This document shows positions 1-64,000 of a stretch of DNA of 64,000 nucleotides, in pieces. Position 1 is the stretch's first letter; the number at the start of each line of letters is the position of its first letter. This stretch comes from Kordia zhangzhouensis. Lineage in GTDB: Bacteria; Bacteroidota; Bacteroidia; Flavobacteriales; Flavobacteriaceae. The position numbers were made by a program, and so were the translations under genes. The notes under the pieces were generated by a model that searched no databases, was not told the DNA's origin, and worked only from the letters and a program-made list of their open reading frames with translations. The stretch covers positions 310,001-374,000 of the forward strand of contig NZ_LBMH01000004.1 in assembly GCF_001005305.1 (NCBI RefSeq). Reading direction: 5' to 3'.

Positions 1-651
1 AAAAAGAAAGATGCCAAATCGTTAGATATGATTATTTCTCCAATTGCCGATAAAGGAACTAATATGTTGGTATGGAAAAAAGCAGATCAAGACGATAATG
101 ATTTCTGGTTATACTTGCCAGCATTAGGAAAAGTAAAGCGAATAGCTTCTAGTAATGAAGGAGGAGAAACAGGAAGCGTTTTTGGAACCGAATTCTCTAT
201 TGAAGATGTATCTCCTAGAAAAATAAAAGACTATACATACAAGTTACTTGGGGAAGATACATTCAACAATCGACCAGTTTGGATAATTGAATCAACACCT
301 ACAGAAGCACGCTCTAAGAAAACGTTCTATAGCAAAGTAATAAGTTATGTAGATAAAGAACGTTATGTGATTTTAAAGGATGAATTATACAATCGAACAG
401 GGAAACTATTCAAGCAATTAATTACTAAAAAAGTAGATCGAATTGATGGAGTTTGGATAGTTACTAAATCTTCTATGATTAATTTACTATCGCGAAGAAT
501 CACAAATTATGATGTATTGTCAATCGATTTTAACTTAGAAATTGATGATGAATTCTTTACGCAAAGAGCTATGACTGATTTTGCTTATAGAGAAAAGAAA
601 ATGAATGAATATCGTACATCACTTAAAGATATCGATTCGGGCAATAAATAA
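1..651 (+). CDS. Outer membrane lipoprotein-sorting-type protein (5' truncated)
   Basis: The reading frame is open from base 1, so the N-terminus and any signal peptide lie outside the window; the first internal Met is at base 28. The visible 217 residues are rich in beta-strand pattern and resemble the LolA-like outer-membrane lipoprotein-sorting family (landmarks: FWLYLPALGKVKRI, a GSVFGTEFSIED stretch, VWIVTKSSMIN near the C-terminus). Family members are periplasmic and in Bacteroidetes often sit beside MMPL/RND-type exporters (established context), so an exporter gene may lie just upstream (inference). It shares the strand of the PKS cluster but is separated from the next gene by 92 bases with a long hairpin, so it may belong to a separate transcript. 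Confidence 0.7.
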   Translation, partial: KKKDAKSLDMIISPIADKGTNMLVWKKADQDDNDFWLYLPALGKVKRIASSNEGGETGSVFGTEFSIEDVSPRKIKDYTYKLLGEDTFNNRPVWIIESTPTEARSKKTFYSKVISYVDKERYVILKDELYNRTGKLFKQLITKKVDRIDGVWIVTKSSMINLLSRRITNYDVLSIDFNLEIDDEFFTQRAMTDFAYREKKMNEYRTSLKDIDSGNK

Positions 652-656
652 TTTTG
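649..656 (+). promoter_or_regulatory. Candidate Bacteroidetes -7 box (TAATTTTG)
   Basis: TAATTTTG matches the TAnnTTTG -7 consensus of Bacteroidetes sigma factors. It overlaps the stop codon of the preceding gene and lies 88 bases before the GMC-like gene. I see no clear TTG/TTTG -33 box at the expected spacing, so support is weak. Confidence 0.25.
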
Positions 657-672
657 CAAAACTTACTTTTTA

Positions 673-721
673 GATAAGCACGTTATAAATGATGATTATA
701 TCAATAAATAATGTGCTTATC
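673..721 (+). repeat. Long inverted repeat / hairpin between genes
   Basis: GATAAGCACGTTAT (673-686) pairs with ATAATGTGCTTATC (708-721), a 14-bp stem with one G-T pair and a 21-base loop. No T-run follows, so it is not a classic intrinsic terminator. It could be a Bacteroidetes-type terminator for the first gene, an operator, or a 5'-UTR structure if the box at 649 is used. Confidence 0.55.
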
Positions 722-743
722 ATAACTTCTTTACAAACCGACC

Positions 744-2006
744 ATGACCCAACTACATTCAGAAACATACTATGATGCTATCATCGTAGGCTCAGGAACG
801 TGTGGTGCTACACTAGCTAGAGAGTTAGCCAAACAACAAAAAAAGGTATTAATTCTGGAAAAAGGAGCAACAGTGCCTTTAAAAGAAACTTTACCAGGAA
901 TAGCTCCATTACTGAACGAAGTAAAGGTTACAGAAAAGTTAAAGGATATGCGTGCGATTACGACAGGTGGAACAACAGCTTTCTATTTTGGAGTAGCGGC
1001 AACACCACCATTAGAAACATTTTCGTCGTTAGGTATGGATCTTTCTAAAGCATACAAAGAAGTTCAAAATGAATTACCTATTAACTATCTACCAGATGAA
1101 TATTTTGGTCCGCAATCACTCAAACTTAGAGAAAGTGCTTTAGATCTTGGCCATGATTGGGAAAAACAACCCATGTTGGTAGATCTTGACAAATGTACCT
1201 CTGGATATTCGTATGAAGCCAAATGGAAGGCAAAAAGTTTTGTAGAAGAAGCGGTAGAAAACGGAGCTACATTACTTGAAAAAGTAGAAGTTACGAACGT
1301 CATTTTTGAAAATAATAAAGCAGTAGGCGTTGCGTATAAGGAAAAAAAGAAGTCAAACATACATAAAGTGTATGGGGAAAAAATCATACTAGCAGCAGGA
1401 ATTTTAGCGTCGCCTGTAATTCTTCAAAAAAGTGGTATGAAAAACGTAGGAAATCATGGATTTTATGTAGATCCTAATAGAGTGTACTTCGGATTGATTC
1501 CCAAATTAGGATCCACCAATAATTTTGTTGGAGCTATGGAAACAAAGTTAGAAGATGATATCTTCTTAGGAGACGCCAATGTTCCAAAGCTATTTTATCA
1601 ATTATTAATGATTTCGATGTTGAAGTTTAGGCATCTTTTTTCTTTTTCAAAAAGTATAGGAATCGGTGTAAAAGTACATGATCCGATGAGCGGAAGTGTT
1701 TCTGAAGATGGACAATATCGTAAAAAAATCTCAGAAGATGTTCTTGCCAAACTAGATAAAGGAGGAAAAGAAGCAATCAAGATTTTACAAAATGCCGGAG
1801 CTAAACATATTGTAAAAAGCCCTGTGAATGTTACAAGTACAGGCGGACTATTAAAAATCAATGAACATGTAAATAGCAATTTAGAAACACAGTTTAAAAA
1901 TTTATATGTATGTGATCGTTCTGTTTTGCCTGATACGTTCAGAAAACCACCTACACTAACACTTGTTTGTATGGCAAAATATTTATCCGATAAACTGTGG
2001 GCATAA
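744..2006 (+). CDS. Short GMC-like FAD-dependent oxidoreductase
   Basis: This 420-residue protein has an N-terminal dinucleotide-binding fold (IIVGSGTCGATLARE, about residues 14-28, then LILEKG) that should bind FAD. Its C-terminus resembles the GMC C-terminal region (YVCDRSVLPDTFRKPPTLT, then MAKYLSDKL). GMC enzymes oxidise alcohols or related substrates. It is shorter than typical GMC oxidases (500-600 aa), and where they carry the H-P-x-G-T catalytic His segment it reads TSTGG, so the usual active-site His is not evident. It may be a divergent dehydrogenase or isomerase. The ATG at 744 sits just ahead of the nucleotide-binding fold. Its position upstream of the PKS suggests, without proving, a tailoring role. 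Confidence 0.75.
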   Translation: MTQLHSETYYDAIIVGSGTCGATLARELAKQQKKVLILEKGATVPLKETLPGIAPLLNEVKVTEKLKDMRAITTGGTTAFYFGVAATPPLETFSSLGMDLSKAYKEVQNELPINYLPDEYFGPQSLKLRESALDLGHDWEKQPMLVDLDKCTSGYSYEAKWKAKSFVEEAVENGATLLEKVEVTNVIFENNKAVGVAYKEKKKSNIHKVYGEKIILAAGILASPVILQKSGMKNVGNHGFYVDPNRVYFGLIPKLGSTNNFVGAMETKLEDDIFLGDANVPKLFYQLLMISMLKFRHLFSFSKSIGIGVKVHDPMSGSVSEDGQYRKKISEDVLAKLDKGGKEAIKILQNAGAKHIVKSPVNVTSTGGLLKINEHVNSNLETQFKNLYVCDRSVLPDTFRKPPTLTLVCMAKYLSDKLWA

Positions 2007-2122
2007 TTCAAATTCATTTCATAAAAAAAGTTTACCAAAAATAAATTACACCAAAAATTTTAAAGCTTTACAGCTTACAATCAATAAAATAAAACAATAA
2101 CTAATCAAAATTATCAACTAAC

Positions 2123-2851
2123 ATGGAAAACGAAAACAAACCTGCAAAGCCCAAAAAATGGAAAAGAGTTTTAAAACGCATTGGAATTGGTCTTATCTCA
2201 TTAATTGCTATATTATATCTTTATAATTGGTATTGGGTAAACTCTGGTTCAAATCAATGGGAACTTGAAAGAGATGAAGATGGAGTACAAGTATATTCCT
2301 TAAAAGTTCCAGGAGATAATGTTGTAAAGTATAGAAGTATCATCAAAGGAAACTATACACTCAGCCAGTTAGCAGCTCCTCATTTATTAGATCACAATCT
2401 TGAAACTTGTAAAGAATGGTTTGAAAATTGTGTAGGTTGTAAAATTATTCAACCTTGGGATTCTATTCGTCATTATGATATATCGTTATGGACATTAGAG
2501 TTTCCATCACCATTTCAACCAAGAGAATTATTAATTAATACATCAGTAACGCAAGACGAAAATAAAGTAGTTACTATTGATGTAACAAGCGTTCCTAATG
2601 CTGTTGAGCATAATGAAGGTAAAATTCGTGTAGAACGTATGCACAATGTGTGGCAATTTACACCGCTTGGAAATGGAGTGGTACAATGTCAACTTACACA
2701 AGATATTTCACTTGGAGGATTTTTTCCACAATTCTTAATGAACATGGCTGGGAAAGATGCAAACTTTGAGTTCATGCAAAAAGAACTTCCTAAATTCTTA
2801 CAAAAAGAAAAATACAAAAACGCTTCATTCCCTTTCATTGAAGAACAATAA
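2123..2851 (+). CDS. Membrane-anchored START-domain protein
   Basis: The 242 residues begin with a Lys-rich cytoplasmic segment, then one hydrophobic helix (about 20-35, IGIGLISLIAILYLY) as membrane anchor or uncleaved signal, then a START-type lipid-binding domain (about 45-235; WELERDEDGVQVYS, YRSIIKGNYTLSQL, EGKIRVERMHNVWQF, GGFFPQFLMNMAGKD). START domains bind hydrophobic ligands such as lipids or polyketides in a helix-grip fold. Beside a lipophilic polyketide pathway it could bind or move the product or a precursor (inference); a general lipid role is equally possible. It ends nine bases before a hairpin likely to act as a terminator. Confidence 0.75.
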   Translation: MENENKPAKPKKWKRVLKRIGIGLISLIAILYLYNWYWVNSGSNQWELERDEDGVQVYSLKVPGDNVVKYRSIIKGNYTLSQLAAPHLLDHNLETCKEWFENCVGCKIIQPWDSIRHYDISLWTLEFPSPFQPRELLINTSVTQDENKVVTIDVTSVPNAVEHNEGKIRVERMHNVWQFTPLGNGVVQCQLTQDISLGGFFPQFLMNMAGKDANFEFMQKELPKFLQKEKYKNASFPFIEEQ

Positions 2852-2859
2852 AATTATAA

Positions 2860-2886
2860 CAGGATATTACTTAAAGTAATATCCTG
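2860..2886 (+). terminator. Probable terminator hairpin after START gene
   Basis: CAGGATATTAC (2860-2870) pairs perfectly with GTAATATCCTG (2876-2886) around the loop TTAAA, nine bases after the stop codon. It has no U-tract, so termination efficiency is uncertain. It is the first of three stem-loops in the 328-base gap before the first PKS gene. Confidence 0.5.
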
Positions 2887-2887
2887 A

Positions 2888-2955
2888 TTCAAGCTTGCAA
2901 TGTCCCGATAACCCTCAAAATGTATATTGATTCTTTTAGATATACAAAGCTTGAA
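2888..2955 (+). repeat. Second intergenic stem-loop
   Basis: TTCAAGCTT (2888-2896) is complementary to AAGCTTGAA (2947-2955). Nested inside, TGTATAT (2921-2927) pairs with ATATACA (2940-2946). A 24-base stretch (2897-2920) stays unpaired on the left. This could be a composite hairpin in an RNA leader or an operator. Confidence 0.4.
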
Positions 2956-2989
2956 ACCTTACATCATTCAATTTTAAATAGTATCTGGC

Positions 2990-3088
2990 GATTGCTAGAA
3001 AATTTCACAAAATCCTTTGCAGGAGTGTTTAAGACATATATTAAACACATCCTGTCGAGATATTCATTTTCGTGAAGTTTTAGCAATC
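2990..3088 (+). promoter_or_regulatory. 99-base nested inverted-repeat leader element before the PKS operon
   Basis: Outer stem: GATTGCTA (2990-2997) pairs with TAGCAATC (3081-3088), continued by TTCAC (3004-3008) with GTGAA (3072-3076) and AAAAT (3009-3013) with ATTTT (3066-3070). Inner stem: CAGGAGTGTTTAA (3020-3032) pairs with 3041-3054 with one bulged A, closing an 8-base loop. The element ends 92 bases before the PKS start codon. It may be an attenuator, a protein-bound leader or a repeat element. I found no clear TAnnTTTG promoter in 2852-3179. Confidence 0.5.
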
Positions 3089-3179
3089 ATATTCTTCCAG
3101 TAAGGAGGCCTTAATATGTGCCTACACTTTAAACGTAAAACATATTTAACCATACACCAACCAAACAATAACAGAAGTA

Positions 3180-4680
3180 ATGATTAGTGAAAAATATTTA
3201 AATGACTTGCGTTCTGCAATTACAGAAATATTTAATCAATCTTTAGACCAACAACCACAGCACATAGTGAATGTAGGTTGTGCCGAAGGCATGCTGCTTC
3301 AAGAAATCTATCAAACGATTTCAAGTAACACGTTACGCGGTAAACATCTCAAGGATAATCCGTTGTATTTTTATGGGGTCGATTCTTCTCAAAACGCAAT
3401 CAATGCAATTGTTAAGAAAATAGATACAAAAAAGGTCAATGCACGATTTTTTCAAGGAGATATTCATCAAGTAGAAGGATTGAAGAAAGCATTACAAGCA
3501 CTTGAAATCGACAAAGATCAAAAAGTAGTATACATTCATTCTTTTGTTAATCCGAAAACATTTCCAAAAAACAATAGCGATAAAGCTACTTGGGAAAAAT
3601 ACTTAGGTGTATATGCCGATCAAATGCATAACGGCCAACTACTTTTCTTAAACGAACATACTACAAGCACTATTAATACAGAAGAATTTATTACATGTGC
3701 TGCTGCTGTGGGACTTTTTACAGAAAAACTATCTAAGCGTTATCAAGATTCAAAAAACGGAAAAGAAATTACTTTTCATCACATAACCAAAAGAGAATAT
3801 ATAATTCGTGCAGCTTCTGTAAATGATTTAGAGGCGTTAGATACACTTGAAAAACTTTGCTGGCAATCACATATACGTGCTTCAAAAGAAGCTATTGAAC
3901 AGCGAGTACACACATTCCCTCAGGGACAATTTGTATTAGAAAAACAAGAAACTGTGGTTGGTGTAATATACAGTCAACAAATTGCAGACAAAGCACAGTT
4001 GGAAAAAGCAACTATGGATACTGTGCATCAATTGCACAACACTAATGGCAACGTGATGCAACTCTTAGCGGTAAACATTCATCCCAATGTTCAGGTTTTC
4101 AATTACGGAGATCAGTTGCTAGAGTTTATGTTGCAAAGATGTAGTCTATTGGCTGGTATTGAGGAAATTGTAGCAGTTTCTATCTGTAAAAATTACAATA
4201 AAGGCGATGGTTATTCTTTTGACGAATACATACAATTACAAGGAGAAAACCAAGATCCAATCATGGCTTTTCATCAAAACCACGGAGCTAAAATTGTTAA
4301 GAGCTTAGCCAACTATCGCGAAAGAGACATCATCAATGAAGGAAATGGAGTATTGGTACAATATACAAACTTGAACGAGCGAGTACATGCAAGCAAAAAG
4401 GAGGCAATAAACTTTAAAGAAGTATCAAATGAATCTTCCATTCAAACTTTTATCCTTGAAACAGTTGCCCATCTTCTTGCTGTAGATACAACAAATGTTG
4501 ATACAACACAACCATTAATGGAGATGGGATTAAACTCTGTTGATCTTCAAATGTTACAACGACAAATTGAAAAAAGAATTGAGCAACGATTAGAAGCAGG
4601 CTTTTTCTTTGAATACAATACTGTTTCTAAAGTTCTCGACTATGTCGGAAAAAAATTAGCACTAGATGTAACTCAAAAAA
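3180..4680 (+). other. Loading module: adaptor/pseudo-MT - GNAT - ACP
   Basis: Residues 1-203 contain a SAM-motif-like HIVNVGCAEG (28-37) and resemble the adaptor or pseudo-methyltransferase region before GNAT loaders. The GNAT-like domain has W228, H368 (in NHGAKIV) and a YRERD arginine. W-to-H spacing is 140 residues, the same as W249-H389 of CurA as I recall it. The CurA catalytic Thr position appears to be S334. Such domains decarboxylate malonyl-type units to prime the ACP (GLNSVD, S453), so acetyl is the simplest starter; a methylated starter is possible if the N-terminal domain is active. Confidence 0.75.
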
Positions 4681-7600
4681 TCAATCCAGCTAATGAAACG
4701 ACAAACCAATCATCATCTTCGCAAGTAAAAAATAATATAACAGATACAGATGTAGCAATTATTGGTATGTCCTGTAAATTGCCAGGTAATATTACTTCCG
4801 TAGAAGATTTGTGGAACGTTTTAAAAGCAGAAAAAAGTGTAATTGGATCATATCCAAAACAAAGAGGATCTTGGCCAAAAAGTTCTGAATTTACAGGAAT
4901 AGACCAAGGAGGTTTTATGGAAGATGCTGCGGCTTTTGATGCGGCTTTCTTCAGAATTTCTCCTAAAGAAGCTCAAATTACTGATCCGCAACAACGTATA
5001 CTTCTTGAATTGGCTTGGGCTTGTTTGGAAGATGCAGGAATCACTCCAGAAAAATTAGTAGGCTCTCAAACAGGTGTGTTTGTAGGAGCAAGTAATGCGG
5101 ATTACAGCAGAAAAGTACAAGACGCAAAACTAGAAGTAGAAGCACATCATGCTGTAGGCAGCTCGTTAGCCATATTAGCAAATAGACTGTCATATTACTT
5201 TGACTTGTCTGGACCGAGTTTGCTAATTGATACCGCATGCTCATCATCATTAGTAGCAATACATACGGCTTTACAATCACTTCATGCAGGCGAATGTGAA
5301 ACGGCGTTAGTTGGAGGTGTCAACCTAATATGCCATCCCGACTTATCAATTGCTTATCACAAAGCAGGAATGTTATCTCCAGAAGCAAAATGCAAAGTGT
5401 TTGATAAAGAAGCCAATGGCTATGTTCGTTCAGAAGGAGCTGTTGTGATGCTTTTAAAACCTTTAGCCAATGCAATAAAAGATCAAGATCAAATTCATGC
5501 AGTACTTAAAGGAAGTGCTATCAATCATGGTGGATTGGCAGCAGGATTAACAGTTCCTAATCCTAAAAAGCAAAGTGAATTACTGATGAGCGCATGGAAG
5601 AATGCAGGAATTTCTAGTAAAGACATTTCATATCTTGAAGCACATGGTACAGGAACTTCTTTAGGAGATCCTATTGAAGTTCAAGGAATAAAAAATGCTT
5701 TTGAAAATTATCAGTCTTCAGCCTTACCGAAACAATGTTCAATTGGTTCTATAAAAAGTAATGTGGGCCATTTAGAATCGGCTGCAGGAATGACAGGAAT
5801 GCTAAAAGTTATCTTGGCAATGAAGCATAAACAACTACCTGCAAGCATTCATTTTTCAGAACTCAACCCAAAAATACACATAGAAAACTCGCCGATACAC
5901 ATTCAAAACACTTTAAAATCGTGGGATGCAAAGCATCCTTTCATTGCAGGTGTAAGTAGTTTTGGTTCAGGAGGAACCAATGCGCATGTGGTTATAGAAG
6001 AGTTTATTTCTGAAGAACAGTCAAAAATAAATACAGGTAAACATCCAAACCTATTTGTTTTATCGGCAAAAAACGAAAAACGGTTGCGTGCATATGCAGA
6101 AAAAGTTCTTACTTGGATAAATACTTATGCTTCTACAGTTCATTATACAGATGCTATTTATAGTTGGCAAGTAGGGAGAACGGCAATGAAGCATCGTTTA
6201 GCGATACAAGCAGCCACTTTTGAAGAACTTCAAGAAAAACTAAACAAATGGATACACAAAGTTGCTGATAAAACCACTTGGGATAGCTTAAAAACAGTAT
6301 CAAACCAACAAAAAAACCTTCCAACAGAAATTACACAACATACAATTTCATCATTAGCGGAATATTGGACATCTGGGCACGTTGTAAATTGGGAGAAGTA
6401 TTATAAAACTTCTGAAAAACCTAAATTAATCAGTTTACCAACATACCCGTTTGCTAAAGAATACTATTGGATTGATGAGACAACTACTTCAGCCAGAGTT
6501 CTTGAACCTATAAAGGAAAAATCAACTATATACGGAACTCCTCAATGGAAAGCCATCAAATCTAAAGGAAGAAGCACGAACGACGAAAATTATTTTTCAG
6601 AAAAATACATGTTGCTTTGCGGATTTCCTTCTTCTGTAGGAAAACGTTTAAAACGAGCTTTACCCGCTACGAATTTTTCAATCATTTCTTCCAAAAAGAA
6701 AGATGTAGCTAAAATTTATACTGAAATTGCCATTGGATGTTTTGAAAACATTCAAAAAATAGTCAAGGAAAAATCAGCAGAAAAACTACTTATTCAAGTT
6801 GTTGTACCTACATCAAGTAGCAACTCTTTAAGTTTCGGAGTATCTGGAATGTTGCGAACATTACACACAGAATATCCATCTATTTATGGACAAATTATTT
6901 GTGTAGATCCAAGAATAAAACTTTCACAATTATCCAATCAATTAATTGAAAACCAGTCACAACCTTCAGAACTTTTTGTGAAATATGAAGAAAACGAACG
7001 CAAAGTTTGGCGTTGGGACACCATTGTAAATCCTACAAAAGAGGAAGAAATAGCTTTTAAAGAAAAAGGTATATACCTATTAACTGGTGGACTTGGTGGA
7101 TTAGGAACAATCTTTATAGAAGAAATCAATAAACAGACTTCTAGTGCAACGATTATAGTAACTGGTAGATCTGAATTGACACTAGAAAAAAAGAATAAAA
7201 TAGCGGAGCTAGCAGGAGAAAAGAAAAACATTCACTATCAAAAAAATACACTAGAAACGTACGATGAGGTAAAAAACCTGATAACTTTTATTACTGAAAC
7301 TCATGGAAAGTTGGACGGAATTATTCACTGTGCGGGAATGGTTCAAGACAATTTCATCATCAAGAAATCGACAGAAGAATTTGAACAAGTTTTGACTCCT
7401 AAAGTAATTGGAACTATACATCTAGACCGCGCAACCAAAGATGAGAAATTAGATTTCTTTGTGCTGTTCTCTTCAATTTTTAGTGTGGTTGGTAATGTTG
7501 GACAAGTAGATTATGCAACAGCAAATGGATTCATGGATCAATTTGCTGCAACACGAAATGCATTGGTCAATCAAGAAGAACGTTCAGGACATACTTTGTC

Positions 7601-10600
7601 AATTAATTGGCCATTTTGGAAAGATGGAGGTATGGAAATTCATCAATCTAGTTTAGACATTATTGAAGAAGAAACCGGAATGGTTCCTATGGAAACCAAA
7701 ACAGGGATTGCGGCTTTTTATCATGGATTGACACAAAAACATAGTCAGCTATTGGTTATGGAAGGGGAAAAAGATAAGTTATTAGCGACGCTAGAAGGCT
7801 TAAAACCTTCCAATACAAATGTAGATCAATCACAACATTACACAGAAACAGATCGTGAAACCATCTTTCAAAAAACACTCCATAAAACAAAAGAACTTTT
7901 TGGAGAAGTATTAGGTTTTGCCGTTGATAAAGTAGATGAACACGAATCATTTTCTGCATACGGAATTGATTCTATTTTTATCAATCAACTCAACCAAAAA
8001 TTATCAAAAACCTTTGATACAATTTCCAAAACAATCTTTTTTGAATATCAAACACTTCATGATATAACCACATATTTGGTTACTGAATTTACTGAAACAT
8101 GTGCAAAGTGGACAAATATTGCTTTAGACGAGTTCTCGACTATTGCAGAAAATAAAACACACTATACTGCTGTTAATAGTAGTAAGAATGAAGAGGAAAA
8201 TGCTTCTAGAAATTCGCAAAAAAGTTCACATCATAAAGAACCTATTGCCATTATTGGAATTAGTGGAATTTATCCAGAAGCAAAAAATATAGATGAGTTT
8301 TGGGAAAACCTTAAGGAAGGAAAAAATAGCATAACCGAAATTCCGTCAACTCGTTGGAGTTTAGAAGACTTTTACGAACCAGATGTACAAAAAGCAGTTC
8401 AAGAAGGAAAAAGTTATTCAAAATGGGGTGGATTTATAGATGAATTTTCACAATTCGATCCATTATTTTTTGGAATTTCTCCAAGAGAAGCACTAAACAT
8501 AGATCCGCACGAACGCTTGTTTTTGCAAGAATCATGGCGAGCTTTAGAAGCTTCAGGTTACACAAAAAATGATCTTAAAGAAAAATATCATCAAAAAGTA
8601 GGTGTTTTTGCAGGTGTAACTAAAAATGGTTTTGAGCTCAAAGCTCCTTTTTACAGAACCTCCAATCAAAAATTTCAGCCAAGATCTTCTTTTAGTTCGG
8701 TAGCAAATAGATTGTCGTACGTACTAGATATTAAAGGACCTAGTATGCCAATAGATACCATGTGTTCGTCATCACTTACGGCAATTCATGAAGCGTGTGA
8801 ACACATTCATAGAGGCGAATGTAGTATTGCTTTTGCTGGTGGTGTAAATTTATATTTGCATCCTTCAACCTATAGTTACTTGTCTTCACAACACATGCTC
8901 TCTATTGACGGACAATGTAAAAGTTTCGGTTTAGGAGGAAATGGATTTGTACCAGGAGAAGGCGTTGGCGTGGTATTGTTGAAGCCGCTTTCAGAAGCAG
9001 TGAAAGACAAAGACGTTATTCATGGAGTTATCTTATCTACACATGTAAATCATGGTGGAAAAACCAATGGATATACAGTACCAAGTCCAGCTTCACAATC
9101 CGAACTTATAAAAACAGCGATACAAAAAGCAGGAATTCATGCGCGCGACATTAGTTATATTGAAGCACATGGAACAGGTACTGAGTTAGGAGATCCTATT
9201 GAAGTTGATGGTTTGAAAAAAGCTTTTGAAGCCTATACAAATGAAAAGAACTATTGTGCTATTGGATCTGTCAAATCAAACATTGGACATTTAGAAGCTG
9301 CTGCAGGAATTTCAGGACTTACCAAAGTATTACTGCAAATGAAACATGGTACAATTGTACCGAGTTTACATGCCGAGAACCTGAATCCGAATATTAACTT
9401 TGAACGAACAGCCTTTCAAGTTGCCACGCACGAACATAGTTGGGAACGCCCTTTTGTAAATGATAAAGAGAAACCTCGAATTGCGGGAATTTCGTCTTTT
9501 GGGGCAGGTGGTTCCAATGCTCATATCATTCTTCAAGAATACATACCTGATACAGTAAAAACTGATAACGAGAACTCACTAGGAAGAGGAGAAGGCAAAG
9601 TACTTATCCCTTTATCAGCACGCAATAAAGAGCAACTCAAGCAAAGAACTATTGCATTGCTTGATGCAGTACGAAAAAGTACAAATGATTCAAATTTTAA
9701 CTTGACGTCTTTAGCGTATACACTCCAAGTTGGTAGAGAAGCGATGAATGAGCGACTTGGTTTTGTGGTAAGTTCTTTAGAAGAATTGGAAGAAAAATTA
9801 CTACAATACATCAACGATGAGCAAGAAATTGAAGCTTTTGATCAAGGAAACAAAAACTATCCAGACAAAACATTTAATCTTCTAAAAAAAGAGGCAGAAT
9901 TTCAACAAACAATCGAACGTTGGATTACTGATAAAAAACTTACAAATTTACTCATGCTATGGGTAAATGGATTGGATTTAGATTGGTATAAATTCTACAA
10001 TAGTGAAGAAAAAATAGCACGTATCAATCTGCCTACGTATCCTTTTGCAAAAGAAGAATACTGGATACAAACAGAAAACGAGGAAAAAGGTGTTGGAAAT
10101 TCTGCAGGAGAGGCAGAAAAAATAAATAGCTTACTGCACCAAAATACATCTACTATTTTTGAACAACGGTATAGTTCTCATTTCAAAGGAGATGAATTTT
10201 TCCTCAAAGCACACTACAATTCCGAAGAAAAACACACGAAGAAAATATTACCGGCTTTCAGTTGTTTGGAAATGGCACGAGTAGGAGCAATACATGCTAC
10301 CAATGCAATACATGAAGAAGAACAACTCATTTTACACAATGTAATTTGGTCTACACCATTTATATTGGCAGATGATAAAAATATATCCGTAGCTTTTACG
10401 GCGGCATTACCAACTAAAGATGAAACCGTAGCTTTACATTTTGATATCTTTAGTGAAGAAAATGAGGAAGAAATAGTACACTGCCAGGGAAAAGTCACGT
10501 TTAGTGACCAAGTGTTACCACACAAGCAAAACATTCAACAGTTACTTACGGACTTGGAAGCGCAAACAATTCGAAATCATTCCAATGGTCTTAACGAGTT

Positions 10601-13600
10601 ATATGCGTCATCCCATAAACTAATGGCGATGATTGATCTTCCTGAAAATATTTTGCAGTATCAAGAAGAGTTGATACTACATCCAAAACTTATAGAATAC
10701 ATACGCAATGTCCTCACAGAAATAGAAAGTAGTACTCACGAATCGTACGCTATAGGTTGTGATGAAATACAAGTAATTCAGCCATTAGAAAAAGAAGTAT
10801 GCATAGTTATCTCTTTGAATGATACATTAGTACTGGAAGAAAATATATTCACATTACAGATTGATATATGTGATACTTTAGGAAATGTATGTGTCCGATT
10901 CATTAACTTTTCTTTTGGAAAACAACTATCATCTGTTGAAACAGAACCTCATAAACAAGCTATTCAAAAATTATTTTTTACACCTACTTGGAAAGAAAAC
11001 CCAATAAAAGGAACTCAAAAGCGAAATGTAGCACAGTATCATACCGTTTTATTAGATTTTCCTCAGGTAAAAAAAGAGTCTCTTGAAGCAGCAATTGCAC
11101 ATCATCACTGTACACATATTGAATTGACAAAAGAAAGTTTGCATGAACACTACCATCAATATGCATTACAATGTTTTGATTTAATCAAAAGTATTCAGAA
11201 AAAAAAGCCAACTGGAGCACAACACATTTGGTTTGTAATTCCAATGAAAGAATCACATGTTCTTTATGCAGGAATTTATGGTTTGATGCGAACTGCCATG
11301 TTAGAAAATACACAAATAACAGGGCAAATTTTGTTAGTGTCTCCTGAAGCAACTGAAAATGAAATTCTTCAATTATTAAAAGATCAGACAGTACAAAATG
11401 ACGACTTAGTCATAAAATATGAGCATAAAAAAAGATACACGTTTCAATGGGAAGAACAGCCACTAAAAGCGACTACAAACGAAGTCGTATATAAAGATCA
11501 AGGAGTATATGTAATTACTGGTGGATTAGGAGGTTTGGGAACAATTTTCTGTAAAGAAATCTTGCAAAAAACACAAAATGCTACCATCATACTTACAGGA
11601 CGTTCAGAGCTTTCCAATTCCAAAAAAGAAATACTTAGAAAACTAAATCAGTTTCAAGGAACAGTACAGTATAAACAATTAGACTTATCCAAAGAAGAAG
11701 AAGTACAAAATTTCTTTATCGAAATTATACAAGAGTACACTCAACTCAATGGAATATTACACTGCGCAGGAATGATAGCCGATAACTTTATCGTCGAAAA
11801 ATCTGCAGAAGAATACTCCAAAGTACTCACTCCAAAAGTAGACGGAACAATATACATTGACAAAGCTACAGCAGAGATTGACATAGACTTTATAGTGTTT
11901 TTCTCGTCAATAGCTGCAGCAATTGGGTTTGTAGGACAGGCAGATTATGCTGCTGCCAACAGTTTTATGGATCAATTTGCATATTATAGAAATGATTTAG
12001 TCCAAAAAGGACAAAGAAAAGGTAAAACACTTTCCATCAACTGGCCACTTTGGAAAGATGGCGGTATGGGAATTGATGAAGCCACCGAACAAATGGTAAG
12101 ACAAACCATCGGAATGCAGAGCTTGGAAACACAAACAGGACTGGACGCGTTTTACACGAGCTTAACAACCAACTGTAGTCAGAGTCTAGTAGTAGAAGGT
12201 ATTTCTGAAATTATCAAGTCACATGTATTAAATGAAAAAAGTACAAAAGATGCGGCTGTTTCAATCTCCGAAAATTCACATTTAGAACAAGAAATACCAC
12301 AATATTCGCTAGAAAGTGTTCAAGAAGAACTTCAACAAATCTTAAAAGAAATTCTAGATATCAAGTCTACAGAAGTATCCATAGAGCAAACATTTGTAGA
12401 TATGGGACTGAATTCTATTCTAGGCGTAGAATTGGCGATTGCAATTAATAACACATTTGGTACAGCGATTTCTAATGTTATTGTATACGATTATCCAAAC
12501 ATTAAAGAACTAGCAGGATATGTTAGTTCGCACTTAAAAAAGCATACCAAACCAGTTAAAAAATCAATAGCAAATGTTACGAAAGAAATAAAAGCAGTTG
12601 CAAGAATTGATCAAAAAACCACCTCAAACTTTGGGACAAAATATCCAGTTTTGTCCAGAAGAAGAGCGACAATTCATGCCAACGTTCTTAAAAACGGCTA
12701 TGCACTGACCAATGCTTCTACCTCACACAAGCATACAGAAGAAGATAAAATAGCAATCATTGGGATGTCTGGAAAATATCCAAAAGCAGACAATTTACAG
12801 CAGTATTGGGAAAATCTTGAAAATGGAGTAGATGCAGTTTCGGAAATTCCTAACAGTCGTTGGAATATTGATTCATATTACGATCCTGATCCAGAAAAAG
12901 AAGGAAAAATATACTGTAAATGGATGGGAATGTTGAATGATGTAGATGTATTTGATCCATTATTCTTCAAAATATCTCCGCAGGAAGCAATGTATATGGA
13001 TCCAGAGCATCGTTTATTCTTACAAGAAAGTTACAAAGCATTTGAAGATGCAGGATACTCAGGAGAATCTCTAAAAGAAATTAAATGTGGAGTCTATCTC
13101 GGCTTAGAACAAAGTGAATATTCATGGCATATCAAGCAAAACAATGCCATCTCGCCAAACATAACAAGTAATAACGCTGCAATTGCAGCTGCAAGAATTG
13201 CTTATTTCTTAAACTTAAAAGGGCCAGCAATTACAATTGATACTGCGTGTTCATCATCATTAGTAGCAATGCATATTGCTTGCAAATCGTTATTGAATAA
13301 CGAAATTGATATGGCACTTACAGGAGGTGTACGTCTTTGGTTAGGTCCTGAAACGTATATGGGTATGTGTCAGGCAAGAATGCTTTCGCCAGATGGAAAA
13401 TGCAAAACATTTGATGATAGTGCTAATGGTTTTGTGCCAGGAGAAGGAGTTGGAACATTAGTTTTAAAGCGTTTAAAAGATGCAGAAGCAGACAATGATA
13501 ATATTCTAGGAGTCATTTTAGGGTCAGGAATTAATCAAGATGGAAAAACCAACGGAATAACTGCTCCTAGTGTAAAAAGTCAAATTGCTCTTGAAAGAGA

Positions 13601-16600
13601 AGTATACGCCAAAAACAATATTGACCCGAGTACCATTAGTTATGTAGAAACTCATGGAACAGGAACAAAATTAGGTGATCCGATAGAATTACAAGCATTA
13701 GCAACTGTTTTTGGAGACAGTGCAGATAAGAAAAACTACTGTGCATTAGGTTCTGTAAAAAGCAACATCGGACATACAACAGCAGCAGCAGGAATTGCAG
13801 GAGTTCATAAAGTGTTGTTATCATTACAACATCAAACTTTACCACCAAGTTTACATGTAACAAAAGAAAACGCTCATTTTGACTTTAACAATTCTCCTTT
13901 TTATGTCAATACTGAAAAGAGAGAATGGAAAACGAATCCGCATACTTTACGTCGTGCGAGTGTAAGTTCATTTGGTTTTAGTGGAACAAATTCTCACTTG
14001 GTTATTGAAGAATACCCAAAACTTTCCAATTCACATACGAACGAGTCTCGATCTGTAATCATTCCTTTATCAGCTAAAACAGCTGTCCAACTCAAAGAAA
14101 AAGCGCTAGACCTATTAAACTTTATTAAGGAAAATAATAAAACAGAAACTGTAGAAGGAACAATCATTCATCATCTAGACCTTGAAGCGATAGCTTATAC
14201 TTTGCAAGTAGGAAGAGATGCAATGAAAGTACGTTTAGGATTCGTAGTAAACTCGATTGACCAATTAGAAAATAAACTACAAGCATATCTCAATAACGAA
14301 GCGACCAAAAGCGAAATATATGAAGGTACAGCAACAGCACAAAACGACACTCTTTCATTATTTAGCACAGATACCGACCTTCAAGAAGCCGTAGGAAATT
14401 GGATTGTAAACGGAAAGCTCGAAAAACTAGTAAAACTTTGGGTTAACGGATTAACAATTGAATGGAATAAATTTTACACCGATAAAAAACCAAAACGAGT
14501 AAGTTTGCCAACCTATCCTTTCGCAAAAGAACGCTATTGGGTAGAACAGCACGAATCTAAAGTTGCAAATAATGGAGCTCAAGTATCTTATGCGATGCAT
14601 CCGTTGGTACAACAAAACACATCAGATTTAAGCAAGCAAAGTTTTTCCTCAACATTTACAGGAGACGAATTTTTCCTAAAAGAACATTTAGTACATGGAA
14701 AAGCAATTCTCCCAGGAGTTGCCTACCTAGAAATGATTCGTGTAGCAATGGAAAAATCAATTCCAAGCTTAAAAGAGTCACATGATGTGGAGCTACAAAA
14801 TATTTTTTGGATACGCCCATTAGAAGTAGCAGATGTCACTGATGTAGAAATTTTGATTACACCATCAGAAAGTGATTTAATCTCCTTTGAAATTATTTCA
14901 AAAACAACTCAAGAAACAATTACAAATTGTCAAGGAGAAGCTATATATATACCTAAAACTTCAAGAGAAAGTATAGATATACAGCAGCTATACAATCAAC
15001 TTTCTACTCAAACGGAAGCTTCTCAATTCTATACATATTTTGAAAACACAGGAGTAGTTTATGGAAATGCATTTCAGGGAATTAATACGTGTTATTCAGA
15101 CACAAATGAATTAATAGCTACTTTATCACTACCGAAAGAAATTCAGTATACCGATGAAGTATTTGGATTGCACCCAAGCATACTAGACAGTGCGTTACAA
15201 AGTTGTGTTGCGTTATTAATAAACTTAGACGAATCTGCTAATGAAGCATTATTGCCGTACGCTGTTGAAAAAGTTCAAATCTTTTCATCAACTACACAAA
15301 AAATGTGTGCGTATGTTCGATTGGCAGAGGGCTCTACTGTAAATGATACGGTCAAAAAGATAGACATTACGCTCACTGACAGTGAAGGTGTTATTTGTGT
15401 GGAAATCAAAGGATTTTCAGCAAGATTTTTGAATGAAAGTGATACAAAAGAAACCAAACTTGAACAAAGTATAGAAGCGAAAGGATTAAAATACCTTGCG
15501 CCAATATGGAACTTAGCAACTTTACCTGCTACAGAAAAAATTAATCAGGAGGATAAAATACTTGTAATAGGTACTGAAAAATCGCAAAGTCATTGGTTAA
15601 AGACAGCGTTTTCGAATGTTGACTTTTTGAAAATATCTTCAAACTCAACGGTTGAAAGTATTGCCAACCAACTTCAAAACATCAATTTTGATCAATTGGT
15701 TTGGATGGCAACTGAAACAAGAAACCAACAAGTTGAAGGAAATGCAATAGAAGCACAACAAACAGGCTGCTTAGCAATATATCGTGCAGTCAAAGCGCTA
15801 TTAAAAATAAACTATGCAGATGCTCATTTGCGTTGGACATTCATCACACAAAACACGCAAAAAGTAAAACATACAGATCATATACAATTTACGCATGCAA
15901 GCGTAATAGGTCTAGTAGGATCACTAGCAAAAGAATATCCAAATTGGAGTATCCGATTGTTAGATGTAGATACAATATCTTCTCTCTCTGCGGTAACAAC
16001 TTTATCACTTCCGTGGAATGAACAAGGAAACGTTTGGGCATATCGTCAAGGGGAATGGTTCCAACAAGAGTTTGCTTATATAGCTAGTAATATAGCTCAT
16101 CCTACAACATATAAAGAAAATGGTGTATATGTAGTAATTGGTGGTGCAGGCGGACTTGGTGAAATTTGGTCAGAATACATGATTGAAAATTATAATGCGC
16201 AAACAATTTGGATAGGTAGGAAAGAATGTAATGAGGAAATTCAGCAAAAAATTGATTCTTTAGGAAACAAAGGAAAAGCGCCAATCTATATTTCAGCAGA
16301 CGCAACGAATAGAGCATCTCTAGAACATGCATATCAACAAATTTCAAAAAAACATCAAAATATCAACGGAATTGTACACTCTGCGATTGTCTTAAAAGAT
16401 CAGAGTTTACAAGCTATGGAAGAAGAGCGTTTCAAGCAAAGTTTGGCAGCCAAAGTAGATATCAGTATCAATATGGAACATGTGTTTGGTCAACTAGATC
16501 TTGATTTCATGTTATTCTTCTCCTCATTAACCTCTTTTGTTAAAGCGCCAGGACAATCAAACTATGCCGCAGGATGTACTTTCAAAGACAGTTTTGCGCA

Positions 16601-19600
16601 GTATTTGGATCAACAAAAAAACTACCCTGTAAAAACCATTAATTGGAGTTATTGGGGCAATGTAGGAATTGTTGCAGACTCGTTTTATAAAGAACGAATG
16701 GCACAACAAGGAATAGGTTCGATAGAACCAAAAGAAGGCATGGAAGCTCTAGAAATTTTGATGAGTTCAGATTTTGCACAAATGGCTTTGCATAAAATTC
16801 TCCATGAAGATGGAATTAAAAATGCAAACCTTGCGATTACAGAACAACTATATGTTTATGAAAAAGAAAATACAGTTCATTTAGCATCTATAGAAGAAAA
16901 ACTACCAGTACAAGATGCAGAAGAAAAAATAGCGGCATTAAATGCGGTTCAAATTCCAGAACAGATGAATACATTGGCGACAGAAATTGTCGTTTCAAGT
17001 CTTGTATCTGTTGGATTGCTAAAAGAAGGAAAAAGACGTATTTCAGATGTATCTTTACAAAAATCACCAGAATCATTTTTCGAACGCTGGTTAGCTGCTA
17101 CCATCTCATATTTACAAAAAGAAAACATACTAACAGCGAATGCTCAACTAAAGAAAAATGCCAAAACACTCGAAGTTGTTTGGGAACAATGGGAGCAAGC
17201 GAAAATAAAATGGAATGCAAATCCGAATTGGGAAAAGCAAGTTACCTTATTAGAAACCTGTTTAAGAGCATTACCAGCCATTTTAAAAGGAGAAATAAAA
17301 TCAACAGATGTCATATTTCCAAACTCATCTTTGCACTTAGTAGAAGGTGTGTACAAAGGAAGCTATCAAGTAGATTATTACAACGATGTATTGTGTAATA
17401 CACTACGAGTATGCGTTCAAGAATTCATAAAAACCAATCCTAACAAACAACTAAGAATTCTAGAAATTGGCGCAGGAACTGGAGGAACGACTGTCAAAGT
17501 TCTTCCAGTTTTAAAAGAATTTGGTACCGTAGTAAGCGAATATCGCTACACCGACCTGTCAAAAGCTTTCTTGCTTCATGCAGAAGAAAACTATTTACCT
17601 CAATTTCCTAATCTAACAACTTCTATTCTAGATGTATCCAAACCTATTGCTGGACAAACTGTAGAAAGTAATTACTACGACATTGTTATTGCAACCAACG
17701 TTTTACATGCTACACCAAACATGCGACAAACAATGCGTAATACGAAAGCTGTACTCAAAAATCAAGGTATTGTATTGATTAATGAAATGAGTACATGGAC
17801 GCTATTTACGCATCTAATTTTTGGATTACTTGAAGGTTGGTGGTTGTACGAGGATGATGCAATCAGAGTAGAAGGAAGTCCTGGTATTGCCCCAGAAAAT
17901 TGGGAGAAAATACTAAAAGAAGAAGGATTCAGTCAAACACTATTCCCTGTAGAAAAAGCGCATCTATATGGACAACAAGTTATTGCTGCAGTAAGCAATG
18001 GGAAAGTGATACAAAAAGTGCAACAAAAGCCGAAAAAAGTTTCTATACCAACAAAAGTGGTTTCAAAGGCTCAGACTACTAAAAGAACAATAAAATCAGT
18101 GTCTTCTAAAGGAAACTTACAACAACAAGCAACTACTTTCATTACAGAATTAGTCGCAAAGTCGCTCAAGATGAAACCTCAGCAAATCGAAGCTACACAA
18201 CCACTCGAAAATTACGGTTTAGATTCGATTATGGTGGTTCAGTTAACCAATCAATTCCGTAAAGTATTTCCAGAGATTACCAGTACTTTATTCTTTGAAG
18301 AAAATACAATTGATGGTTTGGTAAACTACTTTATAGAACACAAAAAAGAAGCGCTGACAGCATTAGTCGCTACTGATGAAACGGAAGAAGAAACAAATTC
18401 GTCTGTTGTTGAAACAGCAATCACTGCAGATGTTAAAAGACCTTTTGAAATTCTCAGAAAGACTCCTAAAACTATCCGTAAAGACGAATCGAGTCAACCA
18501 AATACGCGTTCTCAACTAGATGTAGCCATTATTGGAGTAAGTGGTCGTTATCCTAAAGCAGAAAACATAGATGCTTTCTGGAACAATTTAAGTAACGGTG
18601 AAAACTGTATCACTGAGATTCCAAAAGATCGCTGGAATTGGGAAGAATACTACGATCCTGAAAAAGGGAAAGCAGGAAAAATGTACACCAAATGGGGAGG
18701 ATTTTTAACGGATGTAGATAAATTTGATCCGCTATTCTTCAAAATTGCACCTAAAGATGCTAAAAAAATGGATCCGCAAGAACGATTGTTTTTGCAAACC
18801 TGTTATCATGCTATAGAAGATGCTGGATATACACCAAAAACTATAGGGAGCAATGATAAAATAGGAGTTTTTGCAGGAATTATGAATTCGCGATACACAC
18901 CGCAATCACTCCATTATTCAGTAGCCAATAGAGTATCATACACATTTAACTTCCAAGGACCATCTATGGCAGTTGACACGGCGTGCTCATCATCTCTTAC
19001 AGCAATTCATTTGGCATTGGAGAGTATTTATAATGGTACTAGCGAATGTGCCATTGCTGGAGGCGTAAACATTATCATAGATTCAGAACATTACGTACAG
19101 TTATCTGCTATGACAATGTTGTCTTCGGGGAATCAAAACAAAGCATTTGGTAAAAATGCTGATGGATTTGTTGATGCGGAAGGTGTTGGAGCCATCATCC
19201 TTAAACCGTTACACAAAGCAGAAGAAGATGGCGACCATATTTATGGTGTTCTTAAAGGAAGTGCAATCAATGCAGGAGGGAAGACCAATGGATACACAGT
19301 TCCAAATCCAAAAGCACAATCTGCAGTAATCACAAAAGCATTAGAAAATGCTAAAGTTAGCAAGGAAGAAATCAGCTATATTGAAGCACACGGAACAGGA
19401 ACAGCTTTAGGAGATCCAATAGAAGTTGCTGCTCTATCTCGTGCTTTACACACAGAAAATAATACACAAAAATGTGCGATTGGCTCTGTAAAATCAAATA
19501 TAGGTCACTGTGAATCAGCCGCAGGAATAGCAGGACTAACTAAAATTTTGTTACAACTTAAGCACCAACAGTTAGTTCCTTCGTTACATGCAGATGTTTT

Positions 19601-22600
19601 GAATCCTGAAATTGATTTTGAAAAAACACCATTCAAACTACAAAAAGCTACACAGACATGGCATAAACCAACGCGTACAATACATGGAACGATAGAATAT
19701 ATGCCACGAATGGCCGGAATTTCATCTTTTGGAGCAGGAGGAGCTAATGCTCATATAATTGTGGCAGAATATGAATCAGTAAAAGAAAGTTTTGCAAAGC
19801 ATTCACCTAATACAGAAGTAGCAATTGTTTTATCGGCTCGAAATCAATCACAACTCAAAGAAAAAGCCGCAGATTTAGTAGATTTTATTCATAAAAATGA
19901 AAACACCATAGATTTATTATCTATTGCTTACACGTTGCAGTTAGGACGAGAAGCTATGGACGAACGTCTGGCATTTACGGTAAAATCTTTACATGAACTT
20001 ACAGAGGTGTTAGAATCCTATTTGGGAGATGCTATCAATACCAAAAAATATAGTCAACATCAAATAAGAGAACATAAAGAAGCAGTTTTAGAATTTAAAT
20101 CTGACGTACATTTTGAGGAAAAATGGAATGCTTGGATACAAAGCAAAAAATATTCTGAATTGCTAGTTTGGTGGACCAAAGGAGTTGCTGTTAATTGGAG
20201 TGTTTTATACGAAGGAAAGAAACCACGACGAATCAGTTTACCAACGTATCCTTTCGCAAAAGAACGATATTGGGTAACACCTAACAAGCATCAAAGTTCA
20301 GTCACAATCGAAGCAATGTTGCATCCAATGATTCATCAAAATGTGTCGAGTGTGAATCAAACAAAATTCAACACAACTTTTTCTGGAGAAGAAACATTTA
20401 TCAAAAATTATTCTTTACAAAAAGAAACAAGTATTGTGCATGCTTTACCATTCATGGCAAGTGTTGAAATGATTACTGCGGCATTATCATTAGGAGTTGA
20501 AAAAGAAGAAAATCATTTGGTAGAACTGACGGAACATCATTTTGGCTCATTAATAGAAATTCATAAAGAGCAACATACAAAAACAGCTTTATTTGCTATT
20601 GATGATACGACAGTTGCTTACGAACTATCTTCTGAAAACACTCAAAAAGCAAAAATTCATGCGCAAGGTATTGCTCGAAGTATAGAAATAACAGAAACAG
20701 TATCAATAGATTTAGAAAGTCTGTATGCACAAATGACACATGTATTGGAAGGAAATCAATTATACAATGAAATTCTACCAAAAGTAATTGCATATGGTTC
20801 GTATTATCAATCAGTTCAAAAAATAGTTGTTGGAGACCAACAAATACTAGCCGAATTGCAAATTCCTACTGAATTTGAACAAGAAACTAACAAATTCGAA
20901 ATGCATCCAAGTTTGCTGGAAGGAGCTTTACAAGCGAGTTTGATGTTACTTGTAGATCAATTACCATTAACAATTGATAGTCTAATTCCAGTTTCAATTG
21001 ATACAATTCGCTGTATATCACCATTACAAAAAGAAGTAATAGCTTGGATTCGCTTCAGTAGCAATACCATTTTAAATGCAAGTGACATAAAAATAGATAT
21101 TGATATTTGTGATGTAGAAGGAAATAGCTGTGTAGAACTTATAGGACTTACACTTACCACTTCCGTAGAAGGCAAACCAGAAGAAACAAACACAAAAATA
21201 CTTGAAGTTACTACATCAAAAGAAATAGAGGAAACGAATATAGAGACTCCACAAGAAGTGTTTATTGAAAATATAACAACTCATAAAATCTCACTAACAG
21301 ATACCGCGTTCGATACCATAAAAACGGCTTCTCTGGAAAAACCATCTAGTATCAAACTAGTAGCACCTAATGCAATGATGTTGCAGGCAACTAGTGAAAC
21401 TTCGTTACAAAAAGTACGGGTTCACCTTTCCACAGAAAATACGCAACCCATCATACAAACAGTATCGAAAAGTGTCCGTTTAGTCAATCACCACAACGGA
21501 ATCTATAAATTACAATTGTTAGATTCTGAACTTACTGAGTCTATGATAGTCCAACTTGTTAATGGATTACAAACAGCTCAAAAACAGAAAGACATCAAAG
21601 TATTACTTATAGAAGGTTCTGAAAAAGAGTTTTTACATGGAGGAAACCCAATACATGAAGAAGCGCTACAATTTGAATTGTATAAGAAAATCAGTTCGTT
21701 TCCGTATCCAATTGTAGCAAACATACAAGGAAACACCAGCGGCGTAGGATTCATCGTAGCTTCTTTGTGTGACTTTATGATTGGTAGTCAGGAAAGTAAC
21801 TATCAATTTACGAATACTAGTGAGCATTTGTTTGCTAATACAGCACTTTTTGAACTATTCAACGAACGTTTTGGACAAACAGTAAGCATTGAATTTTTAA
21901 ACCCTACAAACAAACGTTTTACAGGAAAACAACTCATAGAAAAAGGATGGACGTTTCCAATCGTTACGTCCTCTAAAGTTTTACCTACAGTAGAAAGTTT
22001 AGTACAAGATTTGGCTAAGAAATCACAAAAATCATTGCGCTTACTCAAGCAACATTTAGCACGTCACATCGCTGAAAAAGCATCACAACTTACCACAATC
22101 ACAAAAAATAATGACAAAAAAACTTTTGAAACCGTAGAAATCTCAAATTCAAAAAGTCTTAAAATTGACTATAAAGACAATCAATTCTGTACGATAACAA
22201 TCAAGAAAACCAAGCAAGTTGGTGTTCAGAGTTTAGTTAAGGAAATTGTATCATTCTTTGAAAAGATTACTACCACTCAAAATCATGTGCCAATCATTCT
22301 AAAAAGTGATTATGAAACCTTTATTCCAGAAAAAGCTAAAGAGGAAGATTTGTATGCTCTTCTCGAACAAATACGTACGTGTAAATATCCAATAATTACA
22401 GTATTAGAAAACAATCCTACGGCAGAATCGTGGCTGATAAGTTTATTTGGAGATGAGGTAGTTTATAGTGAAAAAGCAAGCTTATCCGCCAATGGAATAC
22501 TTGCAAAAGAAACATTAGCCCAATTAGCAATACGCATTTTCACAAATCGTTTTGGAGAGTTGACTAGCAAAGAACTTCTTTTACTAGAAAAAACCTATAC

Positions 22601-25600
22601 TGCAAATGAATTGCAGACGTTAATTCCGATGGTTCAATCTACGGCAGTCAAAAATGTTATGACAACGGCTGAAGAAACTGCTATGTCATGGTCTGAATTT
22701 CCTAGAGTAGTCATCGAAACATGGAAAAATCAAATTCAAAAAAACTTTACAAGTCAGCTAAAAGAACTTCCAACTTGGAAAATTGAAGAAGTTCGCAAAG
22801 GAGAAGGTTCGAAAAAAGGACAAATTTCATTACAATCGCAAGTAGTCAAAGCTATTTCCCATGAAGGAGGAATCTTAGAAGTTCGGTTGGAAGAACGTGA
22901 ATCTAAGAACATGTTTACAAACGACTTTGTTTCTGGTGTCATAGAAGTATTTGAGTATATTAAAAATACTTCTCAATACAAAGCTGTACTTCTAACAGGA
23001 TATGATAACTATTTTGCATCAGGAGGAACTAAAGAAGGATTAGTTGCCATTCAAGAAGGGAAAAGCAAATTTACAGATACAAAAATCTATCAATTAGCAA
23101 TGGAATGTAATATTCCTGTCATTGCAGCGATGCAAGGTCATGCTATTGGAGGCGGTTGGTCATTCGGAATGTTTGCCGACTTTATCTTTTTCAGTAAAGA
23201 ACGCAAATACCTGAGTCCGTATATGAACTACGGATTTACTCCAGGAGCTGGAGCTACTTTTATTTTCCCTGAAACTTTAGGATATGATTTGGCTCGTGAA
23301 ACATTATTAACAGCCAATGAATTTTCAGGTAGCGAACTAAAAGCAAAAGGAATACCATTCGTGGTGTCAAGCAAAGATACTGTGGTTCAAGAAGCGATGC
23401 AATTGGCAAAACAATTGGTAAAAAATTCTAGAGAAACACTAATCGCTTTTAAAAATCAATTAGTGGCAAAAAAGCTTGGCAAAATTGAGAACATATATGC
23501 GTTGGAATTAGCGATGCACGAACAAACATTTGTCGGAGCTAACAATGCATTACAACAAATAGAGAAAAACTTTATTCACAAAAGTGGCACAACGGTTGCC
23601 ACCGAAAAATCTTCTGAAACTATGGATAAAGAACAAAAGAAATCACAAAGTAATCAAACGATAGAGAGTAAAGAAGTTTTACAAACCATCAAAAAGTTCC
23701 TTGCAGAAGAGTTGCATATGGAAACCAATCTGATTGATGAAGAAACACAATTTGTAGACTTAGGGATGGATTCGATTACAGGTGTTACGTGGGTGCGAAA
23801 AATTAACAATCAATTCCAAACGTCTATTGAAGCAACCAAAGTATATAGTTATCCTACATTAAATTCTTTTAGTAAATACATCAAAGAACAAATAGATACG
23901 ATAACTTTTACAGAAAAACCAAATCCAACACAAGTTGTAAATCATATAGTTAGTCCTACAGAGGAATTTGTAGAAGAATATGTGGAAGAAGTAGTGATCA
24001 ATACGATTAATCAAGGCGAAGTACTACAAGCAATCAAAACATTCCTAGCAGAAGAATTGCATATGGAAGTGCAAGATGTTGACGAACATACTCAATTTGT
24101 TGATTTAGGGATGGATTCGATTACAGGAGTTACTTGGGTACGTAAAATCAATACAAAATTTGATACTTCAATAGAAGCGACAAAAGTGTATAGTTATCCT
24201 ACTTTAACAGAGTTAAGTACATATGTAAAGCAAGAAATTGAAAAACGTACAGTGCCGACAAAAGTGGTCAAAAAAGTACAACGGAAAGTAGAGCAAAAAC
24301 CTGTGCAAGCAAAGAAAACACTGCCAAAACGCTCTGTTTTCAATCGTAATGGGCTGACTACATGGCAAGGAAAAACAACTCAAAAAGCTGCTTCAACTCA
24401 AAAAATAACCTCTTCCACCAAAAACGATTATCGTATTGCGGTAATAGGAATTGCAGGACAATTTCCAAAGGCTAAAAATGTAGCAGAATTTTGGGAGAAT
24501 CTAACCACAGGTAAAAACTGTATCAGTGAGATTACACCAAACAGGTGGGACAACACTAAATATTATCAACCGGGAAATCCTGCGCCAGGAAAAACCAATA
24601 GCAAATGGATGGGAGCATTGGAAAATTACGATCAATTTGATCCATTATTCTTCAATATATCTCCAGTGGAAGCCGAAAGTATGGATCCACAACAACGTTT
24701 ATTCTTGCAATCATGTTGGCATACTATTGAAGATGCAGGTTACAATACCGATTCCTTATCAGGAACCAAATGTGGAGTCTTTGTAGGTTGCGGCGCAAGT
24801 GATTATCATCAATTATCCAAAGAACATCGATTAAGTGCACAAGGTTTTACGGGTGGTTCTTCATCAATCCTAGCCGCACGTATTTCATATTTATTAGACT
24901 TACAAGGTCCGTGCTTATCAATTGATACGGCTTGTTCTTCATCGTTAGTAGCATTGGCAACAGCTTGTGACAATCTAGTTTCAGGAAATTGTAATGTAGC
25001 TTTAGCAGGAGGAGTTGGAATTATGTCAACACCAGCAATGCATATTATGACTTCACAGGCAGGAATGCTATCACAAGATGGTAAATGCCATACATTTGAC
25101 CAAAATGCAAATGGGTTTGTACCTGGAGAAGCAGTCGGTGTTGTAATGTTAAAACGCCTAGAAGATGCAGAACGTGACAATGACCGAATTTATGGTGTTA
25201 TAGAAGGTTGGGGCGTGAATCAAGACGGAAAAACCAATGGTATCACAGCTCCAAATGCTGAGTCGCAAGCAGGTTTAGAAACAGATGTATATGAAAAATT
25301 TAATATTGATCCTGCACAAATTCAGTTAATAGAAGCACACGGAACAGGCACCAAATTAGGAGATCCTATCGAAGTTGATGCGCTCAAACAATCGTTCAAA
25401 AAATATACTGATAACAAATCATATTGTGCATTAGGCTCAGTAAAAAGTAATATTGGTCATACCATGTGGGCAGCGGGAATTTCAGGATTTATCAAAGTAA
25501 TTCTTTCTTTAAAAAATCAGCAATTACCACCTACCATCAATTTTACCAAACTCAATGAACATATCAATTTACACAACAGTCCTTTCTATGTAAATGACAA

Positions 25601-27296
25601 GTTAAAAAATTGGAACATAAGCTCAAGTGAGAAGCGACAAGCGGCAATTAGTTCCTTTGGTTTTAGCGGAACAAACGCACACTTAGTAGTGGCAGAATAT
25701 CAACCACAGGAACAGTTTCAGCAAAAAAATGTACAGTACAAAGTACATGGATTTGCGATTCCGTTGGCGGCTAAAAATAAAGCGCAGTTAATACAAAAAG
25801 TACAAGATTTGATTACCTCTGTAGAAAGTGATATGCATAGCTTAAAGTTACAAGAATTAGCATACACATTACAAGTGGGCAGAGAGCCAATGGAAACACG
25901 TGTAGGTTTCTATACAAACAGTATAGAAGAACTTTTAACACAGCTGAAAGACTTTGTAAAAGGTAACAGTTTTGTAAAAGGGATGTATGTGGGCGATACA
26001 AATGAAAACAAAGACGAATTACGCCTTTTTGCTCAAGATGAAGACCTTAAAGAAACTGTAGTTCATAAATGGATTAAAGAAAACAAACTATCGAAGCTGT
26101 TAGAATTATGGGTAAAAGGATTGAATTTTAATTGGAATGTATTGTATGGAGAACACAAACCAAAGCGAATTGGTTTACCAGGCTACCCATTTGCACAAAA
26201 ACGATATTGGATAGAAACTACAGAAGCGTATACTAACACTACAATACAGTCTGCTACCACAACACAACAACTGCATCCTCTTGTGCATACCAACACATCC
26301 GACTTTTCACAACAGCAATTCAGTAGTGTGTTTGTAGGGGAAGAATTCTTCTTGCGAGATCATCAAGTCAAACTAAATGACACATTGCAAAAAGTATTGC
26401 CAGGTGTTGCTTATTTAGAAATGGCGCGTACTGCAGTTTCTTTATCACTATCAGCGGATGATTCAGATGCAATTATCGAATTGAAAGACATCATGTGGAT
26501 GCATCCAATAGCCATACAAGAGTCAAAACAAGTAACGGTTGTATTATTTGAAAATGAAGAAAATGAACAAATTGATTTTGAAATCAGAAGTTTCATTTCG
26601 ACAGATGCAGATACACAACAAGAAATCATTCACTGTAAAGGACAAGCAGGATATAAAATAGCACCAAAAGCACCTCAACTTTCTATTGATTCTCTTGCCT
26701 CACAAATGAATCAAAAAACAATAGAAAGCACTGAATTGTACACTTTGTTTACAAACTCAGGATTGCAATATGGTGAAGCACACCAAGGAATACAATCATT
26801 ACATATAGGAAAAAATCAGGCACTGGCAAAAGTACACTTGCCAGAAATACTTCAAAATGAGAACAATTTATTTGTACTACATCCTAGTATAATGGATAGT
26901 GCTTTCCAAGCGACTATTGGACTCATGATTGATGCTGGAAAACTTCCTCAAAAAGCATTGTTACCATTTTTAGTTGAAACTGTAACAGTTTACTCTAAAT
27001 GTACAGAAGTCATGTACGCTTGGGTGCGCAAATCGTCCAACTTTAATGGAAATGAACAAACAATTAAAGTAGATATTGATTTGTGCGATTCCGAAGGAAA
27101 TATTTGTATACAAGTACAAGGATTGATTTCACGACCGTTGCAAACATCAAATACTTCAAACTATGTAGTAACAACTACGACAGCAAAAAACGGAAAACAA
27201 AATGGTCTTTCGTTTGACGAAACCTATCATAAAAATCTAATAAAGAGTTACCTAAACAACGAAGTGTCACTGGATGATATTTTAGAACTCGTATAG
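3180..27296 (+). CDS. Giant trans-AT polyketide synthase PKS1 (loading module, M1-M4, first half of M5)
   Basis: One uninterrupted 8038-residue protein, roughly 0.9 MDa. Domain order with key residues: adaptor/pseudo-MT (1-203); GNAT (204-400; W228, H368); ACP (S453); KS1 (C687); KR (Y1445); ACP (S1598); KS2 (C1862); dead DH (H2345 kept, Asp replaced by E2506); KR (Y2923); ACP (S3079); KS3 (C3357); DH (H3836, D4003); KR (Y4462); cMT (LEIGAGTGG, 4761-4769); ACP (S5016); KS4 (C5269); dead DH (Y5744, E5914); two degenerate crotonase domains (about 6097-6300 and 6326-6486); an intact ECH2-like domain (about 6560-6800); two ACPs (S6865, S6980); KS5 (C7252); DH (H7728, D7906); C-terminal helical docking segment (about 8012-8038). 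There is no AT, so malonyl units must come from a trans-AT, probably the gene at 60586. Each KS ends in the LPTYPF-type linker usual for trans-AT systems. The stop is seven bases before PKS2, which resumes module 5, so the two are surely co-transcribed. Confidence 0.95.
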   Translation: MISEKYLNDLRSAITEIFNQSLDQQPQHIVNVGCAEGMLLQEIYQTISSNTLRGKHLKDNPLYFYGVDSSQNAINAIVKKIDTKKVNARFFQGDIHQVEGLKKALQALEIDKDQKVVYIHSFVNPKTFPKNNSDKATWEKYLGVYADQMHNGQLLFLNEHTTSTINTEEFITCAAAVGLFTEKLSKRYQDSKNGKEITFHHITKREYIIRAASVNDLEALDTLEKLCWQSHIRASKEAIEQRVHTFPQGQFVLEKQETVVGVIYSQQIADKAQLEKATMDTVHQLHNTNGNVMQLLAVNIHPNVQVFNYGDQLLEFMLQRCSLLAGIEEIVAVSICKNYNKGDGYSFDEYIQLQGENQDPIMAFHQNHGAKIVKSLANYRERDIINEGNGVLVQYTNLNERVHASKKEAINFKEVSNESSIQTFILETVAHLLAVDTTNVDTTQPLMEMGLNSVDLQMLQRQIEKRIEQRLEAGFFFEYNTVSKVLDYVGKKLALDVTQKINPANETTNQSSSSQVKNNITDTDVAIIGMSCKLPGNITSVEDLWNVLKAEKSVIGSYPKQRGSWPKSSEFTGIDQGGFMEDAAAFDAAFFRISPKEAQITDPQQRILLELAWACLEDAGITPEKLVGSQTGVFVGASNADYSRKVQDAKLEVEAHHAVGSSLAILANRLSYYFDLSGPSLLIDTACSSSLVAIHTALQSLHAGECETALVGGVNLICHPDLSIAYHKAGMLSPEAKCKVFDKEANGYVRSEGAVVMLLKPLANAIKDQDQIHAVLKGSAINHGGLAAGLTVPNPKKQSELLMSAWKNAGISSKDISYLEAHGTGTSLGDPIEVQGIKNAFENYQSSALPKQCSIGSIKSNVGHLESAAGMTGMLKVILAMKHKQLPASIHFSELNPKIHIENSPIHIQNTLKSWDAKHPFIAGVSSFGSGGTNAHVVIEEFISEEQSKINTGKHPNLFVLSAKNEKRLRAYAEKVLTWINTYASTVHYTDAIYSWQVGRTAMKHRLAIQAATFEELQEKLNKWIHKVADKTTWDSLKTVSNQQKNLPTEITQHTISSLAEYWTSGHVVNWEKYYKTSEKPKLISLPTYPFAKEYYWIDETTTSARVLEPIKEKSTIYGTPQWKAIKSKGRSTNDENYFSEKYMLLCGFPSSVGKRLKRALPATNFSIISSKKKDVAKIYTEIAIGCFENIQKIVKEKSAEKLLIQVVVPTSSSNSLSFGVSGMLRTLHTEYPSIYGQIICVDPRIKLSQLSNQLIENQSQPSELFVKYEENERKVWRWDTIVNPTKEEEIAFKEKGIYLLTGGLGGLGTIFIEEINKQTSSATIIVTGRSELTLEKKNKIAELAGEKKNIHYQKNTLETYDEVKNLITFITETHGKLDGIIHCAGMVQDNFIIKKSTEEFEQVLTPKVIGTIHLDRATKDEKLDFFVLFSSIFSVVGNVGQVDYATANGFMDQFAATRNALVNQEERSGHTLSINWPFWKDGGMEIHQSSLDIIEEETGMVPMETKTGIAAFYHGLTQKHSQLLVMEGEKDKLLATLEGLKPSNTNVDQSQHYTETDRETIFQKTLHKTKELFGEVLGFAVDKVDEHESFSAYGIDSIFINQLNQKLSKTFDTISKTIFFEYQTLHDITTYLVTEFTETCAKWTNIALDEFSTIAENKTHYTAVNSSKNEEENASRNSQKSSHHKEPIAIIGISGIYPEAKNIDEFWENLKEGKNSITEIPSTRWSLEDFYEPDVQKAVQEGKSYSKWGGFIDEFSQFDPLFFGISPREALNIDPHERLFLQESWRALEASGYTKNDLKEKYHQKVGVFAGVTKNGFELKAPFYRTSNQKFQPRSSFSSVANRLSYVLDIKGPSMPIDTMCSSSLTAIHEACEHIHRGECSIAFAGGVNLYLHPSTYSYLSSQHMLSIDGQCKSFGLGGNGFVPGEGVGVVLLKPLSEAVKDKDVIHGVILSTHVNHGGKTNGYTVPSPASQSELIKTAIQKAGIHARDISYIEAHGTGTELGDPIEVDGLKKAFEAYTNEKNYCAIGSVKSNIGHLEAAAGISGLTKVLLQMKHGTIVPSLHAENLNPNINFERTAFQVATHEHSWERPFVNDKEKPRIAGISSFGAGGSNAHIILQEYIPDTVKTDNENSLGRGEGKVLIPLSARNKEQLKQRTIALLDAVRKSTNDSNFNLTSLAYTLQVGREAMNERLGFVVSSLEELEEKLLQYINDEQEIEAFDQGNKNYPDKTFNLLKKEAEFQQTIERWITDKKLTNLLMLWVNGLDLDWYKFYNSEEKIARINLPTYPFAKEEYWIQTENEEKGVGNSAGEAEKINSLLHQNTSTIFEQRYSSHFKGDEFFLKAHYNSEEKHTKKILPAFSCLEMARVGAIHATNAIHEEEQLILHNVIWSTPFILADDKNISVAFTAALPTKDETVALHFDIFSEENEEEIVHCQGKVTFSDQVLPHKQNIQQLLTDLEAQTIRNHSNGLNELYASSHKLMAMIDLPENILQYQEELILHPKLIEYIRNVLTEIESSTHESYAIGCDEIQVIQPLEKEVCIVISLNDTLVLEENIFTLQIDICDTLGNVCVRFINFSFGKQLSSVETEPHKQAIQKLFFTPTWKENPIKGTQKRNVAQYHTVLLDFPQVKKESLEAAIAHHHCTHIELTKESLHEHYHQYALQCFDLIKSIQKKKPTGAQHIWFVIPMKESHVLYAGIYGLMRTAMLENTQITGQILLVSPEATENEILQLLKDQTVQNDDLVIKYEHKKRYTFQWEEQPLKATTNEVVYKDQGVYVITGGLGGLGTIFCKEILQKTQNATIILTGRSELSNSKKEILRKLNQFQGTVQYKQLDLSKEEEVQNFFIEIIQEYTQLNGILHCAGMIADNFIVEKSAEEYSKVLTPKVDGTIYIDKATAEIDIDFIVFFSSIAAAIGFVGQADYAAANSFMDQFAYYRNDLVQKGQRKGKTLSINWPLWKDGGMGIDEATEQMVRQTIGMQSLETQTGLDAFYTSLTTNCSQSLVVEGISEIIKSHVLNEKSTKDAAVSISENSHLEQEIPQYSLESVQEELQQILKEILDIKSTEVSIEQTFVDMGLNSILGVELAIAINNTFGTAISNVIVYDYPNIKELAGYVSSHLKKHTKPVKKSIANVTKEIKAVARIDQKTTSNFGTKYPVLSRRRATIHANVLKNGYALTNASTSHKHTEEDKIAIIGMSGKYPKADNLQQYWENLENGVDAVSEIPNSRWNIDSYYDPDPEKEGKIYCKWMGMLNDVDVFDPLFFKISPQEAMYMDPEHRLFLQESYKAFEDAGYSGESLKEIKCGVYLGLEQSEYSWHIKQNNAISPNITSNNAAIAAARIAYFLNLKGPAITIDTACSSSLVAMHIACKSLLNNEIDMALTGGVRLWLGPETYMGMCQARMLSPDGKCKTFDDSANGFVPGEGVGTLVLKRLKDAEADNDNILGVILGSGINQDGKTNGITAPSVKSQIALEREVYAKNNIDPSTISYVETHGTGTKLGDPIELQALATVFGDSADKKNYCALGSVKSNIGHTTAAAGIAGVHKVLLSLQHQTLPPSLHVTKENAHFDFNNSPFYVNTEKREWKTNPHTLRRASVSSFGFSGTNSHLVIEEYPKLSNSHTNESRSVIIPLSAKTAVQLKEKALDLLNFIKENNKTETVEGTIIHHLDLEAIAYTLQVGRDAMKVRLGFVVNSIDQLENKLQAYLNNEATKSEIYEGTATAQNDTLSLFSTDTDLQEAVGNWIVNGKLEKLVKLWVNGLTIEWNKFYTDKKPKRVSLPTYPFAKERYWVEQHESKVANNGAQVSYAMHPLVQQNTSDLSKQSFSSTFTGDEFFLKEHLVHGKAILPGVAYLEMIRVAMEKSIPSLKESHDVELQNIFWIRPLEVADVTDVEILITPSESDLISFEIISKTTQETITNCQGEAIYIPKTSRESIDIQQLYNQLSTQTEASQFYTYFENTGVVYGNAFQGINTCYSDTNELIATLSLPKEIQYTDEVFGLHPSILDSALQSCVALLINLDESANEALLPYAVEKVQIFSSTTQKMCAYVRLAEGSTVNDTVKKIDITLTDSEGVICVEIKGFSARFLNESDTKETKLEQSIEAKGLKYLAPIWNLATLPATEKINQEDKILVIGTEKSQSHWLKTAFSNVDFLKISSNSTVESIANQLQNINFDQLVWMATETRNQQVEGNAIEAQQTGCLAIYRAVKALLKINYADAHLRWTFITQNTQKVKHTDHIQFTHASVIGLVGSLAKEYPNWSIRLLDVDTISSLSAVTTLSLPWNEQGNVWAYRQGEWFQQEFAYIASNIAHPTTYKENGVYVVIGGAGGLGEIWSEYMIENYNAQTIWIGRKECNEEIQQKIDSLGNKGKAPIYISADATNRASLEHAYQQISKKHQNINGIVHSAIVLKDQSLQAMEEERFKQSLAAKVDISINMEHVFGQLDLDFMLFFSSLTSFVKAPGQSNYAAGCTFKDSFAQYLDQQKNYPVKTINWSYWGNVGIVADSFYKERMAQQGIGSIEPKEGMEALEILMSSDFAQMALHKILHEDGIKNANLAITEQLYVYEKENTVHLASIEEKLPVQDAEEKIAALNAVQIPEQMNTLATEIVVSSLVSVGLLKEGKRRISDVSLQKSPESFFERWLAATISYLQKENILTANAQLKKNAKTLEVVWEQWEQAKIKWNANPNWEKQVTLLETCLRALPAILKGEIKSTDVIFPNSSLHLVEGVYKGSYQVDYYNDVLCNTLRVCVQEFIKTNPNKQLRILEIGAGTGGTTVKVLPVLKEFGTVVSEYRYTDLSKAFLLHAEENYLPQFPNLTTSILDVSKPIAGQTVESNYYDIVIATNVLHATPNMRQTMRNTKAVLKNQGIVLINEMSTWTLFTHLIFGLLEGWWLYEDDAIRVEGSPGIAPENWEKILKEEGFSQTLFPVEKAHLYGQQVIAAVSNGKVIQKVQQKPKKVSIPTKVVSKAQTTKRTIKSVSSKGNLQQQATTFITELVAKSLKMKPQQIEATQPLENYGLDSIMVVQLTNQFRKVFPEITSTLFFEENTIDGLVNYFIEHKKEALTALVATDETEEETNSSVVETAITADVKRPFEILRKTPKTIRKDESSQPNTRSQLDVAIIGVSGRYPKAENIDAFWNNLSNGENCITEIPKDRWNWEEYYDPEKGKAGKMYTKWGGFLTDVDKFDPLFFKIAPKDAKKMDPQERLFLQTCYHAIEDAGYTPKTIGSNDKIGVFAGIMNSRYTPQSLHYSVANRVSYTFNFQGPSMAVDTACSSSLTAIHLALESIYNGTSECAIAGGVNIIIDSEHYVQLSAMTMLSSGNQNKAFGKNADGFVDAEGVGAIILKPLHKAEEDGDHIYGVLKGSAINAGGKTNGYTVPNPKAQSAVITKALENAKVSKEEISYIEAHGTGTALGDPIEVAALSRALHTENNTQKCAIGSVKSNIGHCESAAGIAGLTKILLQLKHQQLVPSLHADVLNPEIDFEKTPFKLQKATQTWHKPTRTIHGTIEYMPRMAGISSFGAGGANAHIIVAEYESVKESFAKHSPNTEVAIVLSARNQSQLKEKAADLVDFIHKNENTIDLLSIAYTLQLGREAMDERLAFTVKSLHELTEVLESYLGDAINTKKYSQHQIREHKEAVLEFKSDVHFEEKWNAWIQSKKYSELLVWWTKGVAVNWSVLYEGKKPRRISLPTYPFAKERYWVTPNKHQSSVTIEAMLHPMIHQNVSSVNQTKFNTTFSGEETFIKNYSLQKETSIVHALPFMASVEMITAALSLGVEKEENHLVELTEHHFGSLIEIHKEQHTKTALFAIDDTTVAYELSSENTQKAKIHAQGIARSIEITETVSIDLESLYAQMTHVLEGNQLYNEILPKVIAYGSYYQSVQKIVVGDQQILAELQIPTEFEQETNKFEMHPSLLEGALQASLMLLVDQLPLTIDSLIPVSIDTIRCISPLQKEVIAWIRFSSNTILNASDIKIDIDICDVEGNSCVELIGLTLTTSVEGKPEETNTKILEVTTSKEIEETNIETPQEVFIENITTHKISLTDTAFDTIKTASLEKPSSIKLVAPNAMMLQATSETSLQKVRVHLSTENTQPIIQTVSKSVRLVNHHNGIYKLQLLDSELTESMIVQLVNGLQTAQKQKDIKVLLIEGSEKEFLHGGNPIHEEALQFELYKKISSFPYPIVANIQGNTSGVGFIVASLCDFMIGSQESNYQFTNTSEHLFANTALFELFNERFGQTVSIEFLNPTNKRFTGKQLIEKGWTFPIVTSSKVLPTVESLVQDLAKKSQKSLRLLKQHLARHIAEKASQLTTITKNNDKKTFETVEISNSKSLKIDYKDNQFCTITIKKTKQVGVQSLVKEIVSFFEKITTTQNHVPIILKSDYETFIPEKAKEEDLYALLEQIRTCKYPIITVLENNPTAESWLISLFGDEVVYSEKASLSANGILAKETLAQLAIRIFTNRFGELTSKELLLLEKTYTANELQTLIPMVQSTAVKNVMTTAEETAMSWSEFPRVVIETWKNQIQKNFTSQLKELPTWKIEEVRKGEGSKKGQISLQSQVVKAISHEGGILEVRLEERESKNMFTNDFVSGVIEVFEYIKNTSQYKAVLLTGYDNYFASGGTKEGLVAIQEGKSKFTDTKIYQLAMECNIPVIAAMQGHAIGGGWSFGMFADFIFFSKERKYLSPYMNYGFTPGAGATFIFPETLGYDLARETLLTANEFSGSELKAKGIPFVVSSKDTVVQEAMQLAKQLVKNSRETLIAFKNQLVAKKLGKIENIYALELAMHEQTFVGANNALQQIEKNFIHKSGTTVATEKSSETMDKEQKKSQSNQTIESKEVLQTIKKFLAEELHMETNLIDEETQFVDLGMDSITGVTWVRKINNQFQTSIEATKVYSYPTLNSFSKYIKEQIDTITFTEKPNPTQVVNHIVSPTEEFVEEYVEEVVINTINQGEVLQAIKTFLAEELHMEVQDVDEHTQFVDLGMDSITGVTWVRKINTKFDTSIEATKVYSYPTLTELSTYVKQEIEKRTVPTKVVKKVQRKVEQKPVQAKKTLPKRSVFNRNGLTTWQGKTTQKAASTQKITSSTKNDYRIAVIGIAGQFPKAKNVAEFWENLTTGKNCISEITPNRWDNTKYYQPGNPAPGKTNSKWMGALENYDQFDPLFFNISPVEAESMDPQQRLFLQSCWHTIEDAGYNTDSLSGTKCGVFVGCGASDYHQLSKEHRLSAQGFTGGSSSILAARISYLLDLQGPCLSIDTACSSSLVALATACDNLVSGNCNVALAGGVGIMSTPAMHIMTSQAGMLSQDGKCHTFDQNANGFVPGEAVGVVMLKRLEDAERDNDRIYGVIEGWGVNQDGKTNGITAPNAESQAGLETDVYEKFNIDPAQIQLIEAHGTGTKLGDPIEVDALKQSFKKYTDNKSYCALGSVKSNIGHTMWAAGISGFIKVILSLKNQQLPPTINFTKLNEHINLHNSPFYVNDKLKNWNISSSEKRQAAISSFGFSGTNAHLVVAEYQPQEQFQQKNVQYKVHGFAIPLAAKNKAQLIQKVQDLITSVESDMHSLKLQELAYTLQVGREPMETRVGFYTNSIEELLTQLKDFVKGNSFVKGMYVGDTNENKDELRLFAQDEDLKETVVHKWIKENKLSKLLELWVKGLNFNWNVLYGEHKPKRIGLPGYPFAQKRYWIETTEAYTNTTIQSATTTQQLHPLVHTNTSDFSQQQFSSVFVGEEFFLRDHQVKLNDTLQKVLPGVAYLEMARTAVSLSLSADDSDAIIELKDIMWMHPIAIQESKQVTVVLFENEENEQIDFEIRSFISTDADTQQEIIHCKGQAGYKIAPKAPQLSIDSLASQMNQKTIESTELYTLFTNSGLQYGEAHQGIQSLHIGKNQALAKVHLPEILQNENNLFVLHPSIMDSAFQATIGLMIDAGKLPQKALLPFLVETVTVYSKCTEVMYAWVRKSSNFNGNEQTIKVDIDLCDSEGNICIQVQGLISRPLQTSNTSNYVVTTTTAKNGKQNGLSFDETYHKNLIKSYLNNEVSLDDILELV
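4746..8090 (+). other. Module 1: KS1-KR-ACP
   Basis: KS1 has the DTACSSS nucleophile (C687), EAHGTGT and SNVGH histidines, and ends at LPTYPFAKEYYW. It is followed directly by a KR with its N-terminal structural half (TGGLGGLG at about 1302; LFSS; Y1445 in VDYATANG) and an ACP (GIDS, S1598). No DH is present, so a beta-hydroxyl is predicted. The KR has Asp in the LDD-loop position (MVQDN), suggesting B-type stereochemistry. All KRs in this window share that Asp. Confidence 0.85.
8235..12540 (+). other. Module 2: KS2-DH(inactive)-KR-ACP
   Basis: KS2 reads DTMCSSS (C1862). The DH-like domain keeps a His (H2345) but has AHYNSEEKHTKKILPAFS in place of the HxxxGxxxxP loop, and HPKLIEY where active DHs read HPSILDS, so the catalytic Asp is Glu (E2506). 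It is predicted inactive. The KR (TGGLGGLG; Y2923) and ACP (GLNS, S3079) look functional, so the beta-hydroxyl should be retained. Confidence 0.8.
12745..18350 (+). other. Module 3: KS3-DH-KR-cMT-ACP
   Basis: KS3 (C3357) is followed by a DH with textbook HLVHGKAILP (H3836) and HPSILDSALQ (D4003). The KR (GGAGGLG; Y4462 in SNYAAGC) is of the type preceding methyltransferases. The C-methyltransferase has LEIGAGTGG (4761-4769) and a downstream ATNVLHAT. The ACP reads GLDS (S5016). Predicted output: an alpha-methylated alpha,beta-alkene. Confidence 0.85.
18519..24245 (+). other. Module 4 (beta-branching): KS4-DH(inactive)-pseudoECH-pseudoECH-ECH-ACP-ACP
   Basis: KS4 (C5269) precedes a DH-like domain with both catalytic residues lost (Tyr at 5744, Glu at 5914) and no KR, so the beta-ketone stays available. 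A KPSSIKL linker leads to three consecutive crotonase-like regions: nt about 21468-22075 (QGNTSGVG instead of QGHAIGGG), about 22155-22640 (no QGH motif) and about 22855-23580 (intact, TGYDNYFASGG and QGHAIGGGW). The last resembles the stand-alone ECH2 at 56515. Two near-identical ACPs follow, each GMDSITGVTW, whose Trp at Ser+6 is the beta-branching ACP signature. Confidence 0.8.
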
Positions 27297-28990
27297 CATA
27301 ATCATGATGAAAGAACAACTAAGAACCATATTTTTAGACTTATCGAGTAAAAAACTTTCTGAGGCTGAAGCTTTAGAAAAAATAAGAGCAATCAAAGCAG
27401 CACAAAAAAGCAGTGATGTCAATACGCTCTACGCAAGTCCAACATGGAAGCTCGCAGAAAATCCGCAAAACAATCAATCAAAAATTGCCCAGCATCATTT
27501 GATTTGGTTACATGCAACATCTAAAAATCAACAAAAAATCTCAGAACAGCTACCGCAAGTCACGCAACATACCATAACAAGTTCAAAAGAAACTCTAGCA
27601 GAAAACTACACTGAAATTGCGTTATCCTGTTTTAAAATCATACAAAATTTGTTGACTAATAAGCTTCAAGGAACAACTTATGTGCAAATTGTTGTAGGCA
27701 CTTCCGTAGAAGAAAAATTATATCAAGGACTAGCAGCATTATTAAAAACAGCCACACTTGAAAATCATAACCTAATAGGGCAGTTAATAGTAACGGAAGA
27801 ACAGAACTCGGTTAAAGAAATAGTTCAACAACTAACGTCAGAACTAAAACAATCAACAGATGCGCTTATACGATACGAAGGAGGAAAAAGACATGTAAAA
27901 CAATTAGTAGAAATTCACGATAATTCAATCCAAACTCATAGTAACTTCAGAGAAAATGGAGTATACCTTATTACGGGAGGATTTGGCGGACTTGGAATTG
28001 CTTTTGCCAAAAAAATATTACAACAATTAACAAAGGTAAATATAGTCTTAACTGGACGCTCTCAGCTTACAGCAGAGAAGAAACAACTACTGGAACAACT
28101 TTCATCAGAACATAAAAAAGTTCAATACATCTCATTAAATGTAGCGGACAAAAATCAGACGCGAAAAGTAATAGAAACGATTCTTCATGATTATAAAAAA
28201 TTGCACGGAATTATTCATGCAGCTGGAATCAATAAAGACAATTTTATTCTCAAAAAATCAATCGCTGAATTCAAAGAAGTACTCCAAGCAAAAGTCTCAG
28301 GCGCATACAATATTGATGAAGTAACTAAAGAAATTGATTTAGATTTCATCATGCTTTGTTCGTCCATTGCTTCTTGGTTTGGAAATCCAGGACAAGCAGA
28401 CTATGCAGTTGCTAATGCATTTATGGATGAATATGCCGAGTATCGAAATGCATTGGTCAAAAAAGGGAAGCGAAGCGGTAAAACATTGACTATCAATTGG
28501 CCTCTTTGGGAAGAAGGCGGTATGGAAATTGATGAAGAAATCAAAGCAAAACTATTTGAACAAACGGGGTTTATCCCTCTAGATACGCATACAGGAAATA
28601 CAATTTTTCAATATGCTTTACAAACAGATCAAACTCAAATACTTGGTGTAAAAGGAAATATCAAAAAAATAAAAGAAACACTATTTACCAAAGTTACAAG
28701 TGTTCAAAAAGAAGAACTAAAAACCATAAAGCCTCTAGATGCAAATGAGCTTAGTGTAAAAACAACAGGATTTCTTCGTGACGAATTTTCTAAGATTATC
28801 AAATTGCCTGCACGTGAAATAGAAACTCATCTCGCTTTAGAAAAATATGGGATTGACTCTATTTTGGCAATGAATTTAACAAGCCAATTAGAAAAAACTT
28901 TTGGAAAACTTTCCAAAACATTATTCTTTGAATACCATACTATTGATGAACTTAGCGCGTATTTTACTAAGAACTTTGCATCTGTATTGA
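24427..28990 (+). other. Module 5, split over two proteins: KS5-DH // KR-ACP
   Basis: KS5 (C7252; GVNQDGKTNGIT region) follows a beta-branching module. The DH has H7728 and D7906. PKS1 then ends in an acidic amphipathic tail (SLDDILELV). PKS2 opens with a helical segment (about residues 1-35, KKLSEAEALEKIRAIK), then a KR (TGGFGGLG; Y367) and ACP (S519). The tails look like the helical docking domains of split trans-AT modules. Predicted output: an alkene. Confidence 0.8.
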
Positions 28991-31900
28991 CCGCTAAATT
29001 TTCACCAGATGCAACCCATTCTTCAATCGTATCAAACAATGAAAAAGTAGCTACACATACTCATTCCATTCCAAGAAACAATCAAAAGAAAAAACGTAAA
29101 ATTTCTCGTGAACCTCAAATTGAATATCAATTAGATTCACATCAAATCAATCAAAACGAGCCTATTGCAGTTATCGGATTAAGTGGACGCTATCCTGAAT
29201 CTGAAAACATTCAGGCATTTTGGAAAAATCTGCAACAAGGAAAAGATTGTATCATAGAAGTTCCTAAAGATCGTTGGGATTGGGAAAAACATTACAGTAC
29301 AGATCGTACCGAACCGAATCGTCATTACAGTAAATGGGGCGGTTTTATAGCAGGTGTAGACGAGTTTGATCCTCGCTTTTTCAATATTTCTCCAAGAGAA
29401 GCTAAAAATATTGATCCGCAAGAACGATTATTTTTACAACACGCTTGGATGGCAATGGAAGATGCTGGATATACTCGCGATAGTTTACAAGTTCCTTCAA
29501 AAAATGACTTACCTGGACAAGTAGGAATATATGTAGGTGTCATGTATGGTGAGTACAACCTTTCAGGAAGTTTGGCGAGTATAGCCAATCGAGTTTCATA
29601 CGTTCTCAATGTGCATGGACCAAGTATCACATTGGATACCATGTGTTCTTCCTCGTTAAGTTCTGTTCATTTAGCATGTCAAGATCTTAGGTCTGGACGT
29701 ACCAATATGGCTTTTGCAGGAGGCGTAAACGTTAGTATTGATCCGAACAAATACCAAATGTTAAGTACTGGACAATTCATCTCTAGTGATGGACATTGTC
29801 AAAGCTTTGGAGAAGGAGGAGATGGGTATATTCCAGGAGAAGGAGTTGGTGTTGTAATGCTTAAACGCTTATCGGATGCAGAAAAAGACGGCGATCATAT
29901 TTACGGAATTATCAAAGGAAGTGCTCTCAATCATGGAGGAAAAACCAATGGATATAGTGTGCCAAATCCGCGTGCACAAGCAAGTGTAATTAGTCGTGCT
30001 TTACGTGAATCAAATACAAATCCACGCCATGTAAGTTATATTGAAGCACATGGAACAGGAACCAAACTTGGCGATCCTATCGAAATTACAGCACTCAATA
30101 AAGCTTTTGGAATTGAACAGGAAAATCACTTCTGTCAATTAGGTTCTGCAAAATCAAATATTGGACATTGTGAATCTGCGGCAGGAATTGCAGGAATCAC
30201 TAAAGTATTATTGCAATTACAACATCAACAAATAGTTCCTTCTTTACACTCTGAAAAACTCAATCCGCATATTGATTTTGAGCACACACCGTTTGTCGTA
30301 AACCAAACGTTACGTGTATGGGATAATCCAATAATTAACGGACAACTTATTCCTCGAATTGCAGGAGTTTCTTCGTTTGGTGCTGGTGGAGCTAATGCAC
30401 ATGTCATTATAGAAGAATACAATACCACAGAAAAAAATAGTGTTTCTTCAGTAACGAATACACCTGTAGCTATCATACTTTCGGCGAGAACAAAATCTCA
30501 ATTAGAGCAAAAAATTCAAGATTTAATCTATTTTATAGAAAATGAAGAAAAACCGCTAGATTTAGCGGCAATCGCTTATACATTACAAATTGGAAGAGAA
30601 GCGATGGATGAGCGCTTTGCTGTCGCTGTTTCTTCTGTAAATGAATTGGTAAAAGTATTACAAGCATATATTTCAAGCAGGTTAGATGCTACAAAGTACC
30701 ATCAAGCATGTGTGAAAGATTATAAAAATGCAGTTTTAGATCTTCGATCGGAAATACAATTTGAAGACACAATTTCCACTTGGTTAGAAGAAAAGGATTA
30801 TGAAAAATTATTAGCATGGTGGACAAAAGGGTTGGAAGTTTCATGGAACGAATTGTATAGTGGCTATACACCAAAAAGAATCAGTTTACCAACGTATCCA
30901 TTTGCAAAAGAATCTTATAGATTAACTCCAGCAGAAAGAGGTAGAGCCATCGTACAAGAAGCGTCTGTAGCAACAATCCATCCATTAGTACATCAAAACA
31001 CATCAGACATTACTGAAACTAGATTCAGTTCAACATTTACTGGAAAAGAAGCTTTTGTAAAAGATGTCACTATTCATAAAGAAGGAACATCATTTCAGGT
31101 ACTTCCATTCATCGCAAGTCTTGAAATGGCACGAGAAGCTATTCATCAAGCACTTCCTACACAAGGAGAAACACACACGCTTTCTTTAACAAATGTAGAA
31201 TTCGGATCATGGATACGAGCGAAAGAGGCACAACCAGTTCATATTGCGTTACTTCCTAAAAATGAATCGTCTGCTGATTATGAAATTTATAGTCAACACG
31301 AAGAAGAAACCATCATTCATGCACAAGGATATGCAAGCTATACAGAAAAAAATACGCAGAAGCAAAATATCATATCGCTTCGTCAACAAATGTCAGAAAC
31401 AGTAATTTCAGGCGCAGCTTTATACACTACAGGAACGATTCAATATGGAGCAACATATCAAGCAGTCAAAACTCTTCATGTTGGAAAAAATCAAGCCTTG
31501 GCACATTTACAACTGCCTTCTGAAGCTATTACAGATGTAAAACACTATGTATTGCATCCAAGTATTTTGGAAAGCACAGTAAAATCAGTTGTTGGGATAG
31601 TTTCCAATACTGAAGAAATTGCTTCAACGGTAATAATACCAATATCAATTGAAACAGTAGACATTCATGCATCTTGTACAAGTGAAATGTTCGCTTGGAT
31701 TCATTACAACGAAAATTACATATCTGATAGCAATCAAATAAAAGTTGATATTCATCTATACGATACAGACGGAAATTGTTGTGTAGAATTCATTGGGATG
31801 CTGTTACACACTTCCGTAGAAAGTACGCCTAAACAAACCAATGTAATTACAGTTGCTGATACTGCAATTGTACAATCAAAAAAACAAGTAGCACCTACAA

Positions 31901-34900
31901 CTGTAGCCCCAAAAGAAATATTTTTCTCTTGGAGAACAACTCGCAAAACGATACTAAGTCCAACAACTACGGTTGAAAAAGCTCCTTTAGAAAAACCATC
32001 AGGAATCAAATTAGTAAAACCTGAAGCAGCGATAAGAAATACCACGACAGAAACGTCCTTGAAAAAAATACGAGTACAACTTTCTGAAGGGAATTCGATG
32101 TCCATGTCAGAAACTGAGCAACAAAGTATACGTTTATTTGATAATAGCAACGGAATCTATACGCTTCAACTTGAAAATTCAGTACTTACACACTCAATGA
32201 TTGTACAGTTTGTTAGTGCGTTACAAACAGCACAAAAACAAGAAAACATCAAGATATTAGTGATTGAAAGTGCAAAAAAAGAGTTTCTGCATGGTGATAC
32301 TAAAACATTCAATGAAGCACTACATCAAGGACTTTTCAAAGAAATGATTTCGTTTCCATATCCTATCATTGCCAACATGCAAGGAAATGCTTCTGGGACA
32401 GGATTTTTACTAGGTTCGTTGTGTGATTTTATGATATGTAGTGAACAATCGGTGTACAAAACTATTCATACAAATGAAACACTCAAACATTTACTTGATG
32501 AACGTTTTGGAAATGTTTTAGTACAATATTTCATGCAACCCAACAATAATTTTACAGGGAAACAACTCAAAGAAAGAGGGTTTACAATGCCTGTAATTGC
32601 CATTGAAAAAGTATCAGCAATAGTTGAAGATATCACAAAAAATCTTGTACAAAAATCACAAATTTCGTTACGACTGCTAAAACAACACTTGGCACGTCAT
32701 ATTACTACAAAAGTTTCTCAACTTCAGGCAATTGAATACTTTAATGATGCCCAAATCTTTGAAACGGTAGATGTACCAAACCTAAAAACAATCAAAGTAC
32801 ACTATGAAAAAGAAGAGGCTTGTATCTTAACAATTAAAAACACAAAAACCAAAGCTATCCAATTAGTAAAAGAATTGGAAGAGTTCATAGCAGAAGTCAA
32901 TAAAACGAACAATCATCCGACACTTGTACTACAAAGTGAACATGCAAACTTTGTCCCAAAAACAATCAATGAAAGTGAAGTACTGAGCTTTTCAGAAATA
33001 CTATTGAATTGTAAATATCCAATCATCATTACTTTAGAGAATACGATTCAAGCAGAAGCTTGGTTTATAAGTTTACATGCTGATGAAATAATTTACAGTG
33101 AAACAGCACATTACACGGGCAAAGGTATATTGACAAACAAGACACTAGCTCAAAGAGCTACTCTGATGTTTTCTCATCGTTATGGAGATTCGGCAAGTAA
33201 AGAAATTCTATTACTTGGAAATACATACAGTGGAAAAGAATTACAAAAACATTTTCCTTCAATTCAAACGGTTCCGCAAACAAAAGTCTTATCGGAAGTT
33301 TTAAAAATTGCAGCATCTTGGTCGGCAGTAGCTACAAATATTAGAAAAGCACAGAAGGCAGCGACTTCAAAAGAACTTAAAGAAAAGCGAAAACAACTCC
33401 CTGTATGGAATATTGAAAACAACAAGAAAGCGCAAACACTTTCTGCAGGAGTTGTTCAACTACAATCTTCTGTAATTAAAGCAATAGCACATGAAACAGG
33501 AGTCTTAGAAGTGCGTATGGAAGAACGTGGCTTCAAAAATATGTTTACAGACGATTTCATGGCAGGCGTAAACGAAATTTTTGAACACATAGAAAACACT
33601 CCACACTATAAAGTTGTTATTCTCACAGGCTACGACAACTATTTTGCTTCTGGTGGTACTAAAGAAGGCTTAGTGGCTATCCAAGAAGGGAAAAGTAAAT
33701 TTACAGACACAAAAATTTTCCAACTGGCTATGGAATGTAATATTCCTGTCATAGCTGCCATGCAAGGTCATGCAATTGGTGCAGGTTGGGCAATGGGAAT
33801 GTATGCTGATTTTACACTATTTAGTAAAGAACGTAAATACCGAAGTCCATATATGAACTACGGATTTACGCCAGGAGCTGGAGCAACTTATATTTTCCCT
33901 AAAGTAATGGGATACGATTTGGCTCGAGAAACACTATTTACAGCCAATGAATATAGCGGACAAGAACTCAAAGATAAAAGCATACACCTTTCTGTATTTG
34001 AAAAAGACCGTGTAGTATTGGAAGCAATGGAATTGGCAAAAAAGATTGCAGAGAATTCTAGAGATGCATTAGTGGCTTTCAAAAAACAACTGACGCAGAA
34101 TTATATTTTGCAAGCAGAAGAAACGAAGGAGCTAGAATTAACAATGCACGACCAAACATTTGTAGGTGATGCAGCAACCCTGAAACAAATTCAGGAAAAC
34201 TTTGCGCATAAGCAAATGACCAATACTGTATCAGATGCAAATAAAGACGTTTCAACAATACAAGAAAGGTTTGCACTTTCAGATATTATCGAAACAATCA
34301 AAAAATTCTTAGCAAATGAGCTTCATTTACATGAAAATGAAATTGAAGAAGAAGCGCAATTTGTTGATATAGGTTTAGATTCTATTACAGGAGTTACTTG
34401 GATTCGAAAAATTAATGATCATTTTACACTATCGCTAGAAGCGACACAAATATATACCTACACGACATTACAACAGCTGGGCACTCACATTCAAGAAGAA
34501 TTGCAAGGAACAGAAATCTTAACCCAAGAACAAAACACTACGGCTGCAATCTATAATATCGAAGAAGAAAAAGCTCATGAAATAATAGAAGAAAATACGA
34601 TTGATGAGGCGTTAGACATTGTAGGAACAATCAAAAGTTTCTTAGCACAAGAATTACACTTAGAAGAAAATGAAATAGATGAAACTGCGCAATTTGTTGA
34701 TATAGGTTTAGACTCAATTACAGGAGTTACTTGGATTCGAAAAATCAACAATCATTTCAAAACCAATATTGAAGCGACACAAATTTACACGTACCCAAGT
34801 TTAAACAAATTAGGGGAATTCATCAAAGAAGAACTTGAAAGACTAGGACTTATTGCCCAACATAGCACAGTCAATAAAAAAACAATTGTCAAAGCTCCTG

Positions 34901-37170
34901 TAACTAAGGAAACCTTGGAGAAAAGAGTAAAAACAGTTGATTTTATAGAGCGAAAACTAACATCACTTCGAGGTAAAAAAGGAATTAAAAAGCAAGTGCA
35001 TAAGTCTCAACCATTTGCAATACAACCTATTGCTGTTGTAGGAATGGCAGGACAATTTCCTAAGGCAGCCAATATTGATGAATTTTGGAATAATATAGCA
35101 AATGGAGAAAACTGTATTACTGAAGTTTCAAAAGAACGTTGGGACATTGACGAATACTACAATGAAGGGACGCCAATACCAGGAAAAACAAATAGCAAAT
35201 GGCTAGGAAGCTTAGAAGGATACGACCAATTTGATCCATTATTCTTTACCATTTCACCTATTGAAGCAGAAAGTATGGATCCGCAACAGCGCTTGTTTTT
35301 ACAATCGTGCTGGCATAGTATTGAAGATGCAGGGTACAATCCGCAATCACTTTCAGGAACTAAATGCGGTGTATTTGTAGGTTGTGCTACTGGCGATTAT
35401 CAATTGCCATCACGTGATCAACAATTAAGTGCGCAAGGATTTACAGGAGGAACATCATCTATATTAGCAGCTAGAATTTCGTATTTCTTAAACCTACAAG
35501 GGCCATGTATTGCCTTAGACACAGCTTGTTCAGCATCGTTGGTAGCAATTGCAAACGCTTGTGATAGCTTAATTACTGGTGCGAGTGATACAGCTTTAGC
35601 AGGTGGCGTGTATGTAATGACTGGTCCAGAAATGCATGTAAAAACAGCACAATCAGGAATGTTATCACAAGATGGTAAATGTCATACATTCGATCAAGAA
35701 GCAAATGGTTTTGTGCCAGGTGAAGGTGTAGGTGTTGTAATGTTAAAACGTTTGGAAGATGCAGAACGAGACGGAGATACTATTTATGGAGTCATTAAAG
35801 GATGGGGCGTGAACCAAGATGGGCGAACTAATGGTATCACAGCACCAAATGCCGCATCTCAAACGGCTCTGGAGCAAGAAGTATACGACAAATATGAAAT
35901 TAACCCAGAGCAAATTCAACTCATAGAAGCACATGGAACAGGCACAAAATTAGGTGATCCAATCGAAGTTGCTGCACTTAAAAAATCATTCAAAAAGTAT
36001 ACGAATAAAGAAAATTATTGTGCAATTGGCTCGGTAAAAAGTAATATTGGTCATTGCTTGACAGCTGCTGGTGTGGCAGGATTTATCAAAGTATTGAAGG
36101 CAATGGAACACAAAAAATTGCCACCAACAATTCACTACAACCAATTAAATGAACATATTTCACTTCAAGGAAGTCCTTTTTATGTAAATAATCAATTGCA
36201 TGATTGGGAAGTAGCAAACTCAGAAATTCGCCATGCGGCTATTAGTGCTTTCGGTTTTAGTGGAACCAATGCACACTTAGTAGTAGGTGAATACATTCCA
36301 CAATCGGTTGACTCATCACAGGTAAAAGTTATTACACAAAGCCAAAAATATCTAGTACCAATCTCGGCTAGAAATGAAGAACAATTAGACACACAAGTAA
36401 GAAACATCCTTGAATTTGCTACCACATATGCGCAAGAAATTGATGTAGTAGAAATGGCTTATACATTACAAGTTGGTCGAGAAGCTATGGAAGCACGTGT
36501 TGGTTTTATGGTTACTTCAGTAGATGAGCTTATAGCAAAATTAGAAGCCTATACGAATAAAGAAGATTTTATTAAAGATTGCTATCAAGGACATATCAAA
36601 GAAAACAAAGAAGGTCTCAAATTAGTAAGTGGCGATCAAGAAATGAAAGAGCTGATCATTCAAAAATGGATTTCAGACAAAAAACTGAACAAGTTGTTGG
36701 ATTTGTGGACCAAAGGGTTGGATTTTGATTGGAATATTCTTTACGGAAACCAAAAGCCAAAACGTGTACGTTTGCCAATATACCCATTTGCAAAAGAACG
36801 TTATTGGCTTGAACCAACTGCGATCAGTTATCAAGAAGGTGCGCAAGAAGAAAAAGCCCCAAAATTGCATCCATTATTACATGCAAATACAGCCAACTTA
36901 AAAGCACAAGGATTTACAGAAGCTTCTAGTGAAAACGAAGCAACTTCTGCAAAGACTAAGGGTAGAAAAATTACTCGTATCAATTTACCAACATACCCAT
37001 TCGATCAAGAAAAATGTTGGCCAGAACCAGCACCAAAAACGGTAGAAACATCTAATAAATCAGAGTTAGTGTTTAAAAACTTAGATTCTATTGAAGATGT
37101 TATTGAACGTATAGACGGTGAGCTTTTAGACACCGATGAAGCGGTACTCATGCTAAAAGATTTGCTGTAA
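27304..37170 (+). CDS. Trans-AT polyketide synthase PKS2 (rest of M5, M6, KS of M7)
   Basis: This 3288-residue protein starts seven bases after PKS1 stops. Order: N-terminal docking helices; KR (Y367); ACP (S519); KS6 (C781, DTMCSSS); DH-like domain predicted dead (V1255 for the catalytic His, E1423 for the Asp); two degenerate crotonase domains (about 1607-1800 and 1829-1986); intact ECH2-like domain (about 2064-2303, QGHAIGAGW); tandem beta-branching ACPs (S2360, S2471, both GLDSITGVTW); KS7 (C2742, DTACSAS); then a short DH-like remnant with a second LPTYPF-type linker (3188-3239) and an acidic C-terminal docking tail (SIEDVIERIDGELL). The KS6-to-KS7 part repeats the architecture of M4-KS5 in PKS1, so a two-module duplication is likely. 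Start choice: tandem ATGs at 27304 and 27307. Confidence 0.95.
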   Translation: MMKEQLRTIFLDLSSKKLSEAEALEKIRAIKAAQKSSDVNTLYASPTWKLAENPQNNQSKIAQHHLIWLHATSKNQQKISEQLPQVTQHTITSSKETLAENYTEIALSCFKIIQNLLTNKLQGTTYVQIVVGTSVEEKLYQGLAALLKTATLENHNLIGQLIVTEEQNSVKEIVQQLTSELKQSTDALIRYEGGKRHVKQLVEIHDNSIQTHSNFRENGVYLITGGFGGLGIAFAKKILQQLTKVNIVLTGRSQLTAEKKQLLEQLSSEHKKVQYISLNVADKNQTRKVIETILHDYKKLHGIIHAAGINKDNFILKKSIAEFKEVLQAKVSGAYNIDEVTKEIDLDFIMLCSSIASWFGNPGQADYAVANAFMDEYAEYRNALVKKGKRSGKTLTINWPLWEEGGMEIDEEIKAKLFEQTGFIPLDTHTGNTIFQYALQTDQTQILGVKGNIKKIKETLFTKVTSVQKEELKTIKPLDANELSVKTTGFLRDEFSKIIKLPAREIETHLALEKYGIDSILAMNLTSQLEKTFGKLSKTLFFEYHTIDELSAYFTKNFASVLTAKFSPDATHSSIVSNNEKVATHTHSIPRNNQKKKRKISREPQIEYQLDSHQINQNEPIAVIGLSGRYPESENIQAFWKNLQQGKDCIIEVPKDRWDWEKHYSTDRTEPNRHYSKWGGFIAGVDEFDPRFFNISPREAKNIDPQERLFLQHAWMAMEDAGYTRDSLQVPSKNDLPGQVGIYVGVMYGEYNLSGSLASIANRVSYVLNVHGPSITLDTMCSSSLSSVHLACQDLRSGRTNMAFAGGVNVSIDPNKYQMLSTGQFISSDGHCQSFGEGGDGYIPGEGVGVVMLKRLSDAEKDGDHIYGIIKGSALNHGGKTNGYSVPNPRAQASVISRALRESNTNPRHVSYIEAHGTGTKLGDPIEITALNKAFGIEQENHFCQLGSAKSNIGHCESAAGIAGITKVLLQLQHQQIVPSLHSEKLNPHIDFEHTPFVVNQTLRVWDNPIINGQLIPRIAGVSSFGAGGANAHVIIEEYNTTEKNSVSSVTNTPVAIILSARTKSQLEQKIQDLIYFIENEEKPLDLAAIAYTLQIGREAMDERFAVAVSSVNELVKVLQAYISSRLDATKYHQACVKDYKNAVLDLRSEIQFEDTISTWLEEKDYEKLLAWWTKGLEVSWNELYSGYTPKRISLPTYPFAKESYRLTPAERGRAIVQEASVATIHPLVHQNTSDITETRFSSTFTGKEAFVKDVTIHKEGTSFQVLPFIASLEMAREAIHQALPTQGETHTLSLTNVEFGSWIRAKEAQPVHIALLPKNESSADYEIYSQHEEETIIHAQGYASYTEKNTQKQNIISLRQQMSETVISGAALYTTGTIQYGATYQAVKTLHVGKNQALAHLQLPSEAITDVKHYVLHPSILESTVKSVVGIVSNTEEIASTVIIPISIETVDIHASCTSEMFAWIHYNENYISDSNQIKVDIHLYDTDGNCCVEFIGMLLHTSVESTPKQTNVITVADTAIVQSKKQVAPTTVAPKEIFFSWRTTRKTILSPTTTVEKAPLEKPSGIKLVKPEAAIRNTTTETSLKKIRVQLSEGNSMSMSETEQQSIRLFDNSNGIYTLQLENSVLTHSMIVQFVSALQTAQKQENIKILVIESAKKEFLHGDTKTFNEALHQGLFKEMISFPYPIIANMQGNASGTGFLLGSLCDFMICSEQSVYKTIHTNETLKHLLDERFGNVLVQYFMQPNNNFTGKQLKERGFTMPVIAIEKVSAIVEDITKNLVQKSQISLRLLKQHLARHITTKVSQLQAIEYFNDAQIFETVDVPNLKTIKVHYEKEEACILTIKNTKTKAIQLVKELEEFIAEVNKTNNHPTLVLQSEHANFVPKTINESEVLSFSEILLNCKYPIIITLENTIQAEAWFISLHADEIIYSETAHYTGKGILTNKTLAQRATLMFSHRYGDSASKEILLLGNTYSGKELQKHFPSIQTVPQTKVLSEVLKIAASWSAVATNIRKAQKAATSKELKEKRKQLPVWNIENNKKAQTLSAGVVQLQSSVIKAIAHETGVLEVRMEERGFKNMFTDDFMAGVNEIFEHIENTPHYKVVILTGYDNYFASGGTKEGLVAIQEGKSKFTDTKIFQLAMECNIPVIAAMQGHAIGAGWAMGMYADFTLFSKERKYRSPYMNYGFTPGAGATYIFPKVMGYDLARETLFTANEYSGQELKDKSIHLSVFEKDRVVLEAMELAKKIAENSRDALVAFKKQLTQNYILQAEETKELELTMHDQTFVGDAATLKQIQENFAHKQMTNTVSDANKDVSTIQERFALSDIIETIKKFLANELHLHENEIEEEAQFVDIGLDSITGVTWIRKINDHFTLSLEATQIYTYTTLQQLGTHIQEELQGTEILTQEQNTTAAIYNIEEEKAHEIIEENTIDEALDIVGTIKSFLAQELHLEENEIDETAQFVDIGLDSITGVTWIRKINNHFKTNIEATQIYTYPSLNKLGEFIKEELERLGLIAQHSTVNKKTIVKAPVTKETLEKRVKTVDFIERKLTSLRGKKGIKKQVHKSQPFAIQPIAVVGMAGQFPKAANIDEFWNNIANGENCITEVSKERWDIDEYYNEGTPIPGKTNSKWLGSLEGYDQFDPLFFTISPIEAESMDPQQRLFLQSCWHSIEDAGYNPQSLSGTKCGVFVGCATGDYQLPSRDQQLSAQGFTGGTSSILAARISYFLNLQGPCIALDTACSASLVAIANACDSLITGASDTALAGGVYVMTGPEMHVKTAQSGMLSQDGKCHTFDQEANGFVPGEGVGVVMLKRLEDAERDGDTIYGVIKGWGVNQDGRTNGITAPNAASQTALEQEVYDKYEINPEQIQLIEAHGTGTKLGDPIEVAALKKSFKKYTNKENYCAIGSVKSNIGHCLTAAGVAGFIKVLKAMEHKKLPPTIHYNQLNEHISLQGSPFYVNNQLHDWEVANSEIRHAAISAFGFSGTNAHLVVGEYIPQSVDSSQVKVITQSQKYLVPISARNEEQLDTQVRNILEFATTYAQEIDVVEMAYTLQVGREAMEARVGFMVTSVDELIAKLEAYTNKEDFIKDCYQGHIKENKEGLKLVSGDQEMKELIIQKWISDKKLNKLLDLWTKGLDFDWNILYGNQKPKRVRLPIYPFAKERYWLEPTAISYQEGAQEEKAPKLHPLLHANTANLKAQGFTEASSENEATSAKTKGRKITRINLPTYPFDQEKCWPEPAPKTVETSNKSELVFKNLDSIEDVIERIDGELLDTDEAVLMLKDLL
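29158..34855 (+). other. Module 6 (beta-branching): copy of the M4 architecture
   Basis: KS6, dead DH, a KPSGIKL linker, pseudo-crotonase A (nt about 32120-32710, QGNASGTG), pseudo-crotonase B (about 32785-33270), ECH2-like C (about 33490-34215) and two Trp-marked ACPs. The order and linkers match M4, and the ECH C domains are very similar between M4 and M6 (TGYDNYFASGGTKEG shared). No KR is present, which suits HMGS-dependent beta-alkylation of a beta-ketone. Confidence 0.8.
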
Positions 37171-39835
37171 TTCTTTACAGAATAAATCAGCTTTAAAACG
37201 TGAAATTTCCATCAGTATAAAAGACCAAAAGAAAACATCAAATGATAGATTTTATTGAATACGTAGTTTCAGAATTAAAACAAAAGAGACTCTCTAAAGG
37301 AAATGCATTATCACTGATAAAACAGTTTTCTCAACATACAAACAAAAATGGTACAGGTGAAGCAATTCACCCGTTACTACATACCAATACGTCTGATTTT
37401 TACCAACAAAGCTATCGTTCTATTTTTAACGGAACAGAACCTTTTTTGGCAGATCATCAAGTGAAAATCACTACGGATGCATATAAAAAGATTTTACCAG
37501 GTGTTGCGTATTTAGAAATGGCATTGGCGGCAATTAAAAATGCATTGCCCGGTATAGAAGAATCTAATGTAATGGAGTTGCAAAACATCGTTTGGTTACA
37601 ACCATTTTTTGTAACAGAAGCCAAAGAACTTCATATATCACTTGATGCAAACAGTGATGAAAATATTCACTTTGAAATCTACAGTATAGAAGGAGAAAAC
37701 AAAGATGAATACAATGAAATTATTCACTGTGAAGGTGATATTGCCTATTCTGAAAAAGCAGAAAACCAATCCTTACCTGTAAATGAACTAATTACAAGAA
37801 TGCAGCGAGGACAGCTCAATGCAAAAGAAATCTATGAAACCTATAATAAGTTAGGACTAAAATATGGTGCTTCACATCAAACTGTTACTACAATTCATCA
37901 AGGAAGCAACGAATTAATTGCTAAGCTAGAAATGGCAAATACGTCTAGCGCTAGTCAAAAAGCATACACATTGCATCACGGAATGTTGGATGGCGCATTG
38001 CAAGCTAGTATTGGTCTTATCAATCAACTATCAGATCTTTCAGGAAGTCCAATGATGCCTTTTGCCTTGAAAAACATTCGTGTATTAGATGCCTGTTCAG
38101 AAACAATGTACGCTTGGATTCGATATGCTGAAGGAAGCAAAGCTGGCGATTCAATTACAAAATTGCATATAGATATTTGTAATACGGAAGGAATAATTTG
38201 TGCTCAACTCCAAGGATTCACCTCAAAAACATTTACCAATACACAACTTAAACAAGTCACTGAAACGTCAGTAATATATGCGCAGCAAACGTGGAAAGAG
38301 AGTGTAGGAGAAAGCTATAATGTTGAATTTGAGCAACATGCAATTCTCCTTTGTGACCTAACAGATATTCATCTAAAAGATATACAACAAACATTCGCAA
38401 ATGCAGAAGTTGCTTCAATAGCACTTACTACTGATGAAAGTATTGCCAAACGTTATGAGCAACTATCATTACATGTGTTTGAAAAAGTACAAACAATTAT
38501 TCAGAGCAAGCCTAAAGGAGACAATCTGTTACAAATTGTTTGTGCAAACACAGCAGAAAATAGAATTTTTACAGGTATTGCCGGTTTATTAAAAACGGCT
38601 ACATTAGAAAATCCAAAATTAGTAGGACAACTTATCTTTACCAATCCGAATGATTCCAAACAACTCATTGAGCAGTTGCGTAGCAATCGCACAAACTATA
38701 CCGATACCGTTGTTAAACATGAAGAATCCACCCGTTTTGTATACGAATTAGAGGCAATTACGGCACAGGCTTCTGAGCCAAATATTAGCTTCAAAGAAAA
38801 TGGAGTATACCTCATTACAGGTGGTTTTGGAGGTTTGGGAACACTTTTCGCAAAAGAAATACTAGCACAAACCAACAATGCAACGATTATTTTGACAGGT
38901 CGTTCAGAATTAACACCTGAAAAAGAAACGAAATTTGCCAAACTCTATAACAATGCAGCAAATGTTGTTTATCGTACATTGAATCTTTTGGATGAATCTC
39001 AAGTAACTACTTTCATCCATGAAATAGAAAAGGAATTTCAACAACTTACAGGAATCATTCATGCGGCTGGAATGACTGCGGACAATTACATTCTCAAAAA
39101 AACAAAAGAAGAAGTAAAATCTGTATTACAGCCTAAAGTTCAAGGAACCTATCATTTAGCGAAAGCTACAGAATACAAGGATATCGATTTTATCGCTTTA
39201 TTTTCTTCAGGAGTGGCGGTTTTAGGAAATCCAGGACAAGCTGATTATGCAGCCGCAAATGGATTTTTAGATCAATTGGCTCACTATCAAAATCATCATC
39301 AAAAGCATACCAAATACATTTCAATCAATTGGCCACTTTGGAAAGATGGAGGTATGGGACTTCAGGCGGAAATGCTTGAAAAAATGCAACACGAAACAGG
39401 AGTATATCCATTACAAACATCTACAGGAAAAACAGCTTTTTACCAAGCACTTTCGTTAGAATCGTCTTCTATTTTGGTTATTGAAGGTGAACGAAAAAAA
39501 CTAGAAACACTTTTATTTGAAAAACCAGCGATAGCGCAAGTAGTTTCTGTTGAAGAAAAAGTAGTTGAAAAAGAATCGTTACCCGTAGCAACCGATAATT
39601 TAATAGATAAAACAAAAGCGTATCTGCGAAAAGAATTTTCGTCTGTTTTAAAAATATCAGTGCATAAAATAGATACCAGTGCCGCTTTAGAACGTTACGG
39701 GATTGATTCTGTAGTAGCGATGAATCTTACTGGAAAGCTAGAAAAAACCTTTGGAACGTTATCAAAAACACTTTTCTTTGAATATCAAACTATTGATGAT
39801 CTAAGTGAGTATATAGCTGCAAACTTTCAAGAAAA
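35026..39835 (+). other. Module 7, split over two proteins: KS7 // DH-KR-ACP
   Basis: KS7 lies at the C-terminus of PKS2. PKS3 supplies the DH (H72 in ADHQVK, D250 in MLDGALQ), KR (Y669) and ACP (GIDS, S823). Docking helices are visible on both sides (SIEDVIERIDGELL at the end of PKS2; IEYVVSELKQKRLSKG at the start of PKS3). Predicted output: an alkene. Confidence 0.8.
36865..37020 (+). other. DH-start remnant with duplicated KS linker at the PKS2 C-terminus
   Basis: After the normal KS7 linker (LPIYPFAKERYW, about 3156-3169) comes LHPLLHANTANLKAQGF, the first strand of a DH domain, but the DH stops there. About 15-20 residues later a second linker appears, RINLPTYPFDQEKCW (to residue 3239). 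The true DH restarts on PKS3 with the parallel HPLLHTNTSDF. This looks like a recombination scar from module splitting. Confidence 0.7.
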
Positions 39836-42800
39836 GCTATCAGAATTATTTTCAATTGAAAAATCAGCAATAAAAGATACAGCAAAGCCAGTAGCAGCTG
39901 TGACACCAACACCAAAAACTGAACTGCCTAAAAAAGCGCGTTCTGATAGAAGAACATTCAAACGCTTTTCAGGTGTGCAACGTTCCAATTCAAAAACCGC
40001 TGAAACGTTTATAAATGAACCAATTGCTATTGTTGGATTAAGCGGACGTTATCCAGCATCTGTAAATGTAGAAGCATTTTGGGACAATCTAAAAAATGGA
40101 AAAGATTGTGTAACGGAAATCCCTGCACAACGTTGGGATTGGCGAGATTTTTATAGTGATGACGCATCCAATCCTGGAGAGCATACAAGCAAATGGGGCG
40201 GATTTATAGAAGGTGTAGATGAATTTGATCCACGGTTCTTTAATATTTCGCCTAGAGAAGCCAGTTATATTGATCCGCAAGAGCGACTCTTTTTACAACA
40301 TGCTTGGATGGCAGTTGAAGATGCGGGATACACTCGACAAAGCTTGCAAATTCCAACAGAAAATGACCAACCTGCACAAATTGGCGTTTATGTAGGTGTC
40401 ATGTATGGTGAATACAATTTATCAGGAAGCTTGGCCAGCATAGCCAATCGTGTATCCTACTTTTTAAACCTTCATGGGCCTAGTATGACGCTTGATACTA
40501 TGTGTTCTTCTTCACTGACAGCAATTCATTTAGCATGTCAAGATATTAAATTAGGACGAACAAACATGGCTATTGCTGGAGGTGTGAATGTAAGTATTGA
40601 TTCAAATAAATACAGCATGTTAAGTGCAGGACAATTTATTTCGAGTGATGGGCATTGTCAAAGTTTTGGTGAAGGAGGCGATGGATACATTCCAGGTGAA
40701 GGCGTTGGCGCAGTAATCTTAAAACGTTTATCAGATGCTGAACGCGATAAAAATCATATCTATGGAATTATTAAAGGTTCAGCATTAAATCATGGGGGAA
40801 AAACAAACGGATACACAGTTCCGAATCCTAATGCACAAGCAGCAGCAATTTCAAGAGCATTACGAGAATCTAACACAGATCCAAAACACATCAGTTATGT
40901 AGAAGCACATGGAACTGGAACAAAACTTGGAGATCCTATCGAAATTGCAGCACTGACAAAAGCATATCAAATTTCGCCAGAAAACAGTCATTGTTTAGTA
41001 GGTTCTTCTAAGTCTAACATTGGACATTGTGAATCTGCAGCAGGAATTGCTGGATTTACCAAAGTATTACTGCAAATGAAGCATCAGCAAATAGTACCTT
41101 CTTTGCATTCAAAACGTTTAAATCCTAATATTGACTTTGACAAAACACCTTTTGAAATCAATCAAGATTTAGTCAATTGGAATCAACCAGTTGTTGATGG
41201 AAAAACCATTCCGCGTTTGGCAGGACTATCTTCCTTTGGCGCAGGTGGATCAAACGCACATATCATTTTACAAGAATATGAGCCTGTAAAACAGGTAAAC
41301 TACTCAATTGATTCAACTGAAATTATAGTGCCATTATCAGCAAGAACGATTAATCAATTGACGCAAAGAGCTCTTGATCTTTTAGGATACCTTCAAAAAA
41401 ATGAGAATAAAGTTGATCTAATTGAACTGGCTTATACATTACAAATAGGTAGAGAAGCGATGGATGAACGAGTTGGTTTTTTAGTCACTACTGTAGAAGA
41501 GTTGATGGAAAAACTGCGTGCATTTATAGACGGAAATACCGAAGAACAAGACATTTATCGAGGACAAGTACAGCAAAATAAAGAAACGATTTCGCTTTTC
41601 AATGCTGATGCTGACTTTCAGGAAACAATTCACAAATGGATTGTACAGAAAAAATACGCAAAAATCATTGATTTATGGGCAAAAGGATTAAATCTTGACT
41701 GGAACACATTCTACGGAAGTGAAAAAATACAATTAATCAGCTTACCTACCTATCCTTTTGCAAAAGAGACATATTGGAATGCACCTGAACTGAGAGGAAA
41801 AGTACTACCGCAAACACAAAGCACTGCTATTTTACATCCGTTAGTACATACCAATACATCCAATCTAGATCAAGTACGTTTTAGTAGCACATTTACTGGA
41901 AAAGAATTTTTTATTAAAGATTATCAATTGAGACTTAATGGTACGGGAGCGCAAAAGGCGTTGCCTGCACTAGCAAGTTTGGAAATGGCTCTTGCAGCTG
42001 TACAGCAAAGCAACCCAGATACAAATGCATATCCTTATGTAGAACTCAATAAAATTTCTTGGGGAAAACCATTCATTTTAAGCACCAATACACAATTAGA
42101 CATTGTACTACTAAAAGAAACAACCGATGAAGTATACTTTGAAATTGCAAGCCAAAATGAACAAACCGAAGTAATCCATGCACAAGGATACGCACGTTAT
42201 AAAACGAGTCAACAAGCCATTCGATTTGAAGTTCAAAAGCTTAAAGAACAATTACAAAATCATACGAGAAACGCTCAAGAAATATATCAAGCTTTCAGTA
42301 TTATGGGCTTACACTATGGTGTTTCTAATCAAGTGATACATAAAGTATACATGAGTAAAAATGCTCTTTTAGCAGAAGTTCGCTTGCCACAATCAATCGA
42401 AAATTCAATAACAGATTTTATACTACATCCTAGCATATTGGATAGTGTAGTGCAGGCTTCAATCTGTTTACTTACAGATTTAAAACTGTCTGAAAACTAT
42501 ATGTTTATACCTGTAGCTGCAGCTACACTTACTAGTACAAAAGCATTTGCTGAAAAAATGTATGTATTAGTTCAGTTTGCTGAAAAGAAAACTTCTTCTG
42601 AGGTATATCTTACTGCAGATATTTGTGATGAAAACGGTATAGTTTGCGCCCAAATCAAAGGATTGCAGTTACAACAAATAGCGTTGGATAGAACGGTAAA
42701 AACAAGTAAAAAAATCACAATCGATTTAGAACCATTAGTATTTTCTGAATCCATTTCACAAAAACCTTCAGACATTCAACTACGTTCACTCTCGTCACAA

Positions 42801-43319
42801 CTTACAATCAAAAAAGAAGCAATTGCTGCAAAACCGACCAATATAAGTTTAAGTAATACGCAGCAAACGACCACAGTTACCCATGAATCACCAACCATCA
42901 AAAAGATTCATTTAGACGATATTAATGTATCTGCAAGAGTAGAAAAACAAGTTGCTCCTACAATCAAACAAATTGATTTGGCAACTATTGAAACAGTCAA
43001 AGAAGAAGCCGCATCAATTACAACGGCTCCGAAAGATGTTCCGCAAGAGTATTCAAAAGAACAACTCAAACAAATGCTCATTACAACATTAGCAGATGCA
43101 TTGTATTTAGAACCACATGAAATTGATGCAGAAAAGTCATTTATTGATATTGGATTAGATTCTATAGTAGGTGTTGAATGGATCAAAACCATCAACAAAA
43201 AGCTAACTATGGAATTATCGTCCACAAAAATATACGATTACGCAACCATCAATGCGCTTAGCAATTATATACGCAAAGAACTAGAAAATCAACAGTCGTC
43301 TGTTGATGCAACATCGTAA
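37242..43319 (+). CDS. Trans-AT polyketide synthase PKS3 (rest of M7, M8 to its first ACP)
   Basis: This 2025-residue protein has N-terminal docking helices (about 1-35), DH (H72, D250), KR (TGGFGGLG, Y669), ACP (S823), KS8 (C1088, DTMCSSS), a DH-like domain with Tyr (Y1561) for the catalytic His although Asp is kept (D1734), a long linker with repeated KPSDIQL/KPTNISL and IKKIHL/IKQIDL elements, and one C-terminal ACP (GLDSIVGVEW, S1974). The final ACP has the Trp-at-Ser+6 flag of beta-branching carriers. Unlike M4 and M6, M8 has no embedded ECH. The gap to PKS2 is 71 bases and to PKS4 46 bases (or an overlap if a TTG/ATG at 43303/43306 is used). KS8 strongly resembles KS6, again suggesting module duplication. 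Confidence 0.95.
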   Translation: MIDFIEYVVSELKQKRLSKGNALSLIKQFSQHTNKNGTGEAIHPLLHTNTSDFYQQSYRSIFNGTEPFLADHQVKITTDAYKKILPGVAYLEMALAAIKNALPGIEESNVMELQNIVWLQPFFVTEAKELHISLDANSDENIHFEIYSIEGENKDEYNEIIHCEGDIAYSEKAENQSLPVNELITRMQRGQLNAKEIYETYNKLGLKYGASHQTVTTIHQGSNELIAKLEMANTSSASQKAYTLHHGMLDGALQASIGLINQLSDLSGSPMMPFALKNIRVLDACSETMYAWIRYAEGSKAGDSITKLHIDICNTEGIICAQLQGFTSKTFTNTQLKQVTETSVIYAQQTWKESVGESYNVEFEQHAILLCDLTDIHLKDIQQTFANAEVASIALTTDESIAKRYEQLSLHVFEKVQTIIQSKPKGDNLLQIVCANTAENRIFTGIAGLLKTATLENPKLVGQLIFTNPNDSKQLIEQLRSNRTNYTDTVVKHEESTRFVYELEAITAQASEPNISFKENGVYLITGGFGGLGTLFAKEILAQTNNATIILTGRSELTPEKETKFAKLYNNAANVVYRTLNLLDESQVTTFIHEIEKEFQQLTGIIHAAGMTADNYILKKTKEEVKSVLQPKVQGTYHLAKATEYKDIDFIALFSSGVAVLGNPGQADYAAANGFLDQLAHYQNHHQKHTKYISINWPLWKDGGMGLQAEMLEKMQHETGVYPLQTSTGKTAFYQALSLESSSILVIEGERKKLETLLFEKPAIAQVVSVEEKVVEKESLPVATDNLIDKTKAYLRKEFSSVLKISVHKIDTSAALERYGIDSVVAMNLTGKLEKTFGTLSKTLFFEYQTIDDLSEYIAANFQEKLSELFSIEKSAIKDTAKPVAAVTPTPKTELPKKARSDRRTFKRFSGVQRSNSKTAETFINEPIAIVGLSGRYPASVNVEAFWDNLKNGKDCVTEIPAQRWDWRDFYSDDASNPGEHTSKWGGFIEGVDEFDPRFFNISPREASYIDPQERLFLQHAWMAVEDAGYTRQSLQIPTENDQPAQIGVYVGVMYGEYNLSGSLASIANRVSYFLNLHGPSMTLDTMCSSSLTAIHLACQDIKLGRTNMAIAGGVNVSIDSNKYSMLSAGQFISSDGHCQSFGEGGDGYIPGEGVGAVILKRLSDAERDKNHIYGIIKGSALNHGGKTNGYTVPNPNAQAAAISRALRESNTDPKHISYVEAHGTGTKLGDPIEIAALTKAYQISPENSHCLVGSSKSNIGHCESAAGIAGFTKVLLQMKHQQIVPSLHSKRLNPNIDFDKTPFEINQDLVNWNQPVVDGKTIPRLAGLSSFGAGGSNAHIILQEYEPVKQVNYSIDSTEIIVPLSARTINQLTQRALDLLGYLQKNENKVDLIELAYTLQIGREAMDERVGFLVTTVEELMEKLRAFIDGNTEEQDIYRGQVQQNKETISLFNADADFQETIHKWIVQKKYAKIIDLWAKGLNLDWNTFYGSEKIQLISLPTYPFAKETYWNAPELRGKVLPQTQSTAILHPLVHTNTSNLDQVRFSSTFTGKEFFIKDYQLRLNGTGAQKALPALASLEMALAAVQQSNPDTNAYPYVELNKISWGKPFILSTNTQLDIVLLKETTDEVYFEIASQNEQTEVIHAQGYARYKTSQQAIRFEVQKLKEQLQNHTRNAQEIYQAFSIMGLHYGVSNQVIHKVYMSKNALLAEVRLPQSIENSITDFILHPSILDSVVQASICLLTDLKLSENYMFIPVAAATLTSTKAFAEKMYVLVQFAEKKTSSEVYLTADICDENGIVCAQIKGLQLQQIALDRTVKTSKKITIDLEPLVFSESISQKPSDIQLRSLSSQLTIKKEAIAAKPTNISLSNTQQTTTVTHESPTIKKIHLDDINVSARVEKQVAPTIKQIDLATIETVKEEAASITTAPKDVPQEYSKEQLKQMLITTLADALYLEPHEIDAEKSFIDIGLDSIVGVEWIKTINKKLTMELSSTKIYDYATINALSNYIRKELENQQSSVDATS

Positions 43320-43610
43320 CCAAGAATATACAAAACAAAGAGTCTCTCTCAAAAAAATATACCACATGAACAGTGCAACCAAAACACGAATACAAAACCG
43401 TCTTATCATAAGTTTGGCAGATGCACTCTATTTAGAGCCTTCTGAAATTGATGCCGACAAATCGTTTACAGATTTAGGTTTAGATTCAATTGTTGGTGTT
43501 GAATGGATCAAAACGATTAACAAGGAATTTGATTTAGAACTTTCATCAACAAAAGTTTACGATTACTCAACGGTAAAGCAATTGGCAGGATATGTTGCAG
43601 ATGAATTGGC
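40018..43610 (+). other. Module 8 (beta-branching), tandem ACPs split between PKS3 and PKS4
   Basis: KS8-DH(dead)-ACP ends PKS3 and a second ACP begins PKS4. Both ACPs carry GLDSIVGVEW and are alike over their length (DALYLEP, ELSSTK, YDY). No KR and no ECH are embedded, so HMGS, ECH1 and the stand-alone ECH2 must all act in trans. The KPS-I-L linker that precedes the crotonase blocks in M4 and M6 is present here without the block. Confidence 0.75.
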
Positions 43611-46600
43611 AAAAAAACCAAATAGTGCTATACTAAAGGAAGAAAAAGAAGAGAAAGTCGCTCCTAAAGTAGAAGTAACACCATTAGTAGCGCCTATTAA
43701 CATTCAAGAAATACCTCAAGCACAAGAAGTAATTTCTGAAAATTCTACATCTTCATCGAGTATTTCTCTAAGTGCGTTGACTGCTTTCCCTACATTAACT
43801 AAAAAAGAACGTAAAAAACAAGTTGAAAAAGTAGGTGCAGGTTTTGAAGATGAAAAAATTGCGATTGTAGGAATTTCGGGAAGATATCCGGATGCACAAA
43901 ATTTAGATCAATATTGGGAAAACCTAAAAGCAGGAAAAAATTCGATTAAAGAAATTCCGACTTCGCGTTGGGATACTAGTAAATACTATGATCCAGATCC
44001 TACAAAGCCAGGAAAAATATACTGTAAGTGGTTAGGGATGCTAGACGACGTGGATTGCTTTGATCCACTATTTTTCCAAATTTCTCCAGCCGAAGCAGAA
44101 TCAATGGATCCGCAACATCGTTTATTTTTGGAAGAAAGTTACAAAGCGTTTGAAGATGCAGGTTATTCTAGGAACAATCTGAGCGATAAAAAATGTGGAG
44201 TGTATATGGGAATTATGAGTAATGAATATGCACATTTAATGGCAAAAGGAAGCTCAAATTCCATTAATACAACAGCGAATAGCTTTGCAATCGGTTCTGC
44301 GCGAATCTCTTACTTCTTAAATCTCAAAGGACCAGCAATTCCATTTGATACTGCTTGTTCATCTTCACTAGTGGCTACTCATGTAGCGTGTCAAGGATTA
44401 CTGAACAACGAAATTGATATGGCTCTTGCGGGCGGAGTAAGTTTGTATTTAATACCAGAATCGTATGTAGGAATGTGCCAAGCGGGCATGTTGTCACCAG
44501 ATGGGCAATGCAAAACCTTTGACGATTCAGCTAACGGATTTGTACCAGGAGAAGGTGTTGGAACACTGGTGCTAAAACGATTAAAAGACGCTGAGCGTGA
44601 CAACGATCATATTTATGGAGTTATCATTGGCTCTGGAATTAATCAAGATGGTAAAACGAACGGAATTACTGCACCTAGTGTAAATAGTCAGATTGAATTG
44701 GAGCGCGAAATTTATAAGCGTTACAATATAGATCCAGCGAGTATTAGTTATGTAGAAGCACACGGTACAGGTACTAAATTAGGTGACCCAATTGAACTAG
44801 AAGCCTTGTCGACAGTATTCAAGGAAAAAACAGATAAGCAAAATTTCTGCGGAATTGGTTCTGTAAAAACCAACCTAGGGCATACCTCTGGAGCGGCTGG
44901 TGTAGCAAGTATTCACAAAGTGCTCTTAAGCATGCAGCACAAAACATTAGTGCCTAGCTTAAACATAGAAAAGGAAAACAATATTTTTGATTTCAAAAAC
45001 TCTCCTTTTTACATCTCTAAAGAAGAAAAACCTTGGACAGTTTCTGAAGATGTACAAACACAGCCAAGGAGAGCTGCAATTAGTTCATTTGGATTTAGTG
45101 GCACAAATGCACATTTAGTCATTGAAGAATATCCACAAAATACTGCCATAGTAACTAATCACTCAGAAACTAATTCTGATGGTGTCATCGTCCCTATTTC
45201 TGCAAGAACAAAAGATCAGTTATTGCAAAAAGTTACCGAATTACATTCGGCATTAGTCACTAAAAAACCGATGTTACACATCAATGACATTGCATACACG
45301 TTACAAGTAGGTAGAGAAGAACTTCGAGAGAGAATAGCAATTGTAGTGACTTCTACGAAAGAGCTTTGTAGTACACTGGAAGCGTATATAATTGGAGAAC
45401 AAAATATACCAAATGTATTTACAAAGCAAAAAGGAAAAAGTAATGACGCACTTAATATTTTTGAAAATAACGAAACGCTTAGCACTTTAGTAGATACATG
45501 GATAAAAGAAAAAACCTTTGCTAAGTTAGCAGAAATTTGGGCAAATGGATTTGAATTGAATTGGGAACGATTCTACGGAAGTGAACATCCAAAACGAGTT
45601 GCATTACCAACGTATCCTTTTGCAAAAGAACGTTACTGGCCAGAAATTTCAGAAAGCAGCTCTCAAATAGAGTCTGTTTCTACAGAAACTCTTTCTGTAG
45701 TAGAGCAGCAGGAAGAAAAAATATCCAAAATACATTTTATTACAGCTTGGCAACCGACAAAACTATCTACAACAAACTCTATTCAAAAAGAAGGAGAAGT
45801 TACGCTACTCCTTAATACTGATACTGTTTTTACTGAAGCGTATCAAAAAGAAATAGTGAAGATAGACGATACGCATCAAGTTGTTCAAGTAGGGTTTGCA
45901 AGTTCCTATCAAATCATAGCACAAAATAGTTTTACAGTCAATCCGACAAAAGAAGAAGAGATAGCCCAACTCATATCTGAGTTAGAAAATCAACACCTTT
46001 TTCCTACTCGTATCATTCACAATAGTTTGCATAAAGATACCGATGAAGAAAAGACGATTGACGTTTCTATTCTTGACAATAAAATATACCCATTTTTCAA
46101 TCTTTGCAAAGGATTGATACAATCGAAGACGCAACAAACAGTTAAAATCATATCGTATAGTCCAACTGAAAAAAGTATCGAAACTCCGTTGCAACAAGCT
46201 TTCAGTGCCTTTTTCAAAACCTTAGCACTTGAAAACCCAAAATATCAAGGGAAAACCATTGTATTTGATGCTAAAGTTTCAGTAAATGAAATTCCTGTGC
46301 TTCTTGCAAATGAATTTTTAGATAGCAATTGGCATCAGAATGAGATTCGATACAGTATTGAACAACAAACCGCTCAACGATATACTCACACATTACAATC
46401 ATTTTCTCCTGTTACTGATAAGATAATGACCTTGCCAATCAAACAACAAGGTGTATACTTAATCTCTGGAGGAATTGGTGGTTTAGGATATATCATTAGT
46501 GAATATTTGGCTAAGAATTTTGCATGTACATTGATTCTTTTTGGACGTTCTAAATTGGATGAAGCTAAACAGCAAAAATTAAAAGAGCTCAATTCGTATC

Positions 46601-49600
46601 AAGCAAAAGTATCATATGTTCAAACCGATGTTACAAACTATGAAGCTGTAGAAAAACTAATTCGCACGACCAAAAAACAATACACAATTCTTAATGGAAT
46701 CATTCATAGTGCAGGTGTAAGTATGGATAATTTCTTGCTCAAAAAATCAATGCAGGAAATAAAACAAGTAATTAACCCTAAAATTTTAGGAGCGGTTCAT
46801 TTAGACAAAGCTACTAAAAATGAAGAGCTAGACATATTTGTATTGTTTTCTTCAATTGCGGGAGTTTTAGGAAATTATGGTCAGGCTGATTATGCTTTTG
46901 CAAATCATTTCTTAGACGCTTTTGCTACACATCGTAACCAACTTACAAAATCTGAAAAACGTTTTGGCAAAACGCTCTCTATTAATTGGCCATTTTGGGA
47001 AGATGGAGGATTTTCGCTGTCCGAAACAGATATAGAACAAGGAAAAATTCATATTGGGATTCATCCAATTCCAACACATATTGGACTCGAGTTTTTTGAA
47101 GAAATTTTAGCTTCTGATGTATCACAAGCCATTGCACTATATGGGAACCAAACGAAAATTCAGCAATACTTACAACAAAAGGAAACAGTTCAAGGAATAC
47201 ACATAAAAAATCATTCTACAGAAATAACGGATTCTTTACTATTAGAAAAAACCGAAATATACCTGCAAGAACTCATCGGAAATATCATCAAACTTGATGT
47301 GTCAAGACTAGATATAGAAGAACCTTTTGATGTATTTGGGATTGATTCAATCATCATTGGACAAATTAATAGTAGCTTGGAAAATGATTTAGGTCCGTTG
47401 CCTAAAACTCTTTTATATGAATACCCAACCATCAAAGAGCTAGCAGCGCATCTCCATGTAGAAGCCAAAACACAACTCCTTTCTATCTTAAAAATGTCGG
47501 AGTCTGCTGTAACTAACGCTTCCGCAGAAGTACAACATGATGCTATAAAGGTTGCAGTTCCACAAGCAGTAACTACAAAAGTCACACAAACAGTTGACGA
47601 ACCAATTGCAATCATTGGGATTCATGGAAAATACCCTAAATCTGATACTATTGAAGCATACTGGGAACACATTAAAAAAGGAAAGAATCTAATAGAAGAA
47701 GTGCCAAAAACACGTTGGAATGCCGATGCGTATTATGATGAAAATCCTGAAAAAGCTTCTGAAGGAAAAATATACAGTAAATGGGGAGGTTTTGTTAAAA
47801 ACGTAGATAAATTTGACCCAAAATTCTTTAATATTTCAGCACAAGAAGCCAAAATGATGGATCCTCAAGAACGTTTGTTCTTAGAATCTGTTTGGGCAAC
47901 TATTGAAGATGCTGGATACACAAAGAATAGTCTGCGTACAAAATATCAAAAAGGAAAAGGAGCAGATGTTGGCGTGTTTGTTGGAGTGACTACAAATACT
48001 TACAACATTGTTGCAACAGACGCTTGGAATGAAGGAAATTATCTCAACTCTAGTGCATTGCCATGGAGTATCGCCAACAGAGTTTCATACCTAATGGATT
48101 TTCAAGGACCAAGCATGCCAATTGATACAGCATGTTCGTCTTCATTGGTGGCAATTCATTTAGCAAGTGAAAGTCTTAAAAAAGGAGAATGTAAGGTTGC
48201 TATTGCGGGAGGTGTGAACCTATATCTACACCCTTCAAAATACCATTCTTTATGTAGCAAAGGAATGGTAGCAAAAGGAAATAAAAATTACAGTTTTGGC
48301 GCAGGTGATGATGGTTTTGTACCCGGAGAAGGTGTGGGTTCTGTACTTTTAAAACCTCTTAGTAAAGCAATTGAAGACAACGATCACGTATACGGAATTG
48401 TAAAAGGAAGTGCTTACGGACATAGTGGAAGTTCCAATGGCTATTCTGCACCAAATCCTAATTCGCAAACAGCTTTGATAGAAGAAACATTGCAAAGAGC
48501 AAACGTTTCTCCAGAAAATATCAATTATGTGGAAGGACACGGTACAGGAACACAATTAGGGGACAGTTTGGAAATCTTAGCATTGACCAATGCATTTCGA
48601 AAACAAACGACTAAAGAACAATTTTGTGCGATTGGTTCCGTAAAAGCAAATATTGGACATTCAGAATCGGCAGCAGGGATTGCAGGGTTAACAAAAATTT
48701 TGTGGCAATTAAAACATAAGTTAGTAGCACCAACCATCAATTCTGAAGAGGTAAATCCTAATATAAATTTCAAATCAACACCATTTTTCTTGCAACACCA
48801 AACAACTCCTTGGGAAAAAGTGAATGGAGAACCAAGACGTGCATTGATCAATTCATTTGGCGCAGGAGGCGTAAATTCGTGTATAGTTGTAGAAGAATTT
48901 GAAAATCAACAAAAAACCATACAGAAAGAAGATGCCACATCTCCTCATTTGGTTGTATTGTCTGCAAAAAATAAAGAAAGTCTTCAGCAATACGCTAATC
49001 AGTTACTTTCCTTTTTAGGGAAGCATAAAAATGAAAAATTAGCAGACATTGCATATACACTTCAAGTAGGGAGAGAAGCAATGTCCGAACGTTTAGCATT
49101 TATAGCAAAAGATCGAAAAGAACTAATGCAGTTATTAAAGAATTGGCGAAATAAAGTGTCAACTGGAAATGTTTTTGAAAGTAACCACGAGACAGGAACG
49201 ATTAGAAAAAGATTCTCAAAAGATGAAAAAGAATATTTAGAGTTTCTTTTAGGAAAGCAAAGCTTATCTGAAATTGCTAAGATGTGGATTGAAGGGGCTG
49301 AAGTCGATTGGAGTAAACTACATGCAAATACACTGCACAAGCGAATTTCATTGCCAACCTATCCATTTACTCAAGAAAGTTATTGGATTACAGAAATTGG
49401 AGCAGAAATAAAAGCGCATCAGTCGCAACAAAATGCAGGAATCGGCGGGTATTTGCATCCTTTAGTATCTCACAATATTTCTACCTTACGAAGCATTGGT
49501 TTCGAATCGTTATTAGATGCAGACGAATATTATGCACAAGATCATACCATAAATGGAATACCTGTATTTCCAGGAGCAGGTTTCATAGAAATGGCAAATG

Positions 49601-50328
49601 TTTGTGGAAATATCGCAGGAGAACGAAAAGCAAGAAAAATCAAAGAAGTTGTTTGGATGCATCCATTGACTTTTGAAAACAACACTCAATCTGTACAAAC
49701 ATATCTAGAACAGAAAGGAAAAGCTACGTATTATCAAATACGTTCTTTAAGTACATCAAATGAGCTACTAACACATTCTGAAGGTAGAATTGTATTTGAA
49801 AATAATCGAGATACTTCTGCAGAAAATGAGCAAGTATCAATTGATGGGTTACTAAAAGAATGCCATACAACTATTAATCGTGAAGTGTTTTACAATTCGT
49901 TCAAGCAATCTGGGATTGAATATGGAGAAGCTTTCCAAACAATTCAAGAGTTACGAGTAAGTGATACTTTTGCAGTAGCCAAACTCAAAATTACCTTAAA
50001 ACTAAAAAAAGATTTTGAGCACTATTTATTACATCCAAGCATTTTTGATGGTGCTATGCAAACGGTTGCTGGATTATTAGCAAATACAAGTTCTAAAGAA
50101 GCACATGTACCTTTTGCAATTGACGAAATAGAGATGATTCGACCATTGACCTCAACATGTTATGTAATTGCCGAATTTGCGGATATAGAGAACAGAAACC
50201 GTTCTGATATTAAAAAATTCAATATCAAAATTGTCAACAAAAAAGGAACACTCTTAGTAGCTATTCAAAATTTTTACGCAAGAGCTATGCAGTCAGTTGA
50301 AACTACAAACGAAGCTGCAACTCTGTAA
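43366..50328 (+). CDS. Trans-AT polyketide synthase PKS4 (second ACP of M8, M9, KS-DH of M10)
   Basis: From the ATG at 43366 the protein is 2320 residues. I prefer this start because the ACP fold begins right after it (MNSATKTRIQNRL) and the upstream in-frame starts (TTG 43303, ATG 43306) overlap the PKS3 stop and add residues of no recognisable domain. Order: ACP (S41); KS9 (C331); KR with N-terminal structural half (SGGIGGLG; Y1176); ACP (GIDS, S1328); KS10 (C1590); DH (H2060 in DHTINGIPVFPG, D2228 in HPSIFDGAM). It ends after the DH without an obvious docking helix, and PKS5 opens with a second DH. KS10 is somewhat atypical (EGHGTGTQLGDS, SVKANIGH, AYGHSGSSNGYS), but its Cys and His residues are intact. 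Confidence 0.95.
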   Translation: MNSATKTRIQNRLIISLADALYLEPSEIDADKSFTDLGLDSIVGVEWIKTINKEFDLELSSTKVYDYSTVKQLAGYVADELAKKPNSAILKEEKEEKVAPKVEVTPLVAPINIQEIPQAQEVISENSTSSSSISLSALTAFPTLTKKERKKQVEKVGAGFEDEKIAIVGISGRYPDAQNLDQYWENLKAGKNSIKEIPTSRWDTSKYYDPDPTKPGKIYCKWLGMLDDVDCFDPLFFQISPAEAESMDPQHRLFLEESYKAFEDAGYSRNNLSDKKCGVYMGIMSNEYAHLMAKGSSNSINTTANSFAIGSARISYFLNLKGPAIPFDTACSSSLVATHVACQGLLNNEIDMALAGGVSLYLIPESYVGMCQAGMLSPDGQCKTFDDSANGFVPGEGVGTLVLKRLKDAERDNDHIYGVIIGSGINQDGKTNGITAPSVNSQIELEREIYKRYNIDPASISYVEAHGTGTKLGDPIELEALSTVFKEKTDKQNFCGIGSVKTNLGHTSGAAGVASIHKVLLSMQHKTLVPSLNIEKENNIFDFKNSPFYISKEEKPWTVSEDVQTQPRRAAISSFGFSGTNAHLVIEEYPQNTAIVTNHSETNSDGVIVPISARTKDQLLQKVTELHSALVTKKPMLHINDIAYTLQVGREELRERIAIVVTSTKELCSTLEAYIIGEQNIPNVFTKQKGKSNDALNIFENNETLSTLVDTWIKEKTFAKLAEIWANGFELNWERFYGSEHPKRVALPTYPFAKERYWPEISESSSQIESVSTETLSVVEQQEEKISKIHFITAWQPTKLSTTNSIQKEGEVTLLLNTDTVFTEAYQKEIVKIDDTHQVVQVGFASSYQIIAQNSFTVNPTKEEEIAQLISELENQHLFPTRIIHNSLHKDTDEEKTIDVSILDNKIYPFFNLCKGLIQSKTQQTVKIISYSPTEKSIETPLQQAFSAFFKTLALENPKYQGKTIVFDAKVSVNEIPVLLANEFLDSNWHQNEIRYSIEQQTAQRYTHTLQSFSPVTDKIMTLPIKQQGVYLISGGIGGLGYIISEYLAKNFACTLILFGRSKLDEAKQQKLKELNSYQAKVSYVQTDVTNYEAVEKLIRTTKKQYTILNGIIHSAGVSMDNFLLKKSMQEIKQVINPKILGAVHLDKATKNEELDIFVLFSSIAGVLGNYGQADYAFANHFLDAFATHRNQLTKSEKRFGKTLSINWPFWEDGGFSLSETDIEQGKIHIGIHPIPTHIGLEFFEEILASDVSQAIALYGNQTKIQQYLQQKETVQGIHIKNHSTEITDSLLLEKTEIYLQELIGNIIKLDVSRLDIEEPFDVFGIDSIIIGQINSSLENDLGPLPKTLLYEYPTIKELAAHLHVEAKTQLLSILKMSESAVTNASAEVQHDAIKVAVPQAVTTKVTQTVDEPIAIIGIHGKYPKSDTIEAYWEHIKKGKNLIEEVPKTRWNADAYYDENPEKASEGKIYSKWGGFVKNVDKFDPKFFNISAQEAKMMDPQERLFLESVWATIEDAGYTKNSLRTKYQKGKGADVGVFVGVTTNTYNIVATDAWNEGNYLNSSALPWSIANRVSYLMDFQGPSMPIDTACSSSLVAIHLASESLKKGECKVAIAGGVNLYLHPSKYHSLCSKGMVAKGNKNYSFGAGDDGFVPGEGVGSVLLKPLSKAIEDNDHVYGIVKGSAYGHSGSSNGYSAPNPNSQTALIEETLQRANVSPENINYVEGHGTGTQLGDSLEILALTNAFRKQTTKEQFCAIGSVKANIGHSESAAGIAGLTKILWQLKHKLVAPTINSEEVNPNINFKSTPFFLQHQTTPWEKVNGEPRRALINSFGAGGVNSCIVVEEFENQQKTIQKEDATSPHLVVLSAKNKESLQQYANQLLSFLGKHKNEKLADIAYTLQVGREAMSERLAFIAKDRKELMQLLKNWRNKVSTGNVFESNHETGTIRKRFSKDEKEYLEFLLGKQSLSEIAKMWIEGAEVDWSKLHANTLHKRISLPTYPFTQESYWITEIGAEIKAHQSQQNAGIGGYLHPLVSHNISTLRSIGFESLLDADEYYAQDHTINGIPVFPGAGFIEMANVCGNIAGERKARKIKEVVWMHPLTFENNTQSVQTYLEQKGKATYYQIRSLSTSNELLTHSEGRIVFENNRDTSAENEQVSIDGLLKECHTTINREVFYNSFKQSGIEYGEAFQTIQELRVSDTFAVAKLKITLKLKKDFEHYLLHPSIFDGAMQTVAGLLANTSSKEAHVPFAIDEIEMIRPLTSTCYVIAEFADIENRNRSDIKKFNIKIVNKKGTLLVAIQNFYARAMQSVETTNEAATL
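43850..47465 (+). other. Module 9: KS9-KR-ACP
   Basis: KS9 (DTACSSS, C331) follows the beta-branching M8 and reads GSGINQDGKTNGIT, like KS3. After the LPTYPFAKERYW linker there is no DH. A structural KR half leads to the catalytic KR (QQGVYLISGGIGGLG, Y1176 in QADYAFANH) and a single ACP (S1328, no Trp at +6). Predicted output: a beta-hydroxyl. Confidence 0.85.
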
Positions 50329-52550
50329 CCAAACACTATTCAGTATAAAATATCATACCAATAACCATGTCAACAAACCAATCCACTAACGAAACGTATC
50401 CGATAGGTGTTTTTACTTCTGAATTCACAGGAAACGAACTTTTCTTAGCAGATCATATCATACAAGGACAAAAAATCCTTCCAGGAATGGCATATTTGGA
50501 AATTTCCAGAGCTGCTGTAGCAAACTCTATAACACTTTCAAACAATCAAATGATTGTATTAGAAGATAGTGTTTTTGTTCAAGCAATATTAGTCTCACAA
50601 AAACGTGAAGTACAAGCAAAAGTATATCCTGGAGCTACGGGTGAATTTGGAGTGGAAGTAATAACAAGTCAAGGCGTTCACTTTCAAACCAAAGCACTCA
50701 TACAAACCAAAACCGAAGTTAGAAATAAGCATAACATTCCAGAAGTATTGAATCTAGATCAGTTGCAAAAAGAATGCAATCAATTAGGTCCTTCAAAATC
50801 AATATTTTATGAAAACATGCGAAAACGTGAGGTGTTTCTAGGAGCAAGTCATCAAGGAATTGAAACCATTCATATTGGAAATAATACGGCTTTAGTTGCT
50901 CTTTCTTTACCAGGATCAAGTGAGCGAAATATGGCTATGGATCCAGGTATGTTAGACAGTATAATACAAGGAGGAATTGCTTTAGCAAGTAATCCGGAAG
51001 CTAATGTAGTACCATTTGCTGTTAAAAATACTTTTGTTTTTGGAGAATTGACCGATACAATGGTTGCTTATATTGAAAAGAAAGAAGAAGGTATGGATTA
51101 TACCGTTTCTGATGAACACGGAGAAGTCAAAGTGGTCATTAAAGGATTTCAAGCACGTGAAATAGAAATTGCTGCACAAGAAGAACAATTGGTATATTAC
51201 AAAGCAACTTGGGAAGAAGTAGAAGAAACTGACGAAGAATCACACGAACATACAACGGTTATAAAGGCAAAAAATAGCTATGGCGAGTTGGTCAAATCTG
51301 TATTTTCGACAGTGAAAAAATGTATACAGGAAAAAACAGCAAATCATTTAATAGAAGTTCAATTACCAAAAGAACAACCTTCATGGAAAGGAATTATGGG
51401 ATTACTAAAAACGGCTTCGATAGAGTATCCTAAAATAGAATATAAACTTACCATTAATAACAAGCCAATACAAACGGTATATACAGAAGCTGAACTATCT
51501 TCAAGTGAAACCTATACTTGGGGAACTAAAAAAACAATACTGATTACTGGTGCGCTTGGAGGTGTAGGAAAGTTAATATGTCAAGATATTGCGGAAAAAA
51601 GTGATTCTTGTGAGTTAATACTTGTTGGAAGAAGTGCACTAAATAGCGACCGACAAAAATTTATCAACGCGCTAAAAGCCCAAGGAATCAATACAACCTA
51701 TGTTTCTTGTGATGTTAGTAATGAAAAGGAAGTAAACGATTTAATAAAAAAACACCCACACATTACAGGTGTTATTCATTGTTCTGGAAGCAATTCGGAT
51801 AATCTAATCACGAAAAAAACACTTGAAGAAATAGACGAGGTATTAGCTCCAAAAGTACAAGGAATTCAGTATCTAGACAAAGCTACTTCATCATTACCTC
51901 TTGATTATTTTGTAGCTTTTTCGTCAATTGCAGGGGCATTAGGAAATGCAGGACAGGCAGATTATGCTGCTGCCAATGCATATATGGATGCATATATGAC
52001 AAATCGTGCAAATCGAGCTATAGCTAAAAAATGTTCAGGGAAAAGCATTAGTGTCAATTGGCCATTATGGGAAAGTGACGGAATGCAACTTGATGAAGAA
52101 ACCAAAAGGAATCTGAAAGAAGTTTTTAAAATCAAACCGTTACCTGCAAAGCAGGGATTAATAGCATTGCATCAAATCTTACAGAGTGATGCACAACAAG
52201 TAGTCGTTTTATACGGAAGTAAGAAAAATGTCAAAAACTTGTTTACCAAACCTAAAAAGAAGAAAAAAGTTGTAAAACCAGAAGCAACTGTTTCAGCAAC
52301 TACAACTGACGTACTTCAACAAGAAATTTCTCAAAAAGTAAAAGAACAAGTAGCAGGACACTTAAAACGAAAAATTGAGCAACTAGACACCACCGCAGAT
52401 TGGTCAGAATTTGGATTCGATTCAATCTTGCTTTCAAGTTTTATCAACAAATTTAATGCAGAATTTAACTTAAATCTTTTACCAACAGTTCTATTTGAAG
52501 CAACCAATATTGACGCATTTAGTCAATACCTCTATGAAAATCATGCTAGT
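47600..52550 (+). other. Module 10, split with tandem DH: KS10-DH // DH-KR-ACP
   Basis: The first DH closes PKS4 (H2060, D2228). The second opens PKS5 (H30 in DHIIQGQKILPG, D197 in PGMLDSII). Both keep the HxxxGxxxxP loop and the catalytic Asp. KR (TGALGGVG, Y533) and ACP (GFDS, S686) follow on PKS5. Tandem DHs in trans-AT systems can mean dehydration plus double-bond shift or ring formation; the sequence does not say which. Confidence 0.75.
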
Positions 52551-54410
52551 TACTTTTCAAGTACTTCGATGTCTGAAAATCAACAAAAAGAGACACAATT
52601 ACCTGTGGAGAAAGAAGAATCTGAAGAAGATGCTAATAGTACTCCATTTGCGCGTAGCTTCAAACAAAAATATAAGAACAGGAATTCCTATCGCGATAAA
52701 GATCTGGCAATTGTAGGAATGAGTTGTAAAATAGCTGGCGCAAACAATCCCGAAGAATTTTGGGAAATGTTAATCGGAGAAAAAGACATGATAAGTGAAA
52801 TACCTCATGATCGTTGGGATTGGAAAGATTATCCAGGCATCAGCAAATGGGGCTCTTTTGTAGATGATATTGCTGCATTTGATCCATTATTTTTTGGAAT
52901 ATCTCCTGCAGAAGCGATTTACATGTCTCCCGAACAACGCTTAATGATACAATATGTGTGGGAATGTATGGAAGATGCTGGATATGCACCAGACGAACTT
53001 AGAGGAACCAATACAGGTTTATTTATGGGATGCGGACCAAGTAGTTATGTGCATTTATTAAGTTCAATGCCTGTAGAAGCTTACTCAGCCACAGGAATGG
53101 TGCCTTCTGTAGGACCTAACCGTATCAGTTTTCTTATGGATTGGCACGGGCCAAGTAATCCTATTGATACAGCATGTAGCAGTAGTTTAGTAGCATTACA
53201 TCGTGCCATGGAAGCAATCAACTTAGGGCATTGTGACCAAGCGTTTATTGGTGGAGTAAATGCATTACTTACACCTGATGTATACATAAGCTTCTCCAAA
53301 TCAGGAATGCTTTGTGAAGATGGACGTTGTAAAACCTTTTCTGATAAAGCAAACGGTTATGTTCGTGGTGAAGGAATAGGAGTTTTAATGGTAAAAAAAC
53401 TAAAAGATGCAATCAAAGATGGCGATCATATTTATGCTGTAGTAAAAGGGACAGCCGAAAATCATGGAGGACATGCCAATTCGCTCACAGCACCTAATCC
53501 AAAATCACAGGCAGCAGTAATTAAAAGAGCGTTGCAAGACGCCGAAATGGATTTTAGCCGTGTGAGCTATGTTGAATGCCATGGTACAGGAACGCCTCTT
53601 GGAGATCCAATAGAAATTGAAGGACTCAAAATGGTCGCAGCAGAACGTTCGAAAGCAGCAAACGATACACAGGAGTGCAAACTAGGAAGTATTAAATCGA
53701 ATATAGGACATTTAGAATATGGCGCTGGTGTTGTAGGATTGTTAAAAGTCATATTGCAGATGAAACACCAAAAAATTGCTAAAACACTACATTGTGATGC
53801 AATCAACCCATATATTAAGTTAGAAGGGACTCCTTTCAAAATTGCTCATCAATCAAGCGATTGGGAACACTCGAGTACGCAACCTCGCGTAGCAGGTGTA
53901 AGTAGTTTTGGATTTGGAGGTGTCAATGCACATATTGTATTACAAGAATATGTAGTACCTAAAAGCGCATCGGTAGAAAATGAAACAACAAAACCGCAAA
54001 AAATGGTTTTTGTAGTATCTGCTAATGACTCAGATGGGCTTGTAAAATACGTTTCGAAATACAAAACATACATTCAATCTGTTGAACAAAATATTGAAAC
54101 TTTAGAACGTATTGCTTACACATTACAAACAGGACGTGCTGAAATGCCTGAACGTATTGCTTTTGTGGCAGATTCTTTTGCAGATTGGGAACAACAAATA
54201 GATGCATTTCTTAACGAACACGAAGTATCATCATCAGGGAAAATATTTAGAAATTCAGTCTATCAAAAAAAGAATAAAAATACTCAATCAGTAGATGCAA
54301 CTCAACGTGAATACATTCAACAATTAGTCAAAGAAAATCAACACGAAAAAATAGCAAAACTGTGGACAGAAGGAACTGCTATCGATTGGGAAATACTATA
54401 TCAGAATTAA
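50367..54410 (+). CDS. Trans-AT polyketide synthase PKS5 (DH-KR-ACP of M10, terminal KS11)
   Basis: This 1347-residue protein opens almost directly on a DH core (H30, D197) that lacks the usual HPLVHxNTS first strand. Then come KR (Y533), ACP (S686) and KS11 (DTACSSS, C937; ECHGTGT; SNIGH). It ends at TAIDWEILYQN, just before the KPxRISLPTYPF linker that closes every other KS here. No ACP, thioesterase, reductase or condensation domain follows, so this is the last recognisable assembly-line domain in the window. Release must occur through a separate enzyme, the KS itself, or synthases encoded elsewhere. The gap to PKS4 is 38 bases and to the HMGS gene 75 bases. Confidence 0.95.
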   Translation: MSTNQSTNETYPIGVFTSEFTGNELFLADHIIQGQKILPGMAYLEISRAAVANSITLSNNQMIVLEDSVFVQAILVSQKREVQAKVYPGATGEFGVEVITSQGVHFQTKALIQTKTEVRNKHNIPEVLNLDQLQKECNQLGPSKSIFYENMRKREVFLGASHQGIETIHIGNNTALVALSLPGSSERNMAMDPGMLDSIIQGGIALASNPEANVVPFAVKNTFVFGELTDTMVAYIEKKEEGMDYTVSDEHGEVKVVIKGFQAREIEIAAQEEQLVYYKATWEEVEETDEESHEHTTVIKAKNSYGELVKSVFSTVKKCIQEKTANHLIEVQLPKEQPSWKGIMGLLKTASIEYPKIEYKLTINNKPIQTVYTEAELSSSETYTWGTKKTILITGALGGVGKLICQDIAEKSDSCELILVGRSALNSDRQKFINALKAQGINTTYVSCDVSNEKEVNDLIKKHPHITGVIHCSGSNSDNLITKKTLEEIDEVLAPKVQGIQYLDKATSSLPLDYFVAFSSIAGALGNAGQADYAAANAYMDAYMTNRANRAIAKKCSGKSISVNWPLWESDGMQLDEETKRNLKEVFKIKPLPAKQGLIALHQILQSDAQQVVVLYGSKKNVKNLFTKPKKKKKVVKPEATVSATTTDVLQQEISQKVKEQVAGHLKRKIEQLDTTADWSEFGFDSILLSSFINKFNAEFNLNLLPTVLFEATNIDAFSQYLYENHASYFSSTSMSENQQKETQLPVEKEESEEDANSTPFARSFKQKYKNRNSYRDKDLAIVGMSCKIAGANNPEEFWEMLIGEKDMISEIPHDRWDWKDYPGISKWGSFVDDIAAFDPLFFGISPAEAIYMSPEQRLMIQYVWECMEDAGYAPDELRGTNTGLFMGCGPSSYVHLLSSMPVEAYSATGMVPSVGPNRISFLMDWHGPSNPIDTACSSSLVALHRAMEAINLGHCDQAFIGGVNALLTPDVYISFSKSGMLCEDGRCKTFSDKANGYVRGEGIGVLMVKKLKDAIKDGDHIYAVVKGTAENHGGHANSLTAPNPKSQAAVIKRALQDAEMDFSRVSYVECHGTGTPLGDPIEIEGLKMVAAERSKAANDTQECKLGSIKSNIGHLEYGAGVVGLLKVILQMKHQKIAKTLHCDAINPYIKLEGTPFKIAHQSSDWEHSSTQPRVAGVSSFGFGGVNAHIVLQEYVVPKSASVENETTKPQKMVFVVSANDSDGLVKYVSKYKTYIQSVEQNIETLERIAYTLQTGRAEMPERIAFVADSFADWEQQIDAFLNEHEVSSSGKIFRNSVYQKKNKNTQSVDATQREYIQQLVKENQHEKIAKLWTEGTAIDWEILYQN

Positions 54411-54485
54411 ATCAACAAAAAAATAACAACCAAAAACAAAAGAAGATTATACTAGGTCTTCTCAAACAAATTAAATACTAAACAC

Positions 54486-55745
54486 ATGAAATTAGTTGGA
54501 ATTGAAGCAATCAACGTACATGCTGGATCAGCATGTTTAGATGTAAAAAAATTAGCAGAACATCGCAATCTAGACATGACTAGGTTTGAAAACTTATTAA
54601 TGAAAGAAAAAACAGTGGCATTACCGTATGAAGATCCAATTACGTATGGTGTCAATGCAGCCAAACCTTTAATTGACGCATTAAGCCCTGAAGAACGTGA
54701 TCGTATTGAAATGGTAATCTCTTGTACTGAATCAGCTTTTGATTTTGGTAAATCAATGAGTACCTATTTTCATGATCTTTTAGGATTAAATCGTAATTGT
54801 CGCCTATTCGAATTAAAAAATGCTTGTTATTCTGGAATAGCAGGTTTACAAACAGCAGTTAACTTTATTTTATCGCAAACCTCTCCTGGAGCAAAAGCAC
54901 TAGTAATAGCAACAGATGTATCTCGCTTTATGGTAGAAGAAGGAGGAGATGCACTAACGGAAGATTGGTCGTTTGCAGAACCAAGTGGTGGCGCAGGAAG
55001 TGTTGCTTTATTAGTGAGTGATCAACCACATGTTTTCCAAATAGATGTGGGAGCTACTGGATATTACGGGTATGAAGTAATGGATACATGCCGCCCTACG
55101 GCAGATGGAGATGCGGGTGATTCTGACTTATCTTTATTATCATACTTGGATTGTTGTGAAAATGCATATCTAGAATATCAAAAAAGAGTTGAAGGGGCAG
55201 ATTATCAAACAACTTTTGACTATTTAGCATTTCATGCACCTTTTGGTGGAATGGTAAAAGGAGCTCATCGAAATATCATGGGAAAATTAACCAAAGCCAA
55301 ATCAAAAGAAATAGAAGAAGATTTTCAACGAAGAGTAATGCCAGGGCTTGATTATTGTCAACGTGTGGCAAACATCATGGGAGCTACAGCTTTATTATCT
55401 TTAGTAAGTACAATTGCTAATGGAAATTTTGACACTCCAAAACGAATTGGTGTATTCTCGTATGGTTCTGGTTGCTGCTCAGAATTTTTCAGTGGAGTTG
55501 TTCGAAAAGAAGGTCAAGAACGTTTGAAAAAATTCAATATTAAAGAAAAACTAGACAATCGCTATGAAATGACTATGGAAGAGTATGAGCAGTTATTGGT
55601 AAACAGTAATGCTGTAAAGTTTGGAACGCGTAATACAAAACTAGACGAAAACTTTATTCCTCAAGCAAGAAAAGCATTAGGAAAAGAAACCTTGTTTTTA
55701 AAAGAAATTAAAGAATTTCATAGAGAATACGAATGGATATCTTAA
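54486..55745 (+). CDS. HMG-CoA synthase-like beta-branching enzyme (HMGS/HCS)
   Basis: This 419-residue protein matches the PksG-type HMG-CoA synthase family: catalytic Glu in CTESAF (E82), nucleophile Cys in NACYSG (C114), and His in FHAPFGGMVKGAHRN (H250). It condenses the acetyl unit on the donor ACP (59018 gene) with a beta-ketoacyl chain on the tandem Trp-marked ACPs of M4, M6 and M8, giving an HMG-like intermediate. Its last 13 bases overlap the ECH1 gene, so translation is probably coupled. Confidence 0.93.
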   Translation: MKLVGIEAINVHAGSACLDVKKLAEHRNLDMTRFENLLMKEKTVALPYEDPITYGVNAAKPLIDALSPEERDRIEMVISCTESAFDFGKSMSTYFHDLLGLNRNCRLFELKNACYSGIAGLQTAVNFILSQTSPGAKALVIATDVSRFMVEEGGDALTEDWSFAEPSGGAGSVALLVSDQPHVFQIDVGATGYYGYEVMDTCRPTADGDAGDSDLSLLSYLDCCENAYLEYQKRVEGADYQTTFDYLAFHAPFGGMVKGAHRNIMGKLTKAKSKEIEEDFQRRVMPGLDYCQRVANIMGATALLSLVSTIANGNFDTPKRIGVFSYGSGCCSEFFSGVVRKEGQERLKKFNIKEKLDNRYEMTMEEYEQLLVNSNAVKFGTRNTKLDENFIPQARKALGKETLFLKEIKEFHREYEWIS

Positions 55746-56503
55746 ATACAGCACATTACGACACATTACAAGTAAAACTTAAAGACGAAATCTGTTTTAT
55801 TCAGATTCATCGTCCTGAAGAGAACAATACGATTAACGATCGTTTGATTGAAGAATTTAAACAAGTATTAACTATTTGTAATACGGAAGCAAAAGTCGTT
55901 GTAATTGAAGGCTCTCCAGAAGTATTCTGCTTTGGAGCCGATTTTAAAGCTATCAACACAAAAACCAATCATCAAGAACAAAACCCAGAGCCTTTGTATG
56001 ATGTTTGGTTACAACTAGCTACAGGTCCTTACGTATCAATTGCACACGTACGTGGCAAAGCAAACGCTGGTGGTGTTGGGTTTGTAGCTGCTTGCGATAT
56101 CGTTTTATGTGAAGAAAAAGCAGTTTTCAGTCTCTCAGAACTACTCTTTGGTTTGATGCCTGCTTGCGTGTTACCTTTTCTCATTAGAAGAATGGGGTTT
56201 GCCAAAGCAAACTATTTAACAATCATGACACAACCAATAGATGCTAGTCAAGCACTTGAATGGGGACTGGTTGACGCTTGCGAAGAAAACTCTCAAAACT
56301 TGTTACGAAAGCATTTATTACGCCTCCGCAGATTGAACAAAGCTGGTGTAGCACGCTACAAAAAATACATGAACAAACTCGATACATTGCCAAAACGATC
56401 TAAAGAAGCTGCTATTGAAGCCAACATCGAAGTGTTTTCGGATGAAGAAAATGTAAACAAAATCAAACGATTTGTGACAACGGGACAATTTCCGTGGGAA
56501 TAA
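55733..56503 (+). CDS. Enoyl-CoA hydratase-like dehydratase (ECH1, PksH type)
   Basis: A 256-residue crotonase-fold protein. Visible motifs: VFCFGADFKAI (oxyanion-hole region), RGKANAGGVGFVAACDIVL and SELLFGLMPACVLPFLIRRMG, the last typical of PksH-type ECH1 dehydratases. Role in the cassette: dehydrate the HMG-like intermediate made by HMGS to a methylglutaconyl-ACP, which ECH2 then decarboxylates. It starts inside the end of the HMGS gene and is followed 11 bases later by ECH2. Confidence 0.9.
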   Translation: MDILNTAHYDTLQVKLKDEICFIQIHRPEENNTINDRLIEEFKQVLTICNTEAKVVVIEGSPEVFCFGADFKAINTKTNHQEQNPEPLYDVWLQLATGPYVSIAHVRGKANAGGVGFVAACDIVLCEEKAVFSLSELLFGLMPACVLPFLIRRMGFAKANYLTIMTQPIDASQALEWGLVDACEENSQNLLRKHLLRLRRLNKAGVARYKKYMNKLDTLPKRSKEAAIEANIEVFSDEENVNKIKRFVTTGQFPWE

Positions 56504-56514
56504 AACAATCAAAT

Positions 56515-57261
56515 ATGGAAAACGTAGTAGAACTCACCGAAATTGACGATGCTATCATTCAAATAAAAATGCAGGATAAGAAAAGTAAAAATACCTTTTC
56601 TCCAGCATTGACAGATAGTTTGATTAAAGCGTATCAATATATCGGGACTCAAGAAAAATACAAGGCAGTCATTCTTACAGGGTATGATACTTATTTTGCA
56701 AGTGGAGGAACACAGGAACAATTAATGACACTATCTGAAGGAAATTCAAAATTTACAGATTTCGACTTATACAGTCTGTCATTAAATTGTCCTATTCCAG
56801 TAATTGCTGCTATGCAAGGTCATGGAATTGGAGGTGGATTTGCAATGGGTTTATTTGCAGACTTTGTTGTAATGAGCAAAGAAAGCATTTATACTACTAA
56901 TTTTATGAAATATGGTTTCACACCTGGTATGGGAGCTACATATATTTTACCTAAAAAAATAGGCATCACTTTAGCAGAAGAAATGCTACTAACCGCTAAA
57001 AATTATCGTGGAGAAGAACTTAGAATGCGAGGCATTCCTTTTTCTGTGCTTCGTCGCGAAGAAGTGATGAATCATGCCTACGAATTAGCCAAAAGTCTAG
57101 CCGAAAAACCTAGAGTTTCATTAGTTGCTTTAAAAGATCATTTGGTAGCTGAAATGCGTAACGAATTGCCTAAAGTTATTCAACAAGAAGTCAAAATGCA
57201 CGAAATTACTTTTGCTCAACCAGAAGTGAGAGAGCGTATTAAAACACTTTTTGGAGAATAA
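56515..57261 (+). CDS. Enoyl-CoA hydratase-like decarboxylase (ECH2, PksI type)
   Basis: A 248-residue crotonase-fold protein. Motifs: LTGYDTYFASGGT, AAMQGHGIGGGFAMG, YGFTPGMGATYILP. These match the intact third crotonase domain in M4 and M6, so it belongs to the same ECH2 decarboxylase family. It should decarboxylate the glutaconyl-type intermediate to the beta-methyl (or methylene) branch, and must serve M8, which has no embedded ECH. I chose the ATG at 56515; an upstream ATG at 56494 would overlap ECH1 and add seven unconserved residues. Confidence 0.9.
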   Translation: MENVVELTEIDDAIIQIKMQDKKSKNTFSPALTDSLIKAYQYIGTQEKYKAVILTGYDTYFASGGTQEQLMTLSEGNSKFTDFDLYSLSLNCPIPVIAAMQGHGIGGGFAMGLFADFVVMSKESIYTTNFMKYGFTPGMGATYILPKKIGITLAEEMLLTAKNYRGEELRMRGIPFSVLRREEVMNHAYELAKSLAEKPRVSLVALKDHLVAEMRNELPKVIQQEVKMHEITFAQPEVRERIKTLFGE

Positions 57262-57284
57262 TAAAAAGCAAAAACTTAAAAACA

Positions 57285-58244
57285 ATGAACACAAAAAATG
57301 CATTTCTCTTTTCAGGGCAAGGTTCACAATACTACGGAATGGGCAAAGAACTATATGAGCATCATACAGTATTTAACCATTGGATGAATCATTGTAGTGA
57401 AATTATTTCTCCGCAAATGGGAACATCACTAATAGAAATGTTATACAACCCTTCCAAAAAAGGACAGCCATTCGATCAATTATCATATACAAATCCAACA
57501 TTGCTAAGTGTGCAATACAGTCTCTTTAAAATGATGGAAGATATGAATATACAACCTGATTTCATGATTGGTTACAGTCTAGGAGAAATTGCAGCTTGTA
57601 TGGCTTCGGAAATGATTTCTTTGGAAGACGGATTACAACTCTCGGTTGATATGGCAAAAATGGTGGAAAGCAAAACTCCTAAAGCAGCTATGTTGGCCAT
57701 TATGGCAGGAAAAGAAATAATCGTAGAAGATCCTAGTTTATTTTCTCAATGTTGGCTAATTGCGACAAATTTTTCACAAAGCTTTGTTGTATGCGGATTT
57801 CCAGAAGACATTCAACATTTGCAAAAAGCATTGCAAAAAGAAAGTATCGTGTCTCAGCTATTGCCAGTAAATAATGGGTTTCACACACCATTACTTGATC
57901 CAATTGAAGATGAACTAAAAGAAAGAGTTCGAAAAGTACAAATATCCAAAGGAAAAGTACCTATTGTTTCTTCAAAAGATACTCGCATCAAACACGAAAT
58001 AACTCACGATGACTTTTGGGAAGTATTACGCTATTCTGTCAACTTTGAAAATACAATAAAAAATCTTGTCAATATGCATGAGTGTATATTTATCGATCTT
58101 GGACCAAGTGGTTCTTTGGCAACATCGGTAAAATATATTTTGGCAGACAACACGAAATCAATTCCATTGCAACTCATCAATCAATATGGGAAAAATTTGC
58201 AAACACTAGAAAAATTCAAAGAAAATTTTTCAGTGATACACTAA
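57285..58244 (+). CDS. AT-like protein, probable acyl hydrolase (PedC/PksC-like)
   Basis: A 319-residue acyltransferase-fold protein: GQGSQ near the N-terminus, nucleophile in GYSLGE (S98) and catalytic His in NNGFHTP (H200). Where malonyl-specific ATs have the carboxylate-binding Arg (KKRGELM in the 60586 protein), this one reads VDMAKMV, with Met (M123) aligned to Arg. Loss of that Arg is known for trans-acting acyl hydrolases, which clear stalled acyl units from ACPs. A proofreading hydrolase is therefore more likely than a malonyl loader (inference from the residue). Confidence 0.8.
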   Translation: MNTKNAFLFSGQGSQYYGMGKELYEHHTVFNHWMNHCSEIISPQMGTSLIEMLYNPSKKGQPFDQLSYTNPTLLSVQYSLFKMMEDMNIQPDFMIGYSLGEIAACMASEMISLEDGLQLSVDMAKMVESKTPKAAMLAIMAGKEIIVEDPSLFSQCWLIATNFSQSFVVCGFPEDIQHLQKALQKESIVSQLLPVNNGFHTPLLDPIEDELKERVRKVQISKGKVPIVSSKDTRIKHEITHDDFWEVLRYSVNFENTIKNLVNMHECIFIDLGPSGSLATSVKYILADNTKSIPLQLINQYGKNLQTLEKFKENFSVIH

Positions 58245-58262
58245 TGAAAAAGAAATGTGCGT

Positions 58263-58970
58263 ATGAATAACAATACTTTAGATTCTCAGCAGGAAGGATT
58301 AGAACCACAAGTAGTCGTATTGAGAGTATCTAATATGTTTGTGATTAATTACAATTATTTAGTAATTGATCATATCAATAACGAATCAGTCATTATAGAT
58401 CCTGCGTGGGATTTGGAAAAAATTGAACAAGCAATTGAAGTGAGTAACACCACTTTAAAAGGCATAATAATTACACATTCACACTTTGATCACCTGAATT
58501 TAGCAAAACCCTTAGCAGAAAAGCATAAATGTCCTATATGGATGTCGCATACAGAGATTGCTATTTCTGGATTTGAAGCGCCACAATTGCGAGCTATTGA
58601 CGCAGAAGCTTTTTGGATTGGTTCATTAAAAATAGTTCCGTTACCAACACCAGGACATACCGAAGGAAGCACATGTTATTTAATAGGAAACAATCTATTT
58701 AGCGGTGACACATTATTTATAGAAGGCTGCGGATTGTGTGCAGATACAGCAGCAGCGCATAACATGTATAAAAGTCTCAACCTTATAAAAGAACACATGC
58801 GTCCGACTACGCGAATTTTTCCAGGACACAAATATGCACGATCTCCTGGAGAACCATTTTCAACAGTCATGCAGAATAATATTTACTTACAATTTTCAAA
58901 CAAAGAAGATTTTGCTTCTTATCGTTTACGAAAAGGACAAAATCATGCAAAATTCTTTGAATTTTACTAA
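58263..58970 (+). CDS. Metallo-beta-lactamase-fold hydrolase (PksB-like)
   Basis: About 235 residues with the metal-binding signature THSHFDH, TPGHTEGST and FSGDTLF, ending with a FPGHKYARSPGE segment of the glyoxalase-II/hydroxyacylglutathione-hydrolase type. Proteins of this kind occur in trans-AT PKS clusters such as the bacillaene locus (pksB), where their role is not firmly known. A thioesterase-like function is plausible and notable here because the PKS has no TE domain. A GTG at 58257 is an alternative start; I prefer the ATG at 58263. Confidence 0.85.
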   Translation: MNNNTLDSQQEGLEPQVVVLRVSNMFVINYNYLVIDHINNESVIIDPAWDLEKIEQAIEVSNTTLKGIIITHSHFDHLNLAKPLAEKHKCPIWMSHTEIAISGFEAPQLRAIDAEAFWIGSLKIVPLPTPGHTEGSTCYLIGNNLFSGDTLFIEGCGLCADTAAAHNMYKSLNLIKEHMRPTTRIFPGHKYARSPGEPFSTVMQNNIYLQFSNKEDFASYRLRKGQNHAKFFEFY

Positions 58971-59017
58971 AACAATAAATCAAATAAACTTAAATATCTA
59001 ACTTAAAACTTAAAATT

Positions 59018-59263
59018 ATGTCAAAAGAAGAAGTATACAACGTTGTACAAGAAACTATTATGGATGTGCTTCCTGATGTAGAAAAAGAGAACATTGCCAT
59101 TGAAAAACAGCTAAAAGATATTGGAGCCAATTCTATTGATAGAATGGAAATCGTAACAATGTCTATGCGCGAACTCAATATAAAAATTCCATTAATGAGC
59201 TTTGCTGGTGTAAACAATATTGAAGGGTTAGTAAATGTATTACATGAAAATGTAAATAGCTAA
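59018..59263 (+). CDS. Stand-alone acyl carrier protein (beta-branch donor ACP)
   Basis: An 81-residue ACP with the phosphopantetheine Ser in GANSIDRME (S39). It lacks the Trp at Ser+6 seen in the acceptor ACPs of M4, M6 and M8. Between the HMGS/ECH genes and the decarboxylating KS, it fits the donor ACP (AcpK-like) that carries malonyl, then acetyl, to HMGS. It must be activated by a phosphopantetheinyl transferase, probably the one at 62643. Confidence 0.9.
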   Translation: MSKEEVYNVVQETIMDVLPDVEKENIAIEKQLKDIGANSIDRMEIVTMSMRELNIKIPLMSFAGVNNIEGLVNVLHENVNS

Positions 59264-59284
59264 ATGACCAAAAAGTATTAAACT

Positions 59285-60562
59285 ATGCTACAAAAAAGCA
59301 CGATCAACATTACAGGAATGGGCATTGTTTCTGCTATTGGAGATACTATCAATACTTTTACCAACTCTTTACAACAAGGAATCTCAGGAATACATGCAAC
59401 ACATCCTAAACTAGAACCGAAACTTTCAGTTCAAATAGCTGCAGAGGTTCGCGATTTTTCTTTTAGGGAGAAATTGCAAAACATACCAAACATTCCAGAA
59501 GAAAAGCTTGCTAAAGCAAAACGTTTGGGACAGCGTGCCCCATTTGTCATTCAATCCACTATCTTGGCAGCTTTACAAGCTTGGTCTGCTGCAAATTTGT
59601 TTGAAAAAAAGCTTGCATCTGAGCGAATAGGGTTGGTGGTAGCAGGACAAAATAGTACACAAAAGTATCAATACGACTTACTTTCTCAATTCAAAGAAGA
59701 TCCAGAGTATCTATCGCCAAGATATGCACTAGAGTTTCTAGAAACTAACCAAGTAGGTGTGCTTAGTGAATTGTTCGAAATTGAAGGAGAAGGTGTTGTT
59801 GTGGGCGGAGCTTCTGCTACCGGAAATGTAGGAATCATAAAAGGGTATCAATTACTGGAGTTAGGCATCGTAGACGCTTGTTTAATAGTAGGCGTGCCTG
59901 CTGATTTGTCTCCAATGGATATTCAAGGATTCATCAATATTGGTGCTATGGGCGGAAAAAAATACAATCAACAACCGTCATTAGCATGTCGCCCTTTTGA
60001 TGAAGAACATGAAGGGTTTATCTACGGACAAGCCAGTGCAAGCATCATCTTAGAAACCCAGCAAAGTATTGAAAAAAGAAATGTTGCTTCGTTAGCAGAA
60101 GTTGTGGGGTATGGATACAATTTAGATAAAAATAGTTCTGCCAATCCCAACCTAGAAGGAGAAGAAAAAGCCATGAGAGCTGCGTTGCAAAAAGCAGCAA
60201 TTTCTCTTGAAGATATCAATTATATCAATACGCATGGAAGTTCTTCTCCATTAGGAGATAAAACTGAAGCAGAAGCTATTTACAATGTCTTTTCTAATCA
60301 AATTTCACATCTATACTTAAATGCAACGAAAGGACTTACAGGGCATTGTTTGTATACCGCAGGAATGGTTGAAGCTATTGCAACTGTTGTACAAATGCAA
60401 CACAATTTTTTACATCCCAATATGAATCTAGAAACTCCAATTCGAAAGGATATACAATTCTGTGGAAAAACAGCGATGCACTATACAATCCATACAGCGT
60501 TGAGTAATTCTTTCGGTTTTGGAGGAATCAATACGTCTATTGCATTGAGAAACAACAACTAA
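59285..60562 (+). CDS. Decarboxylating ketosynthase of the HMGS cassette (PksF type, Cys to Ser)
   Basis: A 425-residue FabF-like KS. The nucleophile Cys is replaced by Ser (GGASATG, S177), while both His residues remain (NTHGSSSPLGD and GLTGHCLYTAG). This is the known signature of PksF/CurC-type enzymes, which decarboxylate malonyl on the donor ACP to acetyl and do not condense. It starts 21 bases after the donor ACP gene. Confidence 0.9.
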   Translation: MLQKSTINITGMGIVSAIGDTINTFTNSLQQGISGIHATHPKLEPKLSVQIAAEVRDFSFREKLQNIPNIPEEKLAKAKRLGQRAPFVIQSTILAALQAWSAANLFEKKLASERIGLVVAGQNSTQKYQYDLLSQFKEDPEYLSPRYALEFLETNQVGVLSELFEIEGEGVVVGGASATGNVGIIKGYQLLELGIVDACLIVGVPADLSPMDIQGFINIGAMGGKKYNQQPSLACRPFDEEHEGFIYGQASASIILETQQSIEKRNVASLAEVVGYGYNLDKNSSANPNLEGEEKAMRAALQKAAISLEDINYINTHGSSSPLGDKTEAEAIYNVFSNQISHLYLNATKGLTGHCLYTAGMVEAIATVVQMQHNFLHPNMNLETPIRKDIQFCGKTAMHYTIHTALSNSFGFGGINTSIALRNNN

Positions 60563-60585
60563 AAAATCAACTAAAAAATAAAAAA

Positions 60586-61710
60586 ATGAAGAAAACATAC
60601 TTATTTCCAGGTCAAGGTTCTCAAAAAAGAGGAATGGGAGAAGGACTTTTTGATGAGTTTCCAGAGTTGACTAAGAAAGCCGATAAAATTTTAGGGTACT
60701 CTATCAAAGAGTTGTGTTTGGAAGACCCTAATAAAGAATTAAATCTGACACAATTTACACAACCAGCTCTTTATGTGGTAAATGCTTTATCCTATCAAAA
60801 GAAACTTAAAGATGGGGAAAAAGAGCCAGATTATGTGGCTGGACATAGTCTTGGAGAGTACAATGCTTTACAAGCTGCAGGAGTTTTCAGTTTTGAAAGC
60901 GGATTGAAACTGGTGAAAAAGAGAGGCGAATTGATGAGCCAAGCTAAAAATGGAGGAATGGCAGCAATATTGAATTCTTCTGAAGAGCAAATTCAGGAAA
61001 TTTTGAAGGATGCTAATCTAGAAACCATTGATATCGCAAATTTAAATGCAGCTTCACAAATAGTAATTTCTGGCTTAAAAGAAGATGTAAACAACGCACA
61101 ACCTTTTTTCGAAAAGGCGGGAGTCATGTTTATTCCTCTTAATACAAGTGGTGCTTTTCATTCGCGATATATGAAGGGTGCTGCAGAAGAATTTGAAAAA
61201 TTCCTCAAGAAAAAGCGTTTTTACAAACCAAAAATAGAAGTGATTGCTAACATTACTGGAAAACCTTACGATCATAAAGAAACTGCACAACATTTGGTAG
61301 ATCAATTACATAGTAGTGTACGTTGGTCCGATGGAATGATGTATTTATTGGAACAAGGCGATATGGAGTTTGAAGAACTTGGTGTTGGTGAGGTATTGAC
61401 CAAACTAACAGGGTATATTAAAAGAGATTTCAATAAGAAAGAAAAAGCAGTTCAAGAAGCTCCTAAAAAAGAAGCTCCGAAGGCTACCAAAACAACCAAT
61501 AAAGCCGTAACAAAAAAATCTCAAGATTCGTCTGAGTTAGTTGCGCAGTGGAATGCTTCACATCCAGTAGGAACAAAAGTGAAATCAGATTTTTATGATT
61601 CTGAATTAGAAACTCGTACAAAAGCAATGGTACTATTTGGTCATCGAGCAGCAGTATATATGAAAGGGTACAACGGATATTTCGATTTACGTGAAGTAAC
61701 GCCTGTCTAA
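60586..61710 (+). CDS. Malonyl trans-acyltransferase with C-terminal extension
   Basis: A 374-residue FabD-like protein: GQGSQ, GHSLGEY (S88), the malonyl-binding Arg in KKRGELM (R113) and catalytic His in GAFHSRY (H192). It is the only AT here with all malonyl-specific residues, so it is the likely loader of every extender ACP in trans. FabD is normally about 310 residues. After residue 285 there is a Lys/Ala/Thr-rich linker, then a compact tail of about 60 residues (ELVAQWNASHPVGTKV ... LFGHRAAVYMKGYNG ... FDLREV) that I cannot assign; an interaction domain for the PKS is one possibility. Confidence 0.92.
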   Translation: MKKTYLFPGQGSQKRGMGEGLFDEFPELTKKADKILGYSIKELCLEDPNKELNLTQFTQPALYVVNALSYQKKLKDGEKEPDYVAGHSLGEYNALQAAGVFSFESGLKLVKKRGELMSQAKNGGMAAILNSSEEQIQEILKDANLETIDIANLNAASQIVISGLKEDVNNAQPFFEKAGVMFIPLNTSGAFHSRYMKGAAEEFEKFLKKKRFYKPKIEVIANITGKPYDHKETAQHLVDQLHSSVRWSDGMMYLLEQGDMEFEELGVGEVLTKLTGYIKRDFNKKEKAVQEAPKKEAPKATKTTNKAVTKKSQDSSELVAQWNASHPVGTKVKSDFYDSELETRTKAMVLFGHRAAVYMKGYNGYFDLREVTPV

Positions 61711-61720
61711 ACGCTGTTAC

Positions 61721-62623
61721 ATGCAAAACAAGCTTATATATATTTTTTTAGATGGGGTTGGTTTAGGTGATGAGGTAGCAACCAATCCTTTGGCACAAGT
61801 CAGTATGCCTACACTATCCCAAATTGTAGGTAAAAAACTAATTAGAGATGTAGAAGTACTAACTGAAAATGTACTACTCAAAGGAATTGACGCATGTCTA
61901 GGAGTAAAAGGTGTGCCGCAAAGCGCAACGGGGCAAACATGTTTATTTACTGGCTATAATGCACAGGCATTTTTGGGATATCATTTAATGGCATATCCTA
62001 ATGATGAACTGGTTCAGATTATTGAACAGCGGTCTATTTTTAAATATGCTAATGAACAAGGCTTAACAAACATTTTCGCTAATTCATATACCGATGGATT
62101 TTTCCATTCAAACAATACCTCAAGATATAGTGTTACGACGCGGAGTGTACTAGCTGCCAATAATCGATTCAACACTATGGATGACTTAATGAAAGGAAAA
62201 GCCGTTCATTGGGATATCACAAACAGTACATTACAAGAGCTTCCAAACAATCGCGTACCAGAAGTAAGCCCTTATCAAGCAGGAATCAATTTAAAAAACC
62301 TTACAGACGACTATGACTTGGTTGTATTTGAATGTTTTTTGCCTGACTTGATTGGTCATCGAAAGGATATGGAAAAAGCACGCTGGTTTTTTGAACTATT
62401 CGATGAATTTTTGCGAGGAATATTGTATAACAAACAAGATAATATTCATATATTGATAAGCAGCGATCATGGAAATATAGAAGACCTGTCTTTTGGAGGT
62501 CATAGTATGAATGAAGTCCCATTGTTAGTCATTGGTAAACAAGCACTTCAATTTCAAAATGTATCAAGAATAGACGAGATATTTGACGCTATATTTTCAA
62601 AACTATTTCATGTTAAAAATTAA
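61721..62623 (+). CDS. Alkaline-phosphatase-superfamily metalloenzyme (phosphoglycerate-mutase-like)
   Basis: A 300-residue protein with scattered metal-site motifs of the superfamily: FLDGVGLGD near the N-terminus (Asp ligand), SATGQTCLFTG (Thr as likely nucleophile), PDLIGHRKD (Asp/His ligands), SSDHGNIED and GGHSMNEVP. The superfamily includes phosphatases, phosphomutases and sulfatases. It is ten bases downstream of the trans-AT gene and just before the PPTase, so it is in the operon, but I know of no standard role for it in trans-AT pathways. Confidence 0.8.
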   Translation: MQNKLIYIFLDGVGLGDEVATNPLAQVSMPTLSQIVGKKLIRDVEVLTENVLLKGIDACLGVKGVPQSATGQTCLFTGYNAQAFLGYHLMAYPNDELVQIIEQRSIFKYANEQGLTNIFANSYTDGFFHSNNTSRYSVTTRSVLAANNRFNTMDDLMKGKAVHWDITNSTLQELPNNRVPEVSPYQAGINLKNLTDDYDLVVFECFLPDLIGHRKDMEKARWFFELFDEFLRGILYNKQDNIHILISSDHGNIEDLSFGGHSMNEVPLLVIGKQALQFQNVSRIDEIFDAIFSKLFHVKN

Positions 62624-62642
62624 TTTCTAAGTCATAATAAGT

Positions 62643-63284
62643 TTGGTTGATATCTTTTTCACATCTTTCAAAGAACCTTTAGATGACACTGTGTATTCGG
62701 AGTTTTTGTCATTACTTCCAGAAGATTTACGGAAGCGCAACGCTCGATTCATGCGATGGCAAGATAGGCATGCTAATCTCTTTGGAAAACTACTTTTGAT
62801 AGAAGCTTTAAAACATCATAATATCAATACCAATATATGGAATTTAATTACATATGGAAAACATAAGCGACCGTATTTGACACTTCCTACGTATGATTTT
62901 AATATTTCGCATTCGGGAGATTATGTAATTTGTGCAATAAGTAAAAACATCCAATTAGGTGTTGATATAGAAGAAAACCGAGCAAGAAGGTTCAATCATT
63001 TCGATAATGTAATGACAAAAAAACAGTGGAAAGATATTCAAAGCTCTAACAATCCTATAAGAACATTTTATAAATACTGGACTATCAAAGAAAGTGTAAT
63101 CAAAGCAGATGGAAGAGGGTTTTACATTCCGTTAGATCAACTTGAAATAAGAGACAATACGGTTCAATTTGAAGACAGACTCTGGTTTTTAAACAATCTA
63201 GATTTTGCCGAAGGATACAGTGCAGCTATTGCTACGAGTAAATTGACGACATTCAAAACACATGAGCTAAATTTTTACGAATAA
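62643..63284 (+). CDS. Sfp-type 4'-phosphopantetheinyl transferase
   Basis: A 213-residue protein with the Sfp hallmarks FNISHSGDYVI, LGVDIEENR and WTIKESVIKADGRGF (Mg and CoA-binding Asp/Glu and the Lys of the WxxKES motif). It transfers phosphopantetheine from CoA to the Ser of the 13 PKS ACPs and the donor ACP. No ATG is available at the N-terminus; the frame is closed by a TAA at 62628-62630, so a TTG start at 62643 is the best choice. It is the last gene before the terminator. Confidence 0.9.
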   Translation: MVDIFFTSFKEPLDDTVYSEFLSLLPEDLRKRNARFMRWQDRHANLFGKLLLIEALKHHNINTNIWNLITYGKHKRPYLTLPTYDFNISHSGDYVICAISKNIQLGVDIEENRARRFNHFDNVMTKKQWKDIQSSNNPIRTFYKYWTIKESVIKADGRGFYIPLDQLEIRDNTVQFEDRLWFLNNLDFAEGYSAAIATSKLTTFKTHELNFYE

Positions 63285-63305
63285 AAACCTATGTAAAATG
63301 TATAT

Positions 63306-63333
63306 AAAAGCGTACCAGAGGTACGCTTTTTTT
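63306..63333 (+). terminator. Strong intrinsic terminator of the PKS operon
   Basis: AAAAGCGTACC (63306-63316) pairs perfectly with GGTACGCTTTT (63320-63330) around the 3-base loop AGA, and the T-run continues to 63333. It lies 22 bases after the PPTase stop and marks the probable 3' end of the operon. Confidence 0.9.
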
Positions 63334-63639
63334 AGTTGAAAACAATTGAAAACAAAGAAGGTTGACATAAGCTATATATGAAAATTCAAATTCTAGGAAA
63401 AATATAGAATGCCTAAAACTTTGTAACAGAAACACTTGTGATTTTATAGATAAATTAATAATGACTTTATTTTAAGTTGGCCTATAAAAACTTTATTTTT
63501 GAGAGGCATGGAATACTATCTTCTGACGAAAGAATTACATGTTAAATTCAAAGGGAAATTTAGTGAAAAAGTAAAACCTACCCTTTTGTGTAGCGAATCA
63601 TTCTGTACACAATATTAATTTTGAATAAAAATCATCAAA
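63334..63639 (+). promoter_or_regulatory. Gap between operons with two candidate -7 boxes
   Basis: No coding region seen. TATTTTTG (63494-63501) and TAATTTTG (63616-63623) fit the TAnnTTTG -7 consensus. The second is 17 bases before the next start codon. Neither has a TTTG box at ideal spacing: TTTG at 63585-63588 is about 27 bases upstream of the second. Confidence 0.3.
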
Positions 63640-64000
63640 ATGGAAGATAGATACTCCAGAAATAGAATCTACGTAACGCAAGAAGAACAAAAAATCATCA
63701 AAGAATATCCTATAATTTTAGGAGGTTCTGGTATTGGAAGTGCCATTGCTGAATGCGCTTTGCGATTAGGTTTTGAAAATATCACAATCATTGATGGAGA
63801 TCAAGTGGAAAAGTCAAACTTGAATCGCCAAAATTATACTGAAAATGATATTGGTGTAGACAAAACAGAGGCTATTAAGAAAAGATTATTGGCGATAAAT
63901 GCAAATGCTAATATAAAGGTACACAGTACGTTTTTAACAGTCGAGAACGCAGAAAGCTACATTAAAGGTCACAAAATTGCAATCAACGCTTTAGATTTTA
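63640..64000 (+). CDS. ThiF/HesA/MoeB-type E1-like adenylyltransferase (3' truncated)
   Basis: The first 120 residues are visible. IILGGSGIGSAIAE (about 28-41) is the ATP-binding glycine loop, followed by TIIDGDQVEKSNLNRQ with the Asp and N-R-Q typical of ThiF-family enzymes that adenylate the C-terminus of a small ubiquitin-like or sulfur-carrier protein or a peptide. It lies beyond the terminator with its own possible promoter, so it probably belongs to a separate unit. Its pathway cannot be told from this fragment. Confidence 0.8.
   Translation, partial: MEDRYSRNRIYVTQEEQKIIKEYPIILGGSGIGSAIAECALRLGFENITIIDGDQVEKSNLNRQNYTENDIGVDKTEAIKKRLLAINANANIKVHSTFLTVENAESYIKGHKIAINALDF

Follow-up and report, generated by a model that had tools for sequence, protein, structure and literature searches.

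How a trimeric enzyme works within a dimeric assembly line is, to our knowledge, not settled. The question is raised here by a polyketide synthase (PKS) locus of Kordia zhangzhouensis, analysed as a stretch of 64,000 nucleotides (the window), in which one chain, PKS1, carries three consecutive crotonase-like stretches, here designated a, b and c. We asked what two crotonase domains that appear to have lost their active sites may be doing directly ahead of a third that has kept it.

Three crotonase folds in one open frame

The PKS1 trio occupies 21450-23579 of the window, with all three crotonase folds in one open frame (Table 1). The Pfam ECH_1 profile (cut-off 27 bits), run against each third separately, matches a with 63.7 bits (E 2e-17), b with 34.0 bits (E 2.5e-8; covering just positions 69-215 of the 251 in the profile) and c with 175 bits (E 2e-51). 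All three thus exceed the cut-off in the profile search that the sequence-only reading of this DNA had proposed, and the three crotonase-like stretches are where that reading had placed them. The best NCBIfam family for each domain is PRK07110 (polyketide-synthase ECH), with 96.5 bits for a, 47.2 bits for b and 281.7-281.8 bits for c, the last alone passing the cut-off of 215 bits. Profile-profile comparison (hhalign) matches b to ECH2 sequences across residues 10-210 of 223 (probability 99.05, E 2e-18), so b is a whole fold and not a fragment, and AlphaFold predictions give a, b and c an identical order of secondary-structure elements (repeated beta-beta-alpha). By both the profile cut-off and the beta-beta-alpha order, a and b belong to the crotonase superfamily. 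A non-crotonase fold for b is ruled out by its ECH_1, PRK07110 and hhalign matches, as is chance or mis-translation as the source of the trio, with three of three domains above the Pfam cut-off and eight copies in existence.

Active sites are kept in c and lost in a and b

Catalytic columns were numbered after PksI and compared over eight trios, two from each of four genomes. The equivalents of PksI H230, F136, K80, F81 and G66 are kept by c in all eight copies, and c of PKS1 matches PksI with 252.5 bits and CurF with 176 bits. The H230 equivalent is missing from every a and every b (8/8 each), where the column holds D, E, A, N, T, V or I, and both domains stop short of the C-terminal helix that bears the catalytic His. 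The lid loop is replaced by a gap at residues Q76-D83 in 8/8 a and 8/8 b. No copy of either domain has Gly at the G108 position (V, I or T in a; E or K in b), and Gly at the G66 position persists in two of the eight a and in none of the b; the oxyanion hole consists of backbone amides, so that glycine loss by itself proves little. Tested for catalytic His together with oxyanion-hole residues, a and b fail as ECH2 decarboxylases. Without a catalytic His and its helix, without a lid loop and without the second oxyanion-hole Gly (in most cases also the first), neither a nor b should be capable of ECH2 decarboxylation chemistry; c, judged by its aligned residues, is most plausibly a modular ECH2 with predicted decarboxylase activity in cis.

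The sequence-only reading of two dead copies and one live ECH2-type domain thus holds, the same active-site parts being lost in all eight a/b pairs. Its motifs are likewise as described: QGNTSGVG in the first domain, neither FASGG loop nor QGH..G motif in the second, and both in c, the only intact domain. Its statement that the third domain closely matches the stand-alone ECH2 needs correcting: the two share only 44-46% identity and fall into separate groups of the tree.

A second trio and the module context

A second complete trio, absent from the sequence-only reading, was found in PKS2 at 32104-34209, with 55% identity to the PKS1 trio over 710 aa. The trio stands between a DH-fold domain devoid of its catalytic His and tandem beta-branching ACPs, with an HCS cassette further on. 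The test applied to the DH was the aligned His column, the pattern HxxxGxxxxP being too strict (DHs with His and an insertion also fail it), and by this column the DH ahead of the PKS1 trio, previously called dead, has indeed lost its His. The context of c is that of an ECH2-type domain, comprising GxDSx5W acceptor ACPs and an HCS cassette in which the ECH1, donor ACP and KS0 roles are putative. A third beta-branching ACP pair is shared by PKS3 and PKS4, and no ECH was found among the Pfam matches of these two proteins.

Table 1. Coordinates of the two trios, their modules and the beta-branching cassette in the window.
Feature	Position	Strand	Evidence
PKS1, 8038 aa trans-AT polyketide synthase, host of first trio	3180..27296	+	Open reading frame; Pfam domains
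KS of PKS1 trio module	18519..19592	+	Pfam ketoacyl-synt, Ketoacyl-synt_C
PKS1 DH-fold domain, catalytic His replaced by Tyr	20322..21179	+	PKS_DH_N 24.5 bits (below cut-off 27); PS-DH; aligned His column
PKS1 psi-ECH a, crotonase fold, active site lost	21450..22145	+	ECH_1, PRK07110, catalytic columns
PKS1 psi-ECH b, strongly diverged crotonase fold, active site lost	22146..22814	+	ECH_1, hhalign, secondary structure
PKS1 ECH2 c, intact modular decarboxylase-type domain	22815..23579	+	PRK07110, PksI match, catalytic columns
Tandem beta-branching acceptor ACPs after PKS1 trio, GMDSITGVTW twice	23649..24227	+	Pfam PP-binding (2 stretches), motif
PKS2, 3288 aa, host of second trio	27304..37170	+	
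PKS2 DH-fold domain, catalytic His replaced by Val	30979..31815	+	Pfam PKS_DH_N, PS-DH; aligned His column
PKS2 psi-ECH a	32104..32778	+	
PKS2 psi-ECH b	32779..33444	+	
PKS2 ECH2 c, Ala for the Gly equivalent to PksI G108	33445..34209	+	PRK07110 275.5 bits (cut-off 215)
Tandem beta-branching ACP motifs after PKS2 trio, GLDSITGVTW twice	34372..34740	+	Motif
Third beta-branching ACP pair, PKS3 end / PKS4 start, GLDSIVGVEW twice	43152..43512	+	Motif
HCS, HMG-CoA-synthase-like	54486..55745	+	Pfam HMG_CoA_synt_N, HMG_CoA_synt_C
Stand-alone crotonase, ECH1-type (role suggested by gene order)	55733..56503	+	Pfam ECH_1 199.8 bits
Stand-alone trans ECH2	56494..57261	+	PRK07110 384.2 bits
Small ACP, probable cassette donor ACP (assigned by eye)	59018..59263	+	
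Stand-alone KS, likely decarboxylating KS0 (Ser at Cys position, by eye)	59285..60562	+	Pfam, sequence

Conservation and evolution of the trio

The system was found in four of 11 Kordia genomes, with two trios in each. All eight a/b pairs are open, the order of the trio is identical in 8/8 copies, and pairwise dN/dS is 0.11-0.35 for a and 0.19-0.37 for b (eight pairs each), well under 1. Open frames, a constant order and such values speak against a and b being debris and support the earlier view of the dead copies as scaffold sooner than debris. The fastest-evolving domain is b, with a mean pairwise identity of 45% (a 54%, c 72%).

In three of the four species, a and b are closer between the modules of one genome than across species (within-genome a/b identities of 95.1/92.6, 78.5/75.8 and 75.2/76.5%); in the window genome they were not recently exchanged (53 and 38% identity between modules). 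The C-terminal half of c shows dS > 1 between the two copies in all four species, and in K. algicida the exchanged tract extends over the first half of c; the homogenised tract is centred on a and b. The ACPs of the two modules are 41-54% identical in the window genome and G201, the other two species ending at locus ends; three module rows of this comparison (Ka_2, G205_2 and G201_1) begin or end at locus ends. With a and b homogenised between modules in which the C-terminal half of c and the ACPs are divergent, the two dead domains seem exchangeable from module to module, which is what one would expect of a generic scaffold.

In the tree, the a, b and c domains of all species fall into one group per domain type (support 83/72, 100/99 and 94/100, respectively), which does not support a recent triplication of c. 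The c domains group (84/84) with the embedded ECH2s of psi-ECH + ECH2 duos that we found in plasmid PKSs of Nostoc sp. UHCC 0926 and Ensifer canadensis, and lie outside a separate group (100/98) of the Kordia stand-alone ECH2, PksI, CurF and some other embedded ECH2s. An ECH1 origin is not supported for b (hhalign probability of 3% versus ECH1) or for a (ECH1 97%, E 1e-10, 96 columns, versus ECH2 99.8%, E 1.5e-27). With branches this long, the tree does not order a and b relative to the psi-ECHs of Nostoc and Ensifer; by profile score, the Nostoc psi-ECH appears nearer a (62.0 bits) than b (9.9 bits), the b profile being more diverged.

Structure prediction and the role of the dead domains

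PksH and PksI are trimeric in crystal and solution, and BonI is trimeric, as passages of PMC7501309 and PMC12560621 describe. The AlphaFold prediction of the 710-residue trio chain has a pTM of 0.60 and a mean pLDDT of 76.5, and with a shallower alignment the pTM is 0.37; by our own estimate, independent domains would give ∼0.38. A pTM of 0.60 could also arise from the packing of only two of the three domains. Linkers of low pLDDT lie between the domains at about residues 208-223 and 439-452. Among the best 50 Foldseek matches listed per search, good matches were to single domains only, with no good multi-domain structural match to the trio. A single-chain pseudo-trimer is compatible with these data and plausible. 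We tentatively suggest, as a possibility held with some reserve, that the trio may be a crotonase trimer in one chain, two subunits of which would have been fused in, lost catalysis and turned into permanent scaffold, so that each chain would have a single active site. A PKS dimer would then carry two pseudo-trimers, which might stack into a pseudo-hexamer about the dimer's own two-fold axis; embedded ECHs would thereby have a natural way round the C3-in-C2 symmetry problem.

Several other roles for a and b must be weighed. Their divergence and loss of catalytic parts might mark them as decaying remnants of former ECH domains, retained as a passive spacer; eight open copies in conserved order, dN/dS of 0.11-0.37, a homogenised tract centred on a and b themselves and a retained crotonase core make this quite improbable. 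Crotonase folds host many reactions, from which it could be argued that a or b catalyses some other step, an idea that is barely credible with the lid loop and His gone and the G108 position occupied by V, I or T in a and by E or K in b. A docking or gating platform, on which a and b would tether the tandem ACPs close to c or shut out the stand-alone ECH2, securing the in-cis product for the module, is unlikely but deserves more attention, as the window combines embedded ECH2s with a trans ECH2 and has a third beta-branching ACP pair whose PKSs lack an ECH match; competition between in-cis and in-trans ECH2 has been proposed for kalimantacin (in passages of PMC12560621), and Art21 of aurantinin is described in part of PMC11425284 as an ECH that directs an assembly line without decarboxylating. 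Docking would not, however, need two dead domains, and the homogenisation of a/b in three of four species alongside module-specific ACPs (41-54%; window genome and G201) does not suggest module-specific ACP binding. The likeness of a and b in both trios of a genome in three of four species would also suit a mixed assembly, in which the a/b pair joins c of another PKS chain or of the other trio protein, or the stand-alone ECH2, and the low-pLDDT linkers would permit it. We regard such inter-chain assembly as rather improbable; nothing speaks directly against it, but PksH and PksI are reported in a passage of PMC7501309 not to form mixed trimers.

The explanation that we favour, and to which we would assign an even chance, is that each trio works in cis as a decarboxylase unit for beta-branching, in which a and b are permanent structural partners of c. 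On the tandem ACPs, the trans cassette (donor ACP, KS0, HCS and ECH1) would assemble a 3-methylglutaconyl chain, from which c, as modular ECH2, would take off CO2. Folding of a and b against c would let one chain provide the three-fold environment that homotrimer formation gives PksI and related enzymes; the outcome would be one active site per chain, and the two-fold PKS dimer would be spared a clash with a three-fold enzyme. The conserved dead-dead-live trio offers a compact construct of ∼710 residues for testing dead crotonases as substitutes for homotrimer partners. It could also account for the reports of truncated ECHs ahead of ECH2 in other PKSs, and may help in deciding what must go along when beta-branching modules are moved between PKSs.

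Comparison with known systems

Outside Bacteroidota, the search covered plasmid records, PDB sequences, viral contigs and papers, together with a genome-contig scan with two narrow peptide patterns; two of the scans scored at most four candidates per genome. From the best 20 of 666 and 25 of 850 matches, 17 plasmid loci were taken, near-duplicates and plain fatty-acid ECHs being excluded, and the viral contigs, sought for deeper alignments, gave six crotonase ORFs. A doubled dead ECH pair was found neither in the published literature searched nor outside Kordia among the genomes searched.

The Nostoc and Ensifer duos resemble the Kordia trio module in their order (KS, psi-ECH, ECH2, ACPbeta, ACPbeta), and the Nostoc psi-ECH shares SLCDF and ERFG with Kordia a by eye; unlike in Kordia, there is no b domain and the psi-ECH follows a KS without a DH match. 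The known duos (lasonolide, Nostoc and Ensifer) have one dead and one live ECH per chain, one domain too few for a trimer in cis, so a dead ECH can evidently be of use where no such trimer is completed. Like Kordia c, the ECH2 of CurF is embedded, as is the modular ECH2 (mECH) of kalimantacin, which acts in cis beside a trans ECH2 (in passages of PMC12560621); PksI is a stand-alone homotrimer, whereas c is embedded yet keeps the PksI catalytic columns. The ECHQ-TE protein Art21 of aurantinin is ECH2-like and has lost decarboxylation yet still shapes the product; as part of PMC11425284 describes it, the catalytic His is changed to Gln, the overall fold is modelled as intact and a discrete protein joins the domain to a TE. 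The trio is not of this type, as no Gln occupies the His column of a or b and ACPs follow, not a thioesterase. Modules of the onnamide/pederin family have one or two ECH domains, the second being present (OnnB) or without conserved regions in some members, and the passages of PMC6855096 name two at most, against three in Kordia.

The closest precedent is lasonolide, in which LasH and LasO carry an ECHa-ECHb pair with a short ECH devoid of oxyanion-hole residues directly before ECH2, and a truncated ECH + ECH2 pair is called common with exo-beta-methylene formation in trans-AT PKSs (in portions of PMC9600693). In this pair as in the Kordia trio, the ECH immediately upstream of ECH2 is truncated and dead, and both domains belong to a single chain and a beta-branching module. 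The lasonolide pair, known to us from description and not from sequence, has one dead ECH, and Kordia has two in 8/8 copies. The earlier impression that a dead-dead-live trio is unfamiliar therefore needs narrowing: a single dead ECH before ECH2 is already described in that source, and the new element seems to be the second dead domain.

Three consecutive crotonase-type domains with a single intact active site

The trans-AT polyketide synthase PKS1 contains three consecutive crotonase-type domains (a, b and c, together the trio), each found separately by Pfam ECH_1 at 63.7, 34.0 and 175 bits, respectively (cut-off 27), and each with PRK07110, the polyketide-synthase ECH family, as its best NCBIfam match (96.5, 47.2 and 281.7 bits; cut-off 215). 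This bears out the sequence-only reading, which had described three such stretches and proposed a profile search of each. The Pfam match of b is limited to profile positions 69–215; by profile–profile comparison, residues 10–210 of its 223 align to ECH2, the decarboxylase-type crotonase of beta-branching (probability 99.05, E 2e-18), and b is also similar to a (98.5). The order of strands and helices is identical in all three thirds in both AlphaFold runs.

Catalytic columns were mapped with the residue numbers and roles given for the ECH2 PksI in parts of PMC7501309. The equivalents of H230, F136, K80, F81 and G66 are retained in all eight copies of c, whereas H230 is absent from every a and b (0/8 each), in agreement with the earlier view that only the third domain is intact. 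At G108, c has Gly wherever the copy is of PKS1 type and Ala wherever it is of PKS2 type (four copies of each, four species). Both a and b terminate ahead of the His-bearing helix and have a gap across Q76–D83 in 8/8 copies; the G108 column is V, I or T in a and E or K in b, and Gly at G66 persists in two a domains out of eight and in none of the b domains. Across 13 ECH2-type rows, 50 columns are invariant; 18 of these are preserved in a and 11 in b (six or more of the eight copies), and the preserved positions are mainly Gly, Pro, Asp and hydrophobic residues. The least decayed a is that of the Kordia genome G201 (locus L043; PRK07110 152.3 and 145.4 bits), where a four-residue KNTL-type stretch absent in the other species is present.

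Features of the trios and their cluster (window coordinates)
Feature	Position	Remark
PKS1	3180-27296	One frame reading through all three crotonase-type domains
Trio of PKS1, domains a (first), b (second), c (third)	21450-23579	
Second trio	32104-34209	PKS2; 55% identity to PKS1 trio over 710 residues
ECH2 c of PKS2 trio	33445-34209	Ala at PksI G108 equivalent
Third beta-branching ACP pair	43152-43512	Split across PKS3 end and PKS4 start, behind His-less DH
Small ACP of HCS cassette	59018-59263	

Module and cluster context

Both trio modules, the one in PKS2 having been overlooked in the sequence-only reading, show the order KS, DH, a, b, c and two ACPs bearing the GxDSx5W motif of beta-branching. 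When the window's nine DH domains are aligned, six have the catalytic His; the column holds Tyr in the PKS1 trio module, Val in the PKS2 trio module and Tyr in the DH at the end of PKS3, so each of the three beta-branching sites pairs with a dead DH, and no dead DH occurs elsewhere. No ECH is found by Pfam at the third ACP pair. An HCS cassette of trans beta-branching enzymes lies downstream (HCS, ECH1-type, stand-alone ECH2, small ACP and stand-alone KS). We infer two in-cis sites and one in-trans site of decarboxylation, comparable to what is proposed for kalimantacin (PMC12560621). Within the cassette region, the ORF at 58257–58970 resembles a metallo-beta-lactamase-fold hydrolase (HSHFDH by eye). 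At its start (3189–3623), PKS1 carries part of a methyltransferase resembling AprA MT2 (Pfam Methyltransf_36, 113.8 bits), a hint that the starter unit may be unusual.

Distribution, selection and exchange between modules

Two trios per genome occur in 4 of 11 genomes of Kordia, Kordia algicida OT-1 among them, and the same four alone match PRK07110 with E of 1e-40 or lower; earlier counts of the trans-AT PKS clusters of this genus have been published (PMC10734526 and PMC7477175). Surveys of 199 genomes from the family and 395 from the phylum gave no trio outside the window's own genome, the other matches listed for the phylum being single crotonase-sized stretches; a set of 397 genomes gave it only in two of the genus. 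Among 72,556 plasmid records searched, none of the 666 matching covers 80% of the trio query in one place.

Pairwise dN/dS is 0.11–0.35 for a and 0.19–0.37 for b (Nei–Gojobori, eight pairs each); several of the underlying dS values exceed 1 and are rough. The trio is real, conserved and under selection, and a and b, as judged from their sequences, are not debris. In three of four species, same-genome copies of a and b are more alike than orthologues (a/b 95.1/92.6% in K. algicida, 78.5/75.8% in the Kordia genome G205 and 75.2/76.5% in G201), and c groups by position, also in three of four; in the window's genome a/b identity is 53.3/37.8%, with no recent exchange. By sliding identity, the homogenised tract of K. 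algicida runs from ~90 residues ahead of a to the first half of c, and the KS end is likewise more alike between copies than elsewhere. In the two K. algicida loci (L037 7034–9118 and L036 10001–12085), between-module dS is 0.21, 0.10 and 0.26 along the tract and 1.06 in the second half of c. The modules are nearly identical from a through the first half of c and not beyond it, likely a gene-conversion tract that ends inside a domain. ACPs share 41–54% identity between copies (two species with both copies in hand). On this evidence, the modules seem able to swap a and b but not the second half of c, where the GFTPG loop and the His lie.

Proposed working and known dead-ECH/ECH2 pairs

Domain c would probably perform the decarboxylation, with a and b as scaffold. 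A stronger claim, that the three form a pseudo-trimer in cis, is plausible on three grounds: relatives are homotrimers (PMC7501309, PMC12560621 and PMC10006238), there are exactly three domains, and the AlphaFold pTM is 0.60 with nine sequences (0.37 with three sequences, at low pLDDT; ~0.38 expected for unlinked domains by our own estimate). As the alignment contains just three sequences that cover the entire trio, plus one covering b–c, the 0.60 is no covariation result. The main counter-argument is the known duos of one dead ECH and one ECH2, which cannot close a trimer in cis.

Such duos recur among relatives. Six of 17 fetched plasmid loci with an ECH2-type domain have PKS sequence upstream in the same frame, and in two of these a dead ECH directly precedes ECH2: Nostoc sp. 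UHCC 0926 (62.0 bits with the Kordia a profile) and Ensifer canadensis (18.6 bits; Pfam 16.4 bits, below cut-off). The Eleftheria terrae plasmid locus (L089) has its embedded ECH2 behind, not ahead of, two beta-branching-like ACPs, and no dead ECH. In the tree, Kordia c domains cluster with the Nostoc and Ensifer duo ECH2s (84/84), and the Kordia stand-alone ECH2, PksI, CurF and several other embedded ECH2s form a separate group (100/98). The sequence-only reading knew of no comparable trio; this held for the three-ECH version, which was not found among the papers listed by searches of the open-licence literature, but not for pairs of dead ECH and ECH2. Passages of the lasonolide paper (PMC9600693) describe LasH and LasO ECHa as truncated and inactive and, citing Walker 2021, a truncated ECH immediately upstream of ECH2 as common with exo-beta-methylene formation. 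The lasonolide-type pair has one dead ECH ahead of ECH2, whereas the Kordia trio has two; the double dead ECH is thus a new form of an already known pair.
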